In this document: piece by piece, positions 1 through 64,000 of the stretch
Position numbering within the stretch: position 1 is the first letter of the stretch
Layout: each line of letters starts with the position of its first letter
Assembly (NCBI RefSeq): GCF_000165465.1
Contig: NC_017455.1
Coordinates: 186,001 to 250,000, forward strand
From: Halanaerobium praevalens DSM 2228
Lineage (GTDB): Bacteria; Bacillota; Halanaerobiia; Halanaerobiales; Halanaerobiaceae
Reading direction: 5' to 3'
Length of the DNA stretch: 64,000 nucleotides
Position numbers and translations under genes: made by a program
Notes under the pieces: generated by a model
Seen by the model: the letters and a program-made list of their open reading frames with translations, nothing else
Databases searched by the model: none
What the model was told of the DNA's origin: nothing

Positions 1-28
1 GTTAAAATTTTAAAGGAGGAACAGAGTC

Positions 29-1603
29 TTGGCTAAAATTAAAAGAGCATTAATTAGTGTTTACAACAAAGATGGAATTATAGAACTGGCAGCTGCTTTA
101 AAAAAATTCGGAATAGAAATAATTTCAACTGGTGGTACAGCTAAACTCTTAAAAGAAAATAAAATTAAAGTTAAAGAAGTAGAAGAGCTAACTAAATTTC
201 CAGAAATGATGGATGGCCGTGTTAAAACTTTAGACCCTGCTATCCATGCTGGTATTTTGGCAGTTAGAGATAATGAGCAGCATTTAAAAGAAATCACAGC
301 TCAGAAGATAGAACCTATTGACCTTGTTGTCTGTAATCTCTATCCATTTGCTAAAACAATTGCTAAAGCAGATGTGACTTTGGCAGAGGCAGTAGAAAAT
401 ATTGATATCGGTGGCCCAACAATGATTCGCTCAGCTGCTAAAAATAATAATGATGTAGGAGTTGTAGTTGACCCAGCTGATTATGATCAACTTTTAGCTC
501 AACTGAAATTAGGAAATGGTGCTTTAACTAAGTCGCAAAAATTAAAATTAGCTTATAAAGCTTTTCAGCATACAGCAGAATATGATCAGAAAATACAAAA
601 ATATTTAAGAAAAATTGTATTTAAATCTAAAACAGAAAAAATGCCTGAAATGATTTCGGATCATTATGATAAAAAAGCTGATCTTCGTTATGGAGAAAAC
701 CCTCATCAAAAAGCAGCTTTCTACTTAGAAAAAGAACAGCATGAGGCTTCAATTTCTAATGCTGAGCAGCTGCATGGTAAAGGAATGTCTTTTAATAATA
801 TTAATGATACAGATGGTGCTTTAGAGTTAGTTAAAGAATTTGAAACTAAAGCAACAGCAGCAGTAATTAAACATGCAAATCCTTGTGGAATAGCAGCTGC
901 TGACAATTTAAAAGAAGCTTTTATTAAGGCACATGCTGGTGATCCTCTTTCTGCTTTTGGTTCAATTGTGGCTGTTAATCAAAAAATTGATTTAGCAACA
1001 GCGGTAGAAATTGCAGACCAGGATAAATTTATTGAAGTTGTGATTGCACCTGACTATGAGCCTGAGGCTTTAAAGATTTTAAAAGAGCGCTCTAAAAAAA
1101 TGCGTATTTTAAAGACTGGAGCACTTTATCGAAATCAAGCTCAACCAGGATATAGTATGAAAAAAGTAAGAGGTGGACTTTTAGTTCAAACTAGAGATTT
1201 GGCTCAAACAACTGCTGAAGACTTAGAAGTGGTAACTGAAAAAAAGCCGACTAAAGCTCAGATTAAAGATTTATTATTTTCTTGGAAAGTAGTAAAACAT
1301 GTTAAATCAAATGCAATTGTAATGGCTAAAGATGAGATGGCTGTTGGGATTGGAGCAGGTCAAATGAGTCGAGTTGATTCGATGATTATTGCTGGTCGTA
1401 AAGCTGATGGGAGACAAAAAGATGGAGTTGCAGCTTCTGATGCTTTTTTTCCTTTTCCAGATGCTATAGAAAAAGCAGCAAAAATGGGTATTAAAGCAAT
1501 AATTCAGCCAGGAGGTTCGATTAGAGATAAAGAAGTAATTGAAGCCTGTAATAAATTTCAGCTGGCAATGGTCTTTACTGGGAAAAGACATTTTAGACAC
1601 TAG
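29..1603 (+). CDS. purH: Bifunctional AICAR transformylase / IMP cyclohydrolase
   Basis: PurH catalyses the last two steps of de novo IMP synthesis in the cytoplasm: formylation of AICAR, then ring closure. The 524-residue length is normal. The N-terminal MGS-type cyclohydrolase domain (about 1-190) shows ISTGGTAKLL and DGRVKTLDPAIHAG. The transformylase domain shows RYGENPHQ, the catalytic KHANPCG and the family C-terminus GKRHFRH. The TTG start is chosen because AAAGGAGG lies 9 bases upstream and the homologous N-terminus begins there. It is probably the tail of a purine operon that starts before the window, and a strong terminator follows. Confidence 0.97.
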   Translation: MAKIKRALISVYNKDGIIELAAALKKFGIEIISTGGTAKLLKENKIKVKEVEELTKFPEMMDGRVKTLDPAIHAGILAVRDNEQHLKEITAQKIEPIDLVVCNLYPFAKTIAKADVTLAEAVENIDIGGPTMIRSAAKNNNDVGVVVDPADYDQLLAQLKLGNGALTKSQKLKLAYKAFQHTAEYDQKIQKYLRKIVFKSKTEKMPEMISDHYDKKADLRYGENPHQKAAFYLEKEQHEASISNAEQLHGKGMSFNNINDTDGALELVKEFETKATAAVIKHANPCGIAAADNLKEAFIKAHAGDPLSAFGSIVAVNQKIDLATAVEIADQDKFIEVVIAPDYEPEALKILKERSKKMRILKTGALYRNQAQPGYSMKKVRGGLLVQTRDLAQTTAEDLEVVTEKKPTKAQIKDLLFSWKVVKHVKSNAIVMAKDEMAVGIGAGQMSRVDSMIIAGRKADGRQKDGVAASDAFFPFPDAIEKAAKMGIKAIIQPGGSIRDKEVIEACNKFQLAMVFTGKRHFRH

Positions 1604-1613
1604 AAATAAGCTT

Positions 1614-1651
1614 AAAGGATAATCATTTTAATGATTATCCTTTATTTTTTT
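1614..1651 (+). terminator. Intrinsic terminator of purH
   Basis: A 14-bp perfect stem (AAAGGATAATCATT pairing with AATGATTATCCTTT) is followed by a T-rich run. Confidence 0.9.
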
Positions 1652-1732
1652 GTATAGAATTTAATTTTAACTAGCTAAATAAAGGTTTTTAAAGCTGAAT
1701 ATCGAAATTAGAAAGTAACAGTAAAATAATAT

Positions 1733-1822
1733 TTTAATAAAAGCAAAACAATTGAAAAATTGTGACGCAAAGATCTGAATCTAAAGCTAAATTAGCAATG
1801 ATTGTCAGATTCACCTCAGGAT
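1733..1822 (+). promoter_or_regulatory. c-di-GMP-I (GEMM) riboswitch aptamer
   Basis: The sequence shows the class I c-di-GMP aptamer layout. GCAAAAC precedes a short hairpin ACAATT-GAAA-AATTGT with a GAAA tetraloop. The conserved GACGCAAAG follows. A second helix pairs ATCTGA with TCAGAT and contains CTAA, an inner GCTAA/TTAGC hairpin, and ATGAT, which is the usual tetraloop-receptor arrangement. An intrinsic terminator follows within a few bases. The aptamer lies upstream of a GGDEF protein and an EAL-HDOD protein, so the operon is probably controlled by the nucleotide that it turns over. The P1 boundaries are approximate. Confidence 0.85.
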
Positions 1823-1823
1823 T

Positions 1824-1856
1824 AATAGCCAGTGCATTTTTTTCTGGCTATTTTTG
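1824..1856 (+). terminator. Riboswitch expression-platform terminator
   Basis: A 9-bp stem, AATAGCCAG / CTGGCTATT, is followed by a T run directly after the c-di-GMP aptamer. It is probably the switch that ligand binding makes or breaks. The 130 bases from here to the next start codon are AT-rich with no other clear signal. Confidence 0.8.
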
Positions 1857-1986
1857 CTATTTAACTATAGTATATTAAACAGATAGTTTTACTAATGATT
1901 CTTTTACCAATAGATTTGAAAATAACTTAAATTTTTAATTTTTGAACTAGGAACTTTAATATAAAAAAGTTTAAGGGAGGTTAGTT

Positions 1987-3987
1987 TTGAAAAAAATATT
2001 TGTAGTTGAAGATTCTAAATTAGATAAAAATAAAATCAAAGCAGTATTAAGTGAATTAAATTATGAACTCAGATATTTTAATAGAGCTAAAAAAGTACTC
2101 CAAGTTTTAAAAAATAGTTCTCAGTCTGAATTTCCTGATTTAATTTTGATTGATCTTATTTTAGCTGGTCAAATTTCTGGCTATCAATTGGGAGTAGAAA
2201 TAAAAAACAATTATCAGCTGCCAATTATTTTTCTAACTGGTTTGGCTAAAATTGATCAAGCTAGTACTAACTCTGATTTATTTTTAACAAGGCCAATTAA
2301 GAAAAAAGATTTAAAAGAAAATATCCAGCTTTTATTAGAAAAAAAGAAATTTAATAATTCTAATTTAGATAAACTAAATAAAAAAATAGTTAATAAATTA
2401 GAAAAACAAATCTGGTATTATAAAGATCCTTATACTTATAAGCTTGTTAATGCAAGCTATGCTCAATTTTTAGGTAAAAACGAAGCAGATTTTTTTAATC
2501 AAAATATTTTTAATATTTTAGATTTAAAAAGAGCAGAAAAAATTATAGTAGAGAATATAGATATTTTTATGGAAAAAAAGCTAATTGAAAAAGAAAGGTG
2601 GATCAAAAATAGTCAGGGAGAATCTCGACTTTTGGCTATTAAAAAGTCTCCAGTTTTTGATCAAAAAGGAAATGTTCAAAGTATCTTTTGTCAAGCTGAT
2701 GATATTACAGAAAAAAATATTTTAGAAAATGAATTGAGAAAAAATAGAGATAATTTACAAAGGATTATTGAAACAATACCTGATATGATTTTTTTGATTA
2801 ATAAAAATGGCGATATTTTAGATTTTTGGACAGGAGATGACTCTAAGCTTTTTTATTCCAAAGATAAAATTATTCGAAAAAATTTAGAAAATATTTTAAC
2901 AAAAGCAGAATATAAATTATTTCAAGAAAAAAGTAATCAATTATTTCAAAATGAAGGTACAGTTAGTTTTGAATATAGTTTAGTTATTAAGCAAGTTAAA
3001 AAATTCTTTGAGGCCAAGATGATTAATCTTAATAGTCAAAAAAATGATTCAAGAATAATAGTTAGTGTCAGAGATGTCTCAGCTAGAAAAAATACTAATC
3101 TTAAATTAAGAAATTTATCAAAAGAATATGAAATTATTTTATCTAATGTTGATAATGCTATTTTTTTACTAAGTGTAGAGGGGGAAGAATTTAGATATCA
3201 GCGCTTAAATTGTTTTCATGAAAAGACTACAGGTTTAAAAAGTAAAGAAGTAAAAGGGAAAACACCGCTAGAAGTATTTGATAAAAAAACTGCTTTAAAT
3301 ATTCTAAAAAAGTATAAAAAATGTGTAACTGAGAAAAAAATAATTAGCTATGAAGAAGAACTTGATTTACCAGCAGGTAAAAAAATATGGTTAACTAAAT
3401 TAACACCTGTGATTATTAATGGTAAAGTAGAAAAAATTGTAGGTTCATCACTTGATATTACTGAAAATAAGAGAAAAGAAAAAGAAATAGAATATCTTTC
3501 TTTTCATGATAAAATGACTGGCTTATATAATAGAAGATATTTTGAAAATGAATTAAAAAGATTAGAAACCAGCCGTAAGTTACCAATTGCTATTTTAATT
3601 GCAGATTTAGATAATTTAAAATATATAAATGATCAATTTGGCCATTTAAAAGGTGATCAATATATAAAAATTGCTGCAGAAATAATTAAAAATTCGACCA
3701 GAGAGGCAGACATAGCTGCTAGAATTGGAGGAGATGAATTTGCCCTAATTTTACCAGAAACAACTCTCAAAGAAGCTGATTTAATTTATCAAAGAATAAA
3801 AAAGCAAGAAAAAAATTATTTAGAAACAAAGGATGCTATAAAAACATTTTCTATTTCTATTGGTTATGCAGTGAAAACTAGCCCAAAATTAAAATTGAAA
3901 GAAGTTTTTAAACTTGCTGACCAAAAAATGTATCAGGCTAAAGCTAAAAAAAAGAAAAATGGTTTAAATTATAGAGCAAATTATTAA
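1987..3987 (+). CDS. Receiver-PAS-PAS-PAS-GGDEF diguanylate cyclase
   Basis: A cytoplasmic response-regulator diguanylate cyclase predicted to make c-di-GMP from two GTP. A receiver domain (about 1-119) has the acidic pair E8/D9, phospho-acceptor D56 and T84; the usual Lys is Arg in LTRPI. Three PAS-like segments follow (about 130-245, 255-375 and 385-500). The C-terminal GGDEF domain (about 505-660) has an intact GGDEF at 581-585. The inhibitory RxxD site (READ) lies five residues before it, so the enzyme is probably active and product-inhibited. No transmembrane segment is seen. The TTG start has AAGGGAGG upstream. It follows a c-di-GMP riboswitch and precedes an EAL-HDOD gene by 22 bases. 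Confidence 0.92.
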   Translation: MKKIFVVEDSKLDKNKIKAVLSELNYELRYFNRAKKVLQVLKNSSQSEFPDLILIDLILAGQISGYQLGVEIKNNYQLPIIFLTGLAKIDQASTNSDLFLTRPIKKKDLKENIQLLLEKKKFNNSNLDKLNKKIVNKLEKQIWYYKDPYTYKLVNASYAQFLGKNEADFFNQNIFNILDLKRAEKIIVENIDIFMEKKLIEKERWIKNSQGESRLLAIKKSPVFDQKGNVQSIFCQADDITEKNILENELRKNRDNLQRIIETIPDMIFLINKNGDILDFWTGDDSKLFYSKDKIIRKNLENILTKAEYKLFQEKSNQLFQNEGTVSFEYSLVIKQVKKFFEAKMINLNSQKNDSRIIVSVRDVSARKNTNLKLRNLSKEYEIILSNVDNAIFLLSVEGEEFRYQRLNCFHEKTTGLKSKEVKGKTPLEVFDKKTALNILKKYKKCVTEKKIISYEEELDLPAGKKIWLTKLTPVIINGKVEKIVGSSLDITENKRKEKEIEYLSFHDKMTGLYNRRYFENELKRLETSRKLPIAILIADLDNLKYINDQFGHLKGDQYIKIAAEIIKNSTREADIAARIGGDEFALILPETTLKEADLIYQRIKKQEKNYLETKDAIKTFSISIGYAVKTSPKLKLKEVFKLADQKMYQAKAKKKKNGLNYRANY

Positions 3988-4009
3988 ATATTAGATTGGA
4001 GGTTTAAAA

Positions 4010-5203
4010 ATGAGTAAATCAATGGTAGGTAGACAGCCAATTTTAGATAAAAATGAAAAATTATTTGCTTATGAATTATTATTTAGATCAGAGCAGGGCA
4101 ATAAAATTATTGATGGAGAGCAGGCAACTTCTGAGGTGATAAGTAGTAGTTTAGAATCAATTGGACTTTTTAATTTAACTCAAAATAAGCCAGCTTTTAT
4201 TAACTTTACTGCTCCGATGATTAAAAATAAAATACCAGAAATATTAGCAAAAGAATCTATTTTTATTGAAATTTTAGAAACGGTAGTTGTTGATTCAGAC
4301 ATAATTGAAAGTTGTCAAGAACTAAAAGCAGAGGGTTATAAAATAGTATTAGATGATTTTGAATTTAAAGAAGAATGGATAGAGTTAATAAAAATTGCTG
4401 ATATAATAAAAATTGATTTTATTAATACAACTCCAGCCCAACGCAAAGAAATCTTGGCAGTCATTAGAAGCAAATATAATTCTCAAGTTAAATTTTTAGC
4501 AGAAAAAGTTGAAAATCATTCAGATTTAGAAGAAGCTAAAAAAGATAATTATGATTATTATCAAGGTTTTTATTTTACTAAACCAGATATAGTTTCAGGT
4601 AAAAAAGTAGAACCTTTTAGCTTAAGTTATAATAATATTATTAAAGAATTAAATAAAGAAAACCCTAATTTCAAAAAAATAGAAAAAATAATAAAACAAG
4701 ATCTTTCCATGACTTATAGTCTTTTAAGATTAATAAATTCTGCTGCTTATGGTTATGATATTAATTCAATTCGTCAGGGAATAGTTTTATTAGGTATTGA
4801 GCGTTTGAAAAAATGGTGTCTTTTATATTCTTTTAAGAAATTAAATAATCAAAAACCTGATCTATTATTAAAAACTGCTTTGATTAGAGCTTATTTTGCT
4901 GATTCTTTGAAAAAATATTTTGAGATTAAAGAAGATTTATTTGTTTTAGGTTTATTTTCTTTGATTAATGCTTATCTTGATCGTGATTTTGAAGATATTT
5001 TAGCTCAAATATCTCTTAAAACTGAATTTAAAGAGGCTTTAATTTCTAGAAAAGGTAAATTTGGATCTATTTTAGATATTATAGAAATCTATGAAAAATC
5101 AAATTGGAAAGAATTAAAAAATTATTCTTTCGATACAGCTTGTGTTTTTGCAGATTATTTAGAGGCTATAGAAAAGGGAGAGAGATTTTTTGAATTAACG
5201 TAA
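4010..5203 (+). CDS. EAL-HDOD (YuxH-like) signalling protein
   Basis: The N-terminal EAL-type domain (about 1-200) has ELLFR at 22-26, FINFT, FIEILE, LDDFEF and AEKVEN. Several metal-binding acids are kept, but the GTG of the usual DDFGTG loop is missing, so phosphodiesterase activity is uncertain. The C-terminal HDOD domain (about 205-390) has DLSMTYSLLRLINSAAYG and lacks HD catalytic residues. The length of 397 is typical of YuxH-type proteins. It is the second gene of the riboswitch-controlled operon. The family is known as a c-di-GMP effector or regulator; the partner here cannot be read from the sequence. Confidence 0.9.
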   Translation: MSKSMVGRQPILDKNEKLFAYELLFRSEQGNKIIDGEQATSEVISSSLESIGLFNLTQNKPAFINFTAPMIKNKIPEILAKESIFIEILETVVVDSDIIESCQELKAEGYKIVLDDFEFKEEWIELIKIADIIKIDFINTTPAQRKEILAVIRSKYNSQVKFLAEKVENHSDLEEAKKDNYDYYQGFYFTKPDIVSGKKVEPFSLSYNNIIKELNKENPNFKKIEKIIKQDLSMTYSLLRLINSAAYGYDINSIRQGIVLLGIERLKKWCLLYSFKKLNNQKPDLLLKTALIRAYFADSLKKYFEIKEDLFVLGLFSLINAYLDRDFEDILAQISLKTEFKEALISRKGKFGSILDIIEIYEKSNWKELKNYSFDTACVFADYLEAIEKGERFFELT

Positions 5204-5230
5204 AAAAACCGCCTCGGGAAAAGGCGGTTA
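5202..5230 (-). terminator. Minus-strand intrinsic terminator, possible end of a small RNA
   Basis: A stem pairing AACCGCCT with AAGGCGGTT is followed, read on the minus strand, by seven T. On the plus strand it is followed by AAAACAAGG, so it does not terminate the EAL-HDOD gene. No minus-strand protein gene precedes it. The next 100 bases on the minus side hold a second small hairpin (AGCTGT / ACAGCT near 5272-5291). A short untranslated RNA is possible. I see nothing else convincing between about 5335 and 5510. Confidence 0.5.
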
Positions 5231-5510
5231 AAACAAGGAGAAAAGTATCTATTACTTTTATCTATGCTTAAAGCTGTCCTCTGCAACAGCTCTTAAAAAG
5301 GGGATAACAAATTTCTATCTCTTTGCTACAATTAATATAATATCAGTGGATTATTAAAAAAACTTTAAACCAGCATTAGAATGAGATTAAAAAGAATAAA
5401 ATTTATTAATTAAAATTTTTGCAAGTAGAGCCTAGAATCTTTATTTATCAGTAATGATTACTAATTACTGATATAACAGGGATTAAAGGCTTATTTTTTT
5501 GAAAATAATC

Positions 5511-5539
5511 TTGACAATTATAATAAAGTTATATATAAT
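5511..5539 (+). promoter_or_regulatory. Consensus sigma-A promoter of the first feo operon
   Basis: TTGACA at 5511-5516, a 17-base spacer and TATAAT at 5534-5539 form a perfect consensus promoter. The Fur-like box at 5551-5567 lies just past the expected start site. Confidence 0.9.
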
Positions 5540-5550
5540 TTTAATTGAAG

Positions 5551-5567
5551 TTGAGAACCGTTTTCAA
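5551..5567 (+). promoter_or_regulatory. Fur-like box
   Basis: TTGAGAACCGTTTTCAA is an imperfect 17-bp palindrome beginning about five bases past the predicted transcription start. Almost the same site recurs at 13658-13674 before another iron-linked gene, and a relaxed version occurs at 9005-9021. Repression by an iron-loaded Fur protein, such as the one encoded at 15755, is inferred. Confidence 0.7.
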
Positions 5568-5593
5568 TTTGAATAAATTTTTTTAGCATCTTG

Positions 5594-5607
5594 TTAGGTA
5601 GTCCTAA
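5594..5607 (+). promoter_or_regulatory. DtxR-type operator TTAGG-N4-CCTAA
   Basis: TTAGGTAGTCCTAA lies in the leader of the DtxR-FeoA gene. The same TTAGG-N4-CCTAA form occurs twice before the second iron operon (8968-8981 and 9041-9056) and resembles known DtxR/IdeR operators. Autoregulation by the fusion regulator is likely. Confidence 0.7.
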
Positions 5608-5631
5608 AACAAATGCACTTGGGGGAAAAAA

Positions 5632-6315
5632 ATGAATATTAATTTAAGTTTATCAAAGTCAATGGAAGATTATTTGGAGACAATTTTAACTTTGATTGAA
5701 AATAAAGGGACAGCCAGAGTTACTGATATTGCTGCTTCACTTAATATAGCTGCCTCTTCTGTTAATGAAGGTATTCAAAAATTAAGTGAAAATGGTTTAG
5801 TAACTCAGCAAAAATATGGTCCAATAAAATTAACTAAAAAAGGTAAATTTGCAGCTGAAAAAGTTCACTGCACACATCAAATTTTAGCTATCTTTTTTAG
5901 TGAAATACTGGGAGTTGAGCCTGAGATAGCAGAAAAAGATGCTTGTAATTTGGAACATTGTTTAAGTAATCAAAGTTTAACTGCTATTATTGAAATGTTG
6001 ATTGAAAAAAATAAATTGCAAGAAGAAAATTGCTCACTTAAATTTTTAAGGGAGAAGGAGGCAAAAGAAAAAATGACCAAAACAGAAGCGTTAATGTTAG
6101 ATCAGATTAAGGTCGGAGCGAAAGTAAAAGTTCTTAAAATTAATTCTAAAGGGAAGTTAAAAAGAAAACTAATGGATATGGGTTTAAATAAAGGTGCTTT
6201 AATTGAAGTAAAAGGTAAGGCGCCAATGGGTGATCCAATTGAAGTTAAGGTCAGAGGATATAGCTTAAGTCTGCGTCAGGATGAAGCAGCCGAAATTATG
6301 GTGGAGGAGGTTTAA
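5632..6315 (+). CDS. DtxR-family metalloregulator fused to a FeoA domain
   Basis: A 227-residue cytoplasmic metal-dependent repressor. Residues 1-65 form a winged helix (SKSMEDYLETILTL, VTDIAASLNIAASSVNEGIQ). Residues 70-135 form the metal-binding and dimerisation part (EKVHCTHQIL, DACNLEHCLS). Residues 155-227 are a complete FeoA/SH3-like domain (LMDMGLNKGALIEVKG, PIEVKVRGYSLSLRQDEA). DtxR proteins often end in an SH3-like domain, but this one looks like a FeoA protein of the ferrous transporter. It heads an operon with feoA and feoB, follows a consensus promoter and carries a TTAGG-N4-CCTAA palindrome in its own leader. It is probably an iron sensor; manganese is an alternative ligand. Confidence 0.9.
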   Translation: MNINLSLSKSMEDYLETILTLIENKGTARVTDIAASLNIAASSVNEGIQKLSENGLVTQQKYGPIKLTKKGKFAAEKVHCTHQILAIFFSEILGVEPEIAEKDACNLEHCLSNQSLTAIIEMLIEKNKLQEENCSLKFLREKEAKEKMTKTEALMLDQIKVGAKVKVLKINSKGKLKRKLMDMGLNKGALIEVKGKAPMGDPIEVKVRGYSLSLRQDEAAEIMVEEV

Positions 6316-6320
6316 ATTTG

Positions 6321-6551
6321 ATGCCTTTAGCAATGTTAAGAGCAGGAGAAACAGCTTGTATTAAAGAAATTATTGGTGGGAGAACTGCCAAAGGTAAACT
6401 AAATGATTTAGGTTTTGTTAGTGGTAAATCAGTTAAAATTTATAGAAGTTCTGGTGGTCCTTTAATTGTGGGACTTGGAGATAATAGAGTGGCTTTGGGA
6501 AGAGGCATGGCACATAAAGTAATAGTAGATAACAAAGGGTGTGAAAATTAA
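6321..6551 (+). CDS. feoA: FeoA, ferrous iron transport accessory protein
   Basis: A small SH3-like protein of 76 residues that assists FeoB at the cytoplasmic membrane. The FeoA pattern is clear: LRAGETACIKEIIGG, LNDLGFVSGKSVKI and the closing VALGRGMAHKVIV. GGAGGAGG lies ten bases before the ATG at 6321; a TTG directly in front (6318) is also possible. Its last base is shared with the feoB start, so the two are probably translationally coupled. It adds a second FeoA module next to the one fused to the upstream regulator. Confidence 0.93.
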   Translation: MPLAMLRAGETACIKEIIGGRTAKGKLNDLGFVSGKSVKIYRSSGGPLIVGLGDNRVALGRGMAHKVIVDNKGCEN

Positions 6552-8599
6552 TGGCTTTAAATAAAAAAGAAAGACAAAATACAGAGCTTAAAGTTGCTTT
6601 AGCAGGTAATCCAAACTCTGGTAAGACAACAATGTTTAATGAGTTAACAGGTTCTAGACAGCATGTCGGAAACTGGCCTGGAGTAACAGTTGAAAAGAAA
6701 ACCGGACGTGCTTTTTACCAAGATTATTCGCTGGAAGTAATTGATCTTCCGGGTACATATTCTCTAGGTGCTTATTCGGAAGATGAAGTTGTAGCACGAG
6801 ATTTTTTAACAGCTGGTGATTATGATGTGGTCTTAAATATCATTAATTCAGCTAACTTAGACCGTAACTTATATTTCACAATTCAGCTTTTAGAAATGGG
6901 AGTTGACTTAATTGCTGTTTTAAATATGGCAGATGAGGCTGAGAAAAAAGGGATTAAAATTGATAAAAAGAAGCTAGGTCAAATGTTAGGGACTCCAGTT
7001 GTAGAAACAGTTGCCAGCAGAGGCCGCGGCATTAAAAGGCTTTTAGAGAAGACAATTGAGAATAGAAATTTAAGTGAAGCTTCACTTAAAATTGACTATG
7101 GAACTGAGGTTGAAGAACTGATTGCAGAAGTTATAGAATTATTAAAAGAAAATGATTTCTCACAGCAGCTAAATCAGCGTTGGGCAGCAGTTAAATTAAT
7201 TGAGCATGATCCAGAAGCAGTTAAATTATTGGAAAGAGAAATAGGTGCTTCTAAAGCAAAAAAAATAAAAAGCTTAATTGCAGAAAGAGAACTTAAAGCA
7301 GAAGATGATTTTGATAATATTATAATTAATAAAAAATATGAATTTATCAATAAAATTATAGAAGAAAGTGTAACAAGACCTGAAGTGGATCAAGAACCAG
7401 AAAATACTTCTGATAAAATTGATGCAGTAGTGACTAATAAATATTTAGGAATTCCAATTTTTATGGCAGTTATGTGGGCCATCTTTAAATTCACCTTTAC
7501 TTTAGGTGATCCATTGATTGGTTATATTGAATCTTTCTTTGAGCTGGCAGGAAGCTGGATTGGAGATTTACTCTTAGAAGCTGGAGTTGCGCCGTTACTA
7601 TCTTCTTTTGTAACTGATGGAATAATTGGTGGTGTTGGTTCTGTTTTAGTTTTCATTCCTAATATATTTTTATTATTTTTAGCAATAGGTATTTTAGAAG
7701 ATAGTGGTTATATGTCCAGAGCAGCTTATGTAATGGATAAGGTGATGAGTAAATTAGGTTTACATGGAAAATCATTTATTCCAATGATTGTCGGTTTTGG
7801 TTGTAATGTACCTGGAGTAATGGCAACTAGGACTTTAGATAGTAAGAGAGATAGGATAATTTCAATTTTGATTAATCCTTTAATGTCCTGTTCGGCTAGA
7901 TTACCTGTTTATGTAGTTTTTGCAGGAGCATTATTTGCTGATCATGCAAGTACAGTTGTTTTTTCTCTTTATATTTTAGGAATTGTAATGGCAGTTATTA
8001 TGGCTGGTATTTTTAATAAAATCTTATTTAAAGGTGAGCGTTCTCACTTTGTAATGGAGCTTCCTCCTTATAGAATTCCAACTTTAAAAGGTGTCTTTAT
8101 CCATATGTGGGAAAAAGTTGGTGCTTTTCTGAAAAAAGCTGGTACAATTATTTTCTCAGTTGTTGTTTTAATCTGGGTTTTAGCTAATTTACCATTAGGA
8201 GTAGAATATGCATCTGCTCAAAGTTTAATTGGACAGTTTGGTCAATTAGTAGCCCCTATCTTTGCTCCACTTGGCTTTGGCAGCTGGCAGGCAGCTTCTT
8301 CCCTTGTTTTTGGTATTTTAGCAAAAGAGGTTGTAGTTGGAACTCTAGGTGTTGTGTATGCAGCCGGTGAAGGTGGTTTAAGAGCTGCTCTTCAGGCTAA
8401 TTATTCACCGCTAGCAGCCTATTCATTTTTAACTATGGTTTTAATTTATACTCCCTGTATAGCTACTTTAGGGGCTATTAAGTCGGAAACTCAAAGTTGG
8501 AAGTGGCCTATAATTACAGCTTCATATCTGTTTGTCTTAGCTTGGATAGTTTCTTTTCTAATCTACCAAGGTGGAATACTGCTCGGTTTTGGAATCTAG
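6551..8599 (+). CDS. feoB: FeoB, GTP-dependent ferrous iron permease
   Basis: A full-length 682-residue ferrous iron transporter of the cytoplasmic membrane. The N-terminal G domain has GNPNSGKTT (19-27), a switch region GNWPGVTVEKKTG, DLPGTYSL and LNMAD. A helical GDI-like region follows, then the membrane part from about residue 300. That part holds the two Cys-containing gate motifs (GFGCNVPGVMATR and NPLMSCSARLPVY) and the helix AKEVVVGTLG. It overlaps feoA by one base. A hairpin and a Cys-rich small gene follow it. Confidence 0.97.
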   Translation: MALNKKERQNTELKVALAGNPNSGKTTMFNELTGSRQHVGNWPGVTVEKKTGRAFYQDYSLEVIDLPGTYSLGAYSEDEVVARDFLTAGDYDVVLNIINSANLDRNLYFTIQLLEMGVDLIAVLNMADEAEKKGIKIDKKKLGQMLGTPVVETVASRGRGIKRLLEKTIENRNLSEASLKIDYGTEVEELIAEVIELLKENDFSQQLNQRWAAVKLIEHDPEAVKLLEREIGASKAKKIKSLIAERELKAEDDFDNIIINKKYEFINKIIEESVTRPEVDQEPENTSDKIDAVVTNKYLGIPIFMAVMWAIFKFTFTLGDPLIGYIESFFELAGSWIGDLLLEAGVAPLLSSFVTDGIIGGVGSVLVFIPNIFLLFLAIGILEDSGYMSRAAYVMDKVMSKLGLHGKSFIPMIVGFGCNVPGVMATRTLDSKRDRIISILINPLMSCSARLPVYVVFAGALFADHASTVVFSLYILGIVMAVIMAGIFNKILFKGERSHFVMELPPYRIPTLKGVFIHMWEKVGAFLKKAGTIIFSVVVLIWVLANLPLGVEYASAQSLIGQFGQLVAPIFAPLGFGSWQAASSLVFGILAKEVVVGTLGVVYAAGEGGLRAALQANYSPLAAYSFLTMVLIYTPCIATLGAIKSETQSWKWPIITASYLFVLAWIVSFLIYQGGILLGFGI

Positions 8600-8606
8600 A
8601 ATCTAG

Positions 8607-8645
8607 AAGCAGTTAATTTGATTGAATTTAAATTAGCTGCTTTTA
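8607..8645 (+). terminator. Hairpin between feoB and the Cys-rich small gene
   Basis: AAGCAG and TAATTT pair with AAATTA and CTGCTT, followed by TTTT. It may be a leaky terminator or a processing and stabilising stem within the operon. Confidence 0.55.
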
Positions 8646-8682
8646 AAACTGAATTTATGCTTTCGGCTGAAGGAGGTTAATG

Positions 8683-8853
8683 ATGGAATATATATTTTTA
8701 GGAATTTTAGGTTTTGGTAGTCTTTATTATATTGGCAAAAAAGTTTATGGTGGGATTAAAGGGACAGATAGTCCTTGCGCAGGTTGTAGTGACAAGGGTT
8801 GTCCTATTGCAAGTGGTAAAGAATATGACTTTGATGAAATAGTTAAAGATTAA
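8683..8853 (+). CDS. FeoB-associated Cys-rich membrane peptide
   Basis: A 56-residue protein with one N-terminal membrane helix (residues 2-17, FLGILGFGSLYYIG) and a Cys cluster, PCAGCSDKGCP, at 31-41. This is the pattern of the FeoB-associated Cys-rich membrane family (pfam12669-like), which sits behind feoB in many anaerobes; its role is not settled. The second of two consecutive ATG codons is chosen because AGGAGG then lies six bases away. A homologous peptide ends the second feo operon (13483-13632). Confidence 0.85.
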   Translation: MEYIFLGILGFGSLYYIGKKVYGGIKGTDSPCAGCSDKGCPIASGKEYDFDEIVKD

Positions 8854-8869
8854 TTAACTAACTATAAAT

Positions 8870-8911
8870 ACTGATATCAGCCATTAGCTTTAATTTATGG
8901 CTGATATCAGT
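8870..8911. repeat. Long inverted repeat closing the first feo operon
   Basis: ACTGATATCAGCCAT pairs perfectly with ATGGCTGATATCAGT around a 12-base loop. There is no good T run on either strand, so it may act as an RNA-stabilising stem or a weak bidirectional terminator. Confidence 0.6.
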
Positions 8912-8928
8912 AAAAATATAAAAAACCC

Positions 8929-8957
8929 TTGCAAAAACTTGAGTGATCTGATACTAT
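8929..8957 (+). promoter_or_regulatory. Predicted promoter of the second feo operon
   Basis: TTGCAA, 17 bases, TACTAT. The expected start site falls at the edge of the DtxR-type palindrome at 8968, a position suited to repression. Confidence 0.55.
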
Positions 8958-8967
8958 ATTATTCAAG

Positions 8968-8981
8968 TTAGGTTAACCTAA
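8968..8981 (+). promoter_or_regulatory. DtxR-type operator, perfect palindrome
   Basis: TTAGGTTAACCTAA is a perfect 14-bp palindrome placed at the predicted transcription start of the second iron operon. It matches the TTAGG-N4-CCTAA form found before the DtxR-FeoA gene. Confidence 0.75.
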
Positions 8982-9004
8982 AAAAATTATTTTTTTGGCA
9001 GCCA

Positions 9005-9021
9005 TTGAGAATGAGTATCAA
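9005..9021 (+). promoter_or_regulatory. Fur-like box between two DtxR-type sites
   Basis: TTGAGAATGAGTATCAA has the TTGA-A/T-TCAA ends of the sites at 5551 and 13658. It lies between the DtxR-type palindromes at 8968 and 9041. Confidence 0.6.
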
Positions 9022-9040
9022 TCTCTTTTTTTAATCTCAA

Positions 9041-9056
9041 TTTAGGCTTGCCTAAA
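9041..9056 (+). promoter_or_regulatory. Second DtxR-type operator of the second feo operon
   Basis: TTTAGGCTTGCCTAAA is palindromic except for its two central bases and lies just before the ribosome binding site of the first gene. Confidence 0.7.
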
Positions 9057-9077
9057 AAAATTAGGAGGGAAATATTG

Positions 9078-9500
9078 ATGAATAAGAAAAAATTATCTAT
9101 TTTAATTACTTTAGTCTTTTTAATTGTTGTTTCACAGGCGGCTTTGGCACACACACCTATTTTATATGTAGAGGATTATCATGATGGCACAATTTATGTT
9201 CAGGGAGGCTTTTCTGATGGATCTTCAGCTTCTGGTACAGATATTATTTTAGTTACAGAGCAAGAATTTGCTGGTGATACTGAAGCTAGAGATCAGTATT
9301 TAGATAAAATTGGAGCTGAAAAACCTGCTGGTGAAGCAGAATTATTTGAAGAAAAATTAGTAATTTATAGAACTCAACTTGATGATTTTAGTGAAGCAGT
9401 AATCGAAAAACCGGCGGTAGATTATAAAGTTATTTTCGCTGCTGGCCCTGGTCACAATGTAATTGAAAAAGGACCTAAGTTAACAGATTCTGAACTTTAA
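9078..9500 (+). CDS. Small exported protein (NikL-like) of the split-feo operon
   Basis: A 140-residue protein with a Sec signal peptide (MNKKKLSILITLVFLIVVSQ, cleavage near AALA-HTP) and no lipobox. Mature residues begin HTPILYVEDYHDGTIYVQGG. The segments YVEDYHDGTIYVQGGFSDG and GTDIILV recall the small extracytoplasmic components (NikL type) of nickel and cobalt transporters, where an N-terminal His could bind metal. A role as periplasmic metal-handling partner of the split FeoB is inferred. The ATG is chosen because AGGAGG lies ten bases upstream; a TTG 30 bases earlier lies inside the operator. Confidence 0.65.
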   Translation: MNKKKLSILITLVFLIVVSQAALAHTPILYVEDYHDGTIYVQGGFSDGSSASGTDIILVTEQEFAGDTEARDQYLDKIGAEKPAGEAELFEEKLVIYRTQLDDFSEAVIEKPAVDYKVIFAAGPGHNVIEKGPKLTDSEL

Positions 9501-9556
9501 ATTTCAGCGGCAAAGATTAAAAAATAAAAATTAAAAAACAAAAGGAGAATGATCTA

Positions 9557-10360
9557 ATGAATTTTGAAATTAATAAATTAAAAAGAAAATTAGTTTTAGT
9601 AGCTGTTGTAATGGTAATGGTTGTTTCTTCAACAATGATGGCTTCAGCGCACTTTCAATTAATAATGCCGACAGATGATGTTTTAAGCTCTCAGGATGAA
9701 AAAGAAATTGATCTTGATTTAATCTTTACTCATCCAGGCGAAGCTTCTCACACAATGGAAATGGGAGAACCAGTGCAGTTTGGAGTTTATCATAAAGGAC
9801 GTAAAAAAGATCTTTTAGATAGTTTAGAAAAAACTACTTTTGATGGAGCAACTGCTTATGAAACTAGTTATCAAACTAGAGGTTTTGGTGACTTTGTTTT
9901 TTATCTGCAGCCAGCCCCTTATTGGGAAGAAATGGATGGTCTTTACATAAGTCAATATACTAAAGTAGTAGTAAATAGTATGGGTGCTCCCTCAGATTGG
10001 GATGCAGAACTTGGCTTAAAAGCTGAAATTGTACCTTTAACTAGACCTTATGGTCTTTGGGCTGGCAATGTATTCCAGGGAGTTGTCAAAAAAGATGGTC
10101 AACCAGTACCACATGCTGAAATAGAAGTTGAGCGTTTAAATGCTGAATCATATGCAGGAATTAATAATGCAGAATTTGAATTTCCAACTCCAGCTCATGC
10201 AACTCAGGTAATTAAAGCTGATGAAAATGGAGTCTTTACTTATGGCATTCCAAACTCAGGTTGGTGGGGTTTTGCAGCTTTAATGGAAGGTGAACAAATA
10301 AATGGAAAAGATCATGAAATTGGAGCAGTAATGTGGGTTAAAGCTCATGCTATAGACTAG
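9557..10360 (+). CDS. DUF4198-type exported protein, putative metal-binding partner
   Basis: A 267-residue protein with a Sec signal peptide (hydrophobic 12-31, cleavage near MASA-HFQL) and no lipobox. The mature N-terminus HFQLIMPTDDVL, followed by a beta-sandwich and a carboxypeptidase-regulatory-like segment (VVKKDGQPVPHAEIEVE), matches the DUF4198/NikK-like family. That family is usually found with nickel or cobalt ECF transporters. Here it precedes a split FeoB and lies under iron-type operators, so a periplasmic ferrous-iron role is inferred. The hairpin behind it may give it higher expression than the transporter. Confidence 0.75.
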   Translation: MNFEINKLKRKLVLVAVVMVMVVSSTMMASAHFQLIMPTDDVLSSQDEKEIDLDLIFTHPGEASHTMEMGEPVQFGVYHKGRKKDLLDSLEKTTFDGATAYETSYQTRGFGDFVFYLQPAPYWEEMDGLYISQYTKVVVNSMGAPSDWDAELGLKAEIVPLTRPYGLWAGNVFQGVVKKDGQPVPHAEIEVERLNAESYAGINNAEFEFPTPAHATQVIKADENGVFTYGIPNSGWWGFAALMEGEQINGKDHEIGAVMWVKAHAID

Positions 10361-10369
10361 GAAAAACAA

Positions 10370-10403
10370 AGACAGGTAGTTTAATTTAGCTGCCTGTCTC
10401 TTG
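10370..10403 (+). terminator. Attenuating hairpin between the DUF4198 gene and the split feoB gene
   Basis: A 10-bp stem, AGACAGGTAG with CTGCCTGTCT (one G-T pair), is followed by CTTGTTT. Partial termination here would give more binding protein than permease. Confidence 0.6.
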
Positions 10404-10430
10404 TTTACTCTAACAGGGAGAGGTAATTTT

Positions 10431-12272
10431 ATGCAAGAAGAATTTAAAAATATAGAAGATCTTTTAACTTTTGCTGCTGAAGAACAAAAAACTTTTAAAG
10501 CTAATAATTATTATGATTTAGAAAATCATTTTGCTCAGTCTTATTATACAGAAGCATCTAATTTAGCTGAGTCAGTTTTAAAAAAGCCAGAAGTTAAAAA
10601 AGAAAGTTTTACTAAAAAAGCTGATAGAATAGTTTTACATAGATTTTTTGGTCCACTGCTTGTTTTAGGAGTAATCTTTTTAATTTACCAATTAAGTATT
10701 GTTCAGGGCTATGAAATAACTAATTATACCTGGCCTTATTTATCTTCTTTAAAAGGTTTAATTGTTTCATTTTTACCTGGAGAAAATTTATTATTTGATC
10801 CTTTATTACGTTCTTTGGTAATTAGTGTTGTTGATGGTGTTTTAGCAATTTTAAATTATATTCCGATCTTTTTAATTTTATTTACTCTGATAGCTATTTT
10901 AGAAGATATCGGTTATATTCCCAGAGTAACTTTTATTATGGATCGAGTTGCACGGCGTTTTGGCTTACATGGTCAATCAGTTTTCCCTTTAGTTTTAAGT
11001 GGCTTATTTGTGGGCGGCTGTGCAGTGCCAGGAGTAATGGCTACAAGAGGGATTAAAGATGAGAAGGCAAGGTTGTCAACTATTTTAATTGCCCCCATAA
11101 TGAATTGTTTGGCTAAAACTCCACTTTATATTTTGCTGATTTCAATGTTTTTTACTGATCATCAAGGAAAAGCAATGTTTTTTATTGCTACTGTAAATAT
11201 TTTTATTGCTTTAGGTTTAAGTAAATTATTTTCACTAACAGTGCTTAAACACAAGCCTTCTTCACCTTTTGTGATGGAAATGCCTAGTTATCATTTGCCA
11301 ACGATCAAGGGGGTTTTAAGACGCAGTTTTGAGAGGTTATGGCTTTTTCTCAAAAAAATAACTACAGTAGTAGCTGTAGTTATGGTAATTGTTTTCTTTT
11401 TAATTAATTATCCAGGTATTAATAGTCAACAAACAAATGAATATCAGGCTAAAATTGATCAGGCTCAGAGTAAATTTTATGAGGGAATTAAAGCTAATCC
11501 AGAATATTATCAAGCTTTAAATAGTGACCAAAAACTAAGAAACTTTATTAATTATACTGCTAATTTTAATAGTGATAAGTTAAATTCAGGTGGAGAAAAA
11601 GCTCTAGCTGAAGTGCAGGAAAAATATAAAGAAAAAAATACTTTATTTTATAAAATAGTTAATCGTGGGCGTTATCAGGTTGATGGTCAGTGGCAGCGAG
11701 ATCGGAAGGCTGCTCAAGTTTTTAAACAATATAGATATTTTGATCGGACTCGAAAAACATTAAGGGCAGAGATCAATAATAAAAATCTAGAGGGCAGTGT
11801 TTTAGGAAGATTAGGTTATTATCTAGAGCCACTTACAACTTATGCTGGCTTTGATTGGAAAATAAATATGTCTTTAATCAGTTCTTTTGCAGCTAAAGAA
11901 AATAGTGTAGCAACTTTAGGGGCAATTTATAAAAGTCAAACCCCAAATGATAATTTAGCAAGTAGAATTTCAGATACTTCTGGCTGGACTGCACTCCATG
12001 CACTAGCGATGATGGTTTTTATGGCCTTATATCCACCTTGTATTCCAACAATGGTTGCAGTGAGGCAAGAAACTGGAAGCACCAAATGGATGCTGTTTGG
12101 ACTTTTATATCCAATATTGATGGGTTTTATTGCTTCAGTTTTAATCTTTAGTGGAGGTAATTATTTTAATTTATCTGGTTTAGAGACAATGTTTGCCTTT
12201 TATTTATTAGCAATTATTTTCATGTTAATTATGGCTTTTATTAAACCAAAAGAAATATATAATGAAGCTTAA
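10431..12272 (+). CDS. FeoB membrane domain without G domain (split FeoB)
   Basis: A 613-residue membrane protein with the FeoB channel part but no GTPase. A soluble N-terminus of about 65 residues replaces the G domain. Both gate motifs are kept: GGCAVPGVMATRG and APIMNCLAKTPLY, each with its Cys. A hydrophilic insert of about 125 residues (about 328-454) lies between two membrane helices, just before the helix SLISSFAAKENSVATLGAIY. Two feoA genes and a separate FeoB G domain follow in the same operon. The ATG at 10431 is chosen because GGGAGAGG lies before it; a TTG at 10401 lies just after the hairpin. Confidence 0.9.
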   Translation: MQEEFKNIEDLLTFAAEEQKTFKANNYYDLENHFAQSYYTEASNLAESVLKKPEVKKESFTKKADRIVLHRFFGPLLVLGVIFLIYQLSIVQGYEITNYTWPYLSSLKGLIVSFLPGENLLFDPLLRSLVISVVDGVLAILNYIPIFLILFTLIAILEDIGYIPRVTFIMDRVARRFGLHGQSVFPLVLSGLFVGGCAVPGVMATRGIKDEKARLSTILIAPIMNCLAKTPLYILLISMFFTDHQGKAMFFIATVNIFIALGLSKLFSLTVLKHKPSSPFVMEMPSYHLPTIKGVLRRSFERLWLFLKKITTVVAVVMVIVFFLINYPGINSQQTNEYQAKIDQAQSKFYEGIKANPEYYQALNSDQKLRNFINYTANFNSDKLNSGGEKALAEVQEKYKEKNTLFYKIVNRGRYQVDGQWQRDRKAAQVFKQYRYFDRTRKTLRAEINNKNLEGSVLGRLGYYLEPLTTYAGFDWKINMSLISSFAAKENSVATLGAIYKSQTPNDNLASRISDTSGWTALHALAMMVFMALYPPCIPTMVAVRQETGSTKWMLFGLLYPILMGFIASVLIFSGGNYFNLSGLETMFAFYLLAIIFMLIMAFIKPKEIYNEA

Positions 12273-12310
12273 ATTTGATAATTTAAAATAATAAATCGAG
12301 GTGAAAATAA

Positions 12311-12556
12311 ATGAGAGAAAATATAATTCCTTTAGGCCTGCTGCCCTCAGGCCAAAAGGCTAAAATTGTTGATAATCAAAGCTATGGTCGAGGTTTGTTA
12401 AGAAGATTAGAAGATCTTGGTTTAAATATTGGGACTGAAATTGAAGTTATTGCTGCTGGTAATCCAGGCCCTTTTTTACTAGCTATTCAAAATCAACAGG
12501 TTGCTCTGGGTCAGAATTTGGCAGCTAAAATAATGGTTAAAAATAAAATTTATTAA
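12311..12556 (+). CDS. FeoA-domain protein 1 of the split-feo operon
   Basis: An 81-residue FeoA/SH3-like protein: LPSGQKAKIVDN, LRRLEDLGLNIGTEIEVI and QQVALGQNLAAKIMV. It lies 38 bases behind the split FeoB membrane gene and 13 bases before a second feoA. It is quite different from the next one, so the two are probably not redundant. Confidence 0.88.
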   Translation: MRENIIPLGLLPSGQKAKIVDNQSYGRGLLRRLEDLGLNIGTEIEVIAAGNPGPFLLAIQNQQVALGQNLAAKIMVKNKIY

Positions 12557-12569
12557 AAGGAGCAAAAAA

Positions 12570-12806
12570 GTGGATAAAATAAGATTAAATAAATTAAAAC
12601 CAGGTGCTAAAGGGAAAATTGTTAATATAGCTCTTAAAGGAGCTTCTGGGAGACGTTTGATGGATTTGGGTTTTATTCCAGGCAGTGATTTTACTGTAGT
12701 TAGAAATGCTCCTTTAGTTGATCCAGTTGAATTAGAAATTAGAGATAATAATGTCAGTATTAGACATGATGAAGCAAAGTTTATTGAGGTGATTGTCAGT
12801 GAGTGA
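12570..12806 (+). CDS. FeoA-domain protein 2 of the split-feo operon
   Basis: A 78-residue FeoA protein: LKPGAKGKIVNI, GRRLMDLGFIPGSDFTVV, PVELEIRDNNVSIRHDEA. It is closer to the C-terminal FeoA domain of the DtxR fusion than to the preceding FeoA. The start is GTG with AAGGAG seven bases upstream. Its end overlaps the start of the G-domain gene, suggesting coupled translation. Confidence 0.9.
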   Translation: MDKIRLNKLKPGAKGKIVNIALKGASGRRLMDLGFIPGSDFTVVRNAPLVDPVELEIRDNNVSIRHDEAKFIEVIVSE

Positions 12807-13482
12807 AATAAATGTAGCAGTTGCAGGTCAGCCAAATTCAGGTAAGTCAACAATGTTTAATCTTTTAACAGGAGCCAGACAGTTTATAGCAAATTACCCT
12901 GGGGTGACAGTTGAAAAGAAAACTGGAGTTTTAAAAATTGATTCAGATAAATGTAATTTAATTGACTTGCCTGGTACTTATAGCTTAAGTTCTTATAGTT
13001 TAGAAGAAACAGTAGCCCGTGATTATTTACTTTCAGGTCAGGCAGATTTAATTTTAAATATTGTCGATGCTTCTAATTTTGAGAGAAGCCTGAATTTAAC
13101 TTTACAGTTATTGGAGATTGGTTTGCCAATGGTTATAGTTTTAAATATGATGGATATAGTTGAAAAAAGAGAAATTAAAATTGAAGCAGAAAAACTAAGT
13201 GAAAAATTGAATTGTCCTGTTGTGAAAGCAGTTGCTAAAAAGGCCCAAGGTAAAGAAAAAATTAAAGAAATGATTAAAGAAGTTTATTATCACAAAGAAA
13301 AGTATCAACCTAATCTTAGTCAAATTATCAATTATAGTCCAGAAATGGAAACAAAGATAGAAAAAATAGCTCAATTTTTTGCTCAAAAAAATGAGTTTAA
13401 AAATTATTCTAGTCGCTGGTTAGCAATTAGAATTTTAGCTGGAGATAAACATGTAGAAAATTTAATTAAAGAGGTGGTTTAA
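12799..13482 (+). CDS. Free-standing FeoB G domain (split FeoB GTPase)
   Basis: A 227-residue soluble GTPase matching only the cytoplasmic part of FeoB: GQPNSGKST (G1), NYPGVTVEKKTG (G2), DLPGTYSLSSYS (G3) and LNMMD (G4). A partial helical GDI region follows (SSRWLAIRILAGD), and then the protein stops. It presumably docks on the membrane protein encoded at 10431. GTG 12799 is preferred because GAGGTG lies eight bases before it; a TTG at 12793 in the same frame is too close. It overlaps feoA by eight bases. Confidence 0.92.
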   Translation: MSEINVAVAGQPNSGKSTMFNLLTGARQFIANYPGVTVEKKTGVLKIDSDKCNLIDLPGTYSLSSYSLEETVARDYLLSGQADLILNIVDASNFERSLNLTLQLLEIGLPMVIVLNMMDIVEKREIKIEAEKLSEKLNCPVVKAVAKKAQGKEKIKEMIKEVYYHKEKYQPNLSQIINYSPEMETKIEKIAQFFAQKNEFKNYSSRWLAIRILAGDKHVENLIKEVV

Positions 13483-13632
13483 ATGGATAGAATAATTGCA
13501 TTTGCAATTTTGGCAGCTAGCGTGTATTATATTGGCAGAAGGCTTTATCGCCAAGTATTTTTAGGTGAAGGCTGTTCAAGTTGTGACTGTGGTAGTGAAG
13601 ATAGCTGCTGCAGTTCCAAAACTAAAAAGTAA
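13483..13632 (+). CDS. FeoB-associated Cys-rich membrane peptide 2
   Basis: A 49-residue peptide with an N-terminal membrane helix (IIAFAILAASVYYIG) and a Cys cluster between 31 and 43 (CSSCDCGSEDSCC). It starts on the base after the stop codon of the G-domain gene. It belongs to the same family as the peptide at 8683-8853. Confidence 0.85.
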   Translation: MDRIIAFAILAASVYYIGRRLYRQVFLGEGCSSCDCGSEDSCCSSKTKK

Positions 13633-13657
13633 GAGAGTATTATTTTTTTAGATGAGA

Positions 13658-13674
13658 ATGAGAATCGTTTTCAA
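13658..13674 (+). promoter_or_regulatory. Fur-like box before the DUF2325 gene
   Basis: ATGAGAATCGTTTTCAA matches the box at 5551-5567 at 15 of 17 positions. Confidence 0.7.
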
Positions 13675-13711
13675 TTAAATATAAATTTAGAATTGGTAAA
13701 GGAGGCAAAAA

Positions 13712-14002
13712 ATGTCCTTAATGATAGTTGGAGCAGATAATCTTGGTTCAATCAAAAAAAATGTTAAAAATTTAGGTTTTAAAGAAATAATCCATCTTTC
13801 AGGCAGAAAAAAATCTAAATTTAGAAATTTCGAAATTCCTGTAAATACAGATTTTGTTTTAATTATGACGGATTATATAAATCATGCAGTTATGAAAAAA
13901 GTAAAAAGAGCAGCTAAAGAAAGTAATGTTAAAGTTATTTATGCCCGCCGTAGTTGGGCTTCTATTTATAAGAAATTAGAAAGAAGAGCTGTTTGTATTT
14001 AA
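13712..14002 (+). CDS. DUF2325 protein, iron-regulated
   Basis: A 96-residue cytoplasmic protein of the DUF2325 type: MSLMIVGADNLGSIKKNV at the start, a central VNTDFVLIMTDYINHAVM and the closing VIYARRSWASIYKKLER. Its biochemical role is not known to me. GGAGG precedes the ATG and a Fur-like box lies upstream, so iron control is likely. It sits between the split-feo operon and an HD-GYP gene. Confidence 0.8.
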   Translation: MSLMIVGADNLGSIKKNVKNLGFKEIIHLSGRKKSKFRNFEIPVNTDFVLIMTDYINHAVMKKVKRAAKESNVKVIYARRSWASIYKKLERRAVCI

Positions 14003-14056
14003 ATTGAGTTTTAAATAGATTATTAAAATATAGAAATCAAGGTGAGCAAATTAATT

Positions 14057-14764
14057 ATGTTCAAAATAAAGCAAAGTTATATTCCAGCTCAAATCAAAAC
14101 ACATCAGGTAATAGAAATTTTACTAAAAACTCTAGATGCTCGTGATAATAATACATTTGAGCATTCTTGGAGAGTAGCAGAAACGGCTACAATTATTGCT
14201 CGTGGTCTAAAATTAAAGGCAGATCAAATAGAAAAAGTTCATATTGCTGCCCATTTACATGATATTGGTAAGATTGGAGTTGCAGATAAAGTGTTAAATA
14301 AAACTGGGCGTTTAACTAAAGCAGAATTTGTTGAAATTCAAAAACATCCGCAAATTGCTTATCAAATTTTGAAAAAGACTCCAATCTTTGATTCAGTTTC
14401 TCCAATAGTTCTACACCACCATGAGCGTTTTGACGGCAGGGGTTATCCAACTGGACTTAAAGGGAAAGAAATACCACTTGCCGCTCGCATTATTGCGGTA
14501 GCAGATAGTTTTGATGCTATGACCTCTAATCGTAGTTATAGAAGAGCTAAAAGTTATAAATTTGCTTTAAAAGAAATTACAGAGCACAGTGGTCAGCAAT
14601 TTTGTCCTCAGGTTGTAAAAGTTTTTAAACATAAATTTGAATTAATTTTAAGTAGAATAGAATTTATAAATACTAAATTTGAAAAAAAATTTGTACCGGA
14701 GTTAGTTGGCCAAGAAGTAGAGCATCAAGAATTGCCGCATTCTCTTAAAGTGTACAATAAATAA
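14057..14764 (+). CDS. HD-GYP domain protein, putative c-di-GMP phosphodiesterase
   Basis: A 235-residue soluble protein consisting almost only of an HD-GYP domain. It shows HSWRVAE, HLHDIGKIGV, EIQKHP, LHHHERFDGRGYP, AVADSFDAMTS and the GQQFCP closing motif, so all usual metal and GYP residues are present. HD-GYP enzymes hydrolyse c-di-GMP to pGpG or GMP and use iron or manganese at the metal site, which fits its place in an iron cluster. The ATG at 14057 is preferred over a GTG at 14042 that overlaps the ribosome binding site AAGGTGAG. Confidence 0.9.
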   Translation: MFKIKQSYIPAQIKTHQVIEILLKTLDARDNNTFEHSWRVAETATIIARGLKLKADQIEKVHIAAHLHDIGKIGVADKVLNKTGRLTKAEFVEIQKHPQIAYQILKKTPIFDSVSPIVLHHHERFDGRGYPTGLKGKEIPLAARIIAVADSFDAMTSNRSYRRAKSYKFALKEITEHSGQQFCPQVVKVFKHKFELILSRIEFINTKFEKKFVPELVGQEVEHQELPHSLKVYNK

Positions 14765-14787
14765 AAATAAATGAAAGGAAGATTATA

Positions 14788-15282
14788 ATGGATAAAGTTG
14801 GAATTTTTTATGGCAGTACTACTGGAGATACTGAAACAATTGCAATGAGCCTTGCTTCTCAATTAAAAAATTATGATGTTGATGTTTATAATGTTAATTC
14901 TGCTGCTAAAGAGGATGTTGAAGCTTATGATAATTTAATTTTGGCTTCTTCAACTTGGGGCTTAGGTGAACTGCAATCTGATTGGATAGATTTTATAGAA
15001 GAGCTGAAAGAAGTAGATTTAAAAAACAAAAAAATTGCTTTAGTCGGAACTGGAGATCAAGATATGTATGCAGATACCTTTGTTGATGCAATTGGAATTA
15101 TTTATGAAGAATTAAAAGCTAGTGAAGCTGAATTTGTAGGTCATTATCCTTCTGATACTTATGATTTTAGTGATTCAAGAGCTTTAGTAGATGAAAAATT
15201 AATTGGTTTAGCAATTGATAATACAAATCAATCCGATTTAACTGAGACTAGAATTGAAGAATGGTGCCAGGGATTATTTTAA
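14788..15282 (+). CDS. Flavodoxin
   Basis: A 164-residue long-chain flavodoxin. The FMN phosphate loop is GSTTGDTE (9-16), STWGLGELQSDW (54-65) is the second FMN loop, and GTGDQDMYADTF (87-98) is the third. It is a soluble electron carrier that replaces ferredoxin when iron is short. Its position among iron uptake genes and directly before DUF2023 and fur supports this role. Confidence 0.95.
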   Translation: MDKVGIFYGSTTGDTETIAMSLASQLKNYDVDVYNVNSAAKEDVEAYDNLILASSTWGLGELQSDWIDFIEELKEVDLKNKKIALVGTGDQDMYADTFVDAIGIIYEELKASEAEFVGHYPSDTYDFSDSRALVDEKLIGLAIDNTNQSDLTETRIEEWCQGLF

Positions 15283-15304
15283 ATTAATAGATAACTAGAT
15301 GTTT

Positions 15305-15357
15305 AATCAATAACCCGTTTAGTTATTTTAAATTTAAATAACTGACGGGTTATTGAT
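15305..15357 (+). terminator. Long hairpin behind flavodoxin
   Basis: An outer stem, ATCAATAACCCGT with ACGGGTTATTGAT, continues into TTATTT with AAATAA, giving about 20 bp around a short AT loop. The T run after it is poor, so it may be a terminator or a structured element between flavodoxin and DUF2023. Confidence 0.6.
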
Positions 15358-15388
15358 AATTTAAGTAGAGGCGAAAGGGAGATGCAAA

Positions 15389-15727
15389 ATGAAAGTTTTT
15401 AACCATCATTTATATGAATATGAAAAAGGATTAAGAAATTTAATTTTACATACAACTAAAAGTAAACACCAAGATTTTATGGTTAGACGCCTGGAAAATA
15501 AGCAGATTGCTTATGTAATTTATCCTGTTTCAGCAAAAAAGATAAATATTTTTTTTGGAGATCAAAACTGTATCGAAGTAATAAAAAAAATTAATAAAGC
15601 TGATCTAAAAGCTTATACAGATGAAGAAGATTTTATTTTGGGGATCATGCTGGGTTATGATCGCTTAAAACAATGTGAGCGTTATTTGCAGAGAAAAGAT
15701 CAAAAAGCTGAATTAAAAGCAGTTTAG
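15389..15727 (+). CDS. DUF2023 family protein
   Basis: A 112-residue cytoplasmic protein. The opening MKVFNHHLYEYEKGLRNLIL and the closing MLGYDRLKQCERYL are signatures of the DUF2023 family; no catalytic role is known to me. It lies between flavodoxin and fur, so a role in flavodoxin function or the iron-sparing response is plausible but unproven. GGCGAAAGGGAG precedes the ATG. Confidence 0.8.
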   Translation: MKVFNHHLYEYEKGLRNLILHTTKSKHQDFMVRRLENKQIAYVIYPVSAKKINIFFGDQNCIEVIKKINKADLKAYTDEEDFILGIMLGYDRLKQCERYLQRKDQKAELKAV

Positions 15728-15754
15728 AAATTTTTTTAGGAAAGGTGATTAAAA

Positions 15755-16201
15755 TTGAATGAACTTCCAATTAAAAAAATGAAAAATCTTTTTTCTGAAT
15801 CGGGATACCATTTTACAGAGCAGAGAAGTTTTATTTGCCAAGAACTTTGGAAATCCAGAAAACATTATTTTACTAAAAAAGAGATTTTTGAATATCTAAA
15901 AAAAAGAACTGATAAACTTAGTTTAGCGACCGTTTATCGGGCTATTGATAGTTTAGAAAATTTAGGTATTTTAAGAAAAGCAATTATTAAAAATAGAGTT
16001 ATTAAATATAAAATCTGCTTTGATTTGGGTCAGGAAGTTCATGGTCATTTAATTTGTAAAAAGTGTAATGAGATAATAAAATTAGAAAGTAAAAATTTAA
16101 AAAATTTAATTTCTGAAGTCCAATCTGATTATAAATTTGAAATAGATAATCAGATTATTAATTTTAATGGCTGTTGTAATAAATGTCAGCAGAAAAATTA
16201 G
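15755..16201 (+). CDS. Fur-family metalloregulator
   Basis: A 148-residue dimeric repressor. The winged helix is at about 10-85 (FTEQRSFICQELWKS, LSLATVYRAIDSLENLGILRK). A dimerisation domain follows with a zinc site made by CKKC and CCNKC pairs. With its iron-transport neighbours it is most probably a ferric uptake regulator; PerR or Zur cannot be excluded from sequence alone. The TTG start has AGGAAAGGTG upstream. A decayed piece of a fur-like gene lies at about 22190-22310. Confidence 0.92.
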   Translation: MNELPIKKMKNLFSESGYHFTEQRSFICQELWKSRKHYFTKKEIFEYLKKRTDKLSLATVYRAIDSLENLGILRKAIIKNRVIKYKICFDLGQEVHGHLICKKCNEIIKLESKNLKNLISEVQSDYKFEIDNQIINFNGCCNKCQQKN

Positions 16202-16239
16202 TTTAAGTTTTCAGTATAAATTATGCAGGAGTGGGAAAA

Positions 16240-18288
16240 ATGTGGAGGAGCTTAAAATTTAGAATTTTAATATCTATTTTGATTTTAATGTTTTTATATT
16301 CAACAGCTTTATTTTTAGTTATGGATCAAATTAATACAGAAAAGATTGATTTAAGCTTAAATAGAAATTTAGAAATCGCTAGAATTAATAAAATTAGTAT
16401 CGAAAATCTTTTCAATAAAATAAGTGAATCAGTTATTCTGTTAAGCAGTCAAAATGTAGTTTATAATCAGCAGAGATTAGAATTGATCAAGAATAATCAT
16501 AGTTTTGTCGATAGTATTTATTATTTTGATAAAAATAGCAGCTATCAAATCAAAGGTGATTATCCTTTTGCTCAAGCAAAATTAAGTCAAATTTATAGTT
16601 CTCTCAAATCAAATCCAAAGGGGGTAGTTAAGTGGTATGGTTATCAAAATGAGCGCTATCTTGTTGGTGCTTCACTTGGTAATCAAGGAGCTTTATTTTT
16701 GACTATAGGTTTAAGCAATATTAATAATAATTTAGATAAATATATGCCTTATCAAAGTGGAGAAATTTTAATAGCTAATTCTCAATTTGAAATAATTTCT
16801 CAAAATGATGAAGTTAGCAGTCAAAAGCTGGGGACTAAATTAGCAGAAGGATTAAAAAATGAAGTGAAAAAAGTTCTTAATTCAAAATCAATAAATTTAA
16901 CAGGAAAAATAAATTTAAATCAAAATTCAGAAGTTGATTTAATAAGTTCAGCTTCAAAATTAAATGAGAGTTTAAAGCAAATCAAAAGTGAACAAAATAT
17001 AAAAGTTGAGAATGAAATACAAGGTAATTTTGAATTTAATAACAATTTATATTCCTATATTTTTATTCCCGAAGTCCAGACTATAGTTCTTGCTCAAGTT
17101 GCTAAAGCAGAAATTTATCAGAGTAAAAAAGATTCTAATAAATTATTTGCTTTGATTTTAATTAGTGCAACTTTAATAGTTTTAGTTATTATTTATTTAG
17201 CCTTAAAATATTTTTTCTTTGATGATTTGGATCAGATAATTATTAAAACCAAAGAAGTTAAAGCAGGTAACTATAATCTTTTTCAAGTAAAAAGAGATAA
17301 TAAAACTGAAATGGATAAATTGTATTTCAACTTTAATCAAATGATAATAAAATTACAGGATTTTACTCAAAATATAAAATTTAATTCTAAAAAAGTACAT
17401 AAAATTATTAATCAAGCAGCTCAAACTGCTTTTAATCTAAGTAATTTTTCAGAAGAAGTATCAGAATCTGTAGAAAAAATTGCTGCTGGAAATCAAAATC
17501 AATTAAGATCTATTGAAAATATTAATAATAATATTTTAAAAATGGAAACTGGTTTTGAAAAATTAACTAGTAAAAGTGAAATTGTAGCTCAAAATAATCA
17601 AGAATTAATTGCTACTGTAGCTTCTGGCAATCAAGTTGTAGGAATAGTTAATCAAGATATAGGTGAAATAAAAAGAGCAATTAATAAAGTGGCAGTAGAA
17701 ATCAGCTCTTTTGCGGAGATCTCAACTGAAATCAGTCATATTTTAGATTTAATTAATAATTTAGCTGAAGAAACCAATCTTTTAGCTTTAAATGCCTCCA
17801 TTGAAGCCGCCCGCGCTGGAGAAGCAGGGAGAGGATTTGCAGTTGTAGCTGCCAAAATCAGACAATTGGCTGAGGCTTCTAAAGATTCAGCAGCTGAAGT
17901 TCAAACTTTAGTCAAAGAAATTGATGCTAAAACTGATAGTACTCAGACTAAAATGAAAACTGGTTTGAAAACTATTGCTCAAGGAAAAGAAGCTGTAACT
18001 AAGATTAAAAATAACTTTGAAGAATTAAATTTAAAGGTCGATAAAAGTGATAATAGTTTAGAAATGATGTTAAATAAGATTGCTGAACTTAAAGATAATA
18101 ATCAAAAGTTATTACTAGGGATTAAGAAAAGTAAAGCTTTAGTTGAAAAAAATTATAATTTTTCGGAAGAAGTAGCAGCTTTAAGTGAGGAAGAAACCGC
18201 TTCAGTAGCTGAATTTAAAGCAGAAATTGAAGCCATGAAATCAGTTTCACTTTCTTTACAGTCAATCTTAAATTCTAGTAAAGAATAA
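16240..18288 (+). CDS. Methyl-accepting chemotaxis protein
   Basis: A 682-residue membrane chemoreceptor. One membrane helix lies near the N-terminus (about 8-28), and an extracytoplasmic sensor of roughly 270 residues follows. A second helix ([20 protein letters not shown]), a HAMP-like linker and the cytoplasmic coiled coil come next. The signalling tip reads [20 protein letters not shown]. The ATG at 16240 is chosen because AGGAG ends eight bases before it; a GTG at 16231 overlaps that site. The gene lies between fur and a siderophore importer, so iron-related taxis is a guess from position. Confidence 0.93.
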
Positions 18289-18368
18289 TTTTAAGTTGAA
18301 GAAATATTTTTTTGCAGTTAAAGTTGAGTATTCTTATTTAATTAATATTGTTTATTGAAGGAGATAGA

Positions 18369-19310
18369 ATGAAAAAAAGATATTTGTTATTAATAATTTT
18401 TATTTTGGCTTTAATTTCTCTTTTTTTGGGAGTTAGCCAGTTTTCAATTTTAGATATTTTTAAGCTGACAAAAGCAAAACAAAATATTTTGTTTTTAAGT
18501 AGAATACCAAGGTTAATAAGTATTATTACGGCGGGAATGGGAATTAGTATTGCTGGTCTAATTATGCAGCAAATAAGTCAAAATAAATTTGTTTCACCAA
18601 CTACTGCAGCTACAATTGATTCAGCTCAGCTTGGTATTTTGACTGCTTTAATTTTTTTTCCAGGAGCAAAGCTTTTAGCTAAAATGTCTTTGGCTTTTCT
18701 TTTTGCTGTAATTGGTAGTCTGCTTTTTATGTCTATTTTAAAAAAAATCAAAGTAAAAAGTGTTGTGATAATTCCTTTGGTTGGTATTATGTTAGGTAGA
18801 ATAATATCTGCCACCAGTAGTTTTTTTGCTTACCGTTATCAACTGGTACAAAATTTATCTGCTTGGATGCAGGGAGATTTTTCCATGATAATTGAAGGCA
18901 GATATGAACTTTTATATTTAAGTATTCCTTTAATCATTGTTGCTTATTTATATGCAAATCAATTTACAATGACTGGCTTAGGAGAAGATTTCTCGAAGAA
19001 TTTAGGTCTAAATTATCGTTTATATGTAAACTTAGGCATAGTGATTGTAGCTTTAATCTCAGCAGCAGTCGTAATTACAGTTGGTAGAATTCCTTTTTTA
19101 GGTTTAATTATTCCTAATTTGGTAACTATGTATTATGGTGATAATTTAAAGCAAAATATAATGCCAACTGCTTTAGTGGGAGCAGCCTTTCTTTTGGCTG
19201 CTGATATTTTAGGCAGGCTAGTTATTTATCCTTATGAAATACCAATTGGTCTGGTAGTAGGGGTTTTAGGCAGTTTTATTTTCATTTTACTAATTAGGAG
19301 TGACAGCTAA
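18369..19310 (+). CDS. Iron-siderophore ABC permease (FecCD family), YclN-like
   Basis: A 313-residue polytopic permease of the FecCD/BtuC family. It shows SRIPRLISIITAGMGISIAGLIMQ and the helix with GRIPFLGLIIPNLV. It pairs with the next permease and the ATPase to import iron chelates. The gene order permease-permease-ATPase-binding protein equals yclNOPQ of Bacillus. The ATG at 18369 is chosen because AAGGAG lies before it. A one-base overlap links it to the next gene. Confidence 0.92.
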   Translation: MKKRYLLLIIFILALISLFLGVSQFSILDIFKLTKAKQNILFLSRIPRLISIITAGMGISIAGLIMQQISQNKFVSPTTAATIDSAQLGILTALIFFPGAKLLAKMSLAFLFAVIGSLLFMSILKKIKVKSVVIIPLVGIMLGRIISATSSFFAYRYQLVQNLSAWMQGDFSMIIEGRYELLYLSIPLIIVAYLYANQFTMTGLGEDFSKNLGLNYRLYVNLGIVIVALISAAVVITVGRIPFLGLIIPNLVTMYYGDNLKQNIMPTALVGAAFLLAADILGRLVIYPYEIPIGLVVGVLGSFIFILLIRSDS

Positions 19311-20260
19311 TGTCTAAAAAAAGCAAGTTATTGACTTTGACCCTATTAACAGGATTTCTAATTGTTTTATATTTAAGTTTAGGTTTAACTCCAACTATTT
19401 GGCGTTATGCTTTAAAGCTGCGGCTCCGAAAACTAGCGGGAATTTTAATAGTTGCAGCAGCAATCGGATCAGCAGCAACTATTTTTCAGACAATAACTAA
19501 TAATCGGATACTTACACCTTCAGTTTTAGGGCTTAACTCTCTTTATCTTTTTCTGCAGAGTTTTTTAGTCTTTTTTCTTGGTTCAGCTAATTTAATTAAA
19601 TTAGGAGTGCAGTTTAATTTTATTTTATCCGTTTTATTGATGGTTGGAGCAGCATTTATTTTATTTCAATTTCTTTTCAAAAAAGAAGAGCATAATATTT
19701 TTCTTTTATTACTGCTGGGCTTAGTGATGGGTACTTTTTTTAGGAGTTTAGCTACTTTTATTCAAGTTTTAATTGATCCAAATGAGTTTATGTTAATTCA
19801 GGATCGTAGTTTTGCTAGTTTTAATAATTTAAATTTAGAATTACTTTATTTAGCGGTACCTGGACTTTTAATTGTGCTTTTTATTTTATATAAAAATTTA
19901 AATATCTTAGATGTTTTATCATTAGGGAGAGAAAATGCAATTAATTTAGGAGTTGATTATGAAAAAAGTGTTAAATTAGTTTTAATTTTAACTTCAATTT
20001 TGATATCAATTTCGACTGCTTTAGTTGGTCCAATTACTTTTTTAGGAATCTTAGTTGTAAATCTAGCTCGAGAGTTGATGCAGACTTATAAGCATAAATT
20101 TTTACTTGCAGCCTCTATTTTAAGCAGTATAATTGCTCTAGTTGGAGGTCAGCTTTTAACCGAAAAGATATTTAATTTTGCTACACCAATTAGTGTTTTA
20201 ATTAATTTTATTGGCGGCTTTTATTTAATAATTATTCTGACAAAGGAGACAAAATTATGA
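19310..20260 (+). CDS. Iron-siderophore ABC permease (FecCD family), YclO-like
   Basis: The 316-residue partner permease. It shows LRLRKLAGILIVAAAIGSAA at the first helices and VGPITFLGILVVNLAREL at the coupling region. Its stop overlaps the start of the ATPase gene (ATGA), which indicates tight co-translation. Confidence 0.92.
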   Translation: MSKKSKLLTLTLLTGFLIVLYLSLGLTPTIWRYALKLRLRKLAGILIVAAAIGSAATIFQTITNNRILTPSVLGLNSLYLFLQSFLVFFLGSANLIKLGVQFNFILSVLLMVGAAFILFQFLFKKEEHNIFLLLLLGLVMGTFFRSLATFIQVLIDPNEFMLIQDRSFASFNNLNLELLYLAVPGLLIVLFILYKNLNILDVLSLGRENAINLGVDYEKSVKLVLILTSILISISTALVGPITFLGILVVNLARELMQTYKHKFLLAASILSSIIALVGGQLLTEKIFNFATPISVLINFIGGFYLIIILTKETKL

Positions 20261-21012
20261 TTGAAATAAAAAATTTAACTAAAAAATATGGTGATAAAGC
20301 AGTTGTCAAGAATGTGAATTTAAAAATTAAGAAGGGTAAAATCACTTCTTTTATTGGCCCAAATGGGGCTGGCAAAAGTACATTACTGTCTCTGATTAGT
20401 CGAATAATTAAGCATTATCAAGGTGATATTTACCTTGAAGGAAAATTAATAAATGATTATCAAACTACAGAGTTTGCTCGTAAACTTTCTATTTTAAAAC
20501 AAAGTAATAATCTTAATTTAATGCTAACTGTGAGAGAGCTGATTGAATTTGGTCGTTTTCCTTATTCTAAGGGAAATCTAAATGAGCTTGATCACCAAAA
20601 AGTAGAGCAGGCTTTAGCTTATATGCAGCTTAATAATTTGGAAAATAGATATTTAAATCAGCTGAGTGGGGGCCAGCGTCAGCGCGCCTTTATAGCTATG
20701 ATCATTGCTCAAGATACGGAGTATATTCTTTTAGATGAACCACTTAATAATTTAGATGTTAAGCATTCAGTTGAAATAATGAAACGTCTGCGCCGCTTAG
20801 TTGATGAATTAGATAAAACAGTAATTATTGTGATGCATGATATTAATTTTGCTTCTTGTTATTCTGATCAAATAGTAGCTTTAAATGAGGGCTTAGTAGT
20901 CAAAAAAGGGGGTGTTGAAGAGATTATAAATGAAAAAATATTAGAAAGCATTTATGAGACAGATTTTAATATTAAAGATATTGATCAAAAAAAGATATGT
21001 CTTTATTATTAA
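20257..21012 (+). CDS. Iron-siderophore ABC ATPase, YclP-like
   Basis: A 251-residue ATP-binding subunit with Walker A GPNGAGKST, Q-loop LKQSNNLN, signature LSGGQRQRAF, Walker B YILLDEPLNNLD and switch MHD. It is of the FepC/FecE class and drives import through the two preceding permeases. Confidence 0.95.
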   Translation: MIEIKNLTKKYGDKAVVKNVNLKIKKGKITSFIGPNGAGKSTLLSLISRIIKHYQGDIYLEGKLINDYQTTEFARKLSILKQSNNLNLMLTVRELIEFGRFPYSKGNLNELDHQKVEQALAYMQLNNLENRYLNQLSGGQRQRAFIAMIIAQDTEYILLDEPLNNLDVKHSVEIMKRLRRLVDELDKTVIIVMHDINFASCYSDQIVALNEGLVVKKGGVEEIINEKILESIYETDFNIKDIDQKKICLYY

Positions 21013-21068
21013 AAAATAACTTAGTTTAAATAAAGATTAATTTATAATAAATTTTGAGGAGTGGAAAA

Positions 21069-21977
21069 ATGTTTAAGAATAAATTGTTAATTTTAGTTTT
21101 AGTTCTAATCTCAGTTTTAGGATCAGTTGGAGTTGGAGCCGCAGAAATAAAGGTTGAGCATTTATTGGGGGAGACTAAGCTGGAAGAAAATCCTGCTCAA
21201 GTAATTGCCTTTGATTATGCTTCTATTAATTCCTTAGCTGAACTAGGTGTTGAAGTTGCTGGTTTACCCAAATCGAGTTTGCCAGCTGTGCTTGCTGACT
21301 ATCAGTCAGATCAGTATGTAGATATTGGAACTCTTTTTGAGCCAAATTTTGAAAAAATATATGAGATGCAGCCTGATTTAATTATAATTTCTGGCCGCCA
21401 AGCAGATCTTTATGATCAGTTAAGTGAAATTGCTCCTACTTTATATTTAGGAATTGAAGGCAATAATTTTATGGAGTCAGTCAAAAAAAATGCTAAAATT
21501 TTAGGAGAAATTTTTAATAAAGAAGCCTTAGCTGCAGAAAAATTAAATAAGATTGAAACACAGGTTTTAAATTTAAAAAATAAACTTAAAGCTCAAGCAA
21601 ATGAAGCTTTATTAATTATGGCAAATGACGGCAGCCTTACTGCATATGGCCCGGGTTCTCGTTTTGGTTATGTTTATAGTGAGTTTGGCTTTGAGCCGAT
21701 TGATAAAAATATTGCAGTTAGCAATCATGGAAGTAGTATTTCTTTTGAATATATTTTAGAAAAAAATCCACCTTATATACTGGTAATTGATAGAGCAGCT
21801 GTAGTTGGCGGCAGCACAACAGCTAAAATGACTTTAGAAAATCAATTAGTTAAAGCTACTACTGCTTATCAAGATGATAAAATTATTTATCTTAATTCTG
21901 AAATTTGGTATGTAGCTTCTGGTGGTTTAGGAACAACTCTGACTATGATTGAGGATTTAGAAAAAGCTCTAAATTAA
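21069..21977 (+). CDS. Siderophore-binding periplasmic protein, YclQ-like
   Basis: A 302-residue exported solute-binding protein of the FepB/CeuE/YclQ type. It shows VIAFDYASINSLAELGVEVAGLPK, split over two lobes, EKIYEMQPDLIIISGRQ, and a C-terminal lobe with LGTTLTMIEDLEKAL. The signal peptide (about 1-28, ending VGAA) has no lipobox Cys, unlike Gram-positive relatives. That fits a diderm cell with a true periplasm. A petrobactin- or catecholate-type ligand is suggested by the YclQ resemblance only. Confidence 0.9.
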   Translation: MFKNKLLILVLVLISVLGSVGVGAAEIKVEHLLGETKLEENPAQVIAFDYASINSLAELGVEVAGLPKSSLPAVLADYQSDQYVDIGTLFEPNFEKIYEMQPDLIIISGRQADLYDQLSEIAPTLYLGIEGNNFMESVKKNAKILGEIFNKEALAAEKLNKIETQVLNLKNKLKAQANEALLIMANDGSLTAYGPGSRFGYVYSEFGFEPIDKNIAVSNHGSSISFEYILEKNPPYILVIDRAAVVGGSTTAKMTLENQLVKATTAYQDDKIIYLNSEIWYVASGGLGTTLTMIEDLEKALN

Positions 21978-21984
21978 AGTTAAT

Positions 21985-22024
21985 AAAAAACAGACTCCTG
22001 TTTTAAACAGGGCCTGTTTTTTTA
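21985..22024 (+). terminator. Terminator of the siderophore-import operon
   Basis: ACAG and CCTGTTT pair with AAACAGG and CTGT in an interrupted stem that ends in a run of seven T. Confidence 0.8.
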
Positions 22025-22076
22025 TTAACTATGTGATTTATTTCATTTGAACCGGGTACAAAAGAAATAAAGTACA

Positions 22077-22172
22077 AAGTTAAACTCAAACCTTCTGGGA
22101 GGATAAAGAATATAGGTTAGAGAAACTCCTTTCATAAAAAAGGCAGTAATTGCAGCAATCCAGTGATTTTAT
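22077..22172 (-). pseudogene. Decayed fragment of a cstA-like gene
   Basis: Read on the minus strand, one frame gives NHWIAAITAFFMKGVSLTYI, nearly the same as the CstA segment encoded near 27570-27660 (19 of 22 residues over the block). At DNA level the two stretches match along about 95 bases with one small insertion that breaks the frame. Only this internal piece of about 30 codons remains. Confidence 0.85.
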
Positions 22173-22189
22173 CTCTTGTCGAGAAAAAA

Positions 22190-22310
22190 ATTTAGAAAAT
22201 ATTGGACTTTTAAATAAAGCTGTTCTTAAAAATAAGGTGATTAAATATAAAATTTGTTTTAATTGTGAAAACATATTACTGGTTATTTAATTTGTAAATA
22301 ATGATTATAA
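22190..22310 (+). pseudogene. Decayed fragment of a fur-like gene
   Basis: The frame beginning near 22190 reads LENIGLLNKAVLKNKVIKYK ICF and aligns with LENLGILRKAIIKNRVIKYK ICF of the Fur protein at 15755. It then loses frame around the position of the HLICKKC motif, although the DNA (GGTTATTTAATTTGTAAA) still matches. The N-terminus and the zinc-binding end are missing. It abuts the cstA fragment, so this is a scrap region. Confidence 0.8.
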
Positions 22311-22339
22311 GATTAATATTATAATTAAGGAAGGTTATT

Positions 22340-23341
22340 ATGAAAAAATATACTTTTAAAAATACTGATGAATATTTTAAAAAAATGGCGGATGAGATGG
22401 GAATATTAAAGGAAGTTGGAGAAGTTAATATTAATAATTATCAAATTAAAAAAAGCCAGGGTGAAGGATACATTAAGCGTTTAAAATTTGGTAAAGGGAT
22501 TGAAATAATTATTGGAGACTTTAGATTAAATAAAGTCCTACAGTATGAATATAATTTAAAAATAGAAAAAGGGATCGAAATAATATATTTTCTCAAAGGT
22601 TGGACAAAATTTAGAGACTATTCCCTCACTGATGAAATAGAAATTAATGAAAATGAATTTCGCTATTGGGATGGCGGAATAAATAATCAAGGCTGGATGA
22701 AATACCCGCAGAATATCGATATATTTTTTGTGAATATTTATTTTAATAAGAGATTTATTAAAGAAATCTCATTTCAGGGAGATAGAGAACTGGAGAAAAT
22801 TATATTTAAAGATACTAATAGGCGTTTAACTAAAAAAATAGAGATTCCTGAGCTTATTGTACCTTTTAAACAGATTATTCAGAACAGTGGAGATTTTAGT
22901 TCTCCAGCCAAAATATTGTATCTACAGAGCAAAGCTGTCGAGATAATATCCTACTTTATTGAAGATCAATTTTTGGCCACTAACAAGAAAGAGAATACTA
23001 TTAATAAGACAGAAGATATTAAAAAAATAAAAGAAGCTAAAAAAATTATGGCCTCTAATCTTATCGATCCATTTTCTATTAGTGAATTGTCAAAAAAAGT
23101 TGGACTGAATAATTACAAATTAAAAGTTGGTTTTAATGAGATTTATAATGCAACCCCTTTTTCTTGTTTAAGATCTTTAAGAATGGAAAAAGCAAAGGAA
23201 TTTTTAATTCAAGAGAATGGGAGTAACATTATGGAGATTGCAAATCGGGTTGGTTATTCTAACTCAAGTCATTTTGCTGCTGCTTTTAAAAAGGAGTACG
23301 GGCTTAATCCCAGTGTATTTAGAAGAAAAATTTCTTTTTGA
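22340..23341 (+). CDS. AraC-family regulator of the siderophore ABC pair
   Basis: A 333-residue regulator. A poorly conserved N-terminal sensor part (about 1-225) precedes two helix-turn-helix motifs: ISELSKKVGLNNYKLKVGF, and IMEIANRVGYSNSSHFAAAF with the closing YGLNPSVFRR. The arrangement and the KLKxGFxxxYxxTPF pattern resemble PchR/YbtA-type activators of siderophore uptake. It precedes a YbtPQ-like ABC pair, the likely target. AAGGAAGG lies before the ATG, and an AATGATTATAAGATT stretch upstream may be a weak Fur site. Confidence 0.88.
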   Translation: MKKYTFKNTDEYFKKMADEMGILKEVGEVNINNYQIKKSQGEGYIKRLKFGKGIEIIIGDFRLNKVLQYEYNLKIEKGIEIIYFLKGWTKFRDYSLTDEIEINENEFRYWDGGINNQGWMKYPQNIDIFFVNIYFNKRFIKEISFQGDRELEKIIFKDTNRRLTKKIEIPELIVPFKQIIQNSGDFSSPAKILYLQSKAVEIISYFIEDQFLATNKKENTINKTEDIKKIKEAKKIMASNLIDPFSISELSKKVGLNNYKLKVGFNEIYNATPFSCLRSLRMEKAKEFLIQENGSNIMEIANRVGYSNSSHFAAAFKKEYGLNPSVFRRKISF

Positions 23342-23374
23342 AAACAAATATCATAAATCAAATTAATAATTTCC

Positions 23375-23403
23375 AAGAATGGCTGCTGGCCATTCTTTTT
23401 TTG
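23375..23403 (+). terminator. Terminator of the AraC-type gene
   Basis: A 9-bp stem, AAGAATGGC / GCCATTCTT, is followed by seven T. Confidence 0.88.
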
Positions 23404-23515
23404 TTTTCTGAGGATTAGTGTTTGGGTTATTGAAGCTAACTGGTTAAATTTTAAAAAAATGAGTCAAAAAAATACTTCTCTGAGTGGTTAAATAATTAGT
23501 TAAAGGTTATTATTA

Positions 23516-23540
23516 TAATAATGATTATCAAAATCATTTA
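23516..23540 (+). promoter_or_regulatory. Fur-like box before the siderophore ABC pair
   Basis: ATAATAATGATTATCAAAATCATTT resembles the classical GATAATGATAATCATTATC Fur site and lies 24 bases before the start codon. A -10-like TATAAT is embedded at its left edge. Confidence 0.6.
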
Positions 23541-23563
23541 AAAAATTAAAGGAAGGTGGAAAA

Positions 23564-25321
23564 ATGGAAGATATCAAAAAAATATTTGCTTTTGCAAAAG
23601 AATATCATTACAAATTATATTCATCAATTTTAATGGCTATCAGTAGTGTTTTGTTAGGAATTGTACCTTTTTATTTAGTTTATAAAATTATAATGGCTTT
23701 TTTAAAACAGCCGGAAGTAGAATTTACTTATCTTTTAAAAATGACAATTTTAATTCTGGCAGTTCTAATTGCTAAGTCCTATTTGTTTTTAAAGGCAATG
23801 TCTGCTTCACATGAGGCTGCTTTTGATACTTTAATGGGAATGCGCAAGAGTCTGGCAGAAAAATTGATTAAAATGCCAATGGGAGAGATAAAAAAAAGAA
23901 GTTCAGGTCAGTTAAAAAATATCATAGTTGATATGGTCGAAGAAATGGAATTAATTCTGGCACATTTAATTCCAGAAGGAGTTTCCTACATAGTAGTACC
24001 AACTATTCTAGTTATCTGTATCTTCTTTTTAGATTGGCGGCTGGCTCTGGCAGCTTTAGGGACTGTTCCAATTTCTTTGATTATTTTTAAATTAATGATG
24101 CAGAATAACGAAGAAAAAATGGAATACTGGTTTAAAGCTGGAGATAAAATGAACAGCAATATAGTTGAGTATATTAGTGGAATGGAAGTTATTAAAATTT
24201 TTAATCAAACTACTAGTTCTTTTTCCAAGTATACTGATTCTGTCAAAGATTATGAAAAGTATACACTTGACTGGTTCCAGGAGTCCTGGAATTACATGGC
24301 CGGTTTTTTTGTTATTCTGCCCGCAACTTTAAGTTTTATAGTTCCCTTGGGAGCTTATTTCCATTTACAGGGTACTTTAACTCTTCCAGCTTATATTTTA
24401 GTAATGATGCTGGCGATGGGGCTGGGTGAACCACTGTCCAAATTGGCTCGTTTTATTGAGTCAATAACTATGATTAAGCGCAAGAGTCAGGCGATTAATG
24501 AAATGCTTGCGAGTGAAGAATTAGATTTAAACGAAAATGATTTAGCACCTGTTAATCATAATATTACTTTTGATAATGTTAGTTTTGCCTATGATCAGGA
24601 AGAGGTTTTAAAGAATATTAACTTTTTAGCCAAGCAGAATAATGTGACAGCTTTAGTAGGTGAATCTGGGTCAGGTAAATCTACAATTGCTAAATTACTT
24701 GTCCGTTTCTGGGATCCTCAAAAAGGTAAGATCAGGCTGGATGGAGTTGATATTAAAAAACTTTCTTTTGCCAGATTGATGGAAACAATTAGTTATGTCT
24801 CTCAGGATATTTATCTCTTTGATACCACAATTAGAGAAAATATCAGGATGGGAGATCTTAAAGCTACAGATCAGGAGGTGGAAGCAGCTGCCAGGCTGGC
24901 TCAGTGTCATGAGTTTATACTTGAATTAGAAAATGGTTATGAGACCTTTGCTGGAGATGCAGGTAATAAATTGTCTGGAGGACAAAAACAGAGGATTTCA
25001 ATAGCTCGATCTTTGCTCAAAGACGCCCCGGTTATTATACTTGATGAAGCAACAGCTTTTACTGATCCCGAAAATGAAGATAGAATTCAGACAGCTTTGA
25101 ATGATTTAATTGAAGGAAAGACCTTGTTGGTAATTGCACATCGGCTGTCGACAATAGCTGATGCTGATAATATTATTTTAATGGATCAAGGACGAATTGC
25201 GGCTCAGGGAACTCACCAGCAATTACTTAAAGAATCAGCTATTTACCAAAAACTATGGCGGGCTCATCAAGAAGCTATGGAATGGGATATTAAGGTAGAG
25301 GGGGTTAAAGCTAATGTTTAA
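23564..25321 (+). CDS. ABC transporter with fused ATPase, YbtP/IrtA-like half
   Basis: A 585-residue half-transporter with an N-terminal six-helix exporter-fold membrane domain (about 1-310) and a C-terminal ATPase. The ATPase has GESGSGKST, the LSGGQKQRISIAR signature, Walker B VIILDEATAFTDPEN and the H-loop AHRLST. YbtPQ and IrtAB show that this fold can import iron-siderophores. The AraC-type regulator and Fur-like site favour that role over drug export. Its stop overlaps the start of its partner by eight bases, so a heterodimer is expected. Confidence 0.9.
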   Translation: MEDIKKIFAFAKEYHYKLYSSILMAISSVLLGIVPFYLVYKIIMAFLKQPEVEFTYLLKMTILILAVLIAKSYLFLKAMSASHEAAFDTLMGMRKSLAEKLIKMPMGEIKKRSSGQLKNIIVDMVEEMELILAHLIPEGVSYIVVPTILVICIFFLDWRLALAALGTVPISLIIFKLMMQNNEEKMEYWFKAGDKMNSNIVEYISGMEVIKIFNQTTSSFSKYTDSVKDYEKYTLDWFQESWNYMAGFFVILPATLSFIVPLGAYFHLQGTLTLPAYILVMMLAMGLGEPLSKLARFIESITMIKRKSQAINEMLASEELDLNENDLAPVNHNITFDNVSFAYDQEEVLKNINFLAKQNNVTALVGESGSGKSTIAKLLVRFWDPQKGKIRLDGVDIKKLSFARLMETISYVSQDIYLFDTTIRENIRMGDLKATDQEVEAAARLAQCHEFILELENGYETFAGDAGNKLSGGQKQRISIARSLLKDAPVIILDEATAFTDPENEDRIQTALNDLIEGKTLLVIAHRLSTIADADNIILMDQGRIAAQGTHQQLLKESAIYQKLWRAHQEAMEWDIKVEGVKANV

Positions 25322-27071
25322 GATTATTAAAAGGGTTTTAAAGCTAGCAGGTAATTTTTCCAGAAGGCTTAAACTAGCTATGCTTGTTAGTTTTGTTGAA
25401 GCTATTTTTAACAATACTCCATTTTTTATGGTTTTTTATACAATGATTGAAATTATTGAAGGGACTTTAACAATTAATGATATTTGGTTTATAACCTCTG
25501 TAATTATAAGCTCTTTATTGATTCAGATTATATTAAAAAGAATTATTTATACCTTGCAGAGTGGAACTGGTTTTGAAATTTTTGCCAGGGAGAGAATTAA
25601 AATTGGAGATCGTTTAAAACGTTATCCAATGGGATATTTCAATGAGGGTAATTTAGGTAATATTTCTGCGGTTATTACTTCAGATATTAATTTTGTAGAA
25701 ATGCACGTGATGAATATTATTGATAAAGTTGTAATGGCCTATGTAAATGCGGCAATTTCAGTACTTTTTCTTTTTTATTTAGATTATCGGCTGGCACTAA
25801 TTTCGACTATTGTCTTTTTATTGGCCAATTTTAGTTTAAGAAAAATATTTAAAGTTGGTAAAAAGCAGGGTCGGACTAGACAGAGTACCCAGTCAGAAGT
25901 AGTAACAGCTGTACTTGAATATGTGAGAGGAATGTCAGTGATTAAATCTCTTAATTTAACTGGTGATAAAGCCCGCTCGGTCAAAAAAGCTTTTCAGAAA
26001 TTTAGAGATATTTCGATTGCCATGGAAAGAGCTTTTGTACCACTCATTTTTCGTTTTGAGCTCTGGTTTGCAGTTGGAATTGCTTCGACAATTTTGATGG
26101 CTGGAATTTCGGTTAATCAGGGTAGTTTATCTCTTCCCGTGATGCTGATTGTATTCATTTTTATTTTCAGAATTTATGTTCCTTTTCAATTTTTAAGCAC
26201 TCAGAGTGCAGAAATACGTTTGATGGAAGCCTGTCTGGACCGCTACCAGGCGCTTAAAAAAATAGATATTATTGATGAAGATGGTAAGGATAAGAGTTTA
26301 AATAAATATGAAATTGAGTTTTCTGATGTTAGTTTTGCCTATGAGCAACACGCTGTTTTAAAAAATATCAATTTTAAAATACCTGAAAAAAGCATGACAG
26401 CTCTGGTCGGGGCTTCAGGTTCTGGCAAAACAACCATTGCAAACTTAATTGCTCGTTTTTGGGATGTACAGCAGGGACAGGTTAAGGTAGGAGGAATTGA
26501 TGTTAAGAAATTAACCTGTGATAGTTTACTTCGAAATATCAGTATGGTTTTTCAAAATGTATATTTATTTAATGACACTATTTTAAATAATATTCGTTTT
26601 GGTAATCCTCAAGCTACAGAGGCAGAAGTTATTGTAGCAGCTAAAAAAGCTCGCTGTCACCGCTTTATTAGTGAATTAGAAGCTGGCTATCAAACAGTAG
26701 TTGAAGAAGGAGGCTCTTCCCTATCTGGGGGAGAGAAGCAGAGAATTTCGATTGCCCGGGCCATCTTAAAAGATGCTCCGATAATTTTACTGGATGAAGC
26801 AACTGCCAGTGTTGACCCGGAAAATGAAAAGCATATTCAGCAGGCAATTAATGAGCTGGTAAAAGATAAAACTTTAGTAGTGATTGCCCATCGTCTTTCG
26901 ACAATTAAAAATTCTGATCAAATTCTGGTTTTAGAGTCAGGTAAATTAATTCAGCAGGGCAATCATCAACAGCTGCTGGCTGGAGATGGTAAATATAAAG
27001 ATTTCTGGCAGCAAAGATTGGAGGCGAAAAGTTGGCAAATTAGCCGTGCTGAATCAACAGTTAAAAGCTGA
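25314..27071 (+). CDS. ABC transporter with fused ATPase, YbtQ/IrtB-like half
   Basis: A 585-residue partner half-transporter: membrane domain 1-320, then GASGSGKTT, LSGGEKQRISIAR, Walker B IILLDEATASVDPEN and AHRLST. Both ATPase sites look catalytically complete. The first gene of the pair contributes the same length and layout. Confidence 0.9.
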   Translation: MFKIIKRVLKLAGNFSRRLKLAMLVSFVEAIFNNTPFFMVFYTMIEIIEGTLTINDIWFITSVIISSLLIQIILKRIIYTLQSGTGFEIFARERIKIGDRLKRYPMGYFNEGNLGNISAVITSDINFVEMHVMNIIDKVVMAYVNAAISVLFLFYLDYRLALISTIVFLLANFSLRKIFKVGKKQGRTRQSTQSEVVTAVLEYVRGMSVIKSLNLTGDKARSVKKAFQKFRDISIAMERAFVPLIFRFELWFAVGIASTILMAGISVNQGSLSLPVMLIVFIFIFRIYVPFQFLSTQSAEIRLMEACLDRYQALKKIDIIDEDGKDKSLNKYEIEFSDVSFAYEQHAVLKNINFKIPEKSMTALVGASGSGKTTIANLIARFWDVQQGQVKVGGIDVKKLTCDSLLRNISMVFQNVYLFNDTILNNIRFGNPQATEAEVIVAAKKARCHRFISELEAGYQTVVEEGGSSLSGGEKQRISIARAILKDAPIILLDEATASVDPENEKHIQQAINELVKDKTLVVIAHRLSTIKNSDQILVLESGKLIQQGNHQQLLAGDGKYKDFWQQRLEAKSWQISRAESTVKS

Positions 27072-27371
27072 ATATAATCATATTGGTGATCTAAATAGAA
27101 GTGGGGGAGAATGGTCTCAGACACTGTCATATGCGTTACGGAAATCCTAATTTGATTATCTGGCCATTGATCCCTTTCTTGCTGACTGGTGGCTAAATAT
27201 GTTTGAAATAGTAAAATTAATAAAGAAAAAATTGATAAAAACATGATATAACAAGCTGGATTATACTTAATAGTGCTGCCTGTTAAAACAAAAAAATAAT
27301 TTTCCTGATAAACTAAATAAATTATTTGCAGGAGCAGTTATTTAATAATTATTATTAAAGCTTTTGATAAT
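27072..27371. other. Gene-free stretch with possible decayed coding sequence
   Basis: No intact gene is seen in about 300 bases. The part from 27100 to 27200 is less AT-rich than true spacers here and has short open frames broken by stops, for example MRYGNPNLIIWPLIPFLLTG from 27131. It may be the remnant of a further gene of the siderophore locus. I cannot name it. Confidence 0.4.
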
Positions 27372-27404
27372 AAAAAACCTCTGATTTTAAGAACCAGAGG
27401 TTTT
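27372..27404 (-). terminator. Terminator of cstA (usable in both directions)
   Basis: AAAACCTCTG pairs with CAGAGGTTTT. On the minus strand it ends in six T, and on the plus strand in TTTT, so it can close cstA and also the ABC operon. Confidence 0.82.
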
Positions 27405-27443
27405 AACTAAACTATATTAAATGTTAACCAATAATGATAAATT

Positions 27444-28886
27444 TTAAACTGCCTGTTTTTCTTCGGCAGGTATTATTTCTTTAAATGAAGTACTGTTTAT
27501 TTTTTTGAGATAGATTCCCATTGTAATAATTGCAATTATGATGCCAGTTATCACAGAAAAGTTGTAAGCTAAACTAAAACCTTCTGGGGCATAAAGAATA
27601 TAGGTTACAGATACTCCTGTCATAAAAAAGGCAGGAATTGCAGCAATCCAGTGGTTTTTACCGCGTTTAGCAAGCCACATTGAACCAGCCCATAAAACAA
27701 CCATTGCTACAGTTTGGTTTGCCCAGGCAAAATAGCGCCATAAAGCATCAAAGTTCATTTGGGATAAGATACCTCCAACAATAAAAATTGGAATTGCGAG
27801 CATTAATCTATTTTTAATTGATTTTTGTTCTATATCAAAAATATCAGATAAAGTTAAACGGACACTTCTAAAAGCAGTGTCTCCAGATGTTATTGGAGCG
27901 GCAATTACCCCTAACATTGCTAAGACTCCACCAACTACGCCCATCATAGTACCTGTTATTTCGTGAACTACTCCAGCTGGGCCACCAAGAGTTGTTAAAG
28001 CTTCGTTTAAGCCGCCTGTGCCTTTGAAAAAGGTCATTGCTGCAGCAGCCCAAATTAGAGCTACTATTCCTTCGGCAACCATTGCTCCATAAAAGATACG
28101 TCTAATCTCTTTTTCATTATTTGTACAGCGAGCCATAATTGGTGATTGGGTAGAGTGAAAACCACTAATTGCTCCACAAGCAATAGTAACAAAAAGTAAG
28201 GGCCACATTGGTAGTTCGCCGGGATGCAGATTATTTAAAGCTATGTTAGGAATATTATAATCTCCAAAAATTAAGCCGCCGCCGACTCCAAAAGCCATAA
28301 TTAAAAGTGCTAAGCCAAAAATAGGATATAATTTTCCTATTATTTGATCAACAGGTAAAAAAGTCGCGATAAAATAATAGGCTAAAATAATAACCAGCCA
28401 GATATTTACTCCCATAAAGCTCGGAGTCAGGTTAGCTAAAAGCATGGCTGGGCCAGTCATAAATACTGTTCCCACTAAAACTAAAAGCACAATACTAAAA
28501 ACTCTCATAATCTGTCTAATTGTTCCACCTAAATTTTCTCCAATTATTTCGGAGATTGAAGCTCCATCTGAGCGAATAGAAAGCATTCCGGAAAGATAAT
28601 CATGAACACCACCAGCAAAAATTGTTCCAAATACTATCCAGAGAAAAGCACTTGGCCCCCATAAAGCACCAGCGATTGCTCCAAAAATTGGACCTAAGCC
28701 TGCGATATTTAAAAACTGGATTAAAAAAGCCTTTTTCCAATCCATTGATATGTAGTCAACCCCATCTTCCATCGCTATCGCTGGAGTTTCTCGCTCAGGT
28801 TGTGAATCAAAAATCCGATCTACAATTTTACCATAAGTAAAATAACCAATAACTAAAACTGCTAAAGAAATAAGAAAAGATGCCAT
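27444..28886 (-). CDS. cstA: Carbon starvation protein A family transporter
   Basis: A 480-residue polytopic membrane protein of the CstA family. Its family pattern includes GPIFGAIAGALWGPSAFLWI, the GGVHDYLSGMLSIRSDGAS loop and SGFHSTQSPIMARC. The length is that of the short Firmicute form. E. coli CstA and BtsT take up pyruvate, and BtsT is controlled by the LytS/LytTR-type system BtsSR. The two-component genes directly upstream here make pyruvate or a related small acid the likely substrate. AAGGGGG precedes the ATG. Confidence 0.93.
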   Translation of the reverse strand: MASFLISLAVLVIGYFTYGKIVDRIFDSQPERETPAIAMEDGVDYISMDWKKAFLIQFLNIAGLGPIFGAIAGALWGPSAFLWIVFGTIFAGGVHDYLSGMLSIRSDGASISEIIGENLGGTIRQIMRVFSIVLLVLVGTVFMTGPAMLLANLTPSFMGVNIWLVIILAYYFIATFLPVDQIIGKLYPIFGLALLIMAFGVGGGLIFGDYNIPNIALNNLHPGELPMWPLLFVTIACGAISGFHSTQSPIMARCTNNEKEIRRIFYGAMVAEGIVALIWAAAAMTFFKGTGGLNEALTTLGGPAGVVHEITGTMMGVVGGVLAMLGVIAAPITSGDTAFRSVRLTLSDIFDIEQKSIKNRLMLAIPIFIVGGILSQMNFDALWRYFAWANQTVAMVVLWAGSMWLAKRGKNHWIAAIPAFFMTGVSVTYILYAPEGFSLAYNFSVITGIIIAIITMGIYLKKINSTSFKEIIPAEEKQAV

Positions 28887-28988
28887 AAAATAACCCCCTT
28901 AAATTTTTAATACATTTTAATTATACTCTGATTAAGGATTAAGAAAAGGCATTTTAGCTGAATTGTAAAAATATAAGTCTCAATTACA

Positions 28989-29759
28989 TTATTTTAGATT
29001 TAAGAGGTTATTTATTTGTTCTACTTTAGAGCGACTAACAGGAATTTTATGTTCAGAGCAGTCTTCCATTAATACTTGATATTTACCTTTAAACCAGGGA
29101 ATAACTGCTTTGATATGTTTTAAGTTAACAATATAACTTTTATGGATTCTAAAAAATTGATTTGAAAGCATTTGTTCTAATTCTTGGAGCTGAAATTGAG
29201 TCATATAAGATTTTTGATAACAGTGGGCCCAAACTCTTTTTTCCTTTGTTGAAAAATAGTAAATATCTTGAAAGTCGAGCATTAAATAATAGTCTTTAGC
29301 CATGACAGCGATTTTATTTAGCTCTTGTTTTGGTTGAGAGTTATTTAGACTTTGAAAAAGATTTTCTAGTTTCTGCTTAAAATTATTACTATTAATAATT
29401 TCTTTTTTAGCTTTCTTTAAACTTTCTTTTAATTGTTGATCACTAATTGGTTTGAGCAAATAATCAACTGCTGCTAATCTAAAAGCTTCAACTGCATATT
29501 CGTCATAAGCAGTAGTAAATATAATATAGGGAGCATTCTTTTTTTGATTTAAAATTCTAGCTATTTCTATTCCACTTTTACCTGGAATTTGAATATCTAA
29601 GAAAATTAAGTCAAAATTTTCTTGGTCCAAAAGTGCAAGTGTTTGCTCTCCATTGGCCAATTCAGCTGCAACTTCAAAGTCAGATTCTTTTTCGATCATA
29701 AATTTCAGCTCATCTCTAGCTAATTTTTCATCTTCAACTATCATTGTTTTAAATTTCAT
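28989..29759 (-). CDS. LytTR-type response regulator (BtsR/LytR-like)
   Basis: A 256-residue response regulator with a receiver domain at 1-120 (E9/D10, phospho-acceptor D55, LLKPIS) and a C-terminal LytTR DNA-binding domain (FFRIHKSYIVNLKHIKAV). Its start overlaps the end of the kinase gene by four bases. It probably activates cstA, the next gene downstream on the same strand. Confidence 0.93.
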   Translation of the reverse strand: MKFKTMIVEDEKLARDELKFMIEKESDFEVAAELANGEQTLALLDQENFDLIFLDIQIPGKSGIEIARILNQKKNAPYIIFTTAYDEYAVEAFRLAAVDYLLKPISDQQLKESLKKAKKEIINSNNFKQKLENLFQSLNNSQPKQELNKIAVMAKDYYLMLDFQDIYYFSTKEKRVWAHCYQKSYMTQFQLQELEQMLSNQFFRIHKSYIVNLKHIKAVIPWFKGKYQVLMEDCSEHKIPVSRSKVEQINNLLNLK

Positions 29760-31462
29760 TTTAGTTCACTCCTTTCGCTGATTAAATTAAAGGGAATTGT
29801 AATTATATTTTTAGTTCCTTTAGCTATTTCAGATTTAATTTCAAGCTTAGCTTGGCTGCCAAAAATAGAAAAGAGTCTTTCTTTTATATTATTGATTCCA
29901 ATTCTATCATTTTCATTATTTTTAATTTCATTTATTTTTTCAGGCTTAATTCCAGGGCCATCATCTGCAATTATAATCTCCAACTTTTTATCTTTTTTTT
30001 CAACTTTAATTATTATTTGACCACCTTCATTTTGTGAGTGAATGCCATGTTTAACAGAATTTTCCACTAGAGGTTGAATAATAAAAGGTGGGATTTTAAT
30101 ATTTTTTAAAGCAGAATCTACTTGCCAACAAACTTTTAATCTAGAACCAAGCCGGGCTTTTTCAATACTTAAATAATCCCGGCAAAATTCAATTTCTTCA
30201 GCCAGAGTTATTTGATGAATATCTCTTTTTAAGGTTCTTCTAAAAATACCAGCTAATTTAATTAATAAGGATCTAGCCTGCAGCGGTTTAGTCCTGCATA
30301 GAGCGGCAGTGGCATTTAAAGAATTAAAGAGAAAGTGCGGGTTAATTTGTGCTTGGAGAGCTTTAAGTTCTGCTTCACTTTTTAATTCTGCCTGTTTGGA
30401 GAGTTTAGCCAACTTAATTTGAGTTGCTAATAAATTAGAAATTCCTTCTGCTAATTTAATATCTAAAACAGTTATTTTTTGCTGACAGCGATATAATTTT
30501 AGTAAACCATAAATACTATTTTCTATTTTAAGAGGGGTGATAACTGCATTTGTTAGCTGACAACTTGGTTCTTGACAGTTAATATTTTTTTGGTCATCAA
30601 TAATAATCGTTTTTTGTTCAGCAATAGCCTTTTTACTAGCTTTTGTTTTAATTTTTTCACCTGCTAAATGGTGATCAGCTGCAGTTCCAGTAAAAGCGAG
30701 AACCTCTTTTTTATCAGTTATGGAAACGGCGTCAACTTTACTCTCTTTTTTGATCATTTCAATGATTTTTTGAGCTGAATCATGGTCTAAGCCAGTTTGG
30801 AGTAAAGGTAAAGATCTTTCTGCAATTGAGAGGACCTTTTCGGCTTGAAAAGCTCTGATTTTTTGATTATCTTCTTTAACTTTATTTAAAATACTAATAA
30901 AAATAGCTATACCAAGACTATTAGTTAAAATCATTGGCAGACCTATAATTTCAACTAATTTTACTGCCTTAATTAAAGGCCTACTAAAAACAATAACAAT
31001 TAACATTTCAATTGTAAGTGCTAAAAGACCAATTAGAAAACCAGTTTTAAAATTTATTTTTTTATTTTCATATTTTTGAGCAAAAAGACCACCAATTAAG
31101 CCACTACTTGTAGTTCCAATTGCACAAGCTAAACTAGTAAAACCACCTAAGCTAAAACGATGTAGACCAGCAATTAAACCAGCGACTATTCCTACAATTG
31201 GCCCTCCCATTAAACCAGCCATCAGAGCTCCAATAGCTCTGATATTGGCATAAGCATCCAATACAATAATCCCCAAAAAAGTTCCAATAATTGAGAGGAG
31301 GGCAAAAAATAAGGTTAAAAATATTTTTTCATATTTATTAAATTTATTATTTAAAATATGTTTTATACTATTAAAACGGCTTAAAACATAAGCAAAAGTT
31401 GCAATAACACTCATACTTTTAAATAAAGTAAATAACAATTCTAAAATTTTTTGATTATTCAT
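29756..31462 (-). CDS. LytS-family sensor histidine kinase (BtsS-like)
   Basis: A 568-residue membrane sensor kinase. The N-terminal 5TMR-LYT domain (about 1-200) contains DAYANIRAIGALMAGLMGGP. A GAF-like segment (about 215-350) follows, then the His-kinase box LQAQINPHFLFNSLN with the phospho-accepting His, and an ATPase domain with PLVENSVKHG and ADDGPGI. It forms a two-component pair with the overlapping LytTR regulator. The CstA neighbour suggests pyruvate sensing. Confidence 0.93.
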   Translation of the reverse strand: MNNQKILELLFTLFKSMSVIATFAYVLSRFNSIKHILNNKFNKYEKIFLTLFFALLSIIGTFLGIIVLDAYANIRAIGALMAGLMGGPIVGIVAGLIAGLHRFSLGGFTSLACAIGTTSSGLIGGLFAQKYENKKINFKTGFLIGLLALTIEMLIVIVFSRPLIKAVKLVEIIGLPMILTNSLGIAIFISILNKVKEDNQKIRAFQAEKVLSIAERSLPLLQTGLDHDSAQKIIEMIKKESKVDAVSITDKKEVLAFTGTAADHHLAGEKIKTKASKKAIAEQKTIIIDDQKNINCQEPSCQLTNAVITPLKIENSIYGLLKLYRCQQKITVLDIKLAEGISNLLATQIKLAKLSKQAELKSEAELKALQAQINPHFLFNSLNATAALCRTKPLQARSLLIKLAGIFRRTLKRDIHQITLAEEIEFCRDYLSIEKARLGSRLKVCWQVDSALKNIKIPPFIIQPLVENSVKHGIHSQNEGGQIIIKVEKKDKKLEIIIADDGPGIKPEKINEIKNNENDRIGINNIKERLFSIFGSQAKLEIKSEIAKGTKNIITIPFNLISERSELK

Positions 31463-31578
31463 TAGCTGCTCCTTTGATAATAGTAATTTCTATTTAAATA
31501 ATACTATAACAGCTGAGCTTAATCAAATTAGACTAATTAGAATTTAGCCTAAAAAATGAGCTAGATTTTTAGTAATGA

Positions 31579-31607
31579 TTGCTATTATTTAGCTGAATTG
31601 ATATACT
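31579..31607 (+). promoter_or_regulatory. Predicted promoter of the CDF transporter gene
   Basis: TTGCTA, 17 bases, TATACT. It lies 47 bases before the start codon. Confidence 0.6.
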
Positions 31608-31653
31608 TAATCTTAGATTTAAAACTAAAGAATTAAAGTTTGGAGGTTTAAAA

Positions 31654-32541
31654 ATGGAAAAAGAAAATATACGCTATGAGCAGGGAAAAAAGATCTCTAT
31701 AATCAGCCTGATAAGTAATACTGTACTGGCTATCATGAAAATTTTGATTGGTTTTTTAGCCAGTAGTACAGCTTTAATAGCTGATGGTTTTCATTCTGTT
31801 TCTGATATGGCATCTACAATTATAGTGATGATTAGTATTAAATTTTCGGAAACTCCTGCTGATAAGAACCATCCTTATGGTCACGAAAAAGCGGAGGCTT
31901 TAGGAACTAATATTTTAGCAGTAATTTTAATTTTAACAGCTGTTTTCTTGGGTAGAGATGCATTTCTACGGATTTTGAGTGGTAAACTAGCTAGACCAGG
32001 ACCTTGGGCTTTAGCAGCAGCTTTTATTTCTATAGTGGTTAAAGAATTATTGTATCGTTTTACAATTAAAATAGGTCGTGAAATAAATAGCAGAGGTTTA
32101 ATTGCTGATGCTCATCATCACCGTTCAGATGCTTTATCTTCGATTGCAGCTTTAATTGGAATTGGAGGGGCTAGATTAGGTTACGAATTTTTAGATCCCT
32201 TAGCTGGTTTAGTTGTTGCTTTTTTAATTTTAAAAGTTGGCTATGAGATAATGAGAGATACAGCTTATGAATTAATGGATGGTCGACCTGAACTCGAAAA
32301 AGTAGATGAAATTGGAGCAATAGCTAATTCAATTGCTGGAGTCATTGAAATTCATGATCTGAAATTAAGAAGTTATGGCCCAAGTTATATTGTGGATTTA
32401 AAAATAGTGGTTCAAGATCAATTATCAGTTTTTGAAGGCCATAAAATTGCTTCTAAAGTTGAAAACGAAATAATAGAAAAAAGTGATTCTGTTAAAGATG
32501 TATTAGTTCATGTTGATCCATATTCTATTCATCACAGCTGA
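31654..32541 (+). CDS. Cation diffusion facilitator metal exporter
   Basis: A 295-residue CDF-family antiporter with six membrane helices, exporting divalent metal (iron, manganese or zinc) from the cytoplasm. It shows ALIADGFHSVSDM (first metal-site helix, with D and H), KNHPYGHEKAEALG, ADAHHHRSDALSS (second site) and a C-terminal cytoplasmic metal-binding domain ending DVLVHVDPYSIHHS. In this iron-rich setting a FieF-like iron exporter or an MntE-like manganese exporter is plausible. TTGGAGG precedes the ATG. Confidence 0.93.
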   Translation: MEKENIRYEQGKKISIISLISNTVLAIMKILIGFLASSTALIADGFHSVSDMASTIIVMISIKFSETPADKNHPYGHEKAEALGTNILAVILILTAVFLGRDAFLRILSGKLARPGPWALAAAFISIVVKELLYRFTIKIGREINSRGLIADAHHHRSDALSSIAALIGIGGARLGYEFLDPLAGLVVAFLILKVGYEIMRDTAYELMDGRPELEKVDEIGAIANSIAGVIEIHDLKLRSYGPSYIVDLKIVVQDQLSVFEGHKIASKVENEIIEKSDSVKDVLVHVDPYSIHHS

Positions 32542-32559
32542 AAAATTAATTAAAAATAA

Positions 32560-32703
32560 AGTGGATAACTAGGTTTTAAGCCAAACTTATCCACAAGTTA
32601 ATCACAAAACAGGTGTTTTATCCACAACTATTAACAATTAATCAACAAATATTGTGGACTAATCCAGGTATTTACTAACAAGTTATCCACAAATTGTGGA
32701 TAT
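32560..32703. promoter_or_regulatory. Cluster of DnaA boxes
   Basis: Three exact TTATCCACA boxes lie at 32587-32595, 32618-32626 and 32683-32691 on the plus strand. Two boxes with one mismatch lie on the minus strand at 32560-32568 and 32695-32703. Several 7-of-9 matches lie between them. The spacer holds no gene. dnaA and dnaN are not nearby, so this looks like a DnaA-titrating or regulatory cluster rather than the main origin. Confidence 0.8.
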
Positions 32704-32791
32704 AAAATAATAATTATTTAAAATAATCAAAATCTTAGGAGTGAAAAAAGAATTTTAAAACTATAATTAGATTCTAAAAAGGAGGACACAA

Positions 32792-33841
32792 ATGAGAAGA
32801 TTTTCTCGAGTTAAATCAAGTGAAATTGGGCATAGTCCAGGAACTTTAAATGGGATTGAAAAACAAGTAGAAGCTAAAATTGATTTAATTCAATTTCAAG
32901 AAGATGAGTTTAAGCAAAAAAGTGTAGAGAAGCTAAGTTTAGAATTAATAGATTCTGAATTTGTTAATTGGATTAATATTAATGGAATTCATGATGTTGA
33001 ATTAGTTAAAGAATTAGGAGAATTAATTAATTTACATCCTCTGACTTTAGAAGATATTACTAATACTCGTCAGCGTCCTAAAAAAGAAGAATTTGATAAT
33101 TATTTGATCACAATTTTAGATATGCTAAGTTATAAGGGTGATTATATTCAGTCAGAACAGGTTAGTTTAATTTTATTAGAGAATACAGTTATTACTTTTC
33201 AAGAAGCAGGTGGTGATGATTTTGAAAATGTAAGAACTAGAATTGCTCAAAAAAAAGGGCAAATTAGAAAAAAAGAAGCTGATTATTTATTTTACGCTTT
33301 ATTAGATGCTATAGTTGATAACTATTTTTATATTTTAGAAAGAAATGAAGAAGTTTTAGAAGAACTTGATGATTTAGTTATAGCATCTCAGACTGGCCCT
33401 GATACTTTAGAAATCATTCAGAATTTAAAACAAGAAATGGTTTTTTTAAGAAAAACAATCTGGCCTTTAAGTACAATGTTTGGTAATCTTTATAGGGTTG
33501 ACTCACCTTTATTAAAAGAAGAGACAGATTATTATTTAAGAGATGTTTATGATCATATAAATCAATTAATGGACGAAATTGATTTTAGTCGTGATATGTT
33601 AGCAAGTATGTTAGATATTTATTTATCCAATAAAAGTAATAAAATGAATGAAGTAATGCAATTTTTAACAGTTATTTCTACAATTTTTATTCCCCTAACT
33701 TTTATTGCTGGAGTTTATGGAATGAACTTTAGCTATATGCCAGAATTAGAACATGAAATTGCCTATCCTGCTATTATGTTTTTGATGCTTGTGATTGCAG
33801 TTATTCAATTAATTTATTTTAAGAGTAAAAAATGGCTTTAG
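32792..33841 (+). CDS. corA: CorA-family magnesium/cobalt channel
   Basis: A 349-residue CorA-type divalent cation channel. It has a long cytoplasmic N-terminal domain (HPLTLEDITNTRQRPKKEEF), an extended stalk helix and two C-terminal membrane helices with the signature YGMNF between them. The length is typical of Thermotoga-type CorA. AAGGAGG precedes the ATG. Its last ten bases overlap the next gene. Confidence 0.93.
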   Translation: MRRFSRVKSSEIGHSPGTLNGIEKQVEAKIDLIQFQEDEFKQKSVEKLSLELIDSEFVNWININGIHDVELVKELGELINLHPLTLEDITNTRQRPKKEEFDNYLITILDMLSYKGDYIQSEQVSLILLENTVITFQEAGGDDFENVRTRIAQKKGQIRKKEADYLFYALLDAIVDNYFYILERNEEVLEELDDLVIASQTGPDTLEIIQNLKQEMVFLRKTIWPLSTMFGNLYRVDSPLLKEETDYYLRDVYDHINQLMDEIDFSRDMLASMLDIYLSNKSNKMNEVMQFLTVISTIFIPLTFIAGVYGMNFSYMPELEHEIAYPAIMFLMLVIAVIQLIYFKSKKWL

Positions 33842-36800
33842 ATCTTTTAGCAATTATTTCAGCAGCAGGAACAGGAGCAGTTACTGGCTATTTAACAAAT
33901 AATCTGGCATTAAAAATGATTTTTAAGGAGTACGGCCCACTTGGGGGAGTGGTAGTTAAAACCAAAACTGAATTTATTGAAAGTATTTCAAAACTAGTAG
34001 AAAAAGATTTAATTAATCACCAAACTTTAGCAGCTCAATTTTCAGCTCCAGCTTTTCAAACAAATTTTAAGCAGACAACAGCTGATTTTTTAAATATTTA
34101 TTTAGTTAAACATAGTCAAAAATTAAAATTGGCTGAGATTAGTGGTTTTGAGAAAAACTATGAATTTTTAGCCGAGGCTGCTAGTAAAAGTTCAGCTGAA
34201 GCTGCAATTAAAACTGCTAAGAAATTAGAAGAAAAGGAATTAAAAGAAATAATATCTGAATCAAAACAGCAGCAATTATTAGTAGAAGCTAAAAATTTGT
34301 TTGTTAAAAAAGCTTGCTCAAATTCAAGTTTAGAAAAAATAATGCTTAATTTTGTTCAACAGCTGCAGGAGCAAAGTCTCAGAGATTTAATTGATCAAAA
34401 TATTTATTTAGAGCTTAAAGAAATTATGAAAAATTTAATAAATTATTTACAAATAAATCAAAGTAAGCTGCAAAATAGCAGCAAAAAAGAATTATTAACA
34501 AAACTAAAAGATTTATTTAAATTAGATCAAACTGGGCGCGAGCTAATCGAACAAATTCAAGCTTTAAGATTATCAGATTTAATTAAATCTGAGGCTGAGT
34601 TAAAAGAAATTACTGCTGAAGCTGAAATTTCTAAGCTTATTAAAGAAATACTGGTTAATTTGAAAATAGAAATTCAGAATTCTGAAATCTGTTTAGCAGA
34701 TTTAATGACAGAGGGAATTAAAAATGACTTTAGAGCTGATTTAGCAGTTTTGACTAAGGCAGGAACGAAAGAAATTTTAGCTTTTGTTGATTCGGAAAGT
34801 GAAAATTTAAATCAACTAATTTTGACAGCCGTAGAGGCAGAAATCGAAGCTAGTAGTGGTTTTCAAGCTATGAGCCGCCAAGGGATTTATAGTAAATATA
34901 AAGAAAATATAGAAGAATATGGTTTACCAATTACTCATCTGCAAACTTATCTTAAAAGCAAAATAAAATCTGACCAGCAAAAATTGGTCGAAAATTTGTT
35001 TGAAAAAATCAAAAATATTAATATAAATAGATTTTTAGACCAAGTTGATTTAGATAGTTTGTCCTTAAAGCTAGAACAATTATTCTTTGATTTCTATGCC
35101 GAAAATAATAATCAAAGATTGACTGAGATCTTTAGTGCTGATCTCTTTGAACAAAAAAAATTAACAGATAAATTACTTACACTCAGCTTGAATTTTGCTT
35201 CCCAAATTAGTGATGATCCTCAGGCAGTAGAAGTTTTAATTGATTATTTAATGAGTTTAAAATTAAAAACATTTGTTAAATCAGAGCAAATTAAAGCAGA
35301 TAAAAATAATTTAGTAAAGCCTTTAGCTGAATTTTTATTAGAAAAAGATAGCTTTTTAAAAGATTTTGCAGCTTTTCTTAATCAAAATTTCTTTGAGATT
35401 TTAAGCAAAGAATTTCAAAAATCACAATCTGAATTAGAAACTGAAGTAGAAAATCATTTTAAGAGTCAAGTTGATAAAATCGGTTCTAAAAAAGTTGAAT
35501 CCATTGTCCAACTAGTACCAAATCAGCCAGGTTCTGTTGCAGATTTAACTGAATCCATTACTACTTTCTTTTATAATAATTTACCTGAGCTTTTAGAAGG
35601 TCAAGTTGCAAAGGCAGCAGCAGCTAATCTAAATCAGCTTTCTGATCAAGAAGTCCAAAAAGCTATAGAAGATTTTATGGGTAAAGAATTAAAGCCTATT
35701 ACTTATTTGGGAGCTTTATTAGGAGCTTTAGCTGGAATTATATTTTCAGCTAGTGGAGCCGAAATGGCTATTTTACAGTCAGCCCCACTTTGGCTTGAGT
35801 ATTTGAGCTCAGCTCTTTTGTATGGTGGTGTAGGTTGGTTAACAAATGTTTTAGCAATTTGGATGATTTTTCATCCTTATCAAGAATATAATATTCTAGG
35901 TGCTAAAATACCTTTTACCCCAGGAGTTGTTGCCAAAAATAGAAGTCGTTTTGCTGATTCGATGGGGAAATTTGTAGAAAAAGAATTATTACAAGCTGAA
36001 ACAGCAGCTGAAATTATAGAAAATAATCGGGAAGCGATTAAAAGTAGAATTTTAGCTTATTTTGCAGCTAAAGATTATCAACAATTATTTAATTTAATTA
36101 ACTCAAAAAAAGATCTATTAGCAGCAGCTTTAATCAAAAAAATGAAACAATTATTAAAGCACTCAGATAACAGTGACTTTGAAAATTTAGTTTCTAAAGT
36201 TGAAAAAAGATTAGAGAAATTATTAGTTGAAAAAGTAGATGACTTAGATTTTGAAACTGAAATCAAAAGTTATTTAAAAGCAGAAAATAATTCTTTAGTA
36301 GAATTAAATTATTTTTTAACTTCTCAATTTAGTTTAGATAAACTAATAAACTCTTTAACAGGTAGTTATAGTTTTGAACTTAATTCGCTGCAGCTAAAGA
36401 AAATCATCGCAAATAAAGAACTTTATCCTTTATTTAGATTTATTTTGCCTAGTTTATTAAATAAAGAAATTAATTTTAAGTTAAAAGATTATGTTTTAGA
36501 TATTTTAAAACAAGATTCTAAACTTTATCTTGATCAAGGTCTAGATTTGCTGTGGCAAAAAGAAGCTGATTTAGCAAAAGCCATTAACTTTAAAAAAGAT
36601 GAAATTATAGAAAAGGAAAAAGAAAAAAAGGGTGGTTTGCTTAAAAATACAATGATTTCTGGTGCCATTTACATGGCTGATTTGGATCAGTTTGTAAATT
36701 CTGTGGTAGCTAGAGTTTTTGCTAAACTAAAAAATAATTATTTTGAACAAAAAAGAGAAAAATTAGAGAGTCATTATTTTAAATTATTAGAAAATCTGGC

Positions 36801-37584
36801 TCAAAAAGATTTGAATTTAGAAACTAATTTTAATTTAACTCAACTTTTAGCAAGTTTTTTTGCTTCTGAAAAAGGTGCAAAGCTGTTAAAAGAAGTTCTT
36901 TATTTAAGTGATGATCTTATAGCAGACTTAATTGAATTAATTTTAAAAGAAGATAGAAAAGATTTATTGGCACTTAATTTTGAACTGCAAGCAGAGGCAG
37001 TAGAATATCTAATTCAAGAACAGCTAAGTTTAGAACAAAAATTGCAACTTTTGCTTTTAATTAAAGATCTATTGACAGCCAAAAATTTGGCAGCTGAAAT
37101 TAGAAATTTATTAGAAAAACTTGATTTAGAAATATTGACTAAAGAAATCAAGTTATTAGTTAATAATTTAAAATTAATAGAAAATGAAAATTTAAAGAGT
37201 GATTTATTGGCTGAACTTAAAAAAAATGGTGCAGATTTATTAGAAACAGAAGCTTTTACAAGCTGGTTTCACGAATATTCAACAGCTGAAATTTCTAAAT
37301 TAGTTCAAAAAATAGCAAGAAAAATGGATAGAGATAGTTTAGAAGATCTGCTGATTTTATTTATAGAAGCTGGGATTGACAGTTTTAAAAATAATTCAGA
37401 GGCTTTACTCCAGAGCTTAGAATTAAAGAATTTAACAGCCGCTGAGGTTAGAAAAATGGATCCAGCTGAAATAGAAAGTCTTTTTAATGATTTTGCTGGT
37501 AAATATTTTAATCATTTAAAAGAATACGGCTGGTTTGGGGGAGTTTTTGGAGTGCTTCAATTATTAATTAGAACAATAATTTAA
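33832..37584 (+). CDS. Giant tandem DUF445 (YheB-like) membrane protein
   Basis: A 1250-residue protein made of two DUF445 units in tandem. Each starts with a membrane segment and the family pattern: GAVTGYLTNNLALKMIF near residue 18, and GGVGWLTNVLAIWMIFHPY near 665. In the second unit this is followed by IPFTPGVVAKNRSRFADSMG. Long acidic and Leu/Lys-rich helical arms follow each membrane part, with a last hydrophobic stretch at the C-terminus. Usual DUF445 proteins are about 400 residues. The function is unknown; envelope organisation is sometimes suggested. It overlaps corA by ten bases, so the two are probably made together. Confidence 0.85.
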   Translation: MALDLLAIISAAGTGAVTGYLTNNLALKMIFKEYGPLGGVVVKTKTEFIESISKLVEKDLINHQTLAAQFSAPAFQTNFKQTTADFLNIYLVKHSQKLKLAEISGFEKNYEFLAEAASKSSAEAAIKTAKKLEEKELKEIISESKQQQLLVEAKNLFVKKACSNSSLEKIMLNFVQQLQEQSLRDLIDQNIYLELKEIMKNLINYLQINQSKLQNSSKKELLTKLKDLFKLDQTGRELIEQIQALRLSDLIKSEAELKEITAEAEISKLIKEILVNLKIEIQNSEICLADLMTEGIKNDFRADLAVLTKAGTKEILAFVDSESENLNQLILTAVEAEIEASSGFQAMSRQGIYSKYKENIEEYGLPITHLQTYLKSKIKSDQQKLVENLFEKIKNININRFLDQVDLDSLSLKLEQLFFDFYAENNNQRLTEIFSADLFEQKKLTDKLLTLSLNFASQISDDPQAVEVLIDYLMSLKLKTFVKSEQIKADKNNLVKPLAEFLLEKDSFLKDFAAFLNQNFFEILSKEFQKSQSELETEVENHFKSQVDKIGSKKVESIVQLVPNQPGSVADLTESITTFFYNNLPELLEGQVAKAAAANLNQLSDQEVQKAIEDFMGKELKPITYLGALLGALAGIIFSASGAEMAILQSAPLWLEYLSSALLYGGVGWLTNVLAIWMIFHPYQEYNILGAKIPFTPGVVAKNRSRFADSMGKFVEKELLQAETAAEIIENNREAIKSRILAYFAAKDYQQLFNLINSKKDLLAAALIKKMKQLLKHSDNSDFENLVSKVEKRLEKLLVEKVDDLDFETEIKSYLKAENNSLVELNYFLTSQFSLDKLINSLTGSYSFELNSLQLKKIIANKELYPLFRFILPSLLNKEINFKLKDYVLDILKQDSKLYLDQGLDLLWQKEADLAKAINFKKDEIIEKEKEKKGGLLKNTMISGAIYMADLDQFVNSVVARVFAKLKNNYFEQKREKLESHYFKLLENLAQKDLNLETNFNLTQLLASFFASEKGAKLLKEVLYLSDDLIADLIELILKEDRKDLLALNFELQAEAVEYLIQEQLSLEQKLQLLLLIKDLLTAKNLAAEIRNLLEKLDLEILTKEIKLLVNNLKLIENENLKSDLLAELKKNGADLLETEAFTSWFHEYSTAEISKLVQKIARKMDRDSLEDLLILFIEAGIDSFKNNSEALLQSLELKNLTAAEVRKMDPAEIESLFNDFAGKYFNHLKEYGWFGGVFGVLQLLIRTII

Positions 37585-37597
37585 AGAGGTGAGAGAA

Positions 37598-38530
37598 TTG
37601 AAATTAAAACAAAAAATATTTTCGTTTATGATGATTATAATTTTTCTATTTGTTGGTGCTGGGGCAGTAAGTGCAGCTGGAGATACTGTAGTTGCAGTGA
37701 CTATTTTACCACAAATCGAAATGGTAAAAGCTGTGGCTGGAGATAGAGTAGAGGTTATAGAAATGATTCCACAAGGTTTTAGCCCTTCTAATTATGCTCC
37801 TTCTCCAGCTGAGATGAGGGCTTTTGATCAGGCAAGTATTTATTTTTCTATCGGAGTTCCAGCAGATATCCAAAATATTTTACCAAGAGCAGAGGCTAGA
37901 GATAATTTAAAAATTGTAAAGCTTTTTCAGGAAATTGAAAGTAAATATCCTCATCACTATTTTGGTGAGCCAGAGAGTGAAGAAAATGCTGATCATATTC
38001 ACGCTGATCATGGTCATAGTCATGCAGGAGGACGTGATCCCCACATTTGGCTTTCTCCAGCTAGAGCCCAAATGATGGTTAAATTAATTAGAGATCATTT
38101 AATTAATATTTTGCCAGAATATGAATTAGAATTTAAGCAAAATACTAAAAATTATTTAGAAAAAATTAATCAGATTGATCAAGCAAATAAAAAGCTATTA
38201 GCTTCTTATCAGGGCCAAAAAATACTTGTTTACCATCCTGCCTTTGGCTATTTTGTGGATCATTATGATTTAGAAATGATTGCTATTGAAGAGGCTGGTA
38301 AAGAACCAGGGCCTCGCTATTTAGAGCAAATTATTGAATTAGCTAAAAGTCAGCAGATAAAAACAGTTTTTCATCAGGCAGAAATTGATAGTAATAAAAC
38401 AAGAGCTGTAGCAGAAGAATTAGCTGGAAAGCGGGTTGAGCTTGATCCTTTGGCTAAAAATTATAGTGAAAATTTAAAATTGATGGCCCAAAAAATAGCA
38501 GCTGTGCTTGCAGAAAGAGCTGATAATTAG
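37598..38530 (+). CDS. Zinc-type ABC solute-binding protein (ZnuA-like)
   Basis: A 310-residue exported metal-binding protein of the cluster A-I family. The signal peptide ends near VSAA and has no lipobox. The His-rich loop HIHADHGHSHAGGRDPHIWL (about 143-162) and the downstream His (YHPAFGYFVDHY) and acidic residues are the zinc ligand pattern. Zinc is favoured over manganese because of the His loop. TTG 37598 is chosen because AAAGAGGTGAG lies before it; a GTG at 37589 falls inside that site. Confidence 0.88.
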   Translation: MKLKQKIFSFMMIIIFLFVGAGAVSAAGDTVVAVTILPQIEMVKAVAGDRVEVIEMIPQGFSPSNYAPSPAEMRAFDQASIYFSIGVPADIQNILPRAEARDNLKIVKLFQEIESKYPHHYFGEPESEENADHIHADHGHSHAGGRDPHIWLSPARAQMMVKLIRDHLINILPEYELEFKQNTKNYLEKINQIDQANKKLLASYQGQKILVYHPAFGYFVDHYDLEMIAIEEAGKEPGPRYLEQIIELAKSQQIKTVFHQAEIDSNKTRAVAEELAGKRVELDPLAKNYSENLKLMAQKIAAVLAERADN

Positions 38531-39303
38531 TGGATTATGCGGTTGAATTAAACAATGTGTCAGTTAAATATGGCTCTTTAGCTGCTTTGACAAATATTGA
38601 CTTGAAAGTTAGCGAGGGTTCTTTTTTAGGGATTATTGGTCCTAATGGTGGTGGCAAGACTACTCTTTTAAAAGTGGTTTTGGGTTTAATTGAAACTGAA
38701 AAAGGGGAAGTTAAAATTTTTGGTAATTCTTTAGCTCAAGCTGCTGATAAAATTGGTTATGTACCACAGATTTCTAATTTTGACCGGAATTTTCCAATTA
38801 GTGTTTTAGATGTGGTCTTAATGGCCAGACTTGAGGGTAAGTTAAAGTTTTTTCACAGCTATCAAAAAAAGGATTTAAAACAGGCTGAATCAGTCTTAAA
38901 AGAATTAAATTTATTTGAGTTAAAGGATAGACAGATTGGTAAACTCTCGGGTGGTCAACTGCAGCGGGTTTTAATTGCCCGTGCTTTGGCAGTAGAGCCA
39001 GAAATTTTACTTTTAGATGAACCAACAGCAAATGTAGATGCTAGTTCAACTGCAGAAATTTATAAGCTGCTGAAAAAGTTAAATCAAAATAAAACAATCA
39101 TTGTAGTGACTCACGATATGGCTGCAGTTTCTTCTTATTTTGATACTTTAGCTTGTTTAAATCAAAAATTATATCACCATGGAGATAAACATTTAGACCA
39201 AGAAACTACTGAACAAGTTTTTGGCTGTCCAGTCGATTTAATTGCTCATGGTCATCCACACCATGTTTTTGCTCCTCATGGAGAGGAGGTAAATAATGAT
39301 TAA
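38530..39303 (+). CDS. Zinc-type ABC ATPase (ZnuC-like)
   Basis: A 257-residue ATPase with GPNGGGKTT, the LSGGQLQRVLIAR signature, Walker B EILLLDEPTANVD and the VTHD switch. A His-rich tail (HGHPHHVFAPHGEE) may bind metal. The GTG start shares one base with the stop of the binding-protein gene. Confidence 0.92.
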   Translation: MDYAVELNNVSVKYGSLAALTNIDLKVSEGSFLGIIGPNGGGKTTLLKVVLGLIETEKGEVKIFGNSLAQAADKIGYVPQISNFDRNFPISVLDVVLMARLEGKLKFFHSYQKKDLKQAESVLKELNLFELKDRQIGKLSGGQLQRVLIARALAVEPEILLLDEPTANVDASSTAEIYKLLKKLNQNKTIIVVTHDMAAVSSYFDTLACLNQKLYHHGDKHLDQETTEQVFGCPVDLIAHGHPHHVFAPHGEEVNND

Positions 39304-40102
39304 GGCAATTTTTAATTATCAATTTATGCAAAATGCTTTTTTTGCTGGAATTTTAGCCAGTATAGTGTGTGGTTTGATTGGAACAATTGTTGTTGAAAAA
39401 AAATTAGTGATGTTAAGTGGTGGTATCGCTCATACTTCTTTTGGCGGGATTGGCCTGGGCTACCTTTTAAATATTGAACCAATTTATGGGGCCTTTACTT
39501 TTGCAATTGCGGCTTCCTTGGCCATAGCTAGAATTAGGCGGAAAATTGGTACAGGTTCAGATACATTAGTTGGAATGTTTTGGTCTTTAGGAATGTCATT
39601 AGGGGTTTTATTTATCGGTTTTACCCCAGGTTATCCACCTGATATCTCTTCTTATTTATTTGGTGATATTCTAACAGTTAGAAAAATGGATATCTGGTTA
39701 ATGGCAGCCTTAACTATTTTTATACTCCTGGCAATTACTAGCCTTTTTAATTATTGGAAAGCATATTTATTTGATGAAGAATTTTTGAGAGTTTTGGGAG
39801 TTAATTCTGTTCTTTTAGAGAATTTTTTATTTATTATGATCGCTTTAGCAATAGTTATTTTGATTAGAGTTGTGGGGATAGTACTTGTCATAGCTCTTTT
39901 GACTGCACCACCTGCAGCAGCTCGTTTATATACTGATAATTTGAAAAAAATTATGGCTTTAGCTATTCTCTTTGGTTTTATTTTTAGTTTTAGTGGTTTA
40001 ACTTTTTCTTATTATTTTGATTTACCTTCTGGAGCTGTAATAATTATTACAGCAGCTCTTTTCTATTTTATTTCTGTTTTAATTAAAGGAAGAAATAGTT
40101 AG
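39296..40102 (+). CDS. Zinc-type ABC permease (ZnuB-like)
   Basis: A 268-residue polytopic permease of the ABC-3 family: KKLVMLSGGIAHTSFGGIGLGY near the N-terminus and VGIVLVIALLTAPPAAARL in the coupling region. It overlaps the ATPase gene by eight bases. It is the last gene of the zinc operon. No clear terminator is seen in the roughly 180 bases before the cobalamin riboswitch. Confidence 0.92.
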   Translation: MIKAIFNYQFMQNAFFAGILASIVCGLIGTIVVEKKLVMLSGGIAHTSFGGIGLGYLLNIEPIYGAFTFAIAASLAIARIRRKIGTGSDTLVGMFWSLGMSLGVLFIGFTPGYPPDISSYLFGDILTVRKMDIWLMAALTIFILLAITSLFNYWKAYLFDEEFLRVLGVNSVLLENFLFIMIALAIVILIRVVGIVLVIALLTAPPAAARLYTDNLKKIMALAILFGFIFSFSGLTFSYYFDLPSGAVIIITAALFYFISVLIKGRNS

Positions 40103-40285
40103 AATTATGGGCTTGATTTCAAAAAGTGAGTAATATTCTGATATTTGATAATTAAAGTAGCTGGAGTTGATATTTGCTTTTTAGCAGGCTTTAAAGGCCC
40201 TTGTTATTTTGAGCTAAATATATTACAATAAATTCAAGCTTAAAATGAAATTTAAATATTTAAGCAAAATTGAATAATATTAAGA

Positions 40286-40500
40286 TAAAGGTTGCAGTTA
40301 TTAGCTTTCTGTTTTAAGTAAAGTTAATAATTGGATTAAAATGGGAAAGAGGTTAGATGCCTCTGCGGTCCCGCCGCCGTAAGGTTTAACAATAATTAAA
40401 ATTGCCACTGGGAAACTGGGAAGGCTAATTATTAAATTGAACCAAGCCGGAAGACCTGCCTTTATTTGTTAACGCCATTAACTCACGGGTTATGAGGGGG
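40286..40500 (+). promoter_or_regulatory. Cobalamin (adenosylcobalamin) riboswitch
   Basis: The order of conserved elements matches the B12 riboswitch. AAGGTTGC opens the element, then AAAATGGGAAAGAGGT, GCGGTCCCGCCGCCGTAA, GCCACTGGGAAACTGGGAAGGC (written 40404-40425), and the B12 box AAGCCGGAAGACCTGCC at 40444-40460. A kissing-loop candidate near 40475-40500 follows. A terminator precedes the nrdD ribosome binding site. Cobalamin should therefore switch off the cobalamin-independent class III ribonucleotide reductase. Confidence 0.93.
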
Positions 40501-40598
40501 TGTTGAAGAGATTTATTTAAAGTAATTTAGCTTATTTATATTTTTAGTTAATAAGCTGTTAATTTTAAATAAAATTCTGACAACTAATTTGAATATTA

Positions 40599-40637
40599 AT
40601 CCCTTTCGTGAAAAACAAGCGAAGGGGATTTTTTTAT
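40599..40637 (+). terminator. Riboswitch terminator before nrdD
   Basis: AATCCCTTTCG pairs with CGAAGGGGATT and is followed by seven T, 55 bases before the start codon. Confidence 0.88.
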
Positions 40638-40691
40638 TTGCTCCCGAATTTTAAAATTAAAGGCGAAAATTTAAAAAACAGGAGGCAATTA

Positions 40692-43600
40692 ATGAGTTTA
40701 GTTTATGTACGCAAAAGAAATGGTCAGCAAGTAAAGTTTAAATTAAATAAAATTGAAAAGGCAGTTAACAAAGCTGCAGCTTCAGTTGGCAGAAACGAGG
40801 GCCAAATTGCTGTAAAAATAGCAGCTGAGGTTTTAGCTTATTTAAAAATTTTCTTTGAAAATGAAAATAATAATTTGGTAGAAGTTGAGCAGATTCAGGA
40901 TTTAGTTGAAAAGGTATTAATTGAAAAAGGTTATGCAGAAATTGCAAAAGCATATATTCTTTATCGCGAACAGCACAGTAAATTTAGAAATAGTAAAAAG
41001 CTTTTGGCAGATGCTGTAAATATCATGGATGATTATTTAGATCGTAGTGATTGGAAGGTAAATGAAAATTCAAATATGAGTTATTCTCTGCAGGGTTTAA
41101 ATAATTATATTGCTTCAGAGGTGACTAGTCAGTATTGGTTGCAGGAAATTTACCCCCAAAAAGCGGCAGAATTACATAATAGTGGTGATTTACATATTCA
41201 TGATTTGAGTAATTTAAGTGTTTATTGTTGTGGTTGGGACTTAGAGGATCTTTTGCGAACTGGGTTTAGAGGAGTTCAAACTAAAATTGAAAGTAGAGCC
41301 CCTAAACACTTAAAAACAGCCCTGGGACAAATTGTAAACTTTTTGTATACATTACAGGGAGAGAGTTCAGGTGCTCAGGCCTTCTCCAATTTTGATACCT
41401 ATCTGGCTCCATTTATAGCCTATGATGGGCTTAATTATAAAGAAGTTAAGCAGGCTATGCAGGAGTTTTTATTTAATATGAATGTTCCCACAAGAGTTGG
41501 ATTTCAGAGTCCTTTTACAAATATAACGATGGATCTTAAAGTGCCAAGCTATCTTAAAAATAAACCTGTTATAATTGGCGGTCAGTATCAAAAAAGGTGC
41601 TATGGAGAATTTCAGCCAGAAATGGAAATGTTAAACCGTGCCTTTGCTGAGCTAATGATGGAAGGTGATGCTAAAGGGAGAATGTTTTCATTTCCAATCC
41701 CTACTTATAATATAACTGAAGATTTTGAGTGGGAAAATGAAAAGCTGGATCCTGTCTGGGAGATGACAGCTAAATTTGGGATACCATATTTTTCCAATTT
41801 TATCAATTCCGATATGGATCCTGAAGATGCAAGGAGTATGGCAATACTTGGTGCTCAGGAAGTTATTTATAAAAATCAACACGGTAATATCGCAAAGAAT
41901 GAAATAAGAGAGCTTGTCAATAATTGGATTGAAGCACCAAAAAACAAAAAACCAGATTATAAAATGTTAATGGATGGAAAATTTGTTGATATTATTGATA
42001 TGTTTGAAGTACCTTATCAAAACTATTCTACTTATATAAATATAGAATTGGAAAATGGATATAAACAAAGTTTTTCATATGAACACAAATGTGCAGTTGT
42101 AAGAAATGGTGAGTTTAAAGAAGTTGAAAGTCAGGATCTCTTAGTTGGAGATGAATTTTTGTTATCAAAAAAAGCTTATAGTCAAAGTTTTATAGGAAAC
42201 TATAAATCTGGTAAGATTTTGGGTTATTATCTTGGAAAAGGGTGGATAAATTATCATAGTCAAGGGGAAATTTGTTTTGCCATAAATAGCAATAGAAAAG
42301 ATATTGTTAATGAAATAAAAAATTATTTCAATGAAATAGCCTGTAAGGTTAAGATTGAAAAAATTGATGCAGACAGCATTTATAAAATTAATGTTTATGG
42401 AAAACAGGCTGTTGGATTTGTCACAGACTACATTAGAGGTAAAAAAGCGACTACAAAAAGATTAAATAATTTTGTCTGGAATAGCTCAGTAAAGTTTAGA
42501 ACAGGAATTGTTGATGGGCTTTATGAAACAGATGGTCATAAGAATAATAATATTCTTTTCCACACAACTAATAAAAAGCTTGCTGAAGATTTAATTACTC
42601 TTGCTAATACTATTGGAAAAAGATTAAAATATAGAGAAAACAATAAAAACACCAGATATTTTAAGCAAGATAGATCTGACAAAGAAATTTTTACAAGTTA
42701 TGAACTAAAATTCACAGATGATTATAATACCTTCAAATTAGATAATAGTAATTTTGATTTAGTTAAAATTAAAAATCTAAGACAAATAGGTACCAAAACA
42801 GATACAGTATATAATTTTACTGTAGATACCAGCCGCCATCTTTATGAGCTGCCCAATGGAATAATAACTCATCAATGCTGCAGGTTGAGACTGGATAACA
42901 AAGAACTCCGCAAAAGAGGTGGCGGCTTATTTGGAGCTAATCCTCTAACAGGCAGCTTGGGTGTAATTACTCTAAATCTGCCCCGGATCGGTTATCAGGT
43001 AGAGACTAAAGAAGAATTTGTGGAGAGAGTATATTATCTGATGGATCAGGCCAAAGAAAGCTTAGAAGTTAAACGCAGAGTGTTAGAAACATTAACGGAA
43101 CAGGGATTATATCCCTATGCGAAATTTTATTTGAGAGATATTAAAAAACGCTTTGAGCAGTACTGGAAAAATCACTTTAATACAATTGGAATAAATGGAA
43201 TGAATGAGGCTCTGCTCAATTTTATGGGGCAAGATATTTCGACTCCCAAGGGACAGCAGTTTGCTGAAGCAGTAATGAACAAAATGAGAGAGCGGCTGCA
43301 GCAGTATCAAAAAGAAACAGATAATTTATATAATCTGGAGGCAACTCCGGCTGAGAGTACAGCTTATCGCTTTGCTCGTCTAGATAGAGAAAAATTTGGG
43401 AATCAAATAATTGCTGCCAATCAAGAGCGGGTAGTAAAAGAAGCTGCAGATCCTTATTACACCAATTCGACCCAGCTGCCAGTAGGCTTAACAGATGATA
43501 TTTTTACAGCTTTAGAACTGCAGGATGAACTACAGTCACTTTATTCTGGGGGTACAGTTTTCCACGGATTTTTAGGAGAAAAAATAGACTCTATTACAGC

Positions 43601-43793
43601 TACCAAAAAACTGGTTAAAAGAATTGCGGAAAACTTTAAGCTTCCTTACTATACTTTAACTCCATCTTTCAGTATCTGTCCTGTTCATGGTTATTTAGCA
43701 GGAGAGCACGAGTACTGTCCTAAATGTGAGGCAGAGGCTGCAGCTGCAGAAAGTAATGAAGAAAATCTTAAAACTGAAAGTGATGTGAATTAA
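40692..43793 (+). CDS. nrdD: Class III ribonucleotide reductase catalytic subunit, intein-containing and lacking its glycyl-radical end
   Basis: NrdD reduces ribonucleoside triphosphates anaerobically. The 1033-residue precursor has an ATP cone (1-95), the core with SVYCCGWDL (radical-site Cys), an intein at residues 384-728, CCRLRLD just after it, and the C-terminal zinc motif CPVHGYLAGEHEYCPKC. Without the intein it is 688 residues. It ends 25 residues after the zinc motif, in an acidic tail, where normal NrdD continues into the RVxGY glycyl-radical segment. That segment is encoded separately at 44581. The ATG at 40692 has AGGAGG upstream; an earlier GTG at 40608 lies in the riboswitch terminator. 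Confidence 0.95.
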   Translation: MSLVYVRKRNGQQVKFKLNKIEKAVNKAAASVGRNEGQIAVKIAAEVLAYLKIFFENENNNLVEVEQIQDLVEKVLIEKGYAEIAKAYILYREQHSKFRNSKKLLADAVNIMDDYLDRSDWKVNENSNMSYSLQGLNNYIASEVTSQYWLQEIYPQKAAELHNSGDLHIHDLSNLSVYCCGWDLEDLLRTGFRGVQTKIESRAPKHLKTALGQIVNFLYTLQGESSGAQAFSNFDTYLAPFIAYDGLNYKEVKQAMQEFLFNMNVPTRVGFQSPFTNITMDLKVPSYLKNKPVIIGGQYQKRCYGEFQPEMEMLNRAFAELMMEGDAKGRMFSFPIPTYNITEDFEWENEKLDPVWEMTAKFGIPYFSNFINSDMDPEDARSMAILGAQEVIYKNQHGNIAKNEIRELVNNWIEAPKNKKPDYKMLMDGKFVDIIDMFEVPYQNYSTYINIELENGYKQSFSYEHKCAVVRNGEFKEVESQDLLVGDEFLLSKKAYSQSFIGNYKSGKILGYYLGKGWINYHSQGEICFAINSNRKDIVNEIKNYFNEIACKVKIEKIDADSIYKINVYGKQAVGFVTDYIRGKKATTKRLNNFVWNSSVKFRTGIVDGLYETDGHKNNNILFHTTNKKLAEDLITLANTIGKRLKYRENNKNTRYFKQDRSDKEIFTSYELKFTDDYNTFKLDNSNFDLVKIKNLRQIGTKTDTVYNFTVDTSRHLYELPNGIITHQCCRLRLDNKELRKRGGGLFGANPLTGSLGVITLNLPRIGYQVETKEEFVERVYYLMDQAKESLEVKRRVLETLTEQGLYPYAKFYLRDIKKRFEQYWKNHFNTIGINGMNEALLNFMGQDISTPKGQQFAEAVMNKMRERLQQYQKETDNLYNLEATPAESTAYRFARLDREKFGNQIIAANQERVVKEAADPYYTNSTQLPVGLTDDIFTALELQDELQSLYSGGTVFHGFLGEKIDSITATKKLVKRIAENFKLPYYTLTPSFSICPVHGYLAGEHEYCPKCEAEAAAAESNEENLKTESDVN
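41841..42875 (+). mobile_element. Intein with LAGLIDADG-type domain inside nrdD
   Basis: A 345-residue insertion separates DARSM from CCRLRLD, which are adjacent in ordinary NrdD. It starts with Ala rather than Cys or Ser. A block-B-like SYEHKCAV and a block-F/G end NGIITHQ followed by Cys+1 are present. The last residue is Gln, not Asn. Two dodecapeptide motifs mark a homing endonuclease: LGYYLGKGW (from residue 510) and GIVDGLYETDG. In the first, the catalytic acid position is Lys (K516); the second keeps Asp (D614). Splicing by the Ala1 (class 2-like) route is expected, with Cys+1 attacking directly. The endonuclease is probably dead. Confidence 0.9.
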
Positions 43794-44492
43794 ATGAAGT
43801 TGGCAGGATTACAGAAAACTTCAGTCATCGATTTTCCCGATCAAATTTCGGCAGTTGTTTTTTGCCAGGGATGTAATTTTTATTGTCCCTACTGTCACAA
43901 CAAGCAGCTGATACCAGTTGAGACTCCTGCAGGGGAGGAATTAATGCCGCAAGATTATTTTTTCCGCTTTCTCAAGCAGCGGGAAAAGCTGCTTGATGGA
44001 ATAACAATCACCGGTGGAGAACCACTGCTGCAGCCCAATTTAAAAGAATTTATGCTAAAAATAAAAGAAGAATCTAATTTATTAATTAAATTAGATACTA
44101 ATGGCAGTAATTTTCTTAAATTAAAAGCATTAATCAAGGCAGATTTAATTGATTATTTGGCAGTTGATATTAAATTCAGTTGGAATAATTATGAGCAGGT
44201 GGCTCCAGCAGAACTTGTCTCAGAAATTAAAAAATCTGTGGCAATGATTATCAATTCAGATCTCAAGTATGAATTTAGAACAACTGTAGTTCCACAGCTT
44301 CATAATATTTCAGAAATAGCAAAAATAGCTGCCCAGATTAAAGGAGCAGATAAATATTTTATTCAGAATTTTAGACCGCTAAATACTTTAGCAGCTGAAC
44401 TGAGCCAAAGTAGAACTTTTGCTCCTTCAGAATTGAGTAAATTTAGACTAGAAGCAGAAAAATACTTAAATGATGTTCAAATTAGAGCTTAA
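43794..44492 (+). CDS. nrdG: Anaerobic ribonucleotide reductase activating enzyme
   Basis: A 232-residue radical SAM enzyme that installs the glycyl radical on NrdD. CNFYCPYC near residue 27 binds the iron-sulfur cluster, and TITGGEPLLQP is the SAM-binding GGE motif. It starts on the base after the nrdD stop. It is the longer clostridial/archaeal NrdG type. In this operon its substrate Gly should be on the separate 41-residue peptide that follows. Confidence 0.95.
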   Translation: MKLAGLQKTSVIDFPDQISAVVFCQGCNFYCPYCHNKQLIPVETPAGEELMPQDYFFRFLKQREKLLDGITITGGEPLLQPNLKEFMLKIKEESNLLIKLDTNGSNFLKLKALIKADLIDYLAVDIKFSWNNYEQVAPAELVSEIKKSVAMIINSDLKYEFRTTVVPQLHNISEIAKIAAQIKGADKYFIQNFRPLNTLAAELSQSRTFAPSELSKFRLEAEKYLNDVQIRA

Positions 44493-44580
44493 ACTTAAAA
44501 AGCTGTCAGTGATGCCAGCAGCTGTCTATTTTCAATGGCGAAAAGAAGACAGTAACTTTTTTAATAAAGGGGTATTTAAA

Positions 44581-44706
44581 ATGGCAAAAAAACAAAAATG
44601 TGAAATTTATTCTCGAGTTGTAGGTTATTTATCTCCACTTTCTGATTGGAATAAGGGGAAAAAAGAAGAATTTAAAGATCGTCAAACTTTTAAAAATGGA
44701 CAATAA
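44581..44706 (+). CDS. Free-standing glycyl-radical domain of class III ribonucleotide reductase
   Basis: A 41-residue protein whose core IYSRVVGYLSPLSDWNKGKK (residues 9-28), followed by EEFKDRQTF, is the C-terminal glycyl-radical segment of NrdD; the radical Gly would be G15. The NrdD encoded in the same operon ends just before this segment. AAAGGGG lies before ATG 44581. A longer open frame from inside nrdG (44470) has no ribosome binding site and its extra residues do not resemble NrdD. By analogy with GrcA/YfiD for pyruvate formate-lyase, it should dock on NrdD and be activated by NrdG. A small stem (CTGTCT / AGACAG) lies upstream, 44522-44552. Confidence 0.9.
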   Translation: MAKKQKCEIYSRVVGYLSPLSDWNKGKKEEFKDRQTFKNGQ

Positions 44707-44790
44707 TTATTTTGAATTTCAGCTGCTCAGCTAAAATCTATTTTTTTAAAAAATCAGTTAAATATTGATTTAAAAATAACATATTATTAA

Positions 44791-44823
44791 AAAAAGGGCT
44801 ATCATTAAGATGGTCCTTTTTCT
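44791..44823 (+). terminator. Terminator of the nrd operon
   Basis: AAAAAGGGCTATC pairs with GATGGTCCTTTTT (two G-T pairs) and ends in T. Confidence 0.85.
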
Positions 44824-44913
44824 ATTATTTGCAGGAGATAAGTTTTAAAGCTAGAAGAAGTTATTATATAAGAAGTTATTATTTTTTTGAGTATTTTAGC
44901 GGAGGGTGTGTAA

Positions 44914-47445
44914 ATGCAGTTAGAAAAAGAAAAATGCCAGAGCGTAGAAGAGTTAATTGATTTTTTTAAAAGACTTAAAGATTCTCCAGTTCAGTTAGTC
45001 CAGGTTTTTTCTACTAAATCTGAAATTTTAAATCAGAGAATAATATCTGCTTTTAATCGATATTTGCCGCTCTCTACCTTAGTCGGAATTAGTGCAGAAG
45101 AAGTTATTTATGAAAATCAAGTTAAACTAAAAGAAATAGCTGCTGCTGCTCTCTGCTTTGAAAAAAGTAGCTTTAAATTGTTAAAAACAGATGCTAAAAG
45201 TAAGCAAAATGCAAATAAAATAATGAAGTCCATTGAAACTGATACTAAAGCAATTATTATTTATTCTGATGATAAATATAACAATGGTGATCAACTTGTA
45301 GAAACACTTAATCAAAAACAAACTGATATTTTGATAGCAGGAGGACAAGCGGCTTGGGGTCAAGCAAACGAGCAGGGTTATCTTTTTGATCGAGATGGAA
45401 TAATTAAAAAAGGTAGTTTAGCTTTAATTTTAAATGGAAGTCAGCTAAAAGCTCATTGGAACTATAATTTGGGATGGGAGAGTATTAGCCGGGAAATGGA
45501 AATTACTCAAGCAGAAGATCAAATAGTTTATGAGCTTGATGGTCGGAATATTTTTGAAGTTTATGCTGAATTTTTAGGTGAAGATATATTTGAACAAGTG
45601 CCATCTGCAGCTACTAGTAAATTTCCCCTTGTTTTCAATAAAGGGTTTAAAAATGCTCGTGCAGCTGTAGATTCAGTGGGCAAGGGAATTAAATTCTCGG
45701 GTGAATTAGAAGAAGGGACTAAGGTTAAAATTGCTTATGGAAGCTTAAATAAAATTTTAAAGGATTCAGTTAGATTAAGAGAAGAACTTAATTTTCATCC
45801 TGAGATTGCTTTTATTTATAGTTGTTCTGGTAGGAGTAATTATTTAAAATCAATCAATTCTAATTTAAGTGAAGAAATAAAAGCTATTCCTGCTCCTAAA
45901 GTAGGCTTTAGTACAAATGGTGAATATGGAGTTGTTGATCAAAAAATTCAGTTTCTAAATATGACAAATACAGTACTGTATTTAAGTGAAAAAGAAGAAA
46001 TAATACATAAAAAAATTAAATTTAATACAGAAAAGCCGCAGGTCAAAACTGAAAATTTATTTCATTTATCTAAAAAAGTTGTTTCTGAATTAGAAACAAT
46101 TAATAAAAAAATGACAAAAGCAAATAAATTGACTGGAAATACTAAAGTTGAAAAAACAGCTGCTAATTTATTTAATCTAATTTTTGAAAATAATAATTAT
46201 AGTGGTGGAATTATTATCAAAGAAGAAGCATTAACTAGAATTTATTTAGAAGAAAATTTATCAGCTGAGGCTTATGATGTTTTTCATTCTTTTTGGGAAA
46301 ATAAACCAGAGGAAATTACAATTAAAAAAGAAGTTTTAAGTTTTAAAAAAGCTTTTTTAATCCCTCTTAACCAAGAAATAGAAGCCTTAATGATTATTTT
46401 GAGTAATGAACTTGATTTATATGATATTAAAAAAAGTCATTTTTTTATTGAACAAATTCCTAATTATCTTAAAAAATCTATTTTATATGAAAATTTAGAA
46501 AGAAATGTAGCCAGTCTTTCAACTTTAGAACAAACTTCTGATTTTTTGTATTCAACCCTGGAATTAGATTTACTTTATGATCGAATTTTAGATATTATAG
46601 TGGCTACGATGGGAATGTCAGCTGCCATTATTTTTAAAAAAGAAGCTTTTAAATTAAAAACTATTCAGAGTATTAATATTGAAAAAGAGAGTGAACTTTA
46701 TTATTATTTAAAAGGTCATTATCAAGAAATTGCTGAGGCTGATCAAATAGTTATCAATAATGAGGTGGAATTTATTGAAGAAATTAAAACTTTAATTGCA
46801 ATTCCAATTAATTTAGGTGATTATCAAGGGGTACTCTATGCTATTCAGTCAAAATATAAACAATTATTCAATGGAAATCAAAGGAAATTTATTCGAACTT
46901 TAGCAAACCAAATTAGAGTGAGTATTAGAAATGCTTTAAACCATCAAAAAGTAAAAAAACTTTCTGTAACAGATGGCTTGACTAAGTTGTATAATCATTC
47001 TTATTTTGACCAAGAACTAGCAAAAAAAGATGGAGAAAAATACTCAGTAGCAATTTTGGATATCGATAATTTTAAAGATTTTAATGATTTATATGGTCAT
47101 CAAGCTGGAGATCAAGTTTTAAAAAAATTATCAGAACTTTTAAAATCTGCTGTTCGCCAAAAAGATATTGTTGCTCGTTATGGAGGAGAGGAATTTGTTA
47201 TTTATTTTTCAATAATTGAACAAGAAATTTTATTACAAGTAATTAAGCGTTTAATGGAAAAAATAAGAAATCTAGAAGTTTGTTTTGAAGATAAAAAGTT
47301 GGGAGTTACAGTGTCAATGGGGATAGCTATTAATAAATCAGGTAATGATTCAGCAGAAAGTTTAATTAAAAAAGCAGATAATGCTCTCTATATTGCTAAA
47401 GGATCTGGTCGAGATCAGTTTAAATTCCATAAAAATATAGACTAA
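44914..47445 (+). CDS. FIST-GAF-GGDEF diguanylate cyclase
   Basis: An 843-residue cytoplasmic protein. FIST_N and FIST_C sensory domains span about 1-390 (DILIAGGQAAWG, IAFIYSCSGRSNYL, VGFSTNGEYG). A helical linker and a GAF-like domain (about 540-675) follow. The GGDEF domain (about 680-840) has an intact RYGGEEF and an inhibitory RQKD site five residues before it. It should make c-di-GMP in response to a small ligand bound by FIST; the ligand is unknown. GGAGGG precedes the ATG. Confidence 0.9.
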   Translation: MQLEKEKCQSVEELIDFFKRLKDSPVQLVQVFSTKSEILNQRIISAFNRYLPLSTLVGISAEEVIYENQVKLKEIAAAALCFEKSSFKLLKTDAKSKQNANKIMKSIETDTKAIIIYSDDKYNNGDQLVETLNQKQTDILIAGGQAAWGQANEQGYLFDRDGIIKKGSLALILNGSQLKAHWNYNLGWESISREMEITQAEDQIVYELDGRNIFEVYAEFLGEDIFEQVPSAATSKFPLVFNKGFKNARAAVDSVGKGIKFSGELEEGTKVKIAYGSLNKILKDSVRLREELNFHPEIAFIYSCSGRSNYLKSINSNLSEEIKAIPAPKVGFSTNGEYGVVDQKIQFLNMTNTVLYLSEKEEIIHKKIKFNTEKPQVKTENLFHLSKKVVSELETINKKMTKANKLTGNTKVEKTAANLFNLIFENNNYSGGIIIKEEALTRIYLEENLSAEAYDVFHSFWENKPEEITIKKEVLSFKKAFLIPLNQEIEALMIILSNELDLYDIKKSHFFIEQIPNYLKKSILYENLERNVASLSTLEQTSDFLYSTLELDLLYDRILDIIVATMGMSAAIIFKKEAFKLKTIQSINIEKESELYYYLKGHYQEIAEADQIVINNEVEFIEEIKTLIAIPINLGDYQGVLYAIQSKYKQLFNGNQRKFIRTLANQIRVSIRNALNHQKVKKLSVTDGLTKLYNHSYFDQELAKKDGEKYSVAILDIDNFKDFNDLYGHQAGDQVLKKLSELLKSAVRQKDIVARYGGEEFVIYFSIIEQEILLQVIKRLMEKIRNLEVCFEDKKLGVTVSMGIAINKSGNDSAESLIKKADNALYIAKGSGRDQFKFHKNID

Positions 47446-47473
47446 ATATTGAAAATTTTAGTCTTTTCGTCCC

Positions 47474-47502
47474 TTGAAATGGATTTTTGCTTATGGTATA
47501 AT
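47474..47502 (+). promoter_or_regulatory. Promoter of the cold-shock gene
   Basis: TTGAAA, 17 bases, TATAAT. It leaves an untranslated leader of about 65 bases, as is common for csp genes. Confidence 0.8.
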
Positions 47503-47572
47503 TATATGCAATGGGTGAAGTTTGAAATGAACGAACCCCAAATATAGAATTATTCCTAGGGGGAATGAATTA

Positions 47573-47776
47573 ATGATTTACACAGGTACAGTAAAATGGT
47601 TTGATGCGAAAAAAGGTTATGGCTTTATTGAAAGAGAAGATGGCGACGATGTATTTGTACATTTCTCAGCTATTGAGGACGAAGGTTTCAAAACACTTGA
47701 AGACGAGCAAGAAGTAGAATTCGAAATCGTTGAAGGCGACCGCGGTCCACAAGCTGAAAACGTTGTAAAGTTATAG
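47573..47776 (+). CDS. Cold-shock protein (CspA family)
   Basis: A 67-residue single-strand nucleic-acid binding protein with RNP1 KGYGFI and RNP2 DVFVHF and the usual start [16 protein letters not shown]. Its codons are richer in G and C than those of its neighbours (GGCGACCGCGGT), as expected for a highly expressed gene. It has a strong promoter, AGGGGGAA before the ATG and its own terminator. Confidence 0.96.
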
Positions 47777-47806
47777 AGTGTAAAACTGTATAAACTAAAA
47801 CAACTT

Positions 47807-47833
47807 ACCCCGTCCAGTTTTGGGCGGGGTTTT
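47807..47833 (+). terminator. Terminator of the cold-shock gene
   Basis: ACCCCGTCC and GGGCGGGGT form a GC-rich stem followed by TTTT. Confidence 0.9.
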
Positions 47834-47890
47834 AATTTATAACTTTAATTTTTAGATAATTCAATTTTTTTAATTTTAGGAGGTTTCAAA

Positions 47891-49324
47891 TTGGAAAATC
47901 CTATTATCTTACAAGCTTTTTATTGGGAAATGAATACTGGCCAATATGCTGAAGATTATCCAGCAGAAGAAAATTTGTGGAATTTATTAGCTAAAAGAGC
48001 TGCTGAAATTGCTGATAGTGGTTTTGATTTACTCTGGTTACCACCTGCAAATAAAGGAGCTGCTGGAACTGATGATGTAGGTTATGGAACTTATGATCTT
48101 TGGGATTTAGGTGAATTTGAGCAAAAAGGTACTAAAAGAACTAAATATGGAACTAAAGCAGAATTAGAGAGAGCAATTAAAAAATTACATCAAAATAATT
48201 TAAAAGTAATTTATGATGCAGTTTTAAATCACCGTTTAGGAGCTGATGCGAAAGAAAATGTAGAGCTCAAAGAAGATGGTCAAGCAGAAGTTTGGACAGT
48301 TTTTAATTTCCCTGGTCGAAAAAATAAATATAGTGATTTAAAATTAAATTGGCAGGTTTTTGATGGAGTAGATTGGGATGAAAGAAGTAAAAGAGCAGGT
48401 AAATTTTTATTTAAATGTAAAGAATGGGATGATTCTTATGAAGAAGATTATTTAATGGGAGCTGATATTGATTACGAAAATCAAGTAATAAGAGATGATG
48501 TAATTAAATGGGGTAAATGGCTAGTTAATGAACTTGATTTTGATGGTTTTCGTTTTGATGCTAGTAAACATGTAGATAATTCCATGATCCATGATTTTAT
48601 TGAAGAAGTTAATAATAGTACAGATAAAGATTTATTATTTATCGGTGAAGCTTGGGTGAATGAAGAAGAAAGATTAATTGATTATTTAAAAACTGTTGAT
48701 CAAGCTAAATTGCATGTTTTCGATTTTCCTTTAAGAGAAAGTTTTGTCCAGCTGATGCAGGGTAGTTTAGATTTGCGCTGGTTAGGAGATCATGGTTTAG
48801 TTAATCAAGCAGATTTTAAAGAAAAGGCAGTTACTTTTGTCGAAAATCATGATACAGAGCGTGACGGCAAAAATGAGTATGGAACCGAGACTATAATTAA
48901 GCGTAAGCTGCAGGCTTATGCTTATATTTTAATGAGAAAAGAGGGTATTCCCTCTGTTTTTTGGAAAGATTATTATATTCACGGTCTGAAAGCTCAGCTG
49001 GATAAATTAATCTCAGCTCGTAAAAAATTTGCTTATGGCCCAGCATATGAAAGTGAAGCAAATGATGAAAATACTTATTCTTATATTAGAGCAGGCAAAG
49101 CGGAAAAGCCTAACTCTGGTTTGGTAATGATGATTACTCAACATGAAAATGGAGAAATAATAGAGAAAAAAATTAATACAGGTCAAGCGGAAACAACTTA
49201 TTATGATTATACTGGTAATTTAGCAGAAAAAATTAGCACAGATCAAGAGGCTGAAGCTGTTTTTAAGGTTAAAGCTAGTGCAGAAGAAGGCTATTCAATT
49301 TGGGTACCTCAAGTTTCAGAATAA
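47891..49324 (+). CDS. Cytoplasmic alpha-amylase (GH13)
   Basis: A 477-residue alpha-amylase of the liquefying, cytoplasmic type: LQAFYWEM at the start, DAVLNHRLGAD (region I), GFRFDASKH with the nucleophile Asp (region II), FIGEAW with the acid/base Glu (region III) and FVENHDTE (region IV). There is no signal peptide, so it acts on internal alpha-glucans or imported oligosaccharides. The TTG start has AGGAGG seven bases upstream. Confidence 0.95.
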   Translation: MENPIILQAFYWEMNTGQYAEDYPAEENLWNLLAKRAAEIADSGFDLLWLPPANKGAAGTDDVGYGTYDLWDLGEFEQKGTKRTKYGTKAELERAIKKLHQNNLKVIYDAVLNHRLGADAKENVELKEDGQAEVWTVFNFPGRKNKYSDLKLNWQVFDGVDWDERSKRAGKFLFKCKEWDDSYEEDYLMGADIDYENQVIRDDVIKWGKWLVNELDFDGFRFDASKHVDNSMIHDFIEEVNNSTDKDLLFIGEAWVNEEERLIDYLKTVDQAKLHVFDFPLRESFVQLMQGSLDLRWLGDHGLVNQADFKEKAVTFVENHDTERDGKNEYGTETIIKRKLQAYAYILMRKEGIPSVFWKDYYIHGLKAQLDKLISARKKFAYGPAYESEANDENTYSYIRAGKAEKPNSGLVMMITQHENGEIIEKKINTGQAETTYYDYTGNLAEKISTDQEAEAVFKVKASAEEGYSIWVPQVSE

Positions 49325-49421
49325 TTTTTAATTAATATTTTCTCTAAAAATTATTATTTATGCAGGAAAAAAGCAGCTGATTAGAGAAAATAAATACTAA
49401 GTACTAATCAATTAAATAAAG

Positions 49422-49450
49422 TTGACAGCATCACTAAGGATTGATATAAT
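49422..49450 (+). promoter_or_regulatory. Consensus promoter of the amidotransferase/peptide-transport operon
   Basis: TTGACA, 17 bases, TATAAT: a perfect consensus. The rest of the 190-base spacer behind the amylase gene shows nothing else clear. Confidence 0.88.
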
Positions 49451-49515
49451 TTATATAAATGTCCATCTAAAGCAAAGAAGTGGATATTCAAAAATAATTT
49501 GGATGGAGGAAAAAT

Positions 49516-50292
49516 ATGTACCCAAAAATTTTAATAATATCTTTTAAGATTCCAACCGAACAAATGGGTGAAAAGTATGATTTAGAAGGAGTAGAGTTTT
49601 CATTAGTCACCCAAGATTATTCAGAAGCATTGAGTATGGCTGGAGCCATACCACTAGTAATGCCTTATTTAGAATCCCGAAAAAATGATGATCAGTATAT
49701 TAAAGAATTTTTAAAAGAGGCAGATGGTGTTATTTTGCCTGGAGGTAGTGATATTGATCCAGCTTTATATAATTCATATCCTCAAAAAAATTTAGGAAAT
49801 ATTTCGCCTGAGCGTGATCAATGGGAATTAAAAATATTAAAGTTAGCAATGGAAATGAAAAAACCTATTTTAGGTATTTGCAGAGGTTTTCAGCTAATTA
49901 ATATTAATTATGGTGGTACACTTAAAGTTGATGTTTGCGGTAATAGTTCAGAGAGTAAAATTCCGCATATGGCTTTAATGGTTCCTAAGGATTATAAGAC
50001 ACATGAGCTGGAAATTAAAGCTAATACACGTTTAGCTCAGGTTTTTAGTGACGAACAAGTTGCAGTTAATTCTTATCATCATCAAGCAGTTGATAAGGTA
50101 GGTAAAGGTTTAACAGTTTCTGCAGTTGCCCCTGATGGTTTTGTAGAAGCTTTAGAGGATCCTAATTATCCTTATTTAGTTGGGGTTCAGTGGCATCCGG
50201 AAATGATGGCAGCTGCTGATCAGACTCAGTTGAATTTATTTAAAGACTTTGTTGACTTTGTTGATCAGGCTAGAAACAAAGATGATAATTAA
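49516..50292 (+). CDS. Class I glutamine amidotransferase (gamma-glutamyl hydrolase, PuuD-like)
   Basis: A 258-residue peptidase C26-type enzyme with nucleophile Cys in GICRGFQLIN, NSYHHQAV and the His/Glu of GVQWHPE. Such enzymes cleave gamma-glutamyl compounds, for example gamma-Glu-GABA. It lies 23 bases before a peptide-binding protein gene, so it may release amino acids from imported gamma-glutamyl peptides. GGAGG precedes the ATG. Confidence 0.9.
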   Translation: MYPKILIISFKIPTEQMGEKYDLEGVEFSLVTQDYSEALSMAGAIPLVMPYLESRKNDDQYIKEFLKEADGVILPGGSDIDPALYNSYPQKNLGNISPERDQWELKILKLAMEMKKPILGICRGFQLININYGGTLKVDVCGNSSESKIPHMALMVPKDYKTHELEIKANTRLAQVFSDEQVAVNSYHHQAVDKVGKGLTVSAVAPDGFVEALEDPNYPYLVGVQWHPEMMAAADQTQLNLFKDFVDFVDQARNKDDN

Positions 50293-50315
50293 GCAGATTA
50301 GAAGGGGGAAGGATA

Positions 50316-51857
50316 ATGAAAAATAAGTTTGTAGTTTTATTATTAGTTGCTTTATTTATTTTTTCAATTTTAGGCTCTGTTCAGGCTCAAAAAGATACTA
50401 AAGAGTTTGTGATGGGGATTGAAGATGAGGTTAGCAATCTTGATCCAGGTGAAACGACAATTTCCGTTAATGAGCGTGTTGCCTCTTTAATTTTTGACGG
50501 CTTAGTTGACTATGGAAAAGCAAATAAAATTGTGCCGGGAATAGCTAAAGACTGGACAATTTCTAATGACGGCCTTAGCTATACCTTTGAATTAAGAGAA
50601 GGTGTTTTATTTCATAATGGGCAAGAACTAACAGCTGAAGATGTAAAATATACTTATCAAAGAATTTTAGATCCTGCTTATGGTTCAGGTTTAAGAGCAA
50701 AAATTAAATCAATTAAAGAAATAAATATAATTAATGATTATAAAATTGAATTTGTTTTAGAACAACCTTATTCACCTTTTATTTTAGGAATGACTTTTGG
50801 TATAGTTCCCAAAGAATATGCAGAAAAGGTTGGGGAAGAAAAATTAGGCAGAAATCCAATTGGGGCTGGCCCTTTTAAATTGGAGAGTTGGGAAACAGGC
50901 AATCAAATGGTCTTAACAGCTTATACAGATTATTGGGATAAAGAGCCTAATATTAAAAGATTAATTATTAGATCAATACCTGAGTCTGCAACTCAAGCAA
51001 TGGAACTAAGGAGTGGAGGCATTGATTTTGGAGTTAATCTTGATGTAGGACAGCTGGATTCATTTACTGATAACCCTGATTATCAGGTTAAATCAGCTGC
51101 TGGTGCCGGTATTAATTTCTTAGGTTTTAATTTTGAAATGGGTCCAACAGAAGAACGTAAATTTAGAGAAGCTGTATTACAAGCTGTACCTTTTGATCAG
51201 ATCATCCCTCAAATTTTTGGTATTTTAGGTGAGAGAGCCTATTCTATGCTCCCACCAACAATGTGGCCTGAAGAAAGAGAATTTTTAAAAGAAAATGCTG
51301 TTGGTTTCAATCCACAAGCAGCAGCTGAAAAGTTTAAAGAATTAAAAAAAGCTGGGGTTATAGCGCCTGATTATGTAGCTGAAATTTATGTTTCAAATAG
51401 TAGGCCAAAACAGGTTAAAACTGCTGAAGCTATGGTAACTGCTTTAAGACAGGCAGGACTCAAAGCAGAAGTAAACTCAATGGAATTTGGAACAATGTGG
51501 GATATGCTGGGTAGAGGCGAAATTGGCATGTTCTTTTTAAGATTTGTTTCTGATCCAGATCCAGATTACTGGCTTTATCGCTTTTTTGAATCTGATGGTT
51601 CTTTAAATAGAGCTTTTTATCAAGACCAAGAAGTTGATCAGTGGTTAAAAGAAGCCAGAGAAATATCAGACCAAGAAAAAAGATCAGAACTTTATAATAA
51701 GGTTTTGAGAAAAGTTTTAGTTGAAGATTTAGTTTTCCATCCGCTTGCTCATTCAACTCAAATTTATGTGATGCAAGATGATGTAAGAGAACTTGAGCCT
51801 GGAAATCCACTATTAATTCCAATCGTTACTCCAACAGCAAATGTTTATAAAGATTAA
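50316..51857 (+). CDS. Peptide/oligopeptide ABC solute-binding protein (DppA/OppA family)
   Basis: A 513-residue exported binding protein of the SBP_bac_5 family. The signal peptide (about 1-24, ending VQA) has no lipobox. GLVDYGKANKIVPGIAKDW and the DVKYTYQRILDP segment are typical. It is followed by a hairpin and two permease genes. No ATPase genes of the system lie in the window, so these must be elsewhere. Confidence 0.92.
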   Translation: MKNKFVVLLLVALFIFSILGSVQAQKDTKEFVMGIEDEVSNLDPGETTISVNERVASLIFDGLVDYGKANKIVPGIAKDWTISNDGLSYTFELREGVLFHNGQELTAEDVKYTYQRILDPAYGSGLRAKIKSIKEINIINDYKIEFVLEQPYSPFILGMTFGIVPKEYAEKVGEEKLGRNPIGAGPFKLESWETGNQMVLTAYTDYWDKEPNIKRLIIRSIPESATQAMELRSGGIDFGVNLDVGQLDSFTDNPDYQVKSAAGAGINFLGFNFEMGPTEERKFREAVLQAVPFDQIIPQIFGILGERAYSMLPPTMWPEEREFLKENAVGFNPQAAAEKFKELKKAGVIAPDYVAEIYVSNSRPKQVKTAEAMVTALRQAGLKAEVNSMEFGTMWDMLGRGEIGMFFLRFVSDPDPDYWLYRFFESDGSLNRAFYQDQEVDQWLKEAREISDQEKRSELYNKVLRKVLVEDLVFHPLAHSTQIYVMQDDVRELEPGNPLLIPIVTPTANVYKD

Positions 51858-51930
51858 TTAGGTATCTAAATTAGGAAGTTAGTTAATAAATTTATTAGAA
51901 AATTATAGTTTAAGATAATTATTTTAAATT

Positions 51931-51968
51931 ACTATGCAGATAGCTAAAACTATCTGCATAGTCTTTTT
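51931..51968 (+). terminator. Attenuating terminator between binding protein and permeases
   Basis: ACTATGCAGATAG pairs perfectly with CTATCTGCATAGT, followed by CTTTTT. It probably lowers permease expression relative to the binding protein. Confidence 0.85.
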
Positions 51969-51985
51969 AGAAAGAGGTGAACAAT

Positions 51986-52924
51986 TTGTTTGCTTATATA
52001 GTAAAAAGAATACTGTGGTTAATTCCAGTTGTAATTGGAGTCTCTTTAATCTTGTTTGGGATCATGCAGCTTGTGCCAGGTAATCCAGCAGCAATTATGT
52101 TAGGAACAAATGCAACTCCAGCAGCAATTCAAGCTTTAAATGAAAAATTTGGTTTTAATGAACCATTTCATGTTCGTTATTTTCTAATGCTTAAAAACTT
52201 TTTGACAGGTGAGCTTGATTCTATTTATTATGGTGATAAGGTAATGAATATTGTCAGCAGTCGGCTGACAGCTACAATTGAGTTAGGTTTATTTTCTCTG
52301 ATTATTGCTGTTTTAATAGCAATTCCAACTGGAGTAATAGCAGCTGTTAAAAAGAATTCACTTTTTGATTTATTTAGTATGTTTATTGCAACAATTGGTA
52401 TTTCTGTACCTGCTTTTTTTACAGGGATTATTTTTATATATTTATTTTCTGTTTATTTTAAGATACTACCGTCCTCTGGTTATGGTGGTAGATTTTGGAC
52501 TGTAGAGGGCTTTCGACATTTAATTTTGCCTGCTTTTTCTTTAAGTACAGTTATGATAGCTTCGACTAGTCGTTTAACTAGATCATCGATGCTTGATATT
52601 ATGAAAGAAGATTATTTAGTTACTGCCCGCTCTAAAGGAGTTAAAGAAAAAATAATTATTTTAAAACATGCTTTTCGTAATGCTTTAATTCCGATCATTA
52701 CTAATATTGGTAATCAATTAGCAATGATGTTTGGAGGAGCAGTTTTAATTGAATCAGTTTTTGCTTGGCCTGGAGTTGGTAGATTAGCAGTTAAAGCGGT
52801 TGAATTTAGAGATCAACCACTAGTTTTTGGATCAATTTTAGTTTTATCAATGCTTTATGTTTTAGTGAATTTATTAGTAGATATTATTTATGTCTTTATT
52901 AATCCTCGGATTAGCTATAAATAG
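51986..52924 (+). CDS. Peptide ABC permease (DppB family)
   Basis: A 312-residue permease with the DppB start FAYIVKRILWLIPVVIGVS and the PGNPA segment. The EAA-type coupling loop is in LVTARSKGVKEKIIILKHAF. TTG 51986 is chosen because AAAGAGG lies eight bases before it; a GTG at 51977 overlaps that site. Confidence 0.93.
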   Translation: MFAYIVKRILWLIPVVIGVSLILFGIMQLVPGNPAAIMLGTNATPAAIQALNEKFGFNEPFHVRYFLMLKNFLTGELDSIYYGDKVMNIVSSRLTATIELGLFSLIIAVLIAIPTGVIAAVKKNSLFDLFSMFIATIGISVPAFFTGIIFIYLFSVYFKILPSSGYGGRFWTVEGFRHLILPAFSLSTVMIASTSRLTRSSMLDIMKEDYLVTARSKGVKEKIIILKHAFRNALIPIITNIGNQLAMMFGGAVLIESVFAWPGVGRLAVKAVEFRDQPLVFGSILVLSMLYVLVNLLVDIIYVFINPRISYK

Positions 52925-52946
52925 CAGTGGAATGAGGTGTTAGGAT

Positions 52947-53978
52947 TTGAAAAAGAAAATAGTTTTATTTATATTGTTAATGATTCAATTATATATTAAT
53001 TATCAAAACTGGATTGTACAGTCTAAAATTTGGGGAAATTTAGAGTATCAGTTAGCAACAATTTTTTCAATAATTATGATTTTTAGTCTTTTATTATTGC
53101 TATTTAAAAGTGAGCTTTTATTTAATTTTAGCGAAAATGATTTATATGCAAAAATGGTCAAAGAGTTTAATAAAAGTTATGGGGGAAAAATTGCACTTAT
53201 AATTTTAGCTCTGATTTTTTATACTGCTTTTATGGCACCGTTTATTGCTCCTTATTCTCCGACGGCAATTGATTATAGTAATATGACATATTCGGCTCCA
53301 TCTGCAGAACACTGGTTTGGTACAGATGATTTTGGTCGTGATATGTTTTCAAGAGTTCTCTATGGGGCCAGAGTTGCTCTAGGAGTTGGTTTTGCTGCTG
53401 TTTTAGTGAATGCGAGTTTAGGTGTTAGCCTTGGGTTGCTAGCTGGCTATTATGGTGGGAAAATAGATATGATTATTATGCGCCTAGTTGAAATTTGGAA
53501 TTCAATTCCTTTTATTCTTTTAGCCTTAGCAATTATTTCTGCTTTGGGTAAAGGTATTTTTAATATTATAATTGCAGTTGGAGTGACTGGTTTAATTAAT
53601 TTTTCCCGTTTAACTCGTTCTATAGTTTTACAGATTAAGGAAAAAGAATATGTAACAGCAGCCAAAGCTTTAGGTGCAAGTGATTTAAGAATTTTATATA
53701 AACATATTTTACCAAATTCTATTTCATCTTTGATAGTTTTAGCAACTCTCCGAATTGGAATTTCTATTTTAGTTGTAGCTGGTTTGAGTTTCTTAGGTCT
53801 AGGAATTCAACCACCAACAGCTGCTTGGGGAACAATGTTAAATAGAGGTCAAGAATATTTAACCAAAGCTCCTTGGATGTCTATTTTCCCCGGCTTAGCT
53901 ATTATTATTACAGTTTTAAGTTTTAATCTTTTAGGAGATGCTTTAAGAGATGCTCTTGATCCTAGACAATTAGATTAA
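52947..53978 (+). CDS. Peptide ABC permease (DppC family)
   Basis: A 343-residue permease with HWFGTDDFGRDMFSRVLYGA and the coupling loop EYVTAAKALGASDLRILYKH. The N-terminus carries about 75 residues more than short DppC proteins, including two further membrane helices. The TTG start has GAGGTG upstream. Confidence 0.93.
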   Translation: MKKKIVLFILLMIQLYINYQNWIVQSKIWGNLEYQLATIFSIIMIFSLLLLLFKSELLFNFSENDLYAKMVKEFNKSYGGKIALIILALIFYTAFMAPFIAPYSPTAIDYSNMTYSAPSAEHWFGTDDFGRDMFSRVLYGARVALGVGFAAVLVNASLGVSLGLLAGYYGGKIDMIIMRLVEIWNSIPFILLALAIISALGKGIFNIIIAVGVTGLINFSRLTRSIVLQIKEKEYVTAAKALGASDLRILYKHILPNSISSLIVLATLRIGISILVVAGLSFLGLGIQPPTAAWGTMLNRGQEYLTKAPWMSIFPGLAIIITVLSFNLLGDALRDALDPRQLD

Positions 53979-54000
53979 ATTATTAATTAATTTAAATTTA

Positions 54001-54009
54001 TGGTATAAT
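54001..54009 (+). promoter_or_regulatory. Extended -10 promoter of the threonine aldolase gene
   Basis: TGGTATAAT is an extended -10 element, 48 bases before the ATG. No clear -35 is seen. Confidence 0.6.
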
Positions 54010-54056
54010 TTAAATTATAAAGAAGAGATTTAACTATTTAAGGAGGGGGATTAAGA

Positions 54057-55094
54057 ATGAAAATCAAGGTTGATTTAGTTAGTGACACAAGTACAAGACC
54101 TTCTGCTGATATGAGAAGGTTTATGGCTGAAGCAGAAGTTGGTGATGAACAACTTGGTGAAGACCCTAGTGTTAATCGACTCTGTCGGATGGCAGCAGAA
54201 ATGATGGGACAAGATGAAGCAATTTATTTACCCTCAGGTTTAATGGCTAATCAGATTTCTTTTGCAGTACAGACAAAGCAGGGGGATGAGATTATTATGG
54301 ATCAAACTGCTCATCCCATTCATTATGAGAGTGCTGCTCTGGCGGTAATCTCAGGTGCTTCTATTAGACCGCTTGCAGGAGATGGTGGAATTTTCACGGC
54401 TGAGCAAGTAGAAAATGCTATTCGCGATAATGATTATCATAGTCCTCAAACAAAAGTTATTTCTATCGAGCAGACAACTAATTTAGGTGGTGGGCGTATT
54501 TGGCCTCTAGCTAGAATCAAAGAAATAGCAGAAGTAGCTGTTGAGCATAAATTAAAAATGCATATGGATGGTGCTCGGATGTTAAATGCTGCAGTTGCAG
54601 CTGAGGTTAATCCCGCTGAATATGGACAATATTTTGATTCTATTTGGTTTGACTTAAGTAAGGGATTAGGAGCTCCAGTTGGCTCAGTTTTAGCTGGTTC
54701 TACAGAATTTATAGAAAAAGCACGTTTTTGGAAACAGAGATTGGGAGGAGCAATGAGGCAGGCTGGTATTATTGCTGCTGGAGGGATTTTTGCTTTAGAA
54801 CATAATGTGAGTCGCTTAGAAGAAGATCATAAACATGCTAAAATGCTGGCAGAGACCATTGCTGATCAAAAAGGTTTAGAAATTGATCCAACTACTGTTG
54901 AAACAAATATAGTACTTTTTTCTGTCCAAGATAATAAAGCTGATTTATTTGCAGATGAATTACTTAAAAAAGGAATTAGAGTTAGCAGAATGGAAGGAAA
55001 ACTAAGGGCAGTTACTCATTTAGATTTAAGTTTAGAAGATATTAGATATGCAGTAAAACATATTGAAGAGACAGCTAAGGAAGTTTTGAGCTAA
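54057..55094 (+). CDS. Low-specificity L-threonine aldolase
   Basis: A 345-residue PLP enzyme that splits L-threonine or allo-threonine into glycine and acetaldehyde. It shows VDLVSDTSTRPSADMRRFM, GDEQLGEDPSVNRL, HMDGARMLNA and the PLP Lys in DLSKGLGAPVGS. GGAGGGGG precedes the ATG. A weak hairpin with T run lies behind it at about 55106-55131. Confidence 0.95.
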   Translation: MKIKVDLVSDTSTRPSADMRRFMAEAEVGDEQLGEDPSVNRLCRMAAEMMGQDEAIYLPSGLMANQISFAVQTKQGDEIIMDQTAHPIHYESAALAVISGASIRPLAGDGGIFTAEQVENAIRDNDYHSPQTKVISIEQTTNLGGGRIWPLARIKEIAEVAVEHKLKMHMDGARMLNAAVAAEVNPAEYGQYFDSIWFDLSKGLGAPVGSVLAGSTEFIEKARFWKQRLGGAMRQAGIIAAGGIFALEHNVSRLEEDHKHAKMLAETIADQKGLEIDPTTVETNIVLFSVQDNKADLFADELLKKGIRVSRMEGKLRAVTHLDLSLEDIRYAVKHIEETAKEVLS

Positions 55095-55205
55095 ATTTAA
55101 TTTTAAAAAAACAAAGGATTTTTGTTTTTTGTCAAGAATAATTAATTAGAGTCTAATAACTAGCTAAACTTAAATTATTAAATTTAAAAGAGGAGAGTGA
55201 GTCCT

Positions 55206-55859
55206 ATGGAACAGGTGTATGAGAAAAAGCGTGAACAGCTTCTTGGTGATCTTAGTGATATGAGTGAAGTAGCAGAGGAAATGCTGCAGAAAGTTATGAG
55301 GGCAATAGCTGATTTAAACTATGATCAAGCACATAAAATAATTGAGCAAGATGATGTTTTAGATAATTATTTAATCACTATTGAAGAAGAAGTTGCACGT
55401 TTGTTAACTCTGGAAAAAAATTTAACATCTGATGCCTGGTTTAGTATTTCAGTGATCAAAATTGCTACTGATTTAGAAAGAATAGGGGATCAGGCAACTA
55501 ATATTGCAGAAATTTTATTAGAACTAAAGCACGAAGGTGGTATGAAGCCTTTAGTAATGATTCCTGAACTAGCTGATATTGTTAGAGAAATGTTAGATGT
55601 AGTTTTAGAATCATTTTCTACCAAGAATGCTGATTTAGCAGAAGCAGCCTGTCGGATGGACGAAAAAGCTGATAATCTTTATGGAGATATTTATCAAAAA
55701 GCAATTAAAATGATTAGTCAAAAAGAGGATAGGAAAGAAATTAAAAGGATAGTTCAACACATCAATTTAGCAAAATCTCTAGAAAGAGTAGGAGATCATG
55801 CAACTAATATTGGTGAGGAGACTATCTTTATTATTACTGGTAAAAGAGTTAAGTATTAA
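55206..55859 (+). CDS. phoU: PhoU-family phosphate regulator
   Basis: A 217-residue cytoplasmic all-helical protein with two PhoU repeats. Each holds the metal-binding helix, DLERIGDQATNIAE in the first and SLERVGDHATNIGE in the second. It modulates the Pst transporter and PhoR kinase, but no pst or phoR genes lie nearby, so it is an orphan here. The ATG at 55206 is chosen because GAGGAGAG lies before it; a GTG at 55197 is too close. Confidence 0.93.
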   Translation: MEQVYEKKREQLLGDLSDMSEVAEEMLQKVMRAIADLNYDQAHKIIEQDDVLDNYLITIEEEVARLLTLEKNLTSDAWFSISVIKIATDLERIGDQATNIAEILLELKHEGGMKPLVMIPELADIVREMLDVVLESFSTKNADLAEAACRMDEKADNLYGDIYQKAIKMISQKEDRKEIKRIVQHINLAKSLERVGDHATNIGEETIFIITGKRVKY

Positions 55860-55901
55860 ATAATTTTCTTTTGATTTATAAATTAAAAATTTATAATAGA
55901 T

Positions 55902-55935
55902 AAAAAGACGACCTTTTAAAAGGTCGTCTTTTTTT
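55902..55935 (+). terminator. Terminator of phoU
   Basis: AAAAAGACGACCTTTT and AAAAGGTCGTCTTTTT form a long perfect stem with a T run. The group II intron begins six bases later. Confidence 0.92.
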
Positions 55936-55940
55936 ACTTA

Positions 55941-57987
55941 GTGTGCTCCGTAAATTATTCTGATAGTAGGTGAAAGTCCTTCCTATGTTGTGGCATGTAT
56001 CATGTAGAAGTCAACAGTGACAGGGTGTTCACCGCGAGGTGGAATCTGAAGAGTCTGAGACGTGCTGTTAGTCCAAAACATAATGTGAACCAGAGGTGGC
56101 ATCTGTAGATGGCGATTCGCCTAAGTAACGGAGAAGCTCAATGCCGGCATAAAAACCATGCAATCTAGGCTGGATTTACGGGTGTGATTAGGGTTGGAAT
56201 GACAGTAAGATAGAATAATTGACCGGAGGAGTTCTGTATTTGTCTAAAAACTGAAACTAGTTTTAGTAAGTCGAGGCATAACCTGAACGGGAAAACTAAG
56301 ATAAAGCAGATACAGAGTTCAGATGGCGTCAATAGTAGCAAGGATAACTGGTCCTTAGATAGCAGGGCGACCTGCAGGAGGATAAAGCCAGTTTAGCAAA
56401 GGACAACCAGCGCAGTCGAAGTTGAAGATAATACAGGAGTGGTAAATAGATTTTAATGGTTTAAACACTGCTTAAAGCAGTGGGTCAGGCTTGTAACTGA
56501 AGGGAGAAATCTAATTCTAAAGGTGGTAGGTCAGAAACACCATAACCTCAGTAGTAATATGTCAGAGGGGGCGATTGGTGAGAACCTAAAACGTGGCTGA
56601 TAATATTATGAAGATAGGGTCTGTTTAACTGGACTGTAGAGTTAGAGACTGGTAAGTCGTGAAGTAAGGACTGGTGAAAGAGATAACTGAGAAAACGTAC
56701 TACACTCTTAAAGATAAAGTAACAAAGATTAGAAATATGAAAGCAGCCGCAAAACATGTCTTAGATAAAGGTGGTAGTGCAGGTGTTGATAGAATAGATA
56801 CAGTAGAATTCAAAGAAAACTATGCAGTTCATATGAGAGAACTATACAGAGAATTTCTAGAGGATAGGTATCAACCCAAACCAGCACTGAGAGTATTTAT
56901 CCCAAAAAGTGATGGAAGACAGCGACCACTTGGAATACCCACAGTTAAAGACAGAATAGCTCAGGCTGCAGTGAGAGGAATACTGGAGCCGATATATGAA
57001 AAAGAATTCTGTGACTGTTCTTTGGGATTTAGAAAAGGTAAATCGCAGATTGATGCAATAAACAAAATAGAAGAATACAAAGAACAGGGATACAAATGGG
57101 TATTAGATGCAGATATTAAAGGGTTTTTCGATAATATAAATCATGAGCTTTTAATAGAATTCATCAGACAAAAAGTAACAGATGGCTGGGTAATTGAAAT
57201 AATAAAATCGTGGCTGACCATGGGAGTCATGAAGGATGGAGAATATATACCCAAAGAGAAAGGAACCCCTCAGGGTGGTGTAATATCGCCACTTTTGGCA
57301 AACATCTTTCTGCATGAGTTCGATAAAATAATGGTAGAAAGAGGGTACAAGCTGGTGCGATTTGCTGATGATTTTGTTGTAATGACAAAATCAAAAAGGA
57401 AAGCTAAAAGAGCTTATGAGGTAGTTAAAGAAATTATCACAGAAAAACTCAAATTAGAACTGCATCCAGAAAAGACAGTAATAACTAACTTTGGTGAGGG
57501 TTTTGTATTTTTAGGATTTGAATTCATAGCCTGGAGATACAAAAGACCGAGAAAGAAATCACTAGAAAAATTCAAAGATAAAGTTAGAAAAGTTACTAAG
57601 AGAAATCAGCCCTGGAAAGTGGATTCAATTATAAAAAGATTAAATCCTAAAATATATGGTTGGGCTAATTATTTCGGCCATGGAAATGTGAAGAAACTTT
57701 TCTGGCGTTTAGATAAATGGATACGAATGCGGTTAAGGTCATATATGGAGAAAAAGAAAGCAGTTATGAATCAAAACAAAAGAATCCCCAATTCCTTTTT
57801 CAGGAAGAAGGGACTCGTTTCATTACTTACTAGATTGTCCTAAAGGACTAAAATATACAGCTGTGGTAACACAGTGACGAAGACTTATTCCTTGAGATGG
57901 GGCAACGACTGACGGAAAGCTGTATACGGGAGAACCGTACGTGCAGTTTGATGAGGGGTCCCAGCCGAAAGGCTGGTCCTACTCTAT
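55941..57987 (+). mobile_element. Group II intron (IIC-like) inserted behind the phoU terminator
   Basis: The 5' end GTGTG fits the group II rule GTGYG. About 730 bases of structured RNA follow, then an intron-encoded protein. Domain V is recognisable after the reading frame: AGCTGTA-TACGG-GAGAA-CCGTA-CGTGCAGTTT near 57919-57953. A domain VI hairpin (CCAGCC-GAAA-GGCTGG) precedes the end CTACTCTAT. Insertion just after a terminator stem is the habit of bacterial class C (IIC) introns. The element is complete and the reverse transcriptase frame is open, so it may be active. Confidence 0.9.
56674..57843 (+). CDS. ltrA: Group II intron reverse transcriptase/maturase
   Basis: A 389-residue intron-encoded protein. 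The reverse transcriptase domain shows RVFIPKSDGRQRPLGIPT, LDADIKGFFDNI, GTPQGGVISPLLANI and the catalytic RFADDFVV. A maturase/X domain follows (RLNPKIYGWANYFG, LDKWIRMRLRSY). No HNH endonuclease is present, as is usual for class C introns. The start is GTG with only a weak ribosome binding site, typical of intron proteins. Confidence 0.93.
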   Translation: MKEITEKTYYTLKDKVTKIRNMKAAAKHVLDKGGSAGVDRIDTVEFKENYAVHMRELYREFLEDRYQPKPALRVFIPKSDGRQRPLGIPTVKDRIAQAAVRGILEPIYEKEFCDCSLGFRKGKSQIDAINKIEEYKEQGYKWVLDADIKGFFDNINHELLIEFIRQKVTDGWVIEIIKSWLTMGVMKDGEYIPKEKGTPQGGVISPLLANIFLHEFDKIMVERGYKLVRFADDFVVMTKSKRKAKRAYEVVKEIITEKLKLELHPEKTVITNFGEGFVFLGFEFIAWRYKRPRKKSLEKFKDKVRKVTKRNQPWKVDSIIKRLNPKIYGWANYFGHGNVKKLFWRLDKWIRMRLRSYMEKKKAVMNQNKRIPNSFFRKKGLVSLLTRLS

Positions 57988-58005
57988 ATTAAAAATTATT
58001 TTTGT

Positions 58006-59529
58006 TTAATAGAAGATAGTTCCACCTGGACCAATTGGTAGATTGAAAATAAACCAGACAATTAATAAAAGAGTCCAACCAATCATAAAGGCTATTGAAT
58101 AAGGAACCATTGTTGAGATTAAAGTACCAATCCCAATATCATCGTCATATTTTTTGGCAAAAGCTATAATTATTGCAAAATAAGACATTAAGGGAGTGAT
58201 TATATTAGTAGTTGAATCTCCAATTCTATAAGCCATTTGTGTAAATTCTGGTGAATAGCCCAGCTGCATTAACATCGGCACAAAAACTGGGGCCATAATT
58301 GCCCATTTAGCTGAAGCACTGCCAATAAAGAGATTAATAAAACCAGCTACTATAATAAATGAGATAATTAAGGGTAAGCCAGTAAAATTAATTGACTGCA
58401 GAAACTCTGCTCCTCCGATAGCTAGAATTGTACCTAATTTAGACCACTTAAAATAAGCTACAAACTGACCAGCTGCAAAAGCAAGAGTAATATAGCCTCC
58501 CATACCTGCCATAGTTTCATTGAGGAATTTTGCTATATCATTACTATTTTCAATTGAGCCTGTTTTTTTACCATAAGCTAAACCAGGGACAAAGAAGAAA
58601 AGAGTAATTAGAGGTACTATACCTCCGACAAAAGGGCTGCCTCCCATAATTAAATTACCTTGATCATTTCTTAAAATTCCATTTTGAGGAACAGTTAGAA
58701 ATAAAATAACTGCTAATAGAAGTCCAAGCCAAATCAAAGCAGATTTAATTCCATTATTTTCTTCACTTGTAATTTCTTCTAATGTTTCTTCATGGTCACC
58801 TTCATATTCACCAAAACGAGGTGCTACAATTTTTTCAGTTACCCAAGTACCTATTATTGTCACTAGAAAAGTAGATGCAACCATAAAGTAATAATTAACA
58901 GTTGGAGGGATAGTATAAGCTGGATCTATTAATTGTGCTGCCTCCTGTGAAAGACCAGCTAGTAAAGGATCTACAGTCGAGATTAATAAGTTAGCACTAA
59001 AACCACCGGAGACACCAGCAAAAGCAGCTGCTAAACCAACTAGAGGATGTCGACCTTTGGCTGCAAAAATAACTGCACCTAAAGGTACTAAAACTACATA
59101 TCCAGCATCAGAAGCTATGTTTGACATAATACCAGCAAAGATCACAACAGCTGTAATATATCTATCTGGTGCACTTAAAACGGTCTTTTTTAGTACAGCT
59201 GAGATTAAACCTGATTTTTCGGCAACACCAACACCGAGCATTGCTACTAGAACTACACCTAAAGGTGCAAAACCAGTAAAATTACCAACAGCTTCAGTAA
59301 AAATTCTTCTAATTCCTGATTTGGATAATAAGTTAACTGCTCTAATTGTTTCTCCAGTACCTGGGTGGTTAACAGCTACTTCGAAGAGACTTACAAACCA
59401 AGATAGAAAAAGAACACAGACTGAAAAAATAAAGAATAAAATAACAGGATGTGGTAATTTGTTACCCGTTCTTTCAATCCGATTCAATAATCGATCTGTT
59501 AATCTTAAGTCTTTGTCATTTGTTAACAT
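58006..59529 (-). CDS. AbgT-family transporter
   Basis: A 507-residue polytopic transporter of the AbgT family (p-aminobenzoyl-glutamate uptake in E. coli; some members export sulfonamides). It shows GNKLPHPVILFFIFSVCVLF, IASDAGYVVLVPLGAVIF, GGFSANLLISTVDPLL and SASAKWAIMAPVFVPM. The long loop after helix 3 and the pore-lining Asp are kept. GGGAGG precedes the ATG. Its leader carries a 26-bp perfect palindrome. It converges with phoU, with the group II intron between them. Confidence 0.93.
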   Translation of the reverse strand: MLTNDKDLRLTDRLLNRIERTGNKLPHPVILFFIFSVCVLFLSWFVSLFEVAVNHPGTGETIRAVNLLSKSGIRRIFTEAVGNFTGFAPLGVVLVAMLGVGVAEKSGLISAVLKKTVLSAPDRYITAVVIFAGIMSNIASDAGYVVLVPLGAVIFAAKGRHPLVGLAAAFAGVSGGFSANLLISTVDPLLAGLSQEAAQLIDPAYTIPPTVNYYFMVASTFLVTIIGTWVTEKIVAPRFGEYEGDHEETLEEITSEENNGIKSALIWLGLLLAVILFLTVPQNGILRNDQGNLIMGGSPFVGGIVPLITLFFFVPGLAYGKKTGSIENSNDIAKFLNETMAGMGGYITLAFAAGQFVAYFKWSKLGTILAIGGAEFLQSINFTGLPLIISFIIVAGFINLFIGSASAKWAIMAPVFVPMLMQLGYSPEFTQMAYRIGDSTTNIITPLMSYFAIIIAFAKKYDDDIGIGTLISTMVPYSIAFMIGWTLLLIVWFIFNLPIGPGGTIFY

Positions 59530-59557
59530 ATTTTTCCTCCCTTTAATAAATTAATTA

Positions 59558-59583
59558 GTTTACTTTAATTAATTAAAGTAAAC
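59558..59583. promoter_or_regulatory. 26-bp perfect palindrome in the AbgT-type gene leader
   Basis: GTTTACTTTAATT and its exact reverse complement AATTAAAGTAAAC are joined without a loop. The site starts about 30 bases before the start codon and lies downstream of the predicted promoter, a good place for a repressor. The cognate regulator is not encoded next to it. Confidence 0.75.
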
Positions 59584-59605
59584 AAAATCTTAAAACCCAA
59601 TACAT

Positions 59606-59634
59606 AGTATACACTATATTTCTTACTTTTTCAA
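59606..59634 (-). promoter_or_regulatory. Promoter of the AbgT-type gene
   Basis: On the minus strand: TTGAAA, 17 bases, TATACT. The expected start site lies about 15 bases before the palindrome. Confidence 0.7.
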
Positions 59635-59805
59635 ATAATCAAAACTTTCAGTTTTATAGATAGAATTCCAGCTGCAGTTAAACAAATTACAATTACCTAT
59701 AATAGAAAAAATTTCTTTTTTGAGGCAGGAGAATTCAAAGTTATAACAAATTATATACTTAGAGAGAAAAGAAACACTTTTCAAAAAACTACGGAGGTGG
59801 AATTT

Positions 59806-61320
59806 GTGAAGTTCAAAAAATTATCAATTACTTTATTAACTTTAATTTTAGTTATGGTTTTATCTTTTACTATTTTAGCCAAAGAAGCTGAATTAAGGAT
59901 TTATCATGTAAATGATGTTCATTCTCGAGTTGAAGAAGATGATTATGCAGGCAGTATGGGATATGCCAAAATGGCTACTTTAATTAAAGAAGCTAGGAGA
60001 GAAAAAGAAAATGTAATGTTTTTAGATGCTGGAGATACTTTCCATGGTCAAACTATTGCTAATATTAATCAAGGTGAATCGATTAGTCATATTTTAGATT
60101 TAATGAAACTAGATGCTTTAGTTTTAGGAAATCATGATTTTAATTTTGGTCAAGCTAGATTAAATGAATTAGCTGAAATGAGTAATTTTCCTTTTTTAGC
60201 TGCTAATTTAGTTAGAGAAGATGGCAAAGAAATTCCTTATACTAAAGATTATATAATAAAAGAATATGATGGTTTTAAAGTAGGTATTTTTGGTTTAGCA
60301 ACACCCGAAACTGCTTATAAAACTCATCCAAAAAATGTTGAAGGTTTAAAATTTGCAGATCCAGTTAAAATAGCTCAAAAATCAGTTGATCAATTAAAAG
60401 ATAAAGTTGATGTTGTAATTGCTTTATCTCATTTAGGAATCAGTGAAGGTAGTGATTATACCAGTAAAATGGTTGCTGAAAATGTAGATGGGATTGATTT
60501 AATTATTGATGGACACAGTCATAATGTAGTTGAAAGTGGTCTGATGGTAAATGATACTATGATAGTTATGGCAGGTGAATATTCTAAATATTTAGGTTAT
60601 GTAGATTTAAGTTTTGCTGATGGTGAAATTACTGATTTAAAAGCTAATTTAATTCCAAGAGAAGCAACTAAAGATGTTGAAGAAGATTATATAATTTCAA
60701 CAGTTGTTGATCGAATTAATAGGGCTAATGAAGTTATTACTTCTCAGGTAGTTGGTGAAACAGCAGTTGAACTAAATGGAGCAAGAGGAAATGTTAGAAC
60801 AGGTGAAACCAATCTTGGTAATTTAATAGCTGATGCTTTAAGACACAAATTTGAAGCTGATGTAGCTTTAACTAATGGTGGTGGAATTCGTGCTTCTATA
60901 GCTAAAGGAGAAGTAACACAAGGTGATGTTATCACTGTATTACCTTTTGGTAATACTGCTATGTTAACAAAAGTTAGTGGTGCTGATCTGAAAGCTGCTT
61001 TAGAGCATGGAATTTCTGAATACCCTGCAACTGAAGGTCTTTTCCCTCAGGTTTCTGGAGTTAAATTTAGTTTTGACGGAGATGCTGAACCAGGAAATAG
61101 AATTAAAAAAGTTTGGGTAGCTGGAGAAAAATTAGATCCAAATAAGATCTATACTGTTGCCACTAATGATTTTATGAAAGCTGGTGGAGATGGCTATGAG
61201 ATGTTTGCTGAAGCACCAATTTTAAGTGAAGCTGGTGGTTTAGAAGAAATTTTAATTGAATATATGGATGCAAACTCTCCTGTTGCACCAGAAGTTGAAG
61301 GTAGAATAATGGCTGAATAA
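59806..61320 (+). CDS. Exported 5'-nucleotidase / UshA-type metallophosphoesterase
   Basis: A 504-residue exported enzyme that removes phosphate from nucleotides outside the cytoplasm. The signal peptide (about 4-26, ending ILA) has no lipobox and no C-terminal anchor is seen. The metallophosphatase domain shows YHVNDVHSR, LDAGDTFHG, LGNHDFNFG and DGHSHN. The C-terminal nucleotidase domain shows NLGNLIADALR, TNGGGIR and NDFMKAGGDGYEMF. GTG 59806 is chosen because GGAGG lies eight bases before it; the GTG at 59797 falls inside that site. Confidence 0.93.
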   Translation: MKFKKLSITLLTLILVMVLSFTILAKEAELRIYHVNDVHSRVEEDDYAGSMGYAKMATLIKEARREKENVMFLDAGDTFHGQTIANINQGESISHILDLMKLDALVLGNHDFNFGQARLNELAEMSNFPFLAANLVREDGKEIPYTKDYIIKEYDGFKVGIFGLATPETAYKTHPKNVEGLKFADPVKIAQKSVDQLKDKVDVVIALSHLGISEGSDYTSKMVAENVDGIDLIIDGHSHNVVESGLMVNDTMIVMAGEYSKYLGYVDLSFADGEITDLKANLIPREATKDVEEDYIISTVVDRINRANEVITSQVVGETAVELNGARGNVRTGETNLGNLIADALRHKFEADVALTNGGGIRASIAKGEVTQGDVITVLPFGNTAMLTKVSGADLKAALEHGISEYPATEGLFPQVSGVKFSFDGDAEPGNRIKKVWVAGEKLDPNKIYTVATNDFMKAGGDGYEMFAEAPILSEAGGLEEILIEYMDANSPVAPEVEGRIMAE

Positions 61321-61363
61321 AAACTTATTTAAAATAAAAATAAGATTTTGATTTTAAGTAATT

Positions 61364-61394
61364 CCCTCCTATTTTCAAGTAGGAGGGTTTTTTT
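61364..61394 (+). terminator. Terminator of the 5'-nucleotidase gene
   Basis: CCCTCCTA and TAGGAGGG form an 8-bp perfect stem followed by seven T. Confidence 0.9.
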
Positions 61395-61506
61395 GTTTAA
61401 TTTTGAATACTTCTAAATCCTTTACAAATAGCTGAAAATTAGATAGAATTAAATCATGAATTTTTATTTTTAAGTAATAATAAAATAAAAAAAGGAGGTA
61501 ATTATT

Positions 61507-63225
61507 ATTAGTGGAGAAACTGTTGGTTTTTTGTCAATTATTCCGCCTTTATTAGCTATTTTATTAGCAATGTATACGCGGGAGGTATTAATTTCTTTAT
61601 TTGCTGGAGTTTGGTCAGCTGCTTTAATTATTAGCAACTGGAATCCAATCACAGCGACTTCATTATCTTTACGCTGGATTGTGGGTACTGTTAATGATCC
61701 TTGGAATGCCAAATTTTTAATTTTAATTATGTTAATGGGAGCTGGAGCTGCTTTAATTTATAAGTCAGGCAGTGTTTTAGCTTTAGAAAAATGGATGGGT
61801 AATACAGTTAAAACTTCTCGAGATTCCCAAATTTTAACCTGGATGATTGGAATGTTTATTTTTATTGATTCTTATACTAGTACGATTGTAACTGGTAATG
61901 CAACTCGTGATGTCAGTATGAAAAATAAGACTTCAAGAGAAGCGCATTCTTATATTTTGGATTCTACAACAGCACCTGTAACAACTTTTGGGCCTGTTTC
62001 TAATTGGATTGGTTATCAAGTTTCAATGATCGCAGCTGGATTTACTGCTGCTGGAATTACTGCTCAGCAAATAGGAGTTACTCCTTATGCTGTGTTTTTG
62101 CGTTCTATTCCTTGGAATTTTTATTGTCTTTTGGCCTTTTTTATGGTTGGCTTTATAGCAATTACTCAAAGGTATTATGGGCCAATGTTAGATGCAGAAT
62201 GGCGCTCACGTAAAGAAGGTAAATTAATGAAAGATGGAGCAGAAGCTTTATCAGATATCAATACTGATGTAGGAGAACAGAGTCAAAAAAACCCAAAATT
62301 GATTAATTTCTTTCTTCCAATCATTTCCCTTTTAGTTGTTAGTGTATTTTCTATGTGGTGGTTAGGAGAAGGCTATCAGAGTGGGGTTAGTATTGCTCAA
62401 GCTTTTCAGGAAACTGATATAGCTCTTTCTTTACTTTATGGTTCTTTTGCTTTTGTATTTTTTGCTCTCATTGGTTCTTTGTTTTATAGAACAATGTCTT
62501 TAAGTGCTGCTAGTGATGCAGTAATTGATGGTTTTAAGACAATGGTGATTGCAGCAGCTATAATTATTTTAGCTTGGACAATTGGACATGCAACTGACCA
62601 AGTTGGAACTGCAGAATATGTTGTTAATATTTTAATGAATATTGGTTTACCAGGTAGAGCTTTACCAATAATCATCTTTTTAGCAGCAATGTTTATTTCA
62701 TTTACTACTGGAACTTCTTGGGGAACAATGGCTATTTTAACTCCAATTGCTGTTTCAACAGGTTACGAATTAGTAGGTTTTAGTATTGTACCTGTTTTGA
62801 TGGGTATTTTATTTGGAGGGGCGATTTTTGGTGATCATGTATCACCAATTTCAGATACAACTGTAATGTCTTCAATTTTTGCAGGTTCTGATCATATTGA
62901 CCATGTTACTTCCCAAATTCCATATGCCTTAACAGCTGCTTTTTCAACCCTTTTTACTTTAGTCTTATATGCTTTGGGAATTGATTCAGTAGTTATTCTA
63001 TTAACCATTGCTTTTGTTTTAACCTTAGTTTTAACAATTGCTTTAAACAAATTTGATGCTAAAAGAAAAGGTTTACCTGAAGTAATGCCAACTGCAGCCG
63101 AAATGGAAGCAGGAATTACTTCAAAAACTAAAGCTAAGCTTTTTAATAAAATTGCAACTGCAGCTATAGCTTTTTATCTAATTTATATGATAAGTATTTT
63201 TCTTTTTGCTAATTTAGCTTCTTAG
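61507..63225 (+). CDS. NhaC-family Na+/H+ antiporter, apparent ATT start
   Basis: A polytopic NhaC-type antiporter with GPVSNWIGYQVSM, FTTGTSWGTMAILTPIA and GDHVSPISDTTVMSS. The frame has no ATG, GTG or TTG near the strong ribosome binding site AAAGGAGG (61491-61498). The first usable TTG is at 61531, over 30 bases away and inside the conserved N-terminus. An ATT at 61507 lies eight bases from the site and gives xSGETVGFLSIIPPLLAI, the N-terminus expected for the family. Starting at ATT it has 572 residues. It is probably a sodium-proton or organic-acid antiporter, fitting a halophile. Confidence 0.85.
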   Translation: MSGETVGFLSIIPPLLAILLAMYTREVLISLFAGVWSAALIISNWNPITATSLSLRWIVGTVNDPWNAKFLILIMLMGAGAALIYKSGSVLALEKWMGNTVKTSRDSQILTWMIGMFIFIDSYTSTIVTGNATRDVSMKNKTSREAHSYILDSTTAPVTTFGPVSNWIGYQVSMIAAGFTAAGITAQQIGVTPYAVFLRSIPWNFYCLLAFFMVGFIAITQRYYGPMLDAEWRSRKEGKLMKDGAEALSDINTDVGEQSQKNPKLINFFLPIISLLVVSVFSMWWLGEGYQSGVSIAQAFQETDIALSLLYGSFAFVFFALIGSLFYRTMSLSAASDAVIDGFKTMVIAAAIIILAWTIGHATDQVGTAEYVVNILMNIGLPGRALPIIIFLAAMFISFTTGTSWGTMAILTPIAVSTGYELVGFSIVPVLMGILFGGAIFGDHVSPISDTTVMSSIFAGSDHIDHVTSQIPYALTAAFSTLFTLVLYALGIDSVVILLTIAFVLTLVLTIALNKFDAKRKGLPEVMPTAAEMEAGITSKTKAKLFNKIATAAIAFYLIYMISIFLFANLAS

Positions 63226-63262
63226 ACTAGAGAGTAGATTATTTAAGAAAATAATTAGTTTT

Positions 63263-63310
63263 AAACCCCTGTAAATATCTGGCTAAAAAAGTCAAGATAA
63301 ACAGGGGTTT
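63263..63310 (+). terminator. Hairpin behind the NhaC-type gene
   Basis: AAACCCCTGT pairs with ACAGGGGTTT across a 28-base loop, followed by CTT. It is a probable but weak terminator. Confidence 0.5.
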
Positions 63311-63352
63311 CTTAATCCAAAATTTTTTTAAAGCCTTAATTTGTTTTTAAAT

Positions 63353-63381
63353 TCGAAATTAAGCTTTTTTTCTGCTATAAT
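63353..63381 (+). promoter_or_regulatory. Predicted promoter of the YgiQ-type gene
   Basis: TCGAAA, 17 bases, TATAAT, with TGC directly before the -10 (extended -10). Confidence 0.65.
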
Positions 63382-63441
63382 ACTTAGTAGAATGGTCAGT
63401 TTAAAGGGTCTAGAATAATAAAGGAGTTATTGATAACTTAG

Positions 63442-64000
63442 ATGAAAAATAAAAATAATAATTTTAAGAAAAATGTTCAAGCAGAATTAGAAAACCCTAG
63501 AGATCAATTTATGGTGATTTCTAAGGCAGATATGGCTAAAAGAGGCTGGAAAAAGCTAGATTTTATAATAGTAAGTGGTGATGCTTATCTTGATCATCCA
63601 TCTTTTGGCACAGCTATTATTGCTCGCGTACTAGAAGATGCTGGTTTTAAAGTGGGAATTATTGCTCAACCAAATTGGAAATCAACTCGAGATTTTAAAA
63701 AATTAGGTAAACCAAGATATGGGTTTTTAGTTTCAGCAGGTAATATGGATTCAATGGTTAATCACTTTTCAGTTACTAAAAATAGACGTAGTTATGATAA
63801 TTATTCTCCAGGTGGAGAAAGTGGCCATCGTCCTGATCGAGCAACTATAGTTTATAGTAATCGTTTGCGAGAAGCTTATGGAGATATCCCAATTATTATT
63901 GGTGGTATTGAAGCGAGTTTACGCCGCTTTGCTTACTATGATTACTGGGACAATAGTGTTCGTCGTTCAGTTCTTTTTGATAGTAGAGCTGATCTTTTGG
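63442..64000 (+). CDS. YgiQ-family radical SAM protein, N-terminal part
   Basis: The gene runs off the end of the window; 186 codons are visible. The N-terminus matches the YgiQ/UPF0313 family: [62 protein letters not shown] and [19 protein letters not shown]. The Cys motif of the radical SAM core lies beyond the visible part. AAGGAG lies rather far (15 bases) from the ATG. The substrate is unknown. Confidence 0.9.

Follow-up and report, generated by a model that had tools for sequence, protein, structure and literature searches.

The genome of Halanaerobium praevalens DSM 2228 is a single contig of 2,309,262 bases. In the window, that is, the whole analysed stretch of 64,000 nucleotides, six genes were found on the plus strand at 9078-13482. 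In order, they encode two exported proteins (first NikL-like, then DUF4198), a FeoB permease that has no G domain, two FeoA proteins and a separate FeoB G protein (Table 1). Every part of this gene set, which an earlier note made from the sequence alone had placed here, was found as an open reading frame. The normal FeoB reported there just upstream was also found, as part of a complete feo operon, which is a paralogous system and the likely source of the shared regulator. Two DtxR-like palindromes and one Fur-like box are located within 110 bases ahead of the first gene.

The start of the NikL-like gene is best placed at ATG 9078 and not at TTG 9048, because it is the first in-frame ATG and is preceded by a ribosome-binding-like GGAGGG. 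The two FeoA proteins, both above the cut-off of PF04023 (SH3-like domain), are of clearly different types: type 1 recurs across split loci, and type 2 across both split and unsplit loci. A riboswitch scan of the whole window gave only cobalamin, c-di-GMP and group II intron matches, none of them near the split feo operon, and riboswitch control of this operon was rejected, since all such matches lie away from it.

Table 1. Features of the split feo operon and of the ordinary feo operon in the window
Feature	Position	Strand	Evidence or remark
DtxR-like palindrome TTAGGTAGTCCTAA ahead of the ordinary feo operon	5594..5607	.	
Ordinary feo operon: DtxR-FeoA fusion regulator, FeoA, full FeoB (682 aa)	5632..8599	+	
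DtxR-like palindrome TTAGGTTAACCTAA	8968..8981	.	pattern TTAGGNNNNCCTAA
Fur-like box TGAGAATGAGTATCA	9006..9020	+	one of the genome's 4 exact matches to TGANAATNANTATCA
Second DtxR-like palindrome TTAGGCTTGCCTAA	9042..9055	.	
NikL-like exported protein	9078..9500	+	NCBIfam NikL E=2.5e-4; conserved in 8/8 split loci
DUF4198 (NikK-type, PF10670) exported protein	9557..10360	+	Pfam E=1.9e-58
12-pair stem-loop, after the exported-protein genes and ahead of the permease gene	10370..10399	+	
FeoB permease without G domain	10431..12272	+	Gate 3e-29, FeoB_C 3.5e-15
Class-specific insert of about 125 residues, preceding the second gate region	11418..11795	+	length and model
FeoA type 1 (GRGLLRRLEDLGL ... 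PGPFLL)	12311..12556	+	PF04023 E=6.8e-17
FeoA type 2 (GASGRRLMDLGFIPG ... LVDPVELEI)	12570..12806	+	PF04023 E=9.8e-19
Separate FeoB G protein, ending ...LAGDKHVENLIKEVV	12793..13482	+	FeoB_N 1.8e-64

Division of FeoB and the insert of the permease

According to Pfam, the permease contains Gate and FeoB_C and lacks FeoB_N, while the G protein contains FeoB_N and only positions 1-46 of the 90 of FeoB_Cyto. In the alignment to unsplit relatives, the second half of FeoB_Cyto is the N-terminus of the permease, and little or nothing has been lost. The G domain, described in the earlier note as free, is indeed encoded by a separate gene, but it is not simply free, as the cut halves the helical domain. 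The break point lies inside the helical FeoB_Cyto domain at an identical position in all split loci, from which it is predicted that the G protein and the permease meet by completing their shared domain. The motifs GQPNSGKST, DLPG and NMMD are retained in the G protein (G1, G3 and G4 intact). Against TIGR00437, the FeoB equivalog model with a cut-off of 315.65, the permease scored 248 bits and the G protein 228 bits, neither polypeptide reaching the full-length score on its own; the window system is a split form and not a standard FeoB.

The permease belongs to a class of insert-bearing FeoBs. The gate cysteines C197 (GGC), C226 (NC) and C537 (PPC) are invariant in 43 class members, and both Cys gates are thus intact, as had been claimed. 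The AF2 model of the permease (pLDDT 86.7) has a CNT-like fold (Z up to 15.7), in agreement with the name of the Gate domain; a PDB sequence search with the permease profile gave no match. The insert of about 125 residues, noticed earlier before the gate helix, is real: 122-136 residues are present between G329 and E466 in 43 of 43 class members, and the motif-to-motif spacing is about 188-199 residues in most of them versus 83-91 in most canonical FeoBs. It is predicted to be folded, mainly helical with a small beta hairpin (AF2 model, pLDDT mostly about 90). Because the insert of the window protein contains no His and no Cys, a role as a metal site is less likely than one as a contact surface. 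Docking of the exported proteins on it may be guessed; FeoBs such as L007 have a long loop at the insert site, yet no NikL or DUF4198 gene within the visible flank of about 1.4 kb.

Four related FeoB genes contain TGA exactly at the codon of a gate cysteine, and the encoded proteins may use selenocysteine. The sequence behind the TGA codons can form hairpins, which are scarcely more stable than those of shuffled controls (z -0.2 to -1.6; SECIS check).

Exported proteins and the stem-loop

The NikL-like protein, in its predicted mature form, keeps the first-residue His (N-terminus HTPILYVED) and the GxGH motif (as GPGH). Its match to NCBIfam NikL (NF058648), at 21.1 bits, does not reach the cut-off of 100, and a PDB sequence search with it gave no meaningful match. 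A C-terminal membrane helix was found in 0 of 8 NikL-type proteins of split loci and in 2 of 70 of unsplit Feo-linked loci, versus 7 of 8 Nik-linked ones. The helix of true NikL is absent from the protein of the window. The motif CxC...C, common in the NikL-like proteins of unsplit loci (37/70), is absent from the split clade.

The DUF4198 protein exceeds the cut-off of Pfam PF10670 (198.5 bits vs 34), and its mature N-terminus, predicted from the putative signal cleavage site, is HFQ. Residues His1, His28 and Met36 are invariant in all 81 Feo- and Nik-linked sequences, while His34 is present in 66 of 69 Feo-linked DUF4198s and uncommon in NikK-linked ones, though the Halanaerobium NikK has it. 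A single-sequence PDB search gave nothing useful; the profile search and fold comparison did give matches, the AF2 model (pLDDT 91.9) reaching Z 17.4 to the Ni-bound structure 9gcb and Z 20.3 to Zcp. Model residue 32 (His1) aligns with chain residue 1 of 9gcb, the DUF4198 protein of Ideonella, in which the N-terminal His and His18 bind Ni2+, at 18 nM (PMC12537917).

Each of the 8 split loci has a stable stem-loop (z -2.1 to -4.7), of unrelated sequence, in the gap between the DUF4198 and permease genes, and the other intergenic gaps tested in split loci contained no stem-loop of note. The stem-loop is possibly an attenuator or mRNA stabiliser; since it follows the genes of the exported proteins, more carrier than permease would be made.

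Distribution and origin of the split system

When 84,980 species were scanned with the permease profile, 80 loci were obtained, selected by FeoB sequence only. Both NikL- and DUF4198-type genes are present in 71 of them, and four of the nine exceptions stop at a contig end. In most of the 80 loci, FeoB is unsplit, about 830 residues long and has the same insert; FeoA lies ahead of it and the exported-protein genes lie behind or are divergent. The hosts of this mostly unsplit class belong to Desulfobacterota, Pseudomonadota, Campylobacterota and Deferribacterota. In an independent sample of 198 Desulfobacterota genomes, 21 had a strong match, and among the testable in-class loci, counted where the flank was sufficient, DUF4198 was found in 14 of 14 and NikL in 15 of 16; the two testable Desulfobacterota FeoBs placed outside the class on the tree have neither gene. 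The class was found in 0 of 298 other random Pseudomonadota genomes and is thus rare there. It is separated from canonical FeoB by a long branch with a support of 100, and the unsplit members nearest to the window system include L040 (FeoA1-FeoA2-FeoB) and L046 (FeoA1-FeoA2-FeoB-NikL-DUF4198). The idea of a second, differently built importer with exported partners is retained, but the split does not define it, as the exported pair accompanies the whole, mostly unsplit, insert-bearing clade. The association of DUF4198, G-less FeoB and G domain, surveyed along the lines that the earlier note had proposed, recurs across several phyla of outer-membrane bacteria.

The six-gene order NikL-DUF4198-permease-FeoA1-FeoA2-G recurs in five further loci of at least three phyla, namely, in H. 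salsuginis, a second Halanaerobiales family, Firmicutes UBA5389 (MAG), Synergistaceae AS24 and Atribacteria AS21; Cloacimonas SDB and Bacillota AS05 have the same order up to the contig end. A ZinT-like gene adjoins the Atribacteria copy. Within the order, the split system is present in 3 of 38 genomes. Lack of conservation of the exported proteins with split FeoB had been named beforehand as a refutation; both proteins accompany FeoB in all split loci examined. A single clade comprises the split loci in the trees of DUF4198 (99/84), the permease (98; careful tree 100/100) and the G domain (91), while their hosts span several phyla, which points to movement of the split system between lineages. 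Omp85 was found in 10 of 10 hosts tested versus 74 of 299 genomes in the sampled phylum, a sample that includes only three carriers; an outer membrane is thus present in the hosts, as expected if the system needs a periplasm, and this enrichment is supportive only.

In locus L188, the G protein and the permease are encoded by separate overlapping genes, cut in the same domain and collinear in the order FeoA1-FeoA2-G-permease-NikL-DUF4198; the permease ATG is preceded, at a distance of seven bases, by GAGGAG. One fission origin including L188 was not rejected (p-AU 0.47). This locus may represent a step before rearrangement or an independent fission, and an assembly frameshift is a possible cause of its split. 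By our reasoning, the observed order would need two steps or a second move to arise from FeoA-FeoA-FeoB-NikL-DUF4198; a simple one-step operon rotation would not yield this order.

Metal specificity, proposed working and relation to known systems

The DtxR-like pattern TTAGGNNNNCCTAA has 4 sites in the 2.31 Mb genome; the two feo promoters account for three of them, and the remaining one falls within a coding gene. As the reversed control pattern also gives three sites genome-wide, it is the placement of the sites, not their number, that counts. In the promoter of the H. salsuginis copy, the Fur box TGATAATGATTATCA is perfect and a DtxR-like site nearly so. Among class promoters, 15-19 of 62 have Fur-like sites at z>3, versus 0 of 12 NikK-linked control promoters. 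A scan for NikR boxes showed no excess in class promoters, but this carries little weight, as the scan recovered just one of the 12 nik controls. The DtxR- and Fur-like boxes in the feo promoters favour iron with moderate confidence, and the earlier suggestion of an importer of ferrous iron or another metal is thereby narrowed towards iron as far as sequence can tell. The DtxR-type sites could be Mn-responsive, and the window DUF4198 is akin to the cobalt/nickel NikK of the same genome, which may point to other metals; this NikK is encoded among cobalamin genes, and the two proteins have 59% identity and their candidate ligands in common.

Taken together, these data make it fairly probable that the locus encodes a second FeoB-type importer of divalent metal, most likely Fe2+, of a class working with its own periplasmic metal-binding pair. 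Low iron would relieve DtxR/Fur repression at 8968-9055, where the sites themselves are observed. The NikL-like and DUF4198 proteins would then be exported, probably in excess of the permease. Each of them would bind a metal ion via the mature N-terminal His and a second conserved His and deliver this ion to the pore of FeoB, where the class-specific periplasmic insert may serve as a docking site. The ion would cross the Cys-lined, CNT-like membrane part, known from its motifs and predicted fold. The separate G protein would dock on the permease, completing the helical domain, both halves of which are observed, and would control gating together with the two FeoA proteins. The fission probably arose within the existing unsplit FeoB-NikL-DUF4198 class and later spread between phyla. 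More tentatively, with slightly less than even confidence, the class may be regarded as a FeoB branch with two periplasmic carriers and a class-specific hand-over domain, including sub-branches with FeoB split in the helical domain, which gives a detachable G regulator, and with a selenocysteine gate.

Among other explanations, the exported proteins could be independent metal scavengers or buffers that share only the promoter and never contact FeoB. Their divergent transcription from feoAB in Vibrionaceae and Chromatiaceae and the few class FeoBs with one or no exported gene nearby agree with this, but the association follows membership in the FeoB class, not iron loci in general, and the adjacency is conserved over several phyla, making this explanation unlikely, although it retains an appreciable share of probability. 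Next in probability, and likewise unlikely, is a nickel/cobalt importer, in which the FeoB scaffold is re-used for Ni2+/Co2+ and NikK/NikL act in their usual role. DUF4198 and NikL do belong to Ni/Co families (PMC545781, PMC2667541), the Ideonella DUF4198 binds Ni2+ (PMC12537917), and the Halanaerobium NikK, in addition to its identity to the window protein and its position beside B12 genes, adjoins the split clade on the tree, weakly (94/53). Against this, DtxR/Fur-like boxes are common to the split and ordinary feo operons, FeoA genes are retained throughout, gate cysteines are invariant, and His34 is typical of Feo-linked DUF4198s, with the exception noted above. Moreover, the host already owns a full NikKMLQO-type transporter at 1.69 Mb.

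Lower still is the probability of a broad-range or Mn/Zn importer of the FeoB type, in which the periplasmic pair sets affinity and not the identity of the metal. Porphyromonas FeoB2, linked with Mn, is a precedent for a broad-range or Mn FeoB; the regulator at 5632 gives hits to the MntR as well as the DtxR model, each below the cut-off, Zcp, the closest fold of known structure, was determined with Zn, Cu and Co, and the ZinT-like gene lies beside the Atribacteria copy. However, Fur-like boxes are present in the window promoter and in many class promoters. It is very improbable that the split FeoB is a decaying duplicate, which the normal FeoB next door might suggest, because its frames, G motifs and gate Cys are intact and conserved in lineages at 50-76% identity, and the cut is the same everywhere.

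To our knowledge, the delivery of Fe2+ to FeoB in the periplasm and the driving of the pore by the G domain are both open questions. The class supplies named periplasmic candidates for this delivery, and the natural split allows the G protein and the permease to be purified apart and then mixed. The 'orphan' NikK/NikL genes, for which a survey of 2009 (PMC2667541) found no explaining neighbour, thereby acquire a partner. Among open-licence papers, none linking FeoB with DUF4198, COG5266 or NikL/NikK was found, an earlier mention being possible; no description of a FeoB class with NikL-like and DUF4198 partners has been found so far.

Like canonical FeoAB (TIGR00437), the window system has the G domain, the helical domain, the Gate/FeoB_C membrane part, gate cysteines and FeoA, whereas canonical FeoB is a single chain, in most cases without the insert of 125 residues, and is not accompanied by periplasmic proteins of its own. 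In EfeUOB and other iron permeases, an inner-membrane permease is fed by periplasmic metal-binding proteins, which are unrelated to those of the window. The NikKMLQO ECF transporter has the same two exported families with N-terminal His, but the window pair adjoins a FeoB permease, no NikM, NikQ or NikO was found nearby (5000-17000), and its NikL-like protein is without the C-terminal membrane helix. IsDUF4198 (PDB 9gcb, PMC12537917) and Zcp (PDB 9mhj and relatives) share the fold of the window DUF4198, and 9gcb also His1 and a second His, but their identity to it is 15-18%; Feo is unmentioned in the IsDUF4198 paper and in the PDB entry titles of 9gcb and Zcp. The divided feo loci of Helicobacter (PMC10353542) likewise have Feo parts under separate promoters, but there feoA and feoB moved apart and FeoB is whole. 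The joining of Feo parts also varies in the FeoA-FeoB fusions of Bacteroides (PMC8980893), but fusion is the opposite of the fission described here.

TGA codon at the gate cysteine of FeoB

Four related FeoB genes contain an in-frame TGA at the exact position of the first gate cysteine (VGGUAIPGV.AC), and high-scoring tRNA-Sec was found in all four genomes carrying them (Table). A Cys-type FeoB copy (L180) is also present in genome G797, and locus L185 represents a close Cys relative of L184. The four genes are candidates for selenocysteine FeoB, for which a literature search found no paper.

Features of the window, of the window organism's genome and of other genomes (L, surveyed loci; G, genomes; G000, window organism; class operons, operons of insert-bearing FeoB)
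Feature	Position	Strand	Source or remark
TGA-bearing FeoB genes	L181, L184, L194, L198		G699, G671, G820, G797
56-residue protein	window 8683-8850		between two feo operons
Fur-family regulator gene, putative	window 15755-16201		
Cobalamin riboswitch	window 40276-40477		93 bits
c-di-GMP-I riboswitch	window 1732-1818		
Group II intron end	window 57915-57987		
NikK-NikM-NikL-NikQ-NikO operon	G000:C1:1692219-1692866 (L146)		
Third FeoB, divergent	G000:C1:1479165-1479308 (L154)		620 aa
TonB-dependent receptor adjoining class operon	L109:3269-5668	-	Helicobacter sp.
DtxR-type iron-dependent repressor adjoining class operon	L041:5200-5613	-	Synergistaceae
DtxR-type iron-dependent repressor adjoining class operon	L052:2751-3323	+	Desulfosarcina
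Split FeoB, collinear	L188:3004-5605	-	Desulfobacterota sample

Genes near the feo operons

The 56-residue protein has a membrane helix at the N-terminus and the motif CAGCSDKGC; against Pfam it was below detection, and by appearance it looks like a FeoB-associated Cys-rich protein. The split operon is followed, after 2.3 kb, by the putative Fur-family gene. Two genes near the third FeoB were tentatively assigned to families from sequence: one would encode a small, Cys-rich membrane protein resembling RseC, the other a MATE-like protein.

Comparison with related systems

The NikK-NikM-NikL-NikQ-NikO operon sits within a cobalamin synthesis cluster, and its NikK shares 59% identity with the window DUF4198 protein. 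In the collinear split FeoB, the G protein and permease are encoded by separate, overlapping genes, the break falling in the same domain as that of the window system.
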